Positions 1 to 33,878 of a stretch of 33,878 nt of DNA are shown piece by piece. Both the position numbers and the translations under genes were made by a program. Where the stretch lies: NCBI GenBank assembly GCA_021163225.1, contig JAGGXE010000052.1, forward strand, positions 1-33,878, given 5' to 3'. A model generated the notes under the pieces. It ran no database searches. It was given only the letters and a program-made list of their open reading frames with translations, and was not told the DNA's origin. Within the stretch, counting starts at the first letter, position 1; every line of letters begins with the position of its first letter. Origin of the DNA: Candidatus Micrarchaeota archaeon (GTDB lineage: Archaea; Micrarchaeota; Micrarchaeia; Anstonellales; JAGGXE01).

Positions 1-2799
1 ATTCTCCTCGTTTCTGTTATAGGATTATTTTTGTGTTGGCGCACAGGTTACTTCGACAAAGAAAAGACCAAGAAACTCATCATTAAGCCGGATAAGACAT
101 CTTTACTTTCGGTTTTGAAATCGCCTTCTCTCTGGATTTTCTTCATCATGTTGTTGGCCTGGTTTTTACGGTTCCAGGCATGGAGCCCTGTTTACCAGGA
201 GTTAGACCCTTACTTCTATGTTTACGGTACTAAACAGCTTTTAACATTGGGTTATAAACCGATGGTCGATAACACTGCTTGGTATCCTTTGGTTCAGACA
301 TCGCACAGGGGAAGTTCTCTGTATCATTTCATGCTCGGACATTGGTATTATCTTTATTCTCAACACTTTGACAAGTACGTACTGACTGCCGTTGCGAGCA
401 TGTATCCACCGATAGTAACGGCTTTGATGGTGTTCATGGCGTTCCTCTTCGTTAAAGAGATTTACGATTACAGGTACGGCTTGTTCGCAGCGGCATTGTT
501 AGCATTGCTTCCGTCCACACTTATGAAGATGGCAGCGGGCGTGTTCGAGCTTCAACCGATGTCCTTATTCTTCATATTCATGTTCTTCGCATTCTTCATC
601 CGTGCTTTGAAAACACGGAACAGATGGTACTATGCAGTATCGGGTTTGATTTTGGGCGGACAGGTTCTCTGTGCAACTGCTTATCAACTCCCTCTTGTAG
701 TGATGTTCATATTCTTCACATTGTACAGTGCCTATCTGTATTTGAGAAAGGAGGACAGGTTGTTTGATTATCTGCGCAATTACGTTTACCTGTTCGTGTC
801 TATGACCGCTTTGGTTTTATTAGACGCAATGTACAGAGCAGGGCTTAACGGAATCCTCAACACCTTCAAATCCTTCCCGTTCCTTGTCGGTGCATTATCT
901 TTTCTTCCTTTGGGTTTGTTCTATGGTTTGACAAAGGTTAAACAGGTCCGTGACAGGGATAAGGTTTGGGTAGTCGGAGGCGTGTTCGTTTTAGGCATAC
1001 TGCTCTTCTTTCTACCAGTGACAGGTCCGTTTCTAAGGGCTTATATAGGTCGTATGGTTGCACAGGCTACATATCCGTCTGCGTTATGGCGTACTATTCA
1101 GGAACAGGCGCCGGCAGGTGCATCGTTCGAAGGATATCTCGGTATATTGGGTGCAGACCTGGGCGGGATACCTACGGTTCAGGGGCAACCGGCTCGACCG
1201 ATCACTCCTTTAGGTATCATTACAGTCATCCCTTCGATCATAACCGACTTTGCGATACAGGCGATCGTCGACCCGGTCCTTCGTATCCTATTCAACGAAC
1301 CGCTCCTCGCCACATCCACGAAAGCCAACTCGTTCGTTCTCTTCTTCATATTCTTTGCAGCCGTAGAACTGTTCTATCAACTTTACCTCGCGTTCAGAGA
1401 TAGGGAACACAAACTTCTTGAGGTTTTACTGTTGGCATCGTTAGTTCTCCCGGTCGCTTACGTCGGTCTGAACAAGGCGAAATACGAGATCTACCTGTCC
1501 ATTGTTACCGTGCTTGCCATGGTTATGACTCTGTACCTGTTTGAACGTTGGGTCAAACGTTTTGCTAAGGAAGGGTCTGAGAAGAATGTTGAATTAGGGT
1601 TTGCGGTTGTCATGGCCGTGTTTGTCATTCTCTTATTCATACCTGCGAAGTGGACTGTTTCTGCATATTCGATAATGACCGTTTCGTTCACACCGAGGTA
1701 TCAGGACGCGCCGGATTCGGTCGCGCCCAAATTCAATCAGTTGTGTACATTGACCAACAACACATTGTTCTGTCAGGCTAGGTATCCGGAGGTCTACATC
1801 CATGACATTAACGATCAATTCAATCAACAGTTGTGCATGTATTCTTTGGTTCCGACCGATGTTCTGCTCGGTAAACGCAACCTAACACCTTCTGAACAGA
1901 TCGGAATCTCCTACAGATGTTCCAAGATAGCGGATTACTGGATCGATACCATGGATTGGATATCCAAGAACACCCCTAAAGACGCAAGGATAACGTCGTG
2001 GTGGGATTACGGTCATTGGATAAACTATTTCGGTGACAGGAACACTGTACTTAGGAACGAACATTCCTCTTTGGAGATGATAGGTCGCGTGGCGTACGCA
2101 TATCTCCACGGCACCGAACAAGACCTTATCAATACGATGCACGATTATTATTCGGATTATGCACTGTTCGATTCAGAGATAATAATGAGCGGGCGAGGGT
2201 TCGGTGGCAAGTTCGGTGCACTCAACTATCTCGGTTGCGATTGGGCAAACAAGACGGACGTAACCCATCTGCCGGGTCAGTCCTCATGCGAACAACATAA
2301 CCTATGGGAGACGATCTACTTCCCGCTCCACCCATCAGACCTTGAAAAGTGCACTATCTCGCTTTCGACAGGTGAGGAAGGCGTTATCGGATACTACGGC
2401 GGTTATGTTCGTGTTATGACCGACAAAGGACCTTCCTACCGTGTTCAGTTGTCCGATGAGAAATACTGTTTATCGGTGAACGGGTCGAACGTGTACATGT
2501 ACAAGATAGACAGGCGCGATGACGACGGCAACCTTATACCGCACGGCGGCATTCCGATGATTGTTGACATGGGTTACGACCTTCAGGGCAACCCTGTTGC
2601 CATAGCCAACGTTCTGTACACCTATGACACTATAACATATCCTGACGGCAAGACCAGATACAGTTGGGGGGACCGACCGGTCAACCAGACACATTTCTAC
2701 GATTCGAACGTTTACAAAGCGTTTGTACTGGACCGTTTGGACGGGTTCGAGAAGGTTTACGATAACGGTAACGTCAAGATCTATAAACTCCTTAAATAA
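1..2799 (+). CDS. aglB: Oligosaccharyltransferase catalytic subunit AglB/STT3 (5' end outside window)
   Basis: This membrane enzyme transfers a lipid-linked glycan to Asn in N-x-S/T sequons outside the cell. The frame is open from base 1 with hydrophobic codons before the first possible start (TTG at 31), so the gene very probably begins upstream. Numbering from 31, the N-terminal half has about a dozen hydrophobic segments. Visible motifs are the first-loop acidic site (LDPYFYVY, D59), a TIxE motif (TIQE, E358) and the catalytic WWDYG at 657-661, followed by a soluble C-terminal domain. The second acidic site usually reads DxD, ExD or similar; here the best match is E173-L-Q175, so its second ligand looks changed. 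The PHP gene starts 17 nt downstream, and a saturase and a cis-prenyltransferase follow, which fits a glycosylation/lipid-carrier operon. Identity is firm; the exact start is unknown. Confidence 0.93.
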   Translation: MLLVSVIGLFLCWRTGYFDKEKTKKLIIKPDKTSLLSVLKSPSLWIFFIMLLAWFLRFQAWSPVYQELDPYFYVYGTKQLLTLGYKPMVDNTAWYPLVQTSHRGSSLYHFMLGHWYYLYSQHFDKYVLTAVASMYPPIVTALMVFMAFLFVKEIYDYRYGLFAAALLALLPSTLMKMAAGVFELQPMSLFFIFMFFAFFIRALKTRNRWYYAVSGLILGGQVLCATAYQLPLVVMFIFFTLYSAYLYLRKEDRLFDYLRNYVYLFVSMTALVLLDAMYRAGLNGILNTFKSFPFLVGALSFLPLGLFYGLTKVKQVRDRDKVWVVGGVFVLGILLFFLPVTGPFLRAYIGRMVAQATYPSALWRTIQEQAPAGASFEGYLGILGADLGGIPTVQGQPARPITPLGIITVIPSIITDFAIQAIVDPVLRILFNEPLLATSTKANSFVLFFIFFAAVELFYQLYLAFRDREHKLLEVLLLASLVLPVAYVGLNKAKYEIYLSIVTVLAMVMTLYLFERWVKRFAKEGSEKNVELGFAVVMAVFVILLFIPAKWTVSAYSIMTVSFTPRYQDAPDSVAPKFNQLCTLTNNTLFCQARYPEVYIHDINDQFNQQLCMYSLVPTDVLLGKRNLTPSEQIGISYRCSKIADYWIDTMDWISKNTPKDARITSWWDYGHWINYFGDRNTVLRNEHSSLEMIGRVAYAYLHGTEQDLINTMHDYYSDYALFDSEIIMSGRGFGGKFGALNYLGCDWANKTDVTHLPGQSSCEQHNLWETIYFPLHPSDLEKCTISLSTGEEGVIGYYGGYVRVMTDKGPSYRVQLSDEKYCLSVNGSNVYMYKIDRRDDDGNLIPHGGIPMIVDMGYDLQGNPVAIANVLYTYDTITYPDGKTRYSWGDRPVNQTHFYDSNVYKAFVLDRLDGFEKVYDNGNVKIYKLLK

Positions 2800-2816
2800 A
2801 GGGGAAGTGATCGGTT

Positions 2817-3485
2817 ATGAAGATAGATATGCACGTTCATACCAGGTATTCCAAAGATGCGTTGATAACCGTCGATGACCTGGTGGATGTTTATATGGAA
2901 ACCGGGATCGTTGTTGCAGTGACCGACCATAACACAACCGATGCATGGGAACATGTCCGGATGAAAGGGATACCTTTTATCCCTGGTGAGGAGATCGATA
3001 CCGGTGAAGGCGAAGTGATAGGTCTATTTTTGAACGAATGTATACCTAAGGGTCTGGGGTTTAATGAGACGGTTGACAGGATCCGTGAGCAGGGGGGACT
3101 GGTCTATTGCCCGCATCCTTTTGACAGGTTTCGCAAATGCGTGTGCGATGAAGAGAGGATTGCCCGATGCGATATCGTAGAGGTGTTTAATTCCAGGTGC
3201 CTATTACAGAGGTTTAACGATCAGGCACTGTCCGTTGCGGAACGGTTCAACCTGTTGAAAGGCGTGGGAAGCGATGCTCATTTTCGGTTTGAGATAGGCA
3301 CATCCTACCTAACCGTTGTAGATGATGCGATTGTTTCGCCGGAGAATTTTATCAGAGCGTTATCCGACCATCCGGGGTTTCACACTTCAAAGACTACTGT
3401 AATGGTTCATGGTTTGACAAAGACGGTTTCCTTTATTCGCAATCTTAAATCTCTTCTATCCAGAAAACCTCCAGAAAAAACCTAA
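2817..3485 (+). CDS. PHP-domain metal-dependent phosphoesterase
   Basis: This 222-residue protein belongs to the polymerase-and-histidinol-phosphatase (PHP) superfamily of metal-dependent phosphoesterases. Metal-binding motifs appear in family order: HVHTRYS at residues 6-12, TDHNTTD near 36-42, a Glu in PGEEIDTGEGEV near 60, CPHPFDRF near 100, and GSDAHF near 156. It has no signal peptide or membrane segment, so it should be cytoplasmic. The ATG is preceded by a GGGGAAGTGAT Shine-Dalgarno-like sequence. It sits 17 nt after aglB and 30 nt before the flavoprotein gene, consistent with one transcript. The substrate is unknown: nucleotides, histidinol phosphate and small phosphoesters are all possible for this superfamily. 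A role in the glycosylation operon is only an inference from position. Confidence 0.88.
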   Translation: MKIDMHVHTRYSKDALITVDDLVDVYMETGIVVAVTDHNTTDAWEHVRMKGIPFIPGEEIDTGEGEVIGLFLNECIPKGLGFNETVDRIREQGGLVYCPHPFDRFRKCVCDEERIARCDIVEVFNSRCLLQRFNDQALSVAERFNLLKGVGSDAHFRFEIGTSYLTVVDDAIVSPENFIRALSDHPGFHTSKTTVMVHGLTKTVSFIRNLKSLLSRKPPEKT

Positions 3486-3515
3486 GCGGTAACTGATTAT
3501 CTCTTTGGTGGGAGG

Positions 3516-4586
3516 ATGGATGTAACGGTGGTTGGCAGCGGTCCGGCAGGTCTGTTTACAGCCATCTTACTGTCGGAGAACCATGATGTGACCGTCTGGT
3601 CTCGTGATGAACCGGGAGAAGACCCGATATGTTCTGGTCTGATCTCTTATCATGCTATCGATCGGATAAGACAGGACTACGGGATAAACGTAAACCGTTC
3701 TATCATTAAGGTTGTTGATAGGTTCAGGTTCATCGATGCGTTCGGCCCCGGTTCTGTAGAGGTCCGACTTGCCAGGAACCCTCTGATACTTGTGGACCGT
3801 AGCAGATTTGATAGGTTGTGCGCAGACAGGGCGATGGAGAAAGGTGTAAGGATAGTTTTAAGAACGTTTAACAGACGGGTTTTGTCATCGTTGGCACAGA
3901 GAAGTCGCGGTCACGGTCGCAGAACGGCGATCATAGGTGCGGACGGACCTGTATCCGCAGTTGCCGGATTGTTCGGTTTCCCAAACATCCGATTCTATTT
4001 TACAAGACAGGGATACATGGATTATGTTACCGAGGAGGACGTTACTGTGATCTTTTTCAACAACGGGATGGGTTGGTGGATCCCGAGATGCGAGGATGTG
4101 GAATTGGGTGTCATGGTTGAAGACAGAGCTTCGGTTGACCTCCTTTTCAACCGTACGGTATCGATGTTTATGAGCAGTCACGGGACGGTAAACCGAAAAG
4201 TTTACAGGATAGGGGATTGGGTTATACCGAGGGAGCCGCGTCGCCGGATCGGTGCCTGGACCGATATCGGTCCGGTGTTCCTGATCGGCGACGCGGCCGG
4301 CCAGACCAAACCGTTGACAGGCGGAGGCGTCTATTATGCATCACGCGCAGCCCTCGTTTTATCCTCTGCTTTTCCCAACCCGACAGATTACCAGAGGTTG
4401 TGGGACCGCAAGTATGGGAGAGAACTCTGGTTGATGGGCATGGTAAAGCAAACCCATTCTTTGATAAACCGTCTCTCCATCAGGGCAGGGGCGAACTTTA
4501 ATAATCTTTTCCGACCGTTTATTGAACAGTTCGACACAGAATCCGTGACAAACACGGCGCGTAACATGGTCAGCGTTCTGTTCTGA
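3516..4586 (+). CDS. Geranylgeranyl-reductase-family FAD-dependent oxidoreductase
   Basis: This 356-residue flavoprotein resembles archaeal geranylgeranyl reductases, which hydrogenate isoprenoid chains of membrane lipids or polyprenol carriers. An N-terminal Rossmann motif, VVGSGPAGLFTA (residues 5-16), binds the FAD ADP moiety. The family signature CSGLIS follows near residue 35-40. A second FAD site, IGDAAGQTKPLTGGGVYYA, lies near 258-276. The ATG follows a GGTGGGAGG Shine-Dalgarno sequence. The next gene, a cis-prenyltransferase, starts 15 nt after its stop. In archaea, dolichol-type carriers are made by cis-prenyltransferases and partly saturated by reductases of this family, so polyprenol saturation for AglB is a reasonable inference. 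Reduction of archaeal membrane lipids is the alternative. Confidence 0.85.
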   Translation: MDVTVVGSGPAGLFTAILLSENHDVTVWSRDEPGEDPICSGLISYHAIDRIRQDYGINVNRSIIKVVDRFRFIDAFGPGSVEVRLARNPLILVDRSRFDRLCADRAMEKGVRIVLRTFNRRVLSSLAQRSRGHGRRTAIIGADGPVSAVAGLFGFPNIRFYFTRQGYMDYVTEEDVTVIFFNNGMGWWIPRCEDVELGVMVEDRASVDLLFNRTVSMFMSSHGTVNRKVYRIGDWVIPREPRRRIGAWTDIGPVFLIGDAAGQTKPLTGGGVYYASRAALVLSSAFPNPTDYQRLWDRKYGRELWLMGMVKQTHSLINRLSIRAGANFNNLFRPFIEQFDTESVTNTARNMVSVLF

Positions 4587-4601
4587 GGGTGGTGAGGTAA
4601 C

Positions 4602-5315
4602 GTGCGACGTAAAGATGGAAGGATTTCGGGAAACGTTCCGAAACATGTTGTGATCATCCCTGACGGTAACAGGAGATGGGCGCGTCGGCACGGTTTACCC
4701 ATACTTGAAGGTCACAGGCGGGGTATAGAGAAGATAAGGAACGTGATGAATTGGTGTAAAGAGTACGGGATAAAATATCTGACGATGTGGGGTTTCTCAT
4801 CCGAGAACTTTAACAGGCCCAGGGATGAGGTTATCGGGTTGATAAAACTCTTTGATGAATACCTTGACAAGGCATTAGAGGAGGTTGTCGGTCAGGACGT
4901 GCGTATCAAATTCTACGGCAGGTTGGATAGGTTCCCTAAGGGTATGCGCGGTAAGATGATGGCTTTGGAGAACGAATCCGCGCGCGGCAGATACTGTCTG
5001 AACCTGTTCCTCGGATACGGCGGCAGACAGGAAATCATAGATGCGGTCAACAGAATAATAAGCGATGTCAAACGCGGGAGGCTCAGGGTTGTTGATGAGA
5101 AGACGTTTTCATCGTACCTTTACACGTCAGACCTTCCTGACCCGGACCTGGTGATCCGCACATCCGGTGAACTGCGAACGAGCGGTTTCATGCCTTGGCA
5201 GACGGTCTACAGCGAGTTTTGGTTTACTAAAAAGTTGTGGCCGGATTTCACTAAACAGGATTTTGTGCGTGCGATCAGGTCCTATGCCGCAAGGGAGAGA
5301 CGGTTCGGAAGATGA
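4602..5315 (+). CDS. uppS: Cis-prenyltransferase (undecaprenyl/polyprenyl diphosphate synthase family)
   Basis: This enzyme condenses isopentenyl diphosphate units in cis onto an allylic primer to build the long polyprenyl diphosphate used as a glycan carrier. The signature IIPDGNRRWARRHG is at residues 18-31, with catalytic D21. Further family motifs are WGFSSENFNRP near 64-74 and the C-terminal RTSGELRTSGFMPWQ block with YSEFWF. The length of 237 residues is normal for the family. The start is a GTG preceded by GGTGGTGAGG at proper spacing. It lies 15 nt downstream of the flavoprotein gene and 22 nt upstream of the DUF192 start. The aglB-saturase-prenyltransferase arrangement suggests the product feeds protein N-glycosylation. 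Confidence 0.93.
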   Translation: MRRKDGRISGNVPKHVVIIPDGNRRWARRHGLPILEGHRRGIEKIRNVMNWCKEYGIKYLTMWGFSSENFNRPRDEVIGLIKLFDEYLDKALEEVVGQDVRIKFYGRLDRFPKGMRGKMMALENESARGRYCLNLFLGYGGRQEIIDAVNRIISDVKRGRLRVVDEKTFSSYLYTSDLPDPDLVIRTSGELRTSGFMPWQTVYSEFWFTKKLWPDFTKQDFVRAIRSYAARERRFGR

Positions 5316-5337
5316 CTTTTCTCTTGAGGTCTGTTAC

Positions 5338-5652
5338 ATGGTAGAAGTGGTCGTTGACGAGGTTGCCGGAACCCTTTTATCACAGGTCAGGGGCCTGATG
5401 TTCAGACGGAAGAGGGTCAACATACTGTTTGTGTTTAACGAAGATAAAATATGTCCGATCCATTCATGGTTCGTATTCTACCCTTTCGACGCAGTGTATC
5501 TGGACAGAAACTTTCGTGTTGTAGAAATCTTCAGAGATGTCAAACCTTTCTCGTACGTGAGACCTACCAGACCCTCCAGTTACCTGTTGGAGGTTTCGCA
5601 TCATAGACCTTCGCTACGTGTCGGTGATAGGATAGTTATAAAGACGAGGTAG
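5338..5652 (+). CDS. DUF192 family small protein
   Basis: This 104-residue protein matches the DUF192 fold family. The pattern is an RGLMFR motif near residues 18-23, then a hydrophobic strand, HSWFVFYPFDAVYLD near 43-57, and the closing GDRIVIK. The open frame extends upstream to 5167, but that part overlaps uppS in another frame and reads as a shadow. The ATG at 5338, where similarity to the family begins, is the likely start. Many bacterial DUF192 proteins are secreted; this one has no signal peptide and should be cytoplasmic. It lies 22 nt after uppS and 20 nt before the pilus ATPase gene, so it is probably co-transcribed. The molecular function of the family is not established. Confidence 0.8.
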   Translation: MVEVVVDEVAGTLLSQVRGLMFRRKRVNILFVFNEDKICPIHSWFVFYPFDAVYLDRNFRVVEIFRDVKPFSYVRPTRPSSYLLEVSHHRPSLRVGDRIVIKTR

Positions 5653-5672
5653 AATTCACAATTGCAACGTCG

Positions 5673-7163
5673 GTGGGAGTGTTGGATAAATTTAAAAATG
5701 TTGATGTAAAGTTTGTATTAAAATTGCGTAAGAACATTTCCGATGGGGCGTTGAGGATGGCTTTGGGATGGTGCGTCAAGGACGAGAAGGTCGATTATCC
5801 GATCAACCTCCCGGTATTAACTTCCGAAGAGGAAGAGGTAGTGCTGGCGGTTGCAGACCTGTTTAAAGAGCTTGCCAAATACGAAGAGTTTGAGAGCGAA
5901 GAAGAAACACGTGAGAAGATCAGAGAATTGCTTGAAGAATACTGTGTTGAGAACCAGATAGTACTCGATGAGGATCAGGAGGAGTATCTTGTTGACATCG
6001 CCACCTCTCATGTTTACGGGTTCGCCTTTTTCGACCAGTTGTTGAAAGACCCGAACATCGAAGAGATCGGTGTTATAGGGATAAACAAACCTGTTTATGT
6101 GTACGTACGCAACAAAGGCTGGCAACAGACAAACGGATACCTTACAACCGTCGAATACGCGATCGATCTGATCAACAAGATGTCCAGACAATTGGGAAGA
6201 AGGATTACCTATCAATCGCCCAGGTTGAACGCTATATTACCGGACGGTTCACGTCTTCATGCATCCATCCCCCCTATTTCAAAAGTCGAGATCACCATAC
6301 GTAAGTTCAGGGAGAACCCGTTCACAGTGTTCGACCTTCTGAGGTTTCATACGGTAAGTCCCGAAGCGTTGAGTGTCATCTGGTTACTGATGCAGTCGGA
6401 CCTTTCGGTGATTGTTGCAGGTAACACAGCATCCGGTAAAACAACGACCCTTAACGCATTGTTCTCATTTGTTCCGCTTTGGGAACGGATCCTCATCACA
6501 GAGGAAACTCCTGAGATAAACATCCCGCATAAACATAAGGTCAACCTGGTTGCAAACGAAGATCTGGGTGTGACCATCTCTTCGTTGGTAGCGGACAGTC
6601 TTCGTATGCGTCCTGATCGGGTGATCGTCGGTGAGGTGCGTACCGCTGAGGAAGTTAACGGACTTATAGATACCATACTTAGCGGTCAGGCAAGGGGTAG
6701 TTACGCCACGTTCCATGCTCAATCTTCTGTCGAAGCGTTGAGAAGGATGCATTCATTAGGGGTGTTGGAGTTCGATTTACAGTCCATCGACCTGATCATC
6801 ATACAACGGCGGATGGTTAAGTACGATGTCAAAACAAGGGAGAGTAAAGAGATCCGTCGGATCATCGAGATCGCTGAAGTGGATAAATCTTCCCTCATGA
6901 AAACTAAACCTCTGTTCAAGTACGATTTCGAAAAGGACAGGTGGACTCCCAATTATTCGAACTCCTTTTTGATCGAACGGGTTCGCCGCGTAATGGGGTT
7001 AACCAAAGCAGAACTTAAAGAAGAGTTAAGACGTCGTACCGAATTTCTCAAATCGAACATCGATAAGGGTTGGGACTTCGCAAGGTCGGTTGAAGAGATA
7101 CAGAAGTTTGCTTACGGCAAATCCGGCAAACTCGGTAGGAGAAGGTCGAAAAGAAAAAGATAG
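5673..7163 (+). CDS. Type II/IV secretion-system ATPase (TadA/VirB11/GspE-like), archaeal pilus motor
   Basis: This 496-residue cytoplasmic ATPase should power assembly of type IV pilus-like filaments. The N-terminal third is helical and acidic. The catalytic core has Walker A G250-NTASGKTT, an acidic stretch (ITEETPEINIPH), a Walker B-type segment RVIVGEVRTAEE near 318-329, and a His box (TFHAQSS) near 348. The C-terminus is strongly basic (KSGKLGRRRSKRKR). The start is GTG at 5673; there is only a weak ribosome-binding sequence. The platform protein gene follows after 31 nt, the standard ATPase-platform pairing of archaeal pili and archaella. Pilin-like genes near 32.7-33.9 kb are candidate substrates. 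Confidence 0.92.
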   Translation: MGVLDKFKNVDVKFVLKLRKNISDGALRMALGWCVKDEKVDYPINLPVLTSEEEEVVLAVADLFKELAKYEEFESEEETREKIRELLEEYCVENQIVLDEDQEEYLVDIATSHVYGFAFFDQLLKDPNIEEIGVIGINKPVYVYVRNKGWQQTNGYLTTVEYAIDLINKMSRQLGRRITYQSPRLNAILPDGSRLHASIPPISKVEITIRKFRENPFTVFDLLRFHTVSPEALSVIWLLMQSDLSVIVAGNTASGKTTTLNALFSFVPLWERILITEETPEINIPHKHKVNLVANEDLGVTISSLVADSLRMRPDRVIVGEVRTAEEVNGLIDTILSGQARGSYATFHAQSSVEALRRMHSLGVLEFDLQSIDLIIIQRRMVKYDVKTRESKEIRRIIEIAEVDKSSLMKTKPLFKYDFEKDRWTPNYSNSFLIERVRRVMGLTKAELKEELRRRTEFLKSNIDKGWDFARSVEEIQKFAYGKSGKLGRRRSKRKR

Positions 7164-7194
7164 ACCATGCAGTTTATAGGTTTGGGTAGATGAC

Positions 7195-8931
7195 ATGAAA
7201 AGTTTTGTAGAGAAATACGCGCCGAAATTCGGTAACCTTCCGTTCTACAGATGGTTTTCCGAGAAGACCTTGTCAAAACTCGAGGAAGACATCATCATGG
7301 CAGATTTCGATGTCACACCTGAAGAACTGATCAATTTTGCTTTTGCAATGGGTCTGATCCTCGGTCTATATTTTGCTCTGATGTATTACATCGTTACCTC
7401 CAACATACCTATGACGTTTGCAGTATTCCTCATCTCCTTTGCATTCATGTTCATGCTTATCAAGATGTCAGCTTATTTTGAGCGCAAGAAACGTGCCGAG
7501 ATCATGGAGGCCGACCTGCCGCTCGCGCTTCGCGCGATCGGCGTGCAACTCGATATCAAAATGCCTTTTGAGAAGGCGTTGGAACACATCGCCGAGTCGA
7601 AATACAACATCTCCTACGAATTCAAACGTGCCGTTAAAGAGATCAAAGGCGGAGCCAGTATCCCGAAAGCGTTAACCGACCTGACGAACCGTATCGATTC
7701 ACCGATCTTGAAACGTGCCGTCAACCAACTCATCATCACCTATGAGAGAGGTGGTCGTGGCGATGATATAAAACGGATCGCCAACGAGTTGATAGACATC
7801 CAATTCGCAAAGGTGAAAGAGTTCGAATCGCAGATGGCCATGATGGGTTTGATTTTCATAGCAGTTTCATCACTGATACCAGCCTTCTTCACGATCTTTG
7901 CTGTCGTAGGCGGTCTGATGATGCCCATAGACATTACGCCCGTTCACATCTGGTTAGCCTATCTCCTCCTCTTCCCGATGCTCGATGGCATAGTGATCTA
8001 CGTTATAAAATCCAGGACACCGTATTCAACAAACATACGTATAACAGACCTCAACAAAGAGATCGCTTTGATAGAGGACATGTTGGATAGGAAAGGGATA
8101 CGTTACACGTTCAGGCAGATTATGATAGCGGTAACGGGCGTGTCGATAGCAGCAGGTCTTGTCTCGGTTTTACTCGCCTACTACATGTTTCCGCAGCTTC
8201 TCATCTACTCTTTCTTTCCCTTTGTCTTTCCGGTCCTGGTATTCTTCTATCTGACGTATCTGGTTGACCAGCGCACCGCCAAGATGGAACAGATGTTACC
8301 CGATGCGTTGTTTCAGGCGGCTTCCTTGCAGAAGGGTATGAGCACGGAACGTATCATTAAAGAGATATCTAAACATGATTACGGTCCTTTATCAGAAGAG
8401 TTTGCACTTGCCTCGCGTCAGATAACGGCAGGCACATCAGTGGAAGATGCGTTATCGGACATCGCGGAGAGGAATAATTCGCTTCTTCTCGAACGTGCGG
8501 TTAACCTGTTGATCTACGGTTACCAGGTTGGAGGTAATATGTACCACGCCCTCAGAGAAACCGCCGAGGACATGTTTTCTCTGTTCGCATTGATCCGCGA
8601 GCGTAAGGCGGCTCTCGCCCTTCAGAAGTATACGATGTTACTTGGCGGTGCAGTGCTCGTTCCGATGATACTGGGAATAGTGCTTCAGGTAACCGGCGGT
8701 CTGGATATCTCCTCGATTTCCACGTACTTCGGTAAAAACGTTGACCCGTCAATGATCCTTGAGACCAGTCAGAAGGCGATCCAGTTCTACCTCGTGATCT
8801 ACGCAGCCATTACGGGTTATCTTATCGCTTCACAGGAAGGCGAAACGCGTAAGGCACTCATCTATTTTCTGTTCATGAGCATAACCGCTTTGATCCTGTT
8901 CAACATAAGCATGAACCTGAAGTTCATGTGA
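7195..8931 (+). CDS. TadC/FlaJ-like type IV pilus platform membrane protein
   Basis: This 578-residue inner-membrane protein should be the platform that couples the preceding ATPase to pilin polymerisation. It contains two T2SSF-type halves. Each has a cytoplasmic helical domain (about residues 100-205 and 365-460, with motifs such as LPLALRAIGVQL and LPDALFQAASLQKG) flanked by hydrophobic segments. Clear membrane helices lie near 45-92, 215-265, 305-350 and 480-575. It starts with ATG 31 nt after the ATPase stop. Two-domain platform proteins of this length are usual in archaea. The last codons reach 8931, and the region beyond contains a new promoter, so the operon probably ends here. Confidence 0.9.
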   Translation: MKSFVEKYAPKFGNLPFYRWFSEKTLSKLEEDIIMADFDVTPEELINFAFAMGLILGLYFALMYYIVTSNIPMTFAVFLISFAFMFMLIKMSAYFERKKRAEIMEADLPLALRAIGVQLDIKMPFEKALEHIAESKYNISYEFKRAVKEIKGGASIPKALTDLTNRIDSPILKRAVNQLIITYERGGRGDDIKRIANELIDIQFAKVKEFESQMAMMGLIFIAVSSLIPAFFTIFAVVGGLMMPIDITPVHIWLAYLLLFPMLDGIVIYVIKSRTPYSTNIRITDLNKEIALIEDMLDRKGIRYTFRQIMIAVTGVSIAAGLVSVLLAYYMFPQLLIYSFFPFVFPVLVFFYLTYLVDQRTAKMEQMLPDALFQAASLQKGMSTERIIKEISKHDYGPLSEEFALASRQITAGTSVEDALSDIAERNNSLLLERAVNLLIYGYQVGGNMYHALRETAEDMFSLFALIRERKAALALQKYTMLLGGAVLVPMILGIVLQVTGGLDISSISTYFGKNVDPSMILETSQKAIQFYLVIYAAITGYLIASQEGETRKALIYFLFMSITALILFNISMNLKFM

Positions 8932-8961
8932 TTCCATGCCTTTGCGGAGACACGTTTTCAC

Positions 8962-8999
8962 TGGAACAAAATTTAAAAATATTCCACTACGCTGGAACA
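8962..8999 (+). promoter_or_regulatory. Promoter with TGGAA(CA) repeats around the TATA box, upstream of the PAC2 gene
   Basis: An archaeal TATA-like element (AATTTAAAAATA, 8970-8981) is bracketed by TGGAA at 8962-8966 and its inverted copy TTCCA at 8982-8986. A further direct copy, TGGAACA, sits at 8993-8999, where transcription would be expected to begin. This layout is typical of a repressor operator covering TATA and start site. The regulator is unknown. Confidence 0.5.
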
Positions 9000-9047
9000 T
9001 TTTTATGTTGATAAGCACCAGACTGTAGAAGTACAAGAGGGTATGGA

Positions 9048-9848
9048 GTGGGAAAAGGAATTCGCAGCAGCAAAAAGAAGCGAGAGATTTTTAAACCTTA
9101 TTCTCCTAGGGATATCATGACAATCGAATTCCATCTCGTGAAACGTCCCAGATTGAAGAATCCTGTGCTGATAGAGGGTTTGCCGGGGTTAGGATTGGTA
9201 GGTACGATTGCGGCGAGTTATCTGGTCGAAAAACTGGATATGAAACTCCTCGGGTTTGTGAAGAGCCCGCAGTTCCCGCCGATAATTGCCATACATAATT
9301 TTACACCGATGTACCCTGTCAGGTTGTACTATTCGACAAAACACAACCTTATTGTTCTGTTGTCCGAGTTTGTCATACCTATGGACCTGGTTCCTGAGTT
9401 TGCAGAGGCGCTACTGGAATTCGGTAAGAAGATGAAGGTTTCCCGGATAATCTCTCTAGGTAGTATTACCATTAAAGGTGAACAGGACACCATCTACGGG
9501 ATAACTACTGATCAGGTTTTGGCTAAAAAACTGCTCGATAACGATGTAGAACTGATCAAGGAAGGCGCTACAACCGGTGTAACCGCGATACTGTTGGCCG
9601 AGAGCGTGTTTTCCAGGTTACCCACAACCTCTCTGCTTGCAGAGGCCCATGCCGAGTACGCCGACCCGCGCGGTGCTGCCATGGTGTTAGACGTTCTCAA
9701 CAAGGTGTTGGACCTGAAGGTGGACCTTGTCGAACTCGAAAAAGAGGCGAAACTGATAGAGAGCAAGATGAAGGAGATCATCGCAAAAAGCGCGGCCATA
9801 AAGGAGAAGTACAAACATATGCAGGAAGTGTCCTCTATGTACGGATAA
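9048..9848 (+). CDS. PAC2-family (proteasome assembly chaperone-like) protein
   Basis: This 266-residue protein belongs to the archaeal PAC2 family, related to proteasome assembly chaperones; its precise role in archaea is uncertain. The family signature NPVLIEGLPGLGLVGTIAASYLVE, split here as LIEGLPGLGLVG and TIAASYL, begins near residue 41. A second conserved part, GATTGVTAILLAE, is near 177-189, and the C-terminus is a charged helix likely to form a coiled coil. The GTG at 9048 has a GAGGG ribosome-binding site 6 nt upstream, but adds a basic 23-residue leader. The ATG at 9117 fits the family start better and has its own TATA-like TTTTTAAA at about 9087-9094. Both starts are plausible. The gene ends at a poly-T stretch. 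Confidence 0.85.
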   Translation: MGKGIRSSKKKREIFKPYSPRDIMTIEFHLVKRPRLKNPVLIEGLPGLGLVGTIAASYLVEKLDMKLLGFVKSPQFPPIIAIHNFTPMYPVRLYYSTKHNLIVLLSEFVIPMDLVPEFAEALLEFGKKMKVSRIISLGSITIKGEQDTIYGITTDQVLAKKLLDNDVELIKEGATTGVTAILLAESVFSRLPTTSLLAEAHAEYADPRGAAMVLDVLNKVLDLKVDLVELEKEAKLIESKMKEIIAKSAAIKEKYKHMQEVSSMYG

Positions 9849-9856
9849 CTTTTTTA
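9849..9856 (+). terminator. Poly-T terminator after the PAC2 gene
   Basis: The PAC2 stop codon is followed at once by CTTTTTTA (six T residues). Archaeal RNA polymerase commonly terminates at such T-runs, and the next promoter begins about 40 nt later. Confidence 0.45.
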
Positions 9857-9896
9857 ATCCCTGCCGGAACTTCCTATGACCTACATCCTTCATTAA

Positions 9897-9905
9897 TTTT
9901 TTAAA
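9897..9905 (+). promoter_or_regulatory. TATA box of the tRNA-Ser/rtcB transcript
   Basis: The sequence TTTTTAAAC lies 28-36 nt upstream of the tRNA 5' end, the normal spacing for an archaeal TATA box to a transcription start at or just before the tRNA. No other promoter-like element is seen between the tRNA and rtcB. Confidence 0.55.
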
Positions 9906-9932
9906 CGGTTTAATCAAAATTAAATACATCTT

Positions 9933-10029
9933 GCCGGGGTGGCGGAACCAGGTAACGCGCACGACTTGAGAACAGGTCAGGATATCGTGTGCCCGTAAGG
10001 GCTTGGGGGTTCAAATCCCTCCCCCGGCG
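9933..10029 (+). tRNA. tRNA-Ser(UGA) containing a 13-nt intron
   Basis: A full class II cloverleaf can be drawn. The acceptor stem GCCGGGG pairs with CCCCGGC (10022-10028), with discriminator G at 10029; no CCA is encoded. The D stem is GCG/CGC, and the anticodon stem CACGA (9960-9964) pairs with TCGTG (9985-9989). The long variable arm is GCCC-gtaa-GGGC and the T loop is TTCAAAT on a GGGGG/CCCTC stem. After removal of a 13-nt insert the anticodon loop reads CTTGAGA, giving anticodon TGA at 9967-9969. The long variable arm and G discriminator agree with archaeal serine tRNA. A leucine GAG reading was considered, but the stem does not pair in that register. It ends 14 nt before the rtcB start. 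Confidence 0.9.
9971..9983 (+). other. tRNA intron at position 37/38
   Basis: The insert AACAGGTCAGGAT lies between G37 (9970) and A38 (9984). A relaxed bulge-helix-bulge can be drawn: CTTG of the anticodon loop pairs with CAGG of the intron (four pairs, one wobble). This leaves 3-nt bulges AGA and ATA, each cut after its second base, exactly as expected for archaeal splicing endonuclease. The intron is too short for an internal helix of its own. Confidence 0.82.
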
Positions 10030-10043
10030 TAAAGGTGATGTTT

Positions 10044-11486
10044 ATGGAGGAAGAGATAAAGTTTAGAGAGGTCTCGGAAGCGGTTTGGGAAATGGATAGG
10101 ACCGGTGACATGCGCGTGCCCGTTCGGATAATCGCGGTTAAACCGCTTCTCGAACAGATGAGACGTGACCGCACTTTTTGGCAGATCAGGAACGTTGCAT
10201 CGATGCCGGGGATCGTTAAGCACGCTCTCGTCATGCCCGACGGTCACGAGGGATACGGATTTCCCATAGGCGGGGTAGCAGCGTTCGATGCCGATGAAGG
10301 GATCATCTCACCGGGAGGTGTAGGTTACGATATAAACTGCGGTGTCAGACTTGTCACAACTCCGTTGACGTACGATGACGTGAAACCTAAGATCGGACTG
10401 TTAATCCGTGAATTATTCAAAAACGTGCCGAGCGGTGTAGGGTCCAAGGGCAAGTTGAGGTTATCGCGACAAGAGTTGGAGGAGGCGTTGGTCGGAGGTG
10501 TTGAATGGGCGATCGAACAGGGTTACGGTAGACCTGAAGATGCGGAACATTGCGAAGAGAACGGTAGAATGGAAGGTGCAGACCCTTCAGCGGTTTCGGA
10601 CCGTGCTATAAAACGCGGGTTACCGCAGTTCGGAACGCTCGGTGCCGGGAACCATTTTCTTGAAGTTCAGAAGGTTTCGGACGTCTTCATACCTGAGATA
10701 GCAGAACGGTTCGGTTTATCCGAGGGTCAGGTTGTTGTTATGATCCATTGCGGTTCCAGAGGGTTCGGTCATCAGGTGTGCGACGATTACATACGTGTGA
10801 TGCTCCGCGCATCCGAGAAATACGGTATCAGACTCCCTGACAAAGAGTTGTGTGCTGCACCTATTAAGAGCAGGGAAGCGGAGAACTACATCAAAGCTAT
10901 GAAATGTGCGGTCAATTATGCCTTTACCAACCGTCATATCATCATGCATTGGGTCAGAGAAACGTTCGACCATGTGTTCGGCAGAGGAACGAGCGATGAG
11001 ATGAACCTGGTTTACGATGTAGCCCATAACATCGCCAAGTTCGAAGAGCACGATGTTGACGGTAAACGTATGCAACTCGTAGTTCACAGGAAGGGTGCGA
11101 CACGCGCGTTTGCAGCAGGCAGACCCGAGTTACCGATGGCTTACAGAGATATCGGTCAACCCGTCCTGATACCGGGGAGCATGGGAACCGCATCGTACGT
11201 TCTTGTTGGTAAAGAGGAGGGTATGAGAACTTCTTTCGGTTCGACGTGTCACGGCGCAGGCCGCGTTATGTCCCGTCACGCAGCGGTTCGCAGTTATCCG
11301 TGGTCTACAGTCAAGGAATCGTTGTCAAAGAAAGGGATAACGCTGATCGCGGCGGACAGAAGGGTTATATCTGAGGAAGCACCGCAGGCTTACAAAGACA
11401 TCGACCTTATTGTGAAAAGTGTTGCCAAGGCTGGGATCAGCGACATCGTGGCGAAGATGGTCCCGATAGGTGTTGTAAAGGGGTAA
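10044..11486 (+). CDS. rtcB: tRNA-splicing ligase RtcB
   Basis: RtcB joins 2',3'-cyclic phosphate and 5'-OH RNA ends, completing tRNA splicing after endonuclease cleavage, using GTP and Mn2+. The 480-residue protein has all expected blocks: MPDGHEGYGFPIGGVAAFD (64-82), SPGGVGYDINCGVRL with metal ligand C99, GTLGAGNHFLEVQ, MIHCGSRGFGHQV, HNIAKFEEH and STCHGAGRVMSR, which carries the His that is guanylylated in the family. No intein is present. GGTGAT at 10034-10039 gives proper spacing to ATG 10044; GTG 10035 and ATG 10038 are in-frame alternatives. The gene follows an intron-bearing tRNA with no room for another promoter, so ligase and a likely substrate seem to share a transcript. Confidence 0.95.
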   Translation: MEEEIKFREVSEAVWEMDRTGDMRVPVRIIAVKPLLEQMRRDRTFWQIRNVASMPGIVKHALVMPDGHEGYGFPIGGVAAFDADEGIISPGGVGYDINCGVRLVTTPLTYDDVKPKIGLLIRELFKNVPSGVGSKGKLRLSRQELEEALVGGVEWAIEQGYGRPEDAEHCEENGRMEGADPSAVSDRAIKRGLPQFGTLGAGNHFLEVQKVSDVFIPEIAERFGLSEGQVVVMIHCGSRGFGHQVCDDYIRVMLRASEKYGIRLPDKELCAAPIKSREAENYIKAMKCAVNYAFTNRHIIMHWVRETFDHVFGRGTSDEMNLVYDVAHNIAKFEEHDVDGKRMQLVVHRKGATRAFAAGRPELPMAYRDIGQPVLIPGSMGTASYVLVGKEEGMRTSFGSTCHGAGRVMSRHAAVRSYPWSTVKESLSKKGITLIAADRRVISEEAPQAYKDIDLIVKSVAKAGISDIVAKMVPIGVVKG

Positions 11487-11510
11487 ATCCAGAGAGATTA
11501 ACCTATCATG

Positions 11511-11519
11511 CTTTAAACT
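11511..11519 (+). promoter_or_regulatory. TATA box for the unknown gene at 11540
   Basis: CTTTAAACT lies about 25 nt upstream of the ATG at 11540, predicting a leaderless or nearly leaderless transcript. The T-rich stretch that follows (11519-11534) might also terminate rtcB transcripts. Confidence 0.45.
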
Positions 11520-11539
11520 TTTTGTTTCTTTTTTAAACC

Positions 11540-12238
11540 ATGGTCATAGTACCTACCGAACTGAAAACCAAGTTTGATGAGGTAAACAGGTTGGCGGCCA
11601 AGGTTGACCGCGTTAGAAGTATCGATGCGCTTAAGAAGATAGAACGTTCCGTTTTCTCCGAGTTGGAACGGTTGAGTACAGAACTTTCTGTTGCGAGCAC
11701 GTCTGTGAACAACCTTTTACTTGACGAAGAACTTGCCCGTCTATCTTCAGAGTATCTGAAAGCAAGACGGTCGAATGATACTGAACATCTAAAGAAGGTC
11801 ATCAGGTCGATGTATTTTGTTGAACACATGTACAACCGTCCGGTAGTACGTAAGGAAACGGCGTATACGGTCCTTCGAAACCATATACAATCCGTTATCG
11901 AACGTAAACGCTTCCAACTTTCTGCAGGTCGCGTTGTTAGAGCCCTTGAACGCGGCGGACCCGTTGAAATACTTCTGGACCGGCGCGATTTAAAAGTGGT
12001 GTTTGAAGGCAAGAAATTCGTCTACCGAACCGTCGATGTGTGGAGGTATTTCGATGATGTGTTCAATCTGGAAGAGAACGGTATCACCGGTACGAGTTCC
12101 GTACCTATCAAGATCATCGTTGAACGACAGGGTGACATCTATCGTGTTTCCGTACATAAAAAGAGAGTGGAGAACAACATAGTTCAGGTAGACATCTCCG
12201 AGTATACGGTTCCTGTTTATTCAACACCTATCATGTAG
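11540..12238 (+). CDS. Unknown protein with N-terminal helical region
   Basis: I do not recognise this 232-residue protein. The first 130 residues are highly charged, Leu-rich and heptad-like (for example ALKKIERSVFSELERLSTEL), suggesting a coiled coil or helical bundle. The C-terminal 90 residues look like a beta-rich domain (VEILLDRRDLKVVFEGKKF, then PIKIIVERQGDIYRVSVHKK). There is no signal peptide or membrane segment. The ATG at 11540 sits about 25 nt from a TATA box with no Shine-Dalgarno sequence. Its 3' end overlaps the convergent phosphodiester-glycosidase-like gene by 22 nt. Codon use resembles the neighbours, so it is probably a real gene. Confidence 0.7.
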   Translation: MVIVPTELKTKFDEVNRLAAKVDRVRSIDALKKIERSVFSELERLSTELSVASTSVNNLLLDEELARLSSEYLKARRSNDTEHLKKVIRSMYFVEHMYNRPVVRKETAYTVLRNHIQSVIERKRFQLSAGRVVRALERGGPVEILLDRRDLKVVFEGKKFVYRTVDVWRYFDDVFNLEENGITGTSSVPIKIIVERQGDIYRVSVHKKRVENNIVQVDISEYTVPVYSTPIM

Positions 12239-12900
12239 GGTACAAGTCTTCCGTATTCGGAGTAAGCGTATTTTATTACGTCGTACGGGTGCGTAGGCAC
12301 ACCCGTGAACCTTCTTTCGACTCCGTTTTCGTTATAGTACAACGATGCAGACCCCCCACCGTCGAGATTGAGCACGAACACTCCGCCCGCGTTCTTCATA
12401 CGTACTGCAAACTCTCTCAACGTGACCTTATCCCTGACGAATCCCACCATCATCAACCCTTTCTTATCCCAACCTAGGGCAAGCCTAGAGGCTTTTATTC
12501 TGTCGTCCAAACCGCTGACAACCGACCCGTTTGCTACCAATCTAGGCCCTGCTTCTATGCACATATGGACATCGCGTACGGATTTGGCGAAGTAAAGGTT
12601 GAATTTGGTTAATGATAGGACACCGTTCTTGTAAACGCATAACAGGTATGCCCAGTTCGTTGGCAACGGTCTACTGAAAACTACTTTTCCGCGATATATG
12701 ACACGGCCCTCCACGGTAAACCCTTTGGTTTTCGAATAATGGAAGAACCCTCCGTTAAAACCCAATCTTAACCCTCTTAGTTTTGCTTCCTTTATCACAT
12801 ATCCGCCTTTTGGTAGAAAATTGAACAGTTTTAACTGTAACGGATCGATATGTGTTATGATCACCGTACCGTCAGGATGTTCATCCATTCTCATGTTCAC
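12217..12900 (-). CDS. Phosphodiester glycosidase (NAGPA/DUF2233) domain protein
   Basis: This 227-residue protein matches the family that includes the eukaryotic uncovering enzyme NAGPA and bacterial homologues that hydrolyse sugar phosphodiesters. Visible signatures are FNGGFFHY (48-55), EAGPRLVANG (near 117-126), an ASRLALGWDKKG strand and the hallmark LNLDGGGSASLYY in the C-terminal half. There is no signal peptide, so it is predicted to be cytoplasmic, unlike many relatives. The GTG start at 12900 overlaps the aIF5B stop as GTGA, implying translational coupling; ATG at codon 3 is an alternative start. The 3' end overlaps the convergent unknown gene by 22 nt. The substrate is unknown; nucleotide-sugar or lipid-linked sugar phosphodiesters are only guesses. 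Confidence 0.8.
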   Translation of the reverse strand: MNMRMDEHPDGTVIITHIDPLQLKLFNFLPKGGYVIKEAKLRGLRLGFNGGFFHYSKTKGFTVEGRVIYRGKVVFSRPLPTNWAYLLCVYKNGVLSLTKFNLYFAKSVRDVHMCIEAGPRLVANGSVVSGLDDRIKASRLALGWDKKGLMMVGFVRDKVTLREFAVRMKNAGGVFVLNLDGGGSASLYYNENGVERRFTGVPTHPYDVIKYAYSEYGRLVPYMIGVE

Positions 12901-14666
12901 ACCTGAAGTTTAAGTTTCAGAAGGATTCTGTTGACTTCTTTGAGTATATCCTTTTCCCTTTCATTGAGTTCTGTTCCGAACCGTTCTGTCAGTATACGGA
13001 TCTGGTTTAACGGTATATACGAGTAGAGGGTCGAATCTTCGGTCACATCCTTTCCGAACACAACGTCATCCATCGAGATAGCAACCTGCATACCTCCTAC
13101 TGCCTCCTGGATACTGTTACCTTCGGATTGTATCCCTTTTATCTTACCTATTATTTTACCGTCCTCGGTCATCAACGTATACCCAGGTTTTATCTTCCCT
13201 CCTATGACCTCTATTCCGAACACTGCAGGTTTTGAAACTCTGAAACAGCAACCCGATAGAACCTTTATCTTGGCCGGCCATTGGATGTTCGCTTCCAACA
13301 TCCTCTTTTCTCTCTCTTTTTCTTCTTTGACCCATATCTTATACCTGTCCACGAGGTCGTAAACAACATTACTCTCTATGATCGGGATCTCCTCCTTCTT
13401 CGCAGTTTCGCGGGCATCTTCAGTGACTCCTACGTTGAACGCGACCACAACACCCAAATACTTGTCCTTATCCCTAACACTTTCTGCTTCTATCACATCC
13501 TTTTTCGTAACCTTACCGATGTCCACAGACCTTACAGGTATATTTTCATTGTTGAAGAGTTTGAGTAATGCTTCAGCAGACCCTAACGTGTCCGCTTTTA
13601 TGATCACTCCTTCCTTTTCCGATTTGACCAAAACGTTGTTGACGGTTGAATACAGTTTTTTGCTCAGTTCCTTTTCATCGACCCCTTCATCGACCCCGCT
13701 GAAAGGTGACCCGGGAACAACATCTTCTATGTCGGCGGCAAGTATCTTGACCCCTGCAGCCGCTACGGCTTTATCTATATTTATAAATCGTTTATCTCCT
13801 TTAGCCTGTCCGGGAAGCACGGGTTTGAACAACCCGCGCACCTTGACCTTTTTTGTACCCGTCAGTGTAACTACCATTATTGTGTCCCCTTTTCTTAACG
13901 TGCCGTCGTAGATGATCGCATCGACAGTTGTTCCCAACCATCTGTCCTCTTTGACTTCTAGAATGGACCCTTTTGCAGGTCCAGAAACCTCTAATTTGAG
14001 GTTTTCCTCGAGATACTTCTGGCTCAAACCGGCAATGTACAGTAGGAATTCCGCTAACCCTTCACCGGTTTTTGCGGATAACGGAAATACCATAACCTGT
14101 TTTGTAGGGTCGGTGATCCTATCAAACCGTTCTGCATTGAACCCGTATTCTGCGAGCCTGCCTATTATCTCATACAACCGTTCATCGAGAAGGCGTTTCG
14201 TTCTTTCGTTCTGTCTGTTGAAGGATTCCGTGAAAGAGTAGGTATCCTGCGGTACCCATCCTTCTATCAGGTCTATCTTGTTGGCCGCTACGACGAAAGG
14301 TACCCTGTGTTGTTTAAGTATGTTGATCGATTCTACCGTTTGATTCTGTATCCCTTGCATTACATCTATGACAAGAACACCGAGGTCGGCCAATGCTCCG
14401 GACCTTTCTCTCAACGATGTGAAGGCTTCGTGACCGGGCAGGTCTATGAACAATAACCCGGGAATCTTCAGTTCGATACGGTACCTTTCGATGATCTTCC
14501 TGCATATCTTTTTAACAACTTCGATTGGAACCTCGCTTGCGGAGACATGCTGCGTTATGGCACCCGCCTCTTTCTGGGCGACTACCGTCTGTCTGATCTT
14601 ATCGAGTATCGACGTTTTGCCATGGTCAACATGCGCGAGCATCGAGATGATAGGTTGTCTCAACAT
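12897..14666 (-). CDS. infB: Translation initiation factor aIF5B (IF2 homologue)
   Basis: This is the GTPase that promotes ribosomal subunit joining during initiation in archaea. The 589-residue length and lack of a long N-terminal extension are typical of archaeal IF5B. G-domain motifs are G1 AHVDHGKTS (11-19), a switch region with GAITQHVSASEVP, G3 DLPGHEAF near 74-81, G4 NKID near 129-132 and G5 SAKTGEG near 198. These are followed by beta-barrel domains and a C-terminal domain. No intein is seen. ATG 14666 lies about 28 nt from a TATA-like TTTTAAAT (14691-14698), while GGAGGTGG at 14679-14686 is 12 nt upstream; either leaderless or SD-led initiation is possible. The NAGPA-like gene overlaps its stop by 4 nt. 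Confidence 0.96.
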   Translation of the reverse strand: MLRQPIISMLAHVDHGKTSILDKIRQTVVAQKEAGAITQHVSASEVPIEVVKKICRKIIERYRIELKIPGLLFIDLPGHEAFTSLRERSGALADLGVLVIDVMQGIQNQTVESINILKQHRVPFVVAANKIDLIEGWVPQDTYSFTESFNRQNERTKRLLDERLYEIIGRLAEYGFNAERFDRITDPTKQVMVFPLSAKTGEGLAEFLLYIAGLSQKYLEENLKLEVSGPAKGSILEVKEDRWLGTTVDAIIYDGTLRKGDTIMVVTLTGTKKVKVRGLFKPVLPGQAKGDKRFINIDKAVAAAGVKILAADIEDVVPGSPFSGVDEGVDEKELSKKLYSTVNNVLVKSEKEGVIIKADTLGSAEALLKLFNNENIPVRSVDIGKVTKKDVIEAESVRDKDKYLGVVVAFNVGVTEDARETAKKEEIPIIESNVVYDLVDRYKIWVKEEKEREKRMLEANIQWPAKIKVLSGCCFRVSKPAVFGIEVIGGKIKPGYTLMTEDGKIIGKIKGIQSEGNSIQEAVGGMQVAISMDDVVFGKDVTEDSTLYSYIPLNQIRILTERFGTELNEREKDILKEVNRILLKLKLQV

Positions 14667-14709
14667 GTTCTAATGATTCCACCTCCACATTTAAAATCCT
14701 TAGGATGTT

Positions 14710-14735
14710 TTTATGAGACGGATGCTTTATGAGAC
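14710..14735. repeat. Direct repeat TTTATGAGAC x2 in a divergent promoter region
   Basis: TTTATGAGAC occurs at 14710-14719 and again at 14726-14735, 16 nt apart. The pair lies between the TATA box of aIF5B (minus strand) and that of the unknown gene at 14781 (plus strand), a position suited to a shared regulator. It could also be chance. Confidence 0.35.
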
Positions 14736-14748
14736 ATTGTTACGGCAG

Positions 14749-14758
14749 ATTTAAAAAC
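14749..14758 (+). promoter_or_regulatory. TATA box for the unknown gene at 14781
   Basis: ATTTAAAAAC lies about 23-32 nt upstream of the ATG at 14781, and no Shine-Dalgarno sequence is present, so the transcript is probably leaderless. Confidence 0.5.
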
Positions 14759-14780
14759 ATATCTTATCATCATATATAAC

Positions 14781-15596
14781 ATGCCGAGTTATCGCTCAAC
14801 CGGTGGAAAGAGGGTTGAGAGGTCCGAAGAATATTTTCCAAAGTATTTCGTTTCCGTTGAGAAGCAGGGACATTCTCACCCACTACGGATAGCAAAGGTT
14901 CCGGCGCCTTTGTTAGAGAAAAAACTCGCTGAACGACTGGCAGACGACCCGTATCCTCTGAAACCGTTCAAATCCTACAACATAAGGGTGGAGATCGACG
15001 GAAGAAGGGATATATTGCCTATGAAGGTGTTCGTGGTTCCGACGGATGTGCAATCTCTCATCGGTTTGGACGGCATGTATCCGATCTATCCGCTCATCAT
15101 AACGGCCCGGCATTTCAGTTATCTTCCCGGACATTTCAAGAGGTCGCGTATCCGGTACGAGATGGATAGGATACTTATGCGATGGGCGGACCACGGGTAC
15201 ACGGCTCATGTTTATCTCCCTTCTTATTACCAGAGGTCGGATGAACGGTTCTCCTTTGGTGAGTTTAAAACCTTCTTGGAATGGTTGAACATCTGCACAA
15301 CTCATTCGAATAATCTTGGGAGAAAATTTTCCGTGACGTTTTTCATCCATCCTTCCTTCCCTATCGACTTATCAGCCCATCTCCCACCTCCTCACAGGGT
15401 CGAAATCAAAGAGTATAATTTGACAGTGAACGGCACGTTTTGGGTAGCCAGACGGTTCGATAACAAAGCAGAAGTCCTTGTTTCTTCATACCGTCCGTTC
15501 ATCGAGACGGAAGAATCTTACGAATCATTCGTATTCTTCTTTTCGCCCCTTTACGAGGTTAAAGAGTTGTTTCAGACCGCTGATAGGGTCACATAG
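14781..15596 (+). CDS. Unknown 271-residue protein
   Basis: I do not recognise a family here. The protein is rich in aromatic residues, His and Pro (DPYPLKPFKSYNIRVEIDG, GMYPIYPLIITARHFSYLPG) with several predicted beta-strands and no membrane segment or signal peptide. A Cys appears only once (near residue 169), arguing against a zinc-binding role. The ATG sits at leaderless spacing from a TATA box. It diverges from aIF5B and its last 8 nt overlap the convergent HAD gene. The long frame, ordinary codon use and clean promoter support a real gene. Function is undetermined. Confidence 0.7.
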   Translation: MPSYRSTGGKRVERSEEYFPKYFVSVEKQGHSHPLRIAKVPAPLLEKKLAERLADDPYPLKPFKSYNIRVEIDGRRDILPMKVFVVPTDVQSLIGLDGMYPIYPLIITARHFSYLPGHFKRSRIRYEMDRILMRWADHGYTAHVYLPSYYQRSDERFSFGEFKTFLEWLNICTTHSNNLGRKFSVTFFIHPSFPIDLSAHLPPPHRVEIKEYNLTVNGTFWVARRFDNKAEVLVSSYRPFIETEESYESFVFFFSPLYEVKELFQTADRVT

Positions 15597-16221
15597 ATTC
15601 CAGAACATGTTCTATGTCCGACAGTTGTGCAATGTAGGCATCCGCACCAGGTAATTCGTCTTTAGAAAATGTGTTGGTGACGGCAACGACAAACGCACCA
15701 GACCTCACGGCGGATTTTACTCCTATGATGCTGTCTTCAACGATAACCGTTTCCTCGGGTAACGTTTCCATGATCGTCATTGCGTACATGTAGGGCCACG
15801 GGTCCGGTTTACCTCTCAATATCTCATCTCCGGTTACCACTACTTCGAAGAACTGTCGAAGTCTTTTTCTTTTGAGCAGACGTTCGGTCAGCCATCTGTC
15901 CGTGGATGTGACCAATCCCAACAGATACGATTTTTTGAGTTTTCTGAGCGTTGTTATAACGGTTGGGAACAGTTTCGGATCGTTTTTGAGATAGAGTAAA
16001 CCCCTCTCCCTTTTGAACCGTTGCCCCAACCGCTCCGGTAACCCCTTTTTATACAGGTACTTCAATATGTCCTTCAACGGTTTACCTCGGATGTGATTGT
16101 CGTACTCATCAGTGTTCCATACCAACCCGTATTTTTTGAACAGATGTTCGTGTACCTTTATCCATGCAGGTTCGGAGTTAATCAGTACACCGTCCATATC
16201 GAACAGTATCGATTTGATCAT
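15589..16221 (-). CDS. HAD-superfamily hydrolase (beta-phosphoglucomutase/phosphatase-like)
   Basis: This 210-residue protein is a subfamily-I HAD phosphatase with a helical cap. Motif I is LFDMDGVLINSEPAW with nucleophile D8 and acid/base D10. Motif II is the Thr/Ser of LVTSTDRW, motif III the Lys of RGKPDPWPY, and motif IV VIVEDSIIGVKSA. The frame stays open to 16314, but the first 31 residues there match nothing in the family. The ATG at 16221 has a GGTGGG ribosome-binding site about 5 nt upstream, so I use it. A TATA-like CATTTATAAAAGG at about 16269-16281 could start transcription near 16250. The substrate, probably a small phosphosugar, cannot be told from sequence. The gene diverges from the beta-CASP gene. 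Confidence 0.87.
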   Translation of the reverse strand: MIKSILFDMDGVLINSEPAWIKVHEHLFKKYGLVWNTDEYDNHIRGKPLKDILKYLYKKGLPERLGQRFKRERGLLYLKNDPKLFPTVITTLRKLKKSYLLGLVTSTDRWLTERLLKRKRLRQFFEVVVTGDEILRGKPDPWPYMYAMTIMETLPEETVIVEDSIIGVKSAVRSGAFVVAVTNTFSKDELPGADAYIAQLSDIEHVLESM

Positions 16222-16387
16222 CTGACCCACCGGCAATAGAAGATTGTTTTGTGAGCTTAACACGAGTAAACCTTTTATAAATGTTGTGTGTGTAGATAAA
16301 AGATAAATTTTCAAACGGTTTTTGGAGGGAGCATATTTGTTATGGATGTAACCTAGAGAGTTTTGAAATTTTTTGGAAGTGATGATT

Positions 16388-17647
16388 ATGAAGTTTAAGT
16401 TTTTAGGTGGTGCGCGTCAGGTCGGAAGAAGCGCGGTTCTGGTGGAGACAGACATACGGTTTCTTTTAGATTACGGTGTAAAAGTGGAACACGGGGAAGG
16501 TGAAAACATATTCCCCGAACCTTTCGGTGACCCTGTCGAGTTGGCAGTGATATCGCATGCTCATCTTGATCATTCTGGTTTTATCCCGGCACTTTTCGAT
16601 ACCGGAAAACCGCGGATTTTAGGCACTCCCCCTTCCAAAGCGCTCATAGAACTTTTGTTGGAGGACTCGATCAAACTGATGGAGGAATTACCGTACAAGC
16701 TGTCAAGTTTTAAGAAATCTCTCCGTCATTTCCAACCCATAAATTTTGATGAAACCTTCTACCGTGGTGATACGACATTTACCCTTAGGTATGCTGGGCA
16801 TATTACTGGCGCTGCGATGATAGATGTGGAATACAAAAACCATCGTATCCTTTACACCGGCGATTTTAGTTGGCGTGAGACGGAACTTCACAGCAAACCC
16901 GACTATCCGCCGGACAGGGATTCCATAGATATACTGATCATAGAATCAACGTATGCAAACAGGGACCATCCGCCTCGCAAAGACCTTGAGAAGGCTTTTT
17001 ATGAAGATGTGCGTTCTACCTACGAATCAGGTGGTCATGTTCTCATACCTGCGTTTGCTGTAGACAGACAACATGAAATAATAAGCGTCTTACGGAAATA
17101 CGATAGAAAAAACAGACTACCCATATACATGGATGGGATGTCTAAGAAAGCCACTAAGATTATGATGAGGTATCCCGAGTATATAAAGGATTTTAAGACG
17201 TTCAAACGCAGGATCGAATCCGCTACACCGGTTACAAGTTCGCGGATGCGTGCCCGTGTGTTGGACGAACCCTGTGTTATCGTTTCGACAGCAGGGATGT
17301 TGTCAGGCGGTCCTGCACTCTACTACATTCTTCGTCTCAATCCTAAATCAAAGGTTATATTTGTAGGATACTGTGTTGAAGGAACGAACGGGTGGTATCT
17401 CCAGAATAAAGGCGTGTTCTTCATGGAGGACGGTACAGAAGCACGGGTTGACCTTCCGGTCGAATACTACGATTTTTCTGCGCATGCGGGTCGTAGCGAA
17501 CTCTTCGAATTCGTACGCGGTGTAAACCCAGAGAAAGTGTTTGTTATGCACGGTGATGAAGACAATGCGGTGGATTTTGCCGATGAACTTGCATTGGAAG
17601 GTTTTGATGCGGTTGCACCTAAAATCAACGATACTTTTGAAATCTAA
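16388..17647 (+). CDS. Beta-CASP metallo-beta-lactamase-fold ribonuclease (CPSF/RNase J-like)
   Basis: This 419-residue protein is an archaeal beta-CASP nuclease of the short type, without N-terminal KH domains. The metallo-beta-lactamase core has SHAHLDHSG (H57, H59, D61, H62), GHITGAAM, YTGDFSW and IESTYANRDHPP. The beta-CASP part has IPAFAVDRQHEI, VSTAGMLSGGPALYY, YDFSAHAGRSEL and VMHGDE. Such enzymes process or degrade RNA 3' or 5' ends, with zinc at the active site. GGAAGTGAT at 16375-16383 is 4 nt from ATG 16388, which I prefer to the upstream TTG 16373 and ATG 16382. It converges on nrdG with only 23 nt between stops. Confidence 0.9.
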   Translation: MKFKFLGGARQVGRSAVLVETDIRFLLDYGVKVEHGEGENIFPEPFGDPVELAVISHAHLDHSGFIPALFDTGKPRILGTPPSKALIELLLEDSIKLMEELPYKLSSFKKSLRHFQPINFDETFYRGDTTFTLRYAGHITGAAMIDVEYKNHRILYTGDFSWRETELHSKPDYPPDRDSIDILIIESTYANRDHPPRKDLEKAFYEDVRSTYESGGHVLIPAFAVDRQHEIISVLRKYDRKNRLPIYMDGMSKKATKIMMRYPEYIKDFKTFKRRIESATPVTSSRMRARVLDEPCVIVSTAGMLSGGPALYYILRLNPKSKVIFVGYCVEGTNGWYLQNKGVFFMEDGTEARVDLPVEYYDFSAHAGRSELFEFVRGVNPEKVFVMHGDEDNAVDFADELALEGFDAVAPKINDTFEI

Positions 17648-17670
17648 ACCTAGGTATTGCGAATCGGTAC

Positions 17671-18375
17671 TCACACGTTTCTGAGCCTGACGTCCCTGAC
17701 AAACTTTTTGCAACGGGTTGCGATACCTTCCAACACTTTTCTACTGTACGGAGGGATCTTGTTAAACGATGGGTCGATCAACGAATCGCTGTGTTTGAAC
17801 TGTTGGATATAGTATCTTTTAGCACCTCTTATCATCTTTGCAATACGCACTACATCAACAGGTCTGTGAATCGTAGGTACGACCGTTGTTCTGAACGCGT
17901 ATTCCTTCATACCCCTTTTAATAAGTCTGATACTTCTTTTGATATCTTTGATGTCCACATCGACACCAGTAGCCCTCTTGTACAGTTCGGTATTGTATCC
18001 TTTCACATCCATCTCTACGTAATCGATAAGGCGGTGTCCTATGAGATGTTCCAGCATGTCCGGGTTACTACCGTTCGTTTCCAAGGCAACAGAAAACCCC
18101 TCCTTCTTCACCTTTTCTAGAAAATCGGGTAGTTCCCTATGTATCGTGGGTTCACCGCCCGACACGACTAAACCGTCTATCCAATCCCTGTGTTTCCGCA
18201 TATAGTTCAGGACTTTTGTTTCGGAGATTTTCGGTAGAGCAGGAGAATTGAACACCAGGTCTCTGACATAGCACCAGGGACATCTGAAGTCGCATCCCCC
18301 GGTGAACGCTATGCTTGCAACCTTGCCAGGATAATCTACCAGCGACAGTTTTTTGAACCCCCTAAACCACATCAT
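17671..18375 (-). CDS. nrdG: Anaerobic ribonucleoside-triphosphate reductase activating protein (radical SAM)
   Basis: This radical-SAM activase should install the glycyl radical on NrdD. The iron-sulfur cluster motif is GCDFRCPWC with C28, C32 and C35; the SAM-binding region shows VVSGGEPTIH near 69-78 and ALETNGSNP. The 234-residue length fits the archaeal type, which is longer than the enterobacterial form. The start (ATG 18375, or ATG 18372) lies within the 3' end of nrdD, a 14-nt overlap that implies coupled translation. The pairing with nrdD makes the NrdG role more likely than another radical-SAM activase function. It points to anaerobic dNTP synthesis. Confidence 0.92.
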   Translation of the reverse strand: MMWFRGFKKLSLVDYPGKVASIAFTGGCDFRCPWCYVRDLVFNSPALPKISETKVLNYMRKHRDWIDGLVVSGGEPTIHRELPDFLEKVKKEGFSVALETNGSNPDMLEHLIGHRLIDYVEMDVKGYNTELYKRATGVDVDIKDIKRSIRLIKRGMKEYAFRTTVVPTIHRPVDVVRIAKMIRGAKRYYIQQFKHSDSLIDPSFNKIPPYSRKVLEGIATRCKKFVRDVRLRNV

Positions 18376-20119
18376 ACGTCTTCCTCTCCTTGAACTCCTG
18401 TTGTTTACCCGGATTCCAGTTGGATACTGGTTTGAAGTATCCGACTACCCTGCTGTATACCTCAGTTCTACCGTGGCATATCGGACATTCATGCTGTTCA
18501 CCAGCAAAATAACCGTGTTTTGGGCATACAGAATAGGTGGGTGTGATGGTTATGTAGGGAAGTCTTGTGTTAAACATGACCTTTTTAACAAATGCTTTAC
18601 AACTGTCTGGGTCGCATCGTTCACCGATAAAGGCATGGAAGACGGTTCCTCCGGTATACAAGGTCTGTAAGGATTCCTGGTGACGCATTGCATATATCAC
18701 GTCATCGGTTTTGTCGACAGGTAACCAAGTAGAATTGGTGTACCGCGGCACTTTCTCGCTTGCAGTGATGATCTTAGGATACTTCTTCTTATCGATGAGT
18801 GCCAGACGGTAAGAGGACCCTTCGGCAGGCGTAGCTTCCAGGTTGTACAGGTTGCCCGTCTCTTCCTGAAAATCACTCAACCTTCTCCTTATGTATTTCA
18901 GTACCTTCTCAGCAAACCGTTTGCCATGCTTAGTAGATATGTCTTCGCCGAAAAGGTTCAAACATGCCTCGTTCATACCTACCAATCCGATGGTAGAAAA
19001 ATGGAACTTCAGGGTTCCGAGATATCTCTTCGAGTACGGTATCAGGCCGTTATCCATGTTCTTTTGGACCAGTTTTCTTTTTATCTCAAGGGAATCTTTG
19101 GCTATCTCCAACAGTTCGTCCAGTCTATCGAAGAATTCCGATTCGTCTCTTGACAGATAACCCAACCGTGGCATGTTGATCGTTACAACGCCTACAGAAC
19201 CGGTCATTTCACCAGAACCGAACAATCCACCGGTTACGTTTCGTCTTAACTCTCGGAGGTCGAGTCTAAGGTGACAACACATACTTCTAATGTCGCTGGG
19301 GTCCATATCACTGTTCACAAAGTTTGAGAAATACGGAAGGCCGTATTTGGCTGTTACTTTGAATATTAGGTCCGCGATGTCCGAATTCCAATCGAACTCT
19401 TTAGTTATGTTGTACGTGGGAATGGGGAAAGAGAACGGTCTACCGCGCATGTCGCCTTCGAGCATTACCTCCAGAAACGCTCGGTTGAACATGTCTATCT
19501 CATCCTGAAAATCTTGGTATGTGTCTTTCTGTGTTTTGCCGCCTACGATGACCGGTTCTTGTTTGAGGTCGTGAGGAGGTATGATGTCAAGTGTTACATT
19601 TGTGAACAGGGTTTGACCGCCCCAACGTGATGTAACGTTCAGATTGAATATGAATTTCTGGATATCCTGTTTAACCCGCTTGTAACTCAACCTGTCTTTT
19701 GCGATGAACGGGGCGAGGAACGTGTCTACAGAGTTGAACGCCATCGCACCCGCCCATTCGTTCTGTAACGTACCCAAGAAGTTAACAGATTGCATCAATG
19801 CGGTATCGAAATGTTTTGCAGGAGCGGATTCGACCCTACCCTCTACACCGTTGAACCCTTCCATAAGGAGTTGTCTTAAAGACCATCCTGCACAGTATCC
19901 TACAAGGCCAAAGGGTAGGTTGTGGATATGCAGGTTACCGTTTATATGCGCCTTTGATATCCTTTTAGGATACACCCTATCCAATACGTATTTCTCTATT
20001 ACGTTACCCCCCATCCTGAGGAAAAGTCCGCTGAAAGAGTACGCAACATTACTGTTCTCCCGAACTATCCAAGAGGTTTTATTGAGATAACCCTCAACCC
20101 ATGCATCAACATCAGTCAT
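18362..20119 (-). CDS. nrdD: Class III anaerobic ribonucleoside-triphosphate reductase without an ATP-cone
   Basis: This glycyl-radical enzyme reduces ribonucleoside triphosphates to deoxy forms under anoxic conditions. Key features are the N-terminal ENSNVAYSFSGL block, SMCCHLRLDL with the active-site Cys region, and the C-terminal zinc site C532-PKH...C545-PIC548. The glycyl-radical motif is RVVGYFKPVS with G560. At 585 residues it starts directly at the catalytic domain; the ATP-cone found at the N-terminus of many homologues is absent. The start is supported by a TATA box (GTTTTAAAAT, 20144-20153) about 29 nt upstream, so there is no room for an added domain. nrdG overlaps its 3' end. Confidence 0.95.
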   Translation of the reverse strand: MTDVDAWVEGYLNKTSWIVRENSNVAYSFSGLFLRMGGNVIEKYVLDRVYPKRISKAHINGNLHIHNLPFGLVGYCAGWSLRQLLMEGFNGVEGRVESAPAKHFDTALMQSVNFLGTLQNEWAGAMAFNSVDTFLAPFIAKDRLSYKRVKQDIQKFIFNLNVTSRWGGQTLFTNVTLDIIPPHDLKQEPVIVGGKTQKDTYQDFQDEIDMFNRAFLEVMLEGDMRGRPFSFPIPTYNITKEFDWNSDIADLIFKVTAKYGLPYFSNFVNSDMDPSDIRSMCCHLRLDLRELRRNVTGGLFGSGEMTGSVGVVTINMPRLGYLSRDESEFFDRLDELLEIAKDSLEIKRKLVQKNMDNGLIPYSKRYLGTLKFHFSTIGLVGMNEACLNLFGEDISTKHGKRFAEKVLKYIRRRLSDFQEETGNLYNLEATPAEGSSYRLALIDKKKYPKIITASEKVPRYTNSTWLPVDKTDDVIYAMRHQESLQTLYTGGTVFHAFIGERCDPDSCKAFVKKVMFNTRLPYITITPTYSVCPKHGYFAGEQHECPICHGRTEVYSRVVGYFKPVSNWNPGKQQEFKERKTYDVV

Positions 20120-20509
20120 ACAGAGGAATGAAAGATGTCAAGAATTTTAAAACTATCGAAGATGTGCGTTTTTGTGATTTGAATAGATCCGGATTAACCG
20201 TGGGAGAATTAGGTTTTCCGCCGAACTGTCTACCTACTCTCACTACACTTTCCTTTATCCTTCTGCACATATCTCCAAAAATTTATCCATAAATCATGCC
20301 CATAAACATTGAAAGGACCAAATGCTCGCGACATATCCTGCCGCATTTTCAAACCCTTACTCCGAACATTGTCAGATGCTAGAATAAGAGATCATCTGAT
20401 GAGCAGCCCTACCCAGCATGTTTGTTACAATCTTGCTGAACTCTGTTCAGCATGTTCTACGAACACACACATTTTTAAAATTTCTCTGGTTTCTAATTTT
20501 GGTGATCAG
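20120..20509. other. 390-nt intergenic region between nrdD and the surface-protein gene
   Basis: It holds the nrdD promoter on the minus strand (TATA near 20148) and, on the plus strand, a perfect palindrome at 20434-20452 plus a TATA-like ATTTTTAAAA at about 20471-20480 ahead of the surface-protein gene. A 63-codon frame at 20101-20292 has no ribosome-binding site and no recognisable content. The frame of the downstream gene is open back to 20309, but that segment looks non-coding because the signal peptide begins at 20510. Confidence 0.6.
20434..20452. promoter_or_regulatory. Palindrome TGCTGAAC-TCT-GTTCAGCA upstream of the surface-protein promoter
   Basis: An 8-bp perfect inverted repeat with a 3-nt centre lies about 20 nt upstream of the TATA-like element. 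The sequence CAGCATGTT occurs twice around it (20414-20422 and 20448-20456). It could be an operator or an RNA hairpin. Position upstream of TATA favours a DNA-binding site. Confidence 0.5.
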
Positions 20510-23500
20510 ATGGATAAGAAGGTAGTTCTTCTAATCTTGGCCATGTTTGTTGGTTTGATCGTAGGCAAAGGGATTATGGCTGACCTTCCTGTCGTCTCGA
20601 GTTCGAAAGCACCTCCCACTCCGGACTTTTCCACGTTCAAGGTTGAGGAACTTACTGCTGGTAACTCTAAACTCATGTTGATCAACTGTTCTCCTCCATA
20701 CCAACCCTTCACCCTTCATCTGAATAGGGGATGGAACCTCATCTCTATACCGGGATGGGACCCCACTGGTAATCAGTTCACCAGCATGTTCCCACCGACT
20801 GTCTTCGGTGCTTACTACTACGACCCGTGGTCTCGGTCTTATAGGATTACTTCTCGTTTGATTCTGTGTTACGGATACTGGGTCTTCTCAACAGATGACC
20901 AAGATGTAGATATGTGTATCAACCCACAGTGCGTCTGTTGTTATAACCTCACAACCGGTTGGAGTATGATAGGTGCTCCATGGGGATTGAGTTCCCCGGG
21001 ACCTGGTTTCTATTTCGGTTATGATAGTAGTACACACAGTTATTACACCCCTTCCAACTTAGAAGGTGGAAACGGGTACTTCTTCTATAACTCAGAGAGT
21101 TCTCCGTACTTCTGTATCAACTCAACATCCTACCCCTGTGTTAACCGGACAACAACCTTGATCATCTGTGAGAACCGAAGTATAACCATACCTCCCGAGT
21201 TCTCAGATGAACCGTTCACACCCATCCATAATTATACTGAGGATGAATGTTGTTGGTGTGTTGAAGGGTATAACTATCTAATCTCTCGCGGTTATTCTGT
21301 ATCTCCAGACTGGTGGTTTGACGATTGTTGGGCGATAGGTCCAGCCTCCTTAGCCTACCAGGTGACTGGAAATTCTACCCTTGTGAGTCAACTGTTAGCC
21401 TATCTCAACACAACCTGTATCCCCACCGAGTATTTTGGGAACGAATCGGAAAATGAAAGTTGTCTTAACATCTCAGTAGATAAAGGATGGAACCTCATCT
21501 CTTCGCCCTATCAAGATACAAAACTCCATCCTTCGGGAGTTGTCTATTCTTATTCTAACGGTAAATATCTTCCTGTTAAGGTGATGGTTCCCGGTATGGG
21601 GTATTGGTATTACTCTAAGGTGAGACAGAACCTAACCCTCTGCGGTAAACCGACCGATATCAAACTAACCATCTCTAAAGGACGATCGTACATCGGAGTT
21701 CCTGATGACCTATCAGTATCAACCCTTCAGTCTCAGGTTAAAGGTAAACTGTTGGTTTACGAATATCGGAATAGAACATATTCAACAGTAGATGTGTTAC
21801 ATCCTGGGCATGGTTACATGGTTGAATACGACGGTCCTGAAACTACACTTATCTTATCTCACGCGCGACCAAGACCCGAATGGCCACCTGTGTGCGTACA
21901 TGCAACTTCATATCGACTTGAACCAGGAACCAACATTATCTATATTCCAATAACAACTGCAAGTGGAATTTGGTTTGACAGTTATTCTGTTGGATCTTCC
22001 CTTCCACTATCTACAAGTTCTCTCCCATCGTATATCAATGTCTATCAGATTACACATTCTCCTTGGGGTTGGGGCACGTCCCCTGTCACTTCCTTAGATG
22101 GAAGAGGAGCGTATATTATAGGCAATGCTGATTCAAGAACGCATGTGCTAACTATTTGTGGTAACAGTTGGTTGTGTAGAGATTACTCTTACACCTCTTT
22201 CCTTAATATTACTTTGAATTGTAGTGACGAAGGTGTTTGGATCCCCCTGTTTATTCCGTATTTAGATAGACCTTCGGACAGAATAACTGTAGGCGAACTT
22301 GCAAACTGCCTTGGGTCTGACCATCCTACACTTTATGAATTAGATCCTTCTACACCGGTAAGCAGCATAGGATCTCATACAAGTGAAACGGGTGATGGTC
22401 TTCTGCCAGTACCAAGTTCCTACCCGATTTTTGGAGGAGGCGTTTATTTTGTTCATTATCCAGATTGTGATTTAGGTTATCTGTCTACTCTCGGGGGTAG
22501 GTTCTCCGATTGTCTAGATTTTTGTGATTATGAATGTGTGGACGAAGACCATGGTATTAATTCATACATAACTGCCTCTACATATCTTCAGAGCGAAACT
22601 GGAGATGTTTTTAGTATGCATACTGACAGATGCGTGCCAGATGGATCACTTATAGAGTACTACTGTTACAATAATACAATACAGTCTACAACAGTCCCTT
22701 GTGTTGAGGGTTGTTTTGAAGGATCATGCGAGCATACATGCGAGGATCACGATTCAGGTCTCGATTACTTCACACCCAGTTATGTAACAACCGAATCTGG
22801 CGATATGGATGATTACTGTAATTTGGACCACACAGGTCTGTTTGAATCCTACTGTAATGATGACGATATACCTATGAGCGTTTTCGTGCACTGTACTTGT
22901 ATGGAAGATTCTTATGGTCGCGGATATTGCACGGAGGAGCCGGAAGAACCTCCTGAAGGCTGCACAGATTACGACGATCTCTACAACCATAATTCACCAA
23001 ACGAGCTGTTAGAGGGTTCTTCTGCAGCAGACACTACAGGATACTATTATGACACATGTGTGGATGATCATACAATTCAGGAAGCGAACTGCGGTCCGGA
23101 TGGGTTCTATTACTCAACCGTGCCATGTCCGGATGGAACCGTCTGCATAGAAAGTCCTACTGGTGATTACTGCGGTACTCATTGTGGTGACGACATCTGC
23201 GAGCCCGAGTATGGAGAAGATATACACACATGTCCAGAGGACTGTGGTTGTGTTCCAGAACCCGGTTTTGAAGGTATAGAGACTACTAAATATTTCCCTC
23301 TGAACGTGGAGGTGGCGATATACTGGCATGACATGACTTTCCTCCATTCATTTGAACATAACCCGAACTACTTCCTGGTAACCCAAGAGGAGATCTATCC
23401 AGGTGATCCAACACCACCTGGTGTTCCGTCCGGTAGGTACACACACTACACAGTAAGGATGGAGGACGTTCTACCCGGGGAATGCGATCTGAACGATTTT

Positions 23501-23794
23501 GTGATGGACATCTATTTAGAACCGTACGGTGGAGATACATCCTTAGGACGAGATATATATTTCGTTAAACGTTCTTCAAGTTCCGCAGCTGAGTTCGATA
23601 TCGTTACTGTAACCTTTCACAACACAGTAATAGGACTCTATGATTACGACGACCCGCATTGTTCAGGAGACGGAACAACTCCTTGTAGAACGCGAACACA
23701 TACAGATCCTCTCTTAGGTGTAACTCTTTGGAGGAATGCAAATTACGGTGTACCACCCGGGTCGGTCAGACATCTGAAGATCTGGCAGGATTGA
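20510..23794 (+). CDS. Large secreted Cys-rich surface protein with GWNLISIP-type repeats
   Basis: This 1094-residue protein begins with a signal sequence or anchor (KKVVLLILAMFVGLIVGKG), which identifies ATG 20510 as the start; GGTGATC lies just upstream. Residues 70-640 hold about six related beta-rich units marked by RGWNLISIPG, TGWSMIGAPWG, KGWNLISSPY, KGRSYIGVPDD, GTNIIYIPI and EGVWIPLFIP. Each is followed by a Y/G-rich part ending in GYW or GYM. Between the second and third units lies an inserted CCWC-containing segment. Residues 670-920 are Cys-rich modules, including CGDDICEPEYGEDIHTCPEDCGC. A separate 175-residue C-terminal domain has no clear membrane anchor. Many N-x-S/T sequons suggest AglB-dependent glycosylation. 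Adhesin or sheath roles are guesses. Confidence 0.85.
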   Translation: MDKKVVLLILAMFVGLIVGKGIMADLPVVSSSKAPPTPDFSTFKVEELTAGNSKLMLINCSPPYQPFTLHLNRGWNLISIPGWDPTGNQFTSMFPPTVFGAYYYDPWSRSYRITSRLILCYGYWVFSTDDQDVDMCINPQCVCCYNLTTGWSMIGAPWGLSSPGPGFYFGYDSSTHSYYTPSNLEGGNGYFFYNSESSPYFCINSTSYPCVNRTTTLIICENRSITIPPEFSDEPFTPIHNYTEDECCWCVEGYNYLISRGYSVSPDWWFDDCWAIGPASLAYQVTGNSTLVSQLLAYLNTTCIPTEYFGNESENESCLNISVDKGWNLISSPYQDTKLHPSGVVYSYSNGKYLPVKVMVPGMGYWYYSKVRQNLTLCGKPTDIKLTISKGRSYIGVPDDLSVSTLQSQVKGKLLVYEYRNRTYSTVDVLHPGHGYMVEYDGPETTLILSHARPRPEWPPVCVHATSYRLEPGTNIIYIPITTASGIWFDSYSVGSSLPLSTSSLPSYINVYQITHSPWGWGTSPVTSLDGRGAYIIGNADSRTHVLTICGNSWLCRDYSYTSFLNITLNCSDEGVWIPLFIPYLDRPSDRITVGELANCLGSDHPTLYELDPSTPVSSIGSHTSETGDGLLPVPSSYPIFGGGVYFVHYPDCDLGYLSTLGGRFSDCLDFCDYECVDEDHGINSYITASTYLQSETGDVFSMHTDRCVPDGSLIEYYCYNNTIQSTTVPCVEGCFEGSCEHTCEDHDSGLDYFTPSYVTTESGDMDDYCNLDHTGLFESYCNDDDIPMSVFVHCTCMEDSYGRGYCTEEPEEPPEGCTDYDDLYNHNSPNELLEGSSAADTTGYYYDTCVDDHTIQEANCGPDGFYYSTVPCPDGTVCIESPTGDYCGTHCGDDICEPEYGEDIHTCPEDCGCVPEPGFEGIETTKYFPLNVEVAIYWHDMTFLHSFEHNPNYFLVTQEEIYPGDPTPPGVPSGRYTHYTVRMEDVLPGECDLNDFVMDIYLEPYGGDTSLGRDIYFVKRSSSSAAEFDIVTVTFHNTVIGLYDYDDPHCSGDGTTPCRTRTHTDPLLGVTLWRNANYGVPPGSVRHLKIWQD
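20729..20746 (+). repeat. 18-nt exact repeat, copy 1 (second copy 21485-21502)
   Basis: GGATGGAACCTCATCTCT is identical here and at 21485-21502 inside the surface-protein gene, encoding the GWNLIS core of two repeat units. Identity at DNA level suggests fairly recent duplication or conversion between units, or strong constraint on this core. Confidence 0.7.
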
Positions 23795-23883
23795 GAATGT
23801 CCTGTCTCAGCGGCTCAGCAACCGATGTTTTCTGATATAGACGTATATGAAGATTACTGTTATGACTATCAGACACATTTCCA

Positions 23884-24602
23884 TTAATAGATGGAAAAAG
23901 GTACATAGGATTTTCCTCTGACCTCAACACGGTTTGGGAACACTTCAACAGCATAAGAAAAAGAAATATTCCCCCGATATTCATTCCCGTTAAGTCTTGC
24001 AATATTTACGTCCGGGACAACAGTTATTCGGTAGATCTGTATCTCTCCACCATCGTAATGTTTTCGGTTTGCAACATAAAAGAACGACTTACCGTTTTCC
24101 ATCCTGCTCGCAGGTTCAACACATTCCCCGATATCCATCTCATCGGCATCCTTAGGTTTTATTACCAGAAAAAAACTGTATCTGTTAAAGTAATGTCTGA
24201 TAAAATGATGAGATCCCATTTTCCATAATGCCTCTAATACTTCCGGGGACGTTCTGATGTTTCTACGAATCTCCCATTTGCAATTGTACGGTGAGTTACA
24301 TCTGTTCCACATTTTATACGCTTCTCCATCGACTGTATCAACCGAAACACGCGTATCCAACGGCATGTGAAAATAACTGGTATAAGGATAACCTTCTCCT
24401 TCAATATCAAAGACCCACACCTCTTCGTCCTCTCCGTAGAGTTCTTCAAAAGGAACGGGATGTTATCTTCGTTGAAATAGGTGAGATTAATCTCTCCTCT
24501 CCTTTGCACCCTCGCCGATCCACTCGGTACGCCTCCCGATGCACCGGCATAGGTTAAAGCTATCAGAAGGACACAGATGATCACAGTAAAAAGTTTATGC
24601 AT
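23884..24602 (-). pseudogene. Secreted protein gene split by a -1 frameshift
   Basis: Two overlapping frames together make one sensible protein of about 239 residues. The 5' frame starts at ATG 24602 with a signal peptide (MHKLFTVIICVLLIALTYAG) and reads GEINLTYFNEDNIP. The 3' frame continues from about 24450 with VPFEELYGEDEEVWVFDIEG and runs to 23884 as a beta-rich sequence with two Cys (RCNSPYNCKW). The 3' frame has a stop just upstream of the junction, so the switch must occur near 24448-24456, at a CCTTTTG run on the coding strand. A TATA-like element at 24624-24636 supports the start. It may be a mutated gene, a sequencing error or a programmed shift. No family is recognised. Confidence 0.65.
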
Positions 24603-24723
24603 GATATTGCTGACTGACACACATTAATAAATATTGCTTTATTGTTTTCTGATTCATGCCTTTACGGTCATTTGGTAACCTCTCCAGATCGTATTTGTGA
24701 ATAATTCTTTATGAAATTAATCC

Positions 24724-24825
24724 ATGACTCGAAGACGAAGTAAAAAGAGAGGTATACGGGTTGGTTATCTGGGAGACATAAGTACGGATGGGAGAATGAA
24801 GATGAGACCAAGGATAGCGGTATAA
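24724..24825 (+). CDS. Possible 33-residue basic peptide
   Basis: An ATG-to-TAA frame encodes a very basic peptide beginning MTRRRSKKRGIRVGYLGD and ending in RPRIAV. There is no clear Shine-Dalgarno sequence; an AT-rich stretch (TTCTTTATGAAATTAATC) lies upstream. It does not match the small ribosomal proteins L39e, L41e or S30e as I know them. It may be chance. Confidence 0.2.
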   Translation: MTRRRSKKRGIRVGYLGDISTDGRMKMRPRIAV

Positions 24826-24895
24826 AACGTAATCCTCTACATTGAGTTAATCAACATTTATTCACAATCGCACTTCATACTTAAGCGTGCGAAAG

Positions 24896-24948
24896 GTTTA
24901 AATAATAGAAAGATTTTTAAATGATCGTTTCACAAACTTTTATAAAAC
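24896..24948 (+). promoter_or_regulatory. Compound promoter of the TFB gene with three TATA-like elements
   Basis: GGTTTAAATAA at about 24896-24906 is preceded by purine-rich GCGAAA, which suits a BRE. ATTTTTAAAT follows at about 24913-24922, and CTTTTATAAAA at 24937-24947. The three would give starts near 24930, 24945 and 24970. The first gives a leader containing the GAGGTG ribosome-binding site. Confidence 0.5.
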
Positions 24949-24971
24949 TTTCTTTTATGCGAGGTGGGTTT

Positions 24972-25994
24972 ATGGCTTCATCGAGGAGCGGTTCTGCAAA
25001 AAGGAGGTCTAAAACGAAATCAACCAAATCCAAATCTTCTTCTGCAAAGTCACGGTCTCTTCCCAAAACACCTAAAAAGCACGTGTCCGAAGAAATGCAG
25101 TGTCCTGTCTGCGGTAGCACCAACATTAAGATAGATTATGAGAGGGGAGAGGTCGTGTGTGGTGACTGCGGATATGTGGTAAGTGACCATATCATTGATT
25201 TCGGTCCGGAGTGGCGTGCGTTTGACAGTGAGCAAAGGGAGAGGCGTGCGAGGGGTGGTGCACCCATTAGATACATGCGTCCGAACAAAGGTTTGGTGAC
25301 AGAGATCGACCAATACAACAGGGATATTCGTGGTGCTAAGATATCTCCCAAGAAACAGGCTCAACTCCATAGGATCAGGAAATGGCATAAGAGGACGTCC
25401 GTGGCAAGCCCTATGGAACGTAATCTTACCATCGCTCTCGGCGAGTTGGACCGTATAGCATCGTATCTCGGACTGTCCGAAAGCACAAGGGAGACGGCGG
25501 CGCTTCTTTACAGAAAGGCCGTCAAAGCAGAACTGATCAGGGGACGGCTTATCGAGAGCGTTGTGGCTGCGGTAGTGTACGCGGTGTGTCGGATGCAGGG
25601 AATTCCGCGGACGCTTGACGAGATAGCACAGGTCTCAGGTATCGAGAAGAAGGAAATAGGTCGTGCTTATCGTTTCCTGAGAAGAGAACTGAATCTGAAC
25701 GTTCCGTTGACAGACCCGGCCAGTTATGTGCCGAAGTTCTGTTCCGCACTAGGTTTATCCGGCAAGGTGCAGGAGAAGGCGATCGCTTTGCTTAAGAAAG
25801 CCATGCGTAAAGGACTGATATCGGGTAGGGGGCCTACCGGCGTAGCGGCAGCGGCCGTGTATATAGCCAGTGCTATGATGGGTGAGAGAAGGACGCAGAA
25901 GGAGGTTGCGGACGTGGCGGGTGTGACAGAAGTAACGATCAGGAATCGGTACAGGGAGCTTAAGAAGGAACTCAAACTGAAAGTAGAACTTTAA
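24972..25994 (+). CDS. tfb: Transcription initiation factor B (TFB)
   Basis: TFB bridges TBP on the TATA box and RNA polymerase, and contacts the BRE. The zinc ribbon has C44, C47, C63 and C66 (CPVC and CGDC). The B-reader/linker region reads DFGPEWRAFDSEQRERRARGG, followed by two cyclin-like repeats of about 90 residues each. The C-terminal repeat includes the recognition-helix region GVTEVTIRNRYRELKKEL. The chosen ATG 24972 is 5 nt after GAGGTG; an upstream frame to 24921 is possible but lacks support. Odd is a roughly 40-residue Ser/Lys/Arg-rich tail before the zinc ribbon, not part of the usual archaeal protein. Confidence 0.96.
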   Translation: MASSRSGSAKRRSKTKSTKSKSSSAKSRSLPKTPKKHVSEEMQCPVCGSTNIKIDYERGEVVCGDCGYVVSDHIIDFGPEWRAFDSEQRERRARGGAPIRYMRPNKGLVTEIDQYNRDIRGAKISPKKQAQLHRIRKWHKRTSVASPMERNLTIALGELDRIASYLGLSESTRETAALLYRKAVKAELIRGRLIESVVAAVVYAVCRMQGIPRTLDEIAQVSGIEKKEIGRAYRFLRRELNLNVPLTDPASYVPKFCSALGLSGKVQEKAIALLKKAMRKGLISGRGPTGVAAAAVYIASAMMGERRTQKEVADVAGVTEVTIRNRYRELKKELKLKVEL

Positions 25995-26004
25995 CATCTG
26001 TATT

Positions 26005-26017
26005 CTTCTTTTTTTGT
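26005..26017 (+). terminator. T-rich terminator after TFB
   Basis: A TCTTCTTTTTTTG tract follows the TFB stop within 15-20 nt, with seven consecutive T residues. It lies in the short gap between TFB and the convergent lipoprotein gene. Confidence 0.45.
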
Positions 26018-26027
26018 TCCTGTTCTT

Positions 26028-28367
26028 TCAATCTACCGCATCGTCTCTCTCTTCAAAACACTGCTTGTAATAACCACTGTCCGGGTCATCCGGATAGTAA
26101 CTGTAACATCCTTCACCGTGTTTGTCAACATAGGCATAGTACAAGGCGATGATCTTGTCAGGGTCCTCAAACACGTCACCGGCGGTACCGGAATAACTCC
26201 TCACAACGTTTCTGCAATCTGTGTTGAAGAGAAATCTTTTGATCTTGTCCGGACTACCGCAACCGTCGTGAACACCCGTCCCTCTGCGTGAGAAGAACTC
26301 ATCGATCAGGTCTTCCATTTCTAATTCGCCGTTGACGTATCCGTAGACCGCAAGATAATTGATCACCCAGTCCCTATCTTTTCTTTCATCCAATCCTATA
26401 TCTTCAAAATCGAGTCCGTCATTCTCTGCGTTGTCAAGGACGTACGAGAACGCTTCGTGATACAGGTTTGCCATTTTTCTACCTATCTCCGGATAGTCAT
26501 CACCTGTTATGTTATGGATTGCGTACATGAGGAAGGGGTCAACATCGTACCTGTCCGATTCTACTACTAGGTAGTTCCCCTTATCATCGTAGTCCCTAAG
26601 AGTCAAAGAGCACACCGCAATACCCGACCCCCTCTCTGGTGCGATATAATTGTCAATATAATCATCGTGTCTAGCCCCTATACTTTGAGCCGGTGACCCG
26701 CTCATCGCATTCTTCAGATTTGATGGCGGATCATCGTGAACATCGCACGGCATGAACGTACCGTTCCATTTATGTGATGCGATGAAATCGTTGCCCATCG
26801 GTAACAGAACGTCATCCAGTATAGAATCGTTGTACGAATATGTTGCTTCTGCAGGCGGTTTAACCGACCCGTAGAATACATCTATCACAGATGCACCAAG
26901 CCCAGTATGAAGATAACAGGAGAGACCGAACCCGTTCCACGGGAACACTACTTCCGAGACCATCGATATCGGTATTTCCGTAGAACCCGTTTTCAGCAGT
27001 TTTTCTGTATAATACCCGTAATGGTTGACCAACCATGCAGTGGCCTGAAGTCTTCTTATCTGCGTCGGATCGCTCCCGTCCACGGCTCCGAAGTACTGAT
27101 TGAACACCCCAAACCCGGATACGTTACAATATGGATTGTTGTTATAGGGTTCGTTGAAGTTGCAGACATGCATACCGAACACGCCGCTCGCAACAAGGTT
27201 CGGAATATCATGATAAAATATGTTGTACGTATGAGCTATTGTTTGGTCTGTCCAGTTGCACGTGTTAAAGGTATTGTTTCCCGGTCTGCCGCCGACGAAA
27301 AGGAGAAATGTCGGTTTATGGAAGGTTTTCACACGCATCCGCGACCTGATCATCACCTCTTTAGCCGCGTAGTACCCGTCGCATTCCTTCAGGTTGTTCA
27401 GTATCACACCGTCGGCTATGAAATCCACACAGTTTGTTTCGTTCATGATTCCGTTCCAATCAGCGCACGGTTCGGGTAGGTTATGAGTGTTCGGGTCCCT
27501 GCCGTAGACCGTAACGTTCAGTACGTAATCCGACACCTCTTTATCTGTAGAATTCAGCCATGACTGGTTGTAGGGTATCAACGGCGGCATTACACCTACA
27601 AGACAGGTCGGACATATGCGTTTGATATGTTCAGCGGCGCGTCTGACAGTCCATACATCGTCGTTGGATGGGTTATCCGGCACGCGTAACACGATCATGA
27701 CAGGTCCGACAGGTTCATCCCATCCCACCGTATCGTTAGCGGACATTATGAAAGCAAGAGATTCAACCCTACCGATGTAATCATCGCGTAATACATGGGG
27801 TTGGATCGGCGGGACTACGTACACGGGTATTTTATTGAAATAGAGGGCGGTTTCCGCACGTTCCCTTTTCGGAAGTATGAATACTGTTTCGTTGTCCGGT
27901 TCGAGCCATTTGACAGCCGAGACAAATGAGTAGTTGAGGTACCATGCCGCGTATATCGCTTCCCCGAAGGAGGACCCTTCGCCCACCATGAAATTTATCG
28001 GTACACCTCCGTAGTCGTCCAAACAGTTTTCAATACAATCTTCCCCGACATCGTTGCATCCCGAACAGGTGACGAAATCGCATCTCTCACCTTTGAGTGT
28101 GGTTTCCGATAGACCCAGCCACCTCCATAAGAAGAAGCCGGACTTATTGGTACAACCGAGCACTACGCATCTCCCTGTATCTGTGCATACGTCCGTCATT
28201 ATATCTGAGATGTTCCTCCATTCCACCGTCTTTAGAGTTGTAGTCCCTGTCTCATACCCCAAAGAGGTGTTGATCTCCGGCAACGTTGCCGGACCTTCCG
28301 TGCATCCGGAAACGAAGACCAGGAGTGTAAAGAGAACTGTTGCTAAAGCTAACGACGACCGTCTCAT
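26028..28367 (-). CDS. Large predicted lipoprotein, possibly enzyme-like
   Basis: This 779-residue protein has a signal peptide ending in a lipobox (LLVFVSGC, lipidated Cys22), so it should be anchored outside the cell. It contains many N-x-S/T sequons and Cys pairs (CVVLGC, CPTC, CGSPDK), typical of a disulfide-bonded extracellular protein. The middle (about 170-480) alternates strands and helices, for example VMIVLRVPDNPSNDDVW, TCLVGVMPPLIPYNQSW and FLLFVGGRP, which could be a TIM-barrel-like fold. Around residue 600, ESDRYDVDPFLMYAIHN faintly resembles the start of lytic-transglycosylase domains, but the catalytic Glu context is not convincing. GGTG 8 nt upstream overlaps the end of the preceding gene, so it is the last gene of that operon. 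The family is not recognised. Confidence 0.75.
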   Translation of the reverse strand: MRRSSLALATVLFTLLVFVSGCTEGPATLPEINTSLGYETGTTTLKTVEWRNISDIMTDVCTDTGRCVVLGCTNKSGFFLWRWLGLSETTLKGERCDFVTCSGCNDVGEDCIENCLDDYGGVPINFMVGEGSSFGEAIYAAWYLNYSFVSAVKWLEPDNETVFILPKRERAETALYFNKIPVYVVPPIQPHVLRDDYIGRVESLAFIMSANDTVGWDEPVGPVMIVLRVPDNPSNDDVWTVRRAAEHIKRICPTCLVGVMPPLIPYNQSWLNSTDKEVSDYVLNVTVYGRDPNTHNLPEPCADWNGIMNETNCVDFIADGVILNNLKECDGYYAAKEVMIRSRMRVKTFHKPTFLLFVGGRPGNNTFNTCNWTDQTIAHTYNIFYHDIPNLVASGVFGMHVCNFNEPYNNNPYCNVSGFGVFNQYFGAVDGSDPTQIRRLQATAWLVNHYGYYTEKLLKTGSTEIPISMVSEVVFPWNGFGLSCYLHTGLGASVIDVFYGSVKPPAEATYSYNDSILDDVLLPMGNDFIASHKWNGTFMPCDVHDDPPSNLKNAMSGSPAQSIGARHDDYIDNYIAPERGSGIAVCSLTLRDYDDKGNYLVVESDRYDVDPFLMYAIHNITGDDYPEIGRKMANLYHEAFSYVLDNAENDGLDFEDIGLDERKDRDWVINYLAVYGYVNGELEMEDLIDEFFSRRGTGVHDGCGSPDKIKRFLFNTDCRNVVRSYSGTAGDVFEDPDKIIALYYAYVDKHGEGCYSYYPDDPDSGYYKQCFEERDDAVD

Positions 28368-28378
28368 TATAAAACACC

Positions 28379-31231
28379 TTATTCAATCTCAGACATCGAT
28401 ATTATACCTTTCCTGAGCATGTGGATGATCTTGGAGATGTCCCTCTCATCGAGCCACACTTCTCCGAGATACCTGTATCTGGCAGCGTGACCGATAGCCT
28501 TTGAATAGTCCAACCTTTCGCCAGGGATCAGACGGACCGTCCTATCTTTAGGAGAGAGAAGAGTGAGTTTATACTTCGGTGTCAGCCGTTCAGGTCTGAA
28601 TACGAGTTTCGGCGGTATCTGTTCATCAGGGTTTACAAGTATTCTTTCACCGGACATTGATAAATAGTACGGCAGTTCTGAAAGCACGTCCTTAACCTTC
28701 GGCGCACTCCTTATCTTACCGGGCTTTTTCGTCATCAACTCTTCTGTCAACATCCTGTCTTCGAAATGTTCTTCGAACAGTTCATCCGCGTGTTCCGAGT
28801 ACATCGCTCCAAACCTGAGGTACGCTTTCCTCTCATCTTTCGTTTTCTCTTTAATCTCTTCGAATATCTCGCTCAACGATTTATCCCCTTCCACAGGTAT
28901 ATTGTTCAATCCTGTCTTTTCTAACGCGTTATAGTACGCCTTAATGATGTTCACCGCTCCGTTGACCTCCGATTCGTGTGCCTGGTAAGAGTGTCGGTAG
29001 GTGTTCTGTAGCGTTGTATAATACTTCTCCAGTACTTCGTCTTTGGCAGTCCACCGTTTAAACCTCTCTTCAACATCCTTTCTTATCAAATCGATGTTAA
29101 CCGTTCCGCCGGCACGTAACCTGTTGGCTATCTCAACATCGGTAATCGTTCTTACCATATGTGGCCTGTTAATCTTTATCTGTTGTTCCATCCTTTTGAT
29201 CTCCTTCTCTATCTCTTTCAACGCCTCTTCGTAAGGTTTACCTGTTGACTCAAACGTTTCCTTGGCTATCTGCGATGCGTTGGTTTTTATGTACAGGTAT
29301 TCATAAGGGTCTGGTAAAGGTTGAAAAACGTCTGCCGAATCGAACAGTACTTGCTGTATCTCCCTACGCATTCTTGTCCCGAGTGTTATAAGAGATGCAA
29401 ACATCTCCCTATCTATTTCCAATCCCTCTTTCTCTGCTTCTTTTACCATTCTGTTGACTTTAGCAGTGCTTGTGCCTTTCGGGACGGTATGCTCAAACAT
29501 CCAGTTCCATTCCTGTGTTTGTCTGTTCATATACTCGTTTACTTTGACGTATGCGGCAAGCGGGTTCGTCTCAGATGTCTCGATGTTTCTGACGTTGTGG
29601 AGACTGTTCGTTAACGCGGTGCGCACCAAGTTAACCGTCTTCTTCTGAGTCGGCGATAACGTTTCCAACACTGTTTTGCTTTCCATAAGTTTGAGCACTT
29701 CTTCCGCCTTTTCGAATTCGTTGGTAGTCGGGTCTGCAAGTATTGTTCTGAGCCTATGTTCCACGAATTTCTTTGCTGTCTCATCCCGAACATGTCGGAT
29801 CAGGAAAGATGCTGCCACATCAGCAGTTCTTCTATAGTAATCGTTCACGACCTCTGTAGGGTTGGATAGTTCTTTGATTGCTTCCTCAATGTATGCGGGC
29901 GGCATCTTCATAGGTCTTTCCAGAGCAACCGCTAACGTAGATGGAGCATGTGCAGCCCGCCTTCCGAACTCTTTAGCGCTTTCGATGGCCTCTTTTCTGG
30001 CGATATGCATCTTCACGTAGGAAGAATGCATCACCATCGTTCCGATAAGAGGTACCTTTTCAACCATTCTCACCCATCTCGGTAATCCCCTTGTCATCTC
30101 CCGGTATTTTGATAATGCTTCTTCATATTCTGCTTTGCTCACGATATAGGCATTGGTCTTCCTGTTCAACAGATCAAGAAGTTGTCGGTAACTCTTCCCG
30201 CGTGATTCTATTATCAGTTCGTCAAGCTTTTTATCCGACACCATGTCTGCCAAGACTTCACTGCTCGGGAGTTTTCGCTTACCTTCTAATATCATCACAA
30301 CATCTTTATACCGTTTTGCGAATAGGAGTTTCAGCATGTATATCTTTGCCACCGGCGATAAACCGGATCTTTTTATCCGTTCTATAAGACTCCTTTCCCG
30401 TCCGCTTCTGGCAGTTTTGTATGCGTGTTTATATGCATTCTTGAGCACAGTACCTATACCGACGGCACGTAACGCCTTCAACGCCTTCCTAACCTTTTTC
30501 CGCGATTTTATCAGACCAGCCGCACTCGGCAACTCAATTCTACTTCCCATGTCTGCCTTGGGTAACGGACCCGGGAGTTTTGGTGAGGTGATATCGAACA
30601 CTGCAAACGGGTTATCCCCTGAATAGAACATCGCCGCGAACAATAAACCGAGTATGATGAGAACGCCCACACATGCGGGCACGATATTGGGATTCTGAAA
30701 GACGTCGTTGAGGATATCTCCGAGGTTCTTAGCGTTGACCAGAACGAGTTGCGTATGCGGTAACCTTATCAATTTTTCGGACGGTTCGTAATCTCCGTAC
30801 CCGTCAAACCTTATTCTGATGCTTGCCACATCCGGCCTGTCAACAGGGACAACGCAGTCAACCTCGCCGGATGCATTGGTTATTCCTGGTGCACATCCGG
30901 GTACTGGATATTCTCCAGAACTGTTTATTATGCTTACCGTTATGTTCATGGACGGAATGGGAATGTATCTGCTGTAGGGATTTATAAGATAATCCTCGTA
31001 TGTCATCGACTCGTTTGCCCTCACAAGTTTGACTATGAGATGCGTTTCTCCGTCTTCGTGCCTGATCATCGGAAAGAGTTCTGTCGATACACTGTTAACC
31101 GTAGCGATCAGTAGAAGTATAGTGACCACTGTTACCGTATATTTAACATCGACACCTTTCGCAACACGTCCCATTAGGAACACCGATATATTGAGACAGG
31201 TCTTCAAATATAAATTTATCCTCGTGCTCAT
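28379..31231 (-). CDS. Two-TM membrane protein with large cytoplasmic coiled-coil domain
   Basis: I do not recognise this 950-residue protein. TM1 is near residues 32-48 (TVTVVTILLLIATVNSV). It is followed by an extracytoplasmic beta-rich domain with sequons and two Cys (about 50-180), then TM2 (IVPACVGVLIILGLLFAAMF, near 185-205). The remaining 740 residues are charged and mostly helical, starting with a Lys/Arg-rich stretch that fits the positive-inside rule. ATG 31231 has GGTG 9 nt upstream; ATG at codon 20 (31174) is an alternative because ATAAATTTATATTTG, a TATA-like element, lies in the extra codons. It sits in a minus-strand operon between a small helical protein and the lipoprotein (11-nt gap). 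Confidence 0.75.
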   Translation of the reverse strand: MSTRINLYLKTCLNISVFLMGRVAKGVDVKYTVTVVTILLLIATVNSVSTELFPMIRHEDGETHLIVKLVRANESMTYEDYLINPYSRYIPIPSMNITVSIINSSGEYPVPGCAPGITNASGEVDCVVPVDRPDVASIRIRFDGYGDYEPSEKLIRLPHTQLVLVNAKNLGDILNDVFQNPNIVPACVGVLIILGLLFAAMFYSGDNPFAVFDITSPKLPGPLPKADMGSRIELPSAAGLIKSRKKVRKALKALRAVGIGTVLKNAYKHAYKTARSGRERSLIERIKRSGLSPVAKIYMLKLLFAKRYKDVVMILEGKRKLPSSEVLADMVSDKKLDELIIESRGKSYRQLLDLLNRKTNAYIVSKAEYEEALSKYREMTRGLPRWVRMVEKVPLIGTMVMHSSYVKMHIARKEAIESAKEFGRRAAHAPSTLAVALERPMKMPPAYIEEAIKELSNPTEVVNDYYRRTADVAASFLIRHVRDETAKKFVEHRLRTILADPTTNEFEKAEEVLKLMESKTVLETLSPTQKKTVNLVRTALTNSLHNVRNIETSETNPLAAYVKVNEYMNRQTQEWNWMFEHTVPKGTSTAKVNRMVKEAEKEGLEIDREMFASLITLGTRMRREIQQVLFDSADVFQPLPDPYEYLYIKTNASQIAKETFESTGKPYEEALKEIEKEIKRMEQQIKINRPHMVRTITDVEIANRLRAGGTVNIDLIRKDVEERFKRWTAKDEVLEKYYTTLQNTYRHSYQAHESEVNGAVNIIKAYYNALEKTGLNNIPVEGDKSLSEIFEEIKEKTKDERKAYLRFGAMYSEHADELFEEHFEDRMLTEELMTKKPGKIRSAPKVKDVLSELPYYLSMSGERILVNPDEQIPPKLVFRPERLTPKYKLTLLSPKDRTVRLIPGERLDYSKAIGHAARYRYLGEVWLDERDISKIIHMLRKGIISMSEIE

Positions 31232-31235
31232 CCAT
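31143..31235 (-). CDS. Possible 30-residue overlapping ORF ending in Cys-rich tail
   Basis: An ATG at 31235, 5 nt after GGTG, opens a frame that overlaps the start of the large coiled-coil gene and ends in CCERCRC before TAA. It is better placed relative to the ribosome-binding site than the large ORF's own ATG. It may be a small protein, a leader peptide controlling the downstream gene, or chance. Confidence 0.2.
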   Translation of the reverse strand: MDEHEDKFIFEDLSQYIGVPNGTCCERCRC

Positions 31236-31325
31236 GGTTACACCTTTTTTGCCTCTTCTATTATTCAAAAGATTCTTTCATAGATACGGTCAGCAGACGG
31301 TCCGTGGATTCCGACACGTAAAGGT

Positions 31326-31406
31326 CTATATCTTCAGTGCTTTTTCTCTTACTAACTGGGAATGATTTTCTACATCTTCCTTGGTCGTTTTTGTTTTTAC
31401 TTCCAT
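31326..31406 (-). CDS. Tiny 26-residue ORF with strong Shine-Dalgarno site
   Basis: The frame starts at ATG 31406 after TAGGAGG, where the TAG is the stop codon of the preceding gene, a classic coupling arrangement. It reads MEVKTKTTKEDVENH and ends KALKI at 31326. A -1 shift at the run of five A residues would extend it by about 25 residues (EDIDLYVSESTDRLL) to a TAA at 31261. The sequence is hydrophilic and possibly helical. The ribosome-binding site is the main argument that it is translated. Confidence 0.4.
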   Translation of the reverse strand: MEVKTKTTKEDVENHSQLVREKALKI

Positions 31407-31417
31407 GCTAAAACCTC

Positions 31418-32017
31418 CTATTTTTCCTGTTGTTTCATAAACAACCGTTTGTAGATGGCCCTCAATGTATCTATTCCTTCACGATAGGATGTCCTGAGTT
31501 CTGTAAGGTCCAGCGGTAAACTGTTCATTGCTGTTGTCCCATATTCTATCGCCCTCTCAAAGGCGACCCTGGCTTGCTCTTCTGTTAGCAGATGGAAGTT
31601 CTTCTCAATAAATTCACACATCCCCATGAACGCCATGCTGGGATTATCTTTATTGGTTTTGTCATAGAGTTTGATCACCCTGTTAAAATATTCCTGTTTA
31701 AGCGAATCGTCTATCTCAGAGAAATGATCGCCGATGAACGTCGCGGATAAGAGCGGGTCGCGTTCATAAATCTTAAGATGATCTGAAAACTCCTTCCATG
31801 ATATGTGTGGTTTTTCTACCTGTTCTGTTTTGCCTTTTGATTCCATACTTTCTTTGACCTTTCTAACCGCCGGATGCATCTCAGGATATGCTGCTGTAAT
31901 CGTGGACAGAAGCACAGCAAAGGTAGCAAGTTTTCTAATCATCTTTCGACCAGACTTTTTAGTTTGTTTTCTTTTTGGATTTTGTTCAGATGTCCGAACG
32001 TCTTTCATGTGTATCAT
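31418..32017 (-). CDS. Unknown helical protein, possibly exported
   Basis: I do not recognise this 199-residue protein. A basic N-terminus (NPKRKQTKKSGRK) is followed by a hydrophobic stretch (KLATFAVLLSTITAAYP, near 29-45) that could be a signal peptide or anchor. The rest is predicted all-helical and acidic, with TPR-like spacing (WKEFSDHLKIYERDPLLSA, EYFNRVIKLYDKTNKDNP, EQARVAFERAIEYG). Possible starts are ATG 32017, 32008 or 31942. A TATA-like CCTTTAAATATG at 32021-32032 predicts transcription from about 32002, so the true start may be the internal ATG at 31942 directly before the hydrophobic segment. It heads the minus-strand operon with the tiny ORF, the coiled-coil protein and the lipoprotein. 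Confidence 0.65.
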   Translation of the reverse strand: MIHMKDVRTSEQNPKRKQTKKSGRKMIRKLATFAVLLSTITAAYPEMHPAVRKVKESMESKGKTEQVEKPHISWKEFSDHLKIYERDPLLSATFIGDHFSEIDDSLKQEYFNRVIKLYDKTNKDNPSMAFMGMCEFIEKNFHLLTEEQARVAFERAIEYGTTAMNSLPLDLTELRTSYREGIDTLRAIYKRLFMKQQEK

Positions 32018-32020
32018 CTA

Positions 32021-32032
32021 TAATTTGACATA
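32021..32032 (-). promoter_or_regulatory. TATA box of the minus-strand surface operon
   Basis: CCTTTAAATATG, read on the minus strand, lies 4-15 nt upstream of the first possible ATG (32017) and predicts a start near 32002. No other TATA-like element this strong is seen on this strand before the next gene. Confidence 0.45.
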
Positions 32033-32112
32033 TTTAAAGGTGTAAGTAAGACCAATATCTTCCAATTTCCGATTACTTTTCCGTTACTGCCATAGTTTAC
32101 CATACACAACCA

Positions 32113-32149
32113 CAATATTTATATATAACAAATGTATTATATATAAATA
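32113..32149 (+). promoter_or_regulatory. Tandem TATA-like elements before the 168-residue unknown gene
   Basis: AATATTTATATATAAC and TATTATATATAAATAG lie in tandem directly ahead of the ribosome-binding site GGTGGT at 32151-32156. The first has good spacing for a start near 32145; the second would place the start inside the gene. Confidence 0.45.
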
Positions 32150-32158
32150 GGGTGGTAG

Positions 32159-32665
32159 ATGATGTACGGATATTATGATGTGAAAAGGTTGGGTGTCGGA
32201 AAAGGTATGGTAAACCAGAGGAGGGATACCGTGCCTATAGACATCAAACCTCATCGGGTCAAATTCTCACATCCCAAATACTATGTTCATTCGTTACATC
32301 GGCGAAAGAAAGTTGAGAACGATTTTGCCTACAGAATGTTCATGGCTTCAAAAAGACCTCGTCCTAAGAGAATAAAGTTGTCTTTAATATCATTGGAAAA
32401 CAGTAACAAAACAGAAAAGGTGGATTTTCTGGTCATCACTGTAAAAAATGTCTCAGGAGTTGTCGGTGTAAAAGTAGGTTATACAAAGGATAAAAATTAT
32501 GATACTGCGGACAACGAGTTTCTCGTCCCAGATTTTGACGAGAACGGAAAAGTTAGAGGATTCTTTATCTGTAAAAGTACGGGGTTTGAAAGCATCATAC
32601 AACGGTCGATTGAGAACAATGTTGGGGTGGAGAAGGCTTTCTTCGATAGGATCATCGAGGACTGA
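32159..32665 (+). CDS. Unknown 168-residue cytoplasmic protein
   Basis: I do not recognise this protein. It has no signal or membrane segment. The first half is basic and rich in His, Arg and Tyr (KPHRVKFSHPKYYVHSLHRR). The second half looks like an alpha/beta domain with strands KVDFLVITVKNVSGVVGVKV and KVRGFFICKS and a C-terminal helix. GGTGGT lies 2-5 nt from the tandem ATGs at 32159 and 32162; the second has the better spacing. It is divergent from the minus-strand operon and 87 nt ahead of the pilin-like pair. Nothing indicates its function. Confidence 0.65.
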   Translation: MMYGYYDVKRLGVGKGMVNQRRDTVPIDIKPHRVKFSHPKYYVHSLHRRKKVENDFAYRMFMASKRPRPKRIKLSLISLENSNKTEKVDFLVITVKNVSGVVGVKVGYTKDKNYDTADNEFLVPDFDENGKVRGFFICKSTGFESIIQRSIENNVGVEKAFFDRIIED

Positions 32666-32720
32666 CCTTTGGATGTCCTAAGAGTCCATCGGTGAACGCA
32701 CGGGTGCGGTTTTGTAGTAA

Positions 32721-32730
32721 ATTTTAAATA
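32721..32730 (+). promoter_or_regulatory. TATA box of the pilin-like pair
   Basis: ATTTTAAATA lies 23-32 nt upstream of the ATG at 32753, with no Shine-Dalgarno sequence between, predicting a leaderless transcript. Confidence 0.5.
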
Positions 32731-32752
32731 ACCTTCCTTTTAAATTTTGAAC

Positions 32753-33313
32753 ATGGGTAGAGGATTTGCCTTTTCGTTTGATGCATTCGTAGCGTTCATG
32801 CTTGCCATGGTTGTCATAGCCACATTGTTTGCATTCGTTAACAAACCGTACGGTTATTACGATGAATACAGACAGATGTATCTGATAGGAAGGGATACCA
32901 TAGAAACCATGAGCAGGGCCGAATATTCAGCAAACCGGACGTATATGGAGGAGTTTGCCTCGCAACTGGATTCTTCTCCTGAGGGGGCTTGCAACCTTGT
33001 CCGCAATTTTATCCCTGTACAGTATGCATTCAGGATTGAAGAGTACAACAACGATACCGACTCCTGGGATTTAGTGTGCGAGAAAAAGAGGTTGGAAGGA
33101 AGCGAACATACCCATCTAGGATGCGATGATTTTGCAAAACTTAAAGTCACATTACCGTTCATCGTAGTTGAAGATTCTGTACCTCCGTCAACTGATCAGC
33201 AGTACGGGTACAACGGATGCACCGGTGAATGGACACCCTGCGCCACACCGGAATCGGTTTTCGAACCGGGTTCTTTAGAGAATAGATTGTTACGGTTGGT
33301 GATCTGCGTATGA
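32753..33313 (+). CDS. Type IV pilin-like protein
   Basis: This 186-residue protein has the N-terminal layout of archaeal class III (prepilin-type) substrates. A short basic start MGRGFAFSFDAF is followed by a long hydrophobic helix (VAFMLAMVVIATLFAFV) and an extracellular domain with four or more Cys. The frame opens six bases earlier at a TTG, but ATG 32753 lies at leaderless spacing from the TATA box. The next gene starts with an ATGA overlap, so the two are translationally coupled. The pilus motor genes at 5.7-8.9 kb are the obvious assembly partners, though distant. It could instead be a surface protein that only resembles a pilin at its anchor. Confidence 0.7.
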   Translation: MGRGFAFSFDAFVAFMLAMVVIATLFAFVNKPYGYYDEYRQMYLIGRDTIETMSRAEYSANRTYMEEFASQLDSSPEGACNLVRNFIPVQYAFRIEEYNNDTDSWDLVCEKKRLEGSEHTHLGCDDFAKLKVTLPFIVVEDSVPPSTDQQYGYNGCTGEWTPCATPESVFEPGSLENRLLRLVICV

Positions 33314-33878
33314 AAAAGGGGTTTGCATTTACTCTGACGATGTTGGTGGTGATGTTCTTTGTGGTCACGGCGGTTACTTTGTGGGCGCAGGCCCAGGAGC
33401 AGAAAGAGAAACAGATATCGCAATCTATGAAATACTATGTTGTGTCCCAAGGTATGCAGTTGTTGAACGAAGAAGTGATCACACGGTTCTCCAACAGGTC
33501 CGCTTACTACGCATTGTACAAACTCGCTAACTGGACGGTTGACCATCCTTTGAGAGAGGGTGGAGACCTGCCGACAACCATTGGCGGACCGCTGGATCAT
33601 AAAGATGTTGCCAATGTAAACAAATCTATATACATGTTGATGATGAACGGCACTGCCGAAGAAAACCTTTTTACCGACAATGATGCGCTTAAGTACACAC
33701 CCGAAGAAAAGAAGGAGTATACGTTCAACGGGTTCGTCAGCAAGGTTGAAACATCGTGTAACGCGCTCGGTCTGAACTGTTCCCTCAGTCAGCCCAGAAA
33801 CTTCTCCTTTATACAGGTCGACCCATGGACGGTTCAACTGTATTTTGAAGTGGACAGAAACATTACAACTCTGGACGG
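33310..33878 (+). CDS. Pilin-like protein, 3' end outside window
   Basis: The frame starts at ATG 33310, overlapping the previous stop as ATGA, and stays open to the window end (189 codons). The N-terminus, MKKGFAFTLTMLVVMFFVVT, again has a short basic start and a hydrophobic helix like archaeal prepilins. The following segment (QAQEQKEKQISQSMKYYVV) is the helical stalk expected after it. The rest carries sequons (NWT, NKS, NGT, NCS, NFS, NIT) and a Cys pair, typical of an exported domain. On the opposite strand there is a 213-codon open frame that looks like a shadow. Confidence 0.72.
   Translation, partial: MKKGFAFTLTMLVVMFFVVTAVTLWAQAQEQKEKQISQSMKYYVVSQGMQLLNEEVITRFSNRSAYYALYKLANWTVDHPLREGGDLPTTIGGPLDHKDVANVNKSIYMLMMNGTAEENLFTDNDALKYTPEEKKEYTFNGFVSKVETSCNALGLNCSLSQPRNFSFIQVDPWTVQLYFEVDRNITTLD

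Follow-up and report, generated by a model that had tools for sequence, protein, structure and literature searches.

The window, by which we mean the whole stretch of 33,878 nucleotides analysed here, is contig C52 (33.9 kb) of a genome of 880 kb in 63 contigs that is 97% complete. Its host belongs to the order Anstonellales of the phylum Micrarchaeota, as do the window's relatives. Four open reading frames on the minus strand, present in the sequence at the positions given in the earlier note, make up the locus: a 199-aa gene (31418..32017), whose helical product is rich in lysine and has an N-terminus resembling a signal sequence; a 26-codon ORF (31326..31406; 26 aa) with a GGAGG ribosome-binding site; gene B (28379..31231), encoding a 950-aa membrane protein with an Ig-like-looking outer domain and a helical inner part of ~735 aa; and gene C (26028..28367), encoding a 779-aa surface lipoprotein with a GH-A-like barrel and a lytic-transglycosylase-like domain. 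The start of B probably lies nearer to Met20 (31174). Gaps of 11, 94 and 11 nt separate the four frames in this order, and the GGAGG- or AAGGTG-type ribosome-binding sites said to overlap the preceding stop codons were found at the first and third junctions but not across the 94 nt ahead of B.

The locus had been taken for a four-gene operon. The conserved module is instead the two genes B and C: searches of 38 relatives yielded no homologue of the 199-aa protein, and for the 26-codon ORF evidence of conservation was likewise absent. The 199-aa protein is thus lineage-specific, and it has no sequence similarity to the similar exported proteins encoded beside a set of membrane protein genes (family A, described below) on contig C48 of the same genome. 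Downstream of the 26-codon ORF another frame stays open, and the ORF could be a fragment of a gene of ~48 codons.

Elsewhere in the window, one run on the plus strand (1-8931) combines genes for N-glycosylation and type IV pili, encoding an STT3/AglB-like oligosaccharyl transferase, a PilB-type ATPase and a T2SSF platform protein. Its type IV pilus-like genes occupy 5673-8931, and pilin-like ORFs start at 32747: two consecutive small proteins (32747-33876, plus strand, opposite to B and C) have hydrophobic N-termini like those of archaeal class III pilins (GRGFAFSFDAFVAFML, KKGFAFTLTMLVVMFF). PilB-type ATPases, TadC/T2SSF platform proteins and class III pilins are all absent from B, C and family A. 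At 23884-24620 (minus strand) a signal-peptide-like start in one frame (24620 downwards) is continued by a well-formed open frame that is shifted relative to it and runs to 23884, apparently an exported-protein gene broken by a frameshift or an assembly error. A 1161-aa ORF at 20309-23794 (plus strand) had no Pfam matches.

Conservation and domains of proteins B and C

Searches with single sequences detected B in 28 and C in 28 of 39 genomes (the window's genome counted), and profile searches raised these numbers to 34 and 38, respectively. Among 28 loci of this system (System I), C immediately follows B in 23, often with an overlap of a few nucleotides. Of the exceptions, L067 has one intervening gene, contig ends truncate L083 and L093, and the contig of L092 stops just after B, leaving L089 as the only locus truly without C beside B. 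These results bear out the earlier suggestion of an envelope module for B and C, which are co-conserved and carry no family name. Across the phylum B was found in 92/295 Micrarchaeota genomes, and within Anstonellales in 74/82; it is also present in assembly LFW-35, identified as 'Ca. Anstonella stagnisolia' (PMC8561730). Host-family labels change 10 times on the tree of B, which is the minimum (16.7 when the labels were shuffled), and no viral contigs encoding B were found, indicating that B and C are a chromosomal module passed on vertically. On the same grounds, the absence of B from viral contigs and a tree that follows host families, the reading as a mobile element or provirus was dropped.

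Protein B had been described as a coiled-coil protein with two transmembrane segments and 740 residues inside. Two hydrophobic segments are indeed present, at about residues 27 and 177-205, with ~735 residues following the second. However, alignment of the family shows the first to be N-terminal and signal-peptide-like, with a short Ig-like-looking domain between the two, so that a single-pass protein displaying this domain on the outside is more likely. In the family the outer domain has an Ig-like look and often contains cysteines. The Ig reading rests on the appearance of this motif, as the sole Pfam match to the N-terminus was a faint Ig-like one (Big_3_5, E 0.043); a PDB search with the same region returned no significant match. 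Conservation in the family is highest in a signature at the second transmembrane segment (30566..30673, minus strand; residues 187-222), with the consensus GLLxASMYYSGxNPLSLFDITTPRLP and reading FYSGDNPFAVFDITSPKLP in the window copy. The inner part is rich in Lys, Arg and Glu and ranges from about 700 to 2000 residues. At seven loci an anchored single-HKD protein of phospholipase-D type (nuclease-like) is encoded upstream of B.

Protein C carries a lipobox (FVSGC, Cys22), as do its family members, confirming that it is a large lipoprotein. The earlier note had recognised none of the families, and Pfam and NCBIfam likewise gave no confident match for the 199-aa protein, B or C; C is nevertheless recognisable through its relatives. 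An AlphaFold2 model of C based on 23 homologues places a beta/alpha barrel in the first half of the protein (27138..28010, minus strand; approx. residues 120-410), for which the best Foldseek matches were glycosidases of the GH-A clan (E 1.7e-5). TM-scores normalised by target were 0.25-0.54, so the GH-A likeness is a statement at the level of fold only. The window copy has Arg in place of a Glu that follows the putative beta-4 strand and that 44 of 48 homologues retain. Towards the C-terminus, a helical region (26115..26582, minus strand; approx. residues 596-751) aligns with the SLT/lytic-transglycosylase domain of relatives, most of which contain the motif DxDPxLxRAIxxxESxF...GLMQ...YNPFN, a motif of lytic transglycosylase type. 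Pfam SLT (PF01464) matched 8/23 family members at E <= 1 (best 2.2e-5), the window's own C not being matched by it, and all five PDB matches to the C profile, weak as they were (E 0.03-0.95), were transglycosylases (e.g. MltC) or the related EtgA protein. The putative catalytic Glu of this domain is kept in 36/41 homologues covering the site (some genomes counted twice) and is replaced by Thr in the window copy (DPFLMYAIHNITGD). By sequence and modelled fold, the C family thus has the look of glycan-acting proteins. The window's C, lacking both putative catalytic residues, probably binds rather than cuts: its enzyme activity was probably lost and a binding or structural role retained.

The same losses could be read as a system in decay in the window's lineage, and the lineage-specific 199-aa gene and the perhaps fragmentary 26-codon ORF would fit. 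Yet the frames of B and C are intact and align along the length of their families, as are six family A genes (C48) and a second complete system (C15) in this genome. The Glu is missing from the closest relatives, G002 and G008, as well, indicating that its loss is old and tolerated; we regard decay as very improbable.

Attachment, signalling and secretion had all been put forward as roles for these genes. The signalling reading was dropped, as sensor and regulator domains are absent from both B and C; secretion is among the readings considered below.

CedA-like membrane proteins and VirB4-like ATPases

In many relatives, B and C lie divergently beside five or six tandem genes for polytopic membrane proteins (family A). 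A paralogous System II comprises five or more A genes followed by a lipoprotein gene (C') and a B homologue (B'), all in one direction. The window genome has six A genes on contig C48 and a complete second set on C15, with six A genes followed by C' and B'; its B-C pair, the A genes belonging to it and the ATPase are on separate contigs. The extended third A gene of System II encodes a protein of 900-970 aa (L181:7983-10691, L236:3921-6827), reminiscent of the extended VirB6 paralogues that Rickettsiales have.

Among families with a plausible link, A matched only CedE (best 2.5e-4, 3/67 members) and CedA (8e-3, 2 members). These are VirB6-like proteins required for DNA import in Sulfolobales, CedE also being required for export (PMC11868833, PMC9905601). 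The single match of the CedA model (NCBIfam NF041796) in the window genome was likewise an A gene (E 1.9e-5), although its 22.8 bits against a curated cut-off of 330 mark it as similar to, and not a member of, the curated family. A PDB search with family A gave no significant match, and an AlphaFold2 model of one A protein (pLDDT 78) had no Foldseek match, VirB6 included, in the PDB or the BFVD viral library. Weak profile matches and gene context hint at a VirB6 identity of A. Family A occurs in 256/295 Micrarchaeota genomes, as compared to 92/295 for B (at different E cut-offs); A being far more widespread, B and C supplement the core rather than belonging to it. Many Micrarchaeota genomes carry A without a detectable B, and other orders of the class may have a simpler CedA-like system.

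The window genome encodes a VirB4/CedB-like ATPase (L183:1655-3175, C1:21874-23439; CedB 1e-20, AAA_10 1e-13). On contig C19 an A gene at the contig edge is followed by a gene for a two-TM protein and then by the ATPase. The two-TM protein matches CedB residues 31-195 (E 4e-4) and the ATPase residues 251-545, suggesting that this N-domain protein and the ATPase correspond to a CedB divided between two genes. All 39 genomes (39/39) have the ATPase, usually in two copies, though copies and systems do not correspond one to one (G008 has one ATPase and two systems). A plasmid search with the ATPase found distant VirB4/DUF87 proteins only, at coverage under 70%. At L228 and L217 a small protein with the look of a VirB2 pilin directly precedes A, the N-domain protein and the ATPase, and a relative of this pilin candidate in L226 matched Pfam T4SS_pilin (1.6e-4) and TrbC (6e-4) (one member); in the window genome the contig stops inside the A gene, short of the corresponding position. 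A second VirB4-like ATPase locus has a conserved order (L216:3943-11261; relatives L221, L224, L227, L229 and L232), consisting of N-domain protein, ATPase, a two-TM protein (PrgI, faint, E 0.0023), a coiled coil and a two-TM protein of 835-860 aa.

The paralogous set links these components directly. In G004 (contig C46) one strand carries, unbroken, six A genes and then a gene that takes the place of the lipoprotein, followed by B', the genes for the N-domain protein and ATPase, and one for a coiled coil, so that B' is joined to A and ATPase genes in one operon, whereas the window genome has them apart. The G004 protein in the lipoprotein position has 1294 aa and fell below detection by the C profile at the cut-off used. 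A partial operon in G012 runs from C' through B' and the N-domain protein to the ATPase. Gene order in relatives thus suggests that the window's module belongs with the CedA-like membrane proteins and the VirB4-like ATPase encoded elsewhere in its genome.

This linkage also bears on whether B and C form a stand-alone module for attachment to a host or surface, in which C would bind or cut glycan with B as its membrane partner, and A would have another role (e.g. S-layer or lipid export). C does bear two glycan-related domains, and other DPANN archaea have large extracellular proteins with murein-like-transglycosylase domains, possible cell-wall binders (PMC8204110). The separation of the A genes from B and C in the window genome and the VirB6 fold of A, unconfirmed by fold search, point the same way. 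But two paralogous systems both group five or six A genes with a lipoprotein and B, and the G004 run of A, lipoprotein and B' continues straight into the CedB-like N-domain and ATPase genes, making stand-alone attachment unlikely.

A candidate transfer machine and its relation to known systems

The explanation that we favour, and hold to be probable, is that a transfer machine of the T4SS/Ced superfamily, encoded on the chromosome, includes B as its envelope-spanning part and C as its surface part. Six tandem CedA/VirB6-like A proteins (contig C48) would form the membrane channel. B would cross the membrane as a scaffold, its helical inner part of 700-2000 residues tying the channel to the VirB4/CedB-like ATPase, and the motor would be this ATPase, split into N-domain protein and motor protein (contigs C19 and C1). 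C, a lipoprotein on the outside, would take the place of VirB1 and bind glycan at the cell surface, allowing the channel to pass or dock; in most relatives it may cut that glycan. The parts would act in one complex, with DNA (or protein) as the cargo. Of the earlier proposal of a new envelope machine for attachment, signalling or secretion, the machine and the secretion guess accord with this model.

A variant compatible with this model is a T4SS-derived machine whose cargo is proteins or effectors delivered to a partner cell, with no movement of DNA. Many T4SSs have switched their cargo from DNA to protein, a precedent for such a shift. The Patescibacteria, a group of bacterial episymbionts, have retained a T4SS that includes components indispensable for epibiotic growth (PMC12102498). 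However, the nearest matches here are the DNA-transfer proteins CedA, CedE and CedB, and the nuclease-like protein of phospholipase-D type stands beside B in seven loci; we judge the protein-only variant to be rather doubtful.

As a more tentative generalization of the transfer-machine model, which we put at somewhat below even chances, Anstonellales may possess two such machines in parallel, both derived from the T4SS. Each would combine about six channel paralogues of VirB6 type with B as a giant cytoplasmic scaffold and with C as a VirB1-like lipoprotein that acts on glycan, and would serve the exchange of DNA or protein with partner cells. This would be an archaeal counterpart of the Patescibacteria T4SS in which a transglycosylase fold was recruited to non-murein envelopes.

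In the open-access papers searched, no description of such a system in Micrarchaeota was found, and none is mentioned in the available parts of papers on Ced/Ted, the Patescibacteria T4SS, Micrarchaeota genomes and the ARMAN organism Mia14. B and C probably belong to a lineage-wide relative of the bacterial conjugation (T4SS) machine that is apparently undescribed. Exchange of DNA, proteins or nutrients between DPANN archaea and other cells is an open question, and the system points to a possible route by which DNA or proteins could move from cell to cell in this mostly symbiotic group. It offers a concrete gene set to test, with family A in 256/295 Micrarchaeota genomes and the ATPase in all 39 Anstonellales examined. 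Archaea are without murein, and a VirB1-like lipoprotein in such cells raises the questions of which glycan it meets and whether the wall-opening step of the T4SS superfamily has been kept in archaea.

The best functional matches of both family A and the ATPase are Ced (Sulfolobales) and Ted (Thermoproteales). As proposed for the present system, both are T4SS-like sets on archaeal chromosomes that comprise a polytopic CedA/VirB6 channel and a CedB/VirB4 ATPase (PMC9905601, PMC11868833); a VirB2-like pilin candidate, found here in relatives of the window genome, may add to the likeness. Unlike Ced/Ted, which have one or two channel paralogues per system, the present systems have five or six putative ones, their ATPase is split into two genes and they occur in a different phylum. 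They also add the B scaffold and the C lipoprotein with its glycan-related domains, neither of which is described for Ced/Ted in the portions of PMC9905601 and PMC11868833 available.

The bacterial VirB/VirD4 T4SS, especially in its monoderm and Patescibacteria versions (PMC12102498), resembles the present system in having a VirB1-like lytic transglycosylase and a VirB4-like part, to which candidate VirB2- and VirB6-like parts may be added, and its Patescibacteria hosts resemble Micrarchaeota in being ultra-small, mostly symbiotic cells. It differs in that no VirB8, VirB9 or VirB10 was seen here, and in that C, compared to bacterial VirB1, is a lipoprotein with a GH-A-like barrel ahead of the transglycosylase-like domain. 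Finally, the murein-transglycosylase-domain proteins of Woesearchaeota and Pacearchaeota resemble C in placing a lytic-transglycosylase-like domain on a DPANN surface protein (PMC8204110). Those proteins reach 3000 aa and have no described link to a secretion machine (PMC8204110), whereas C is paired with B and, through B, with CedA-like and VirB4-like genes.
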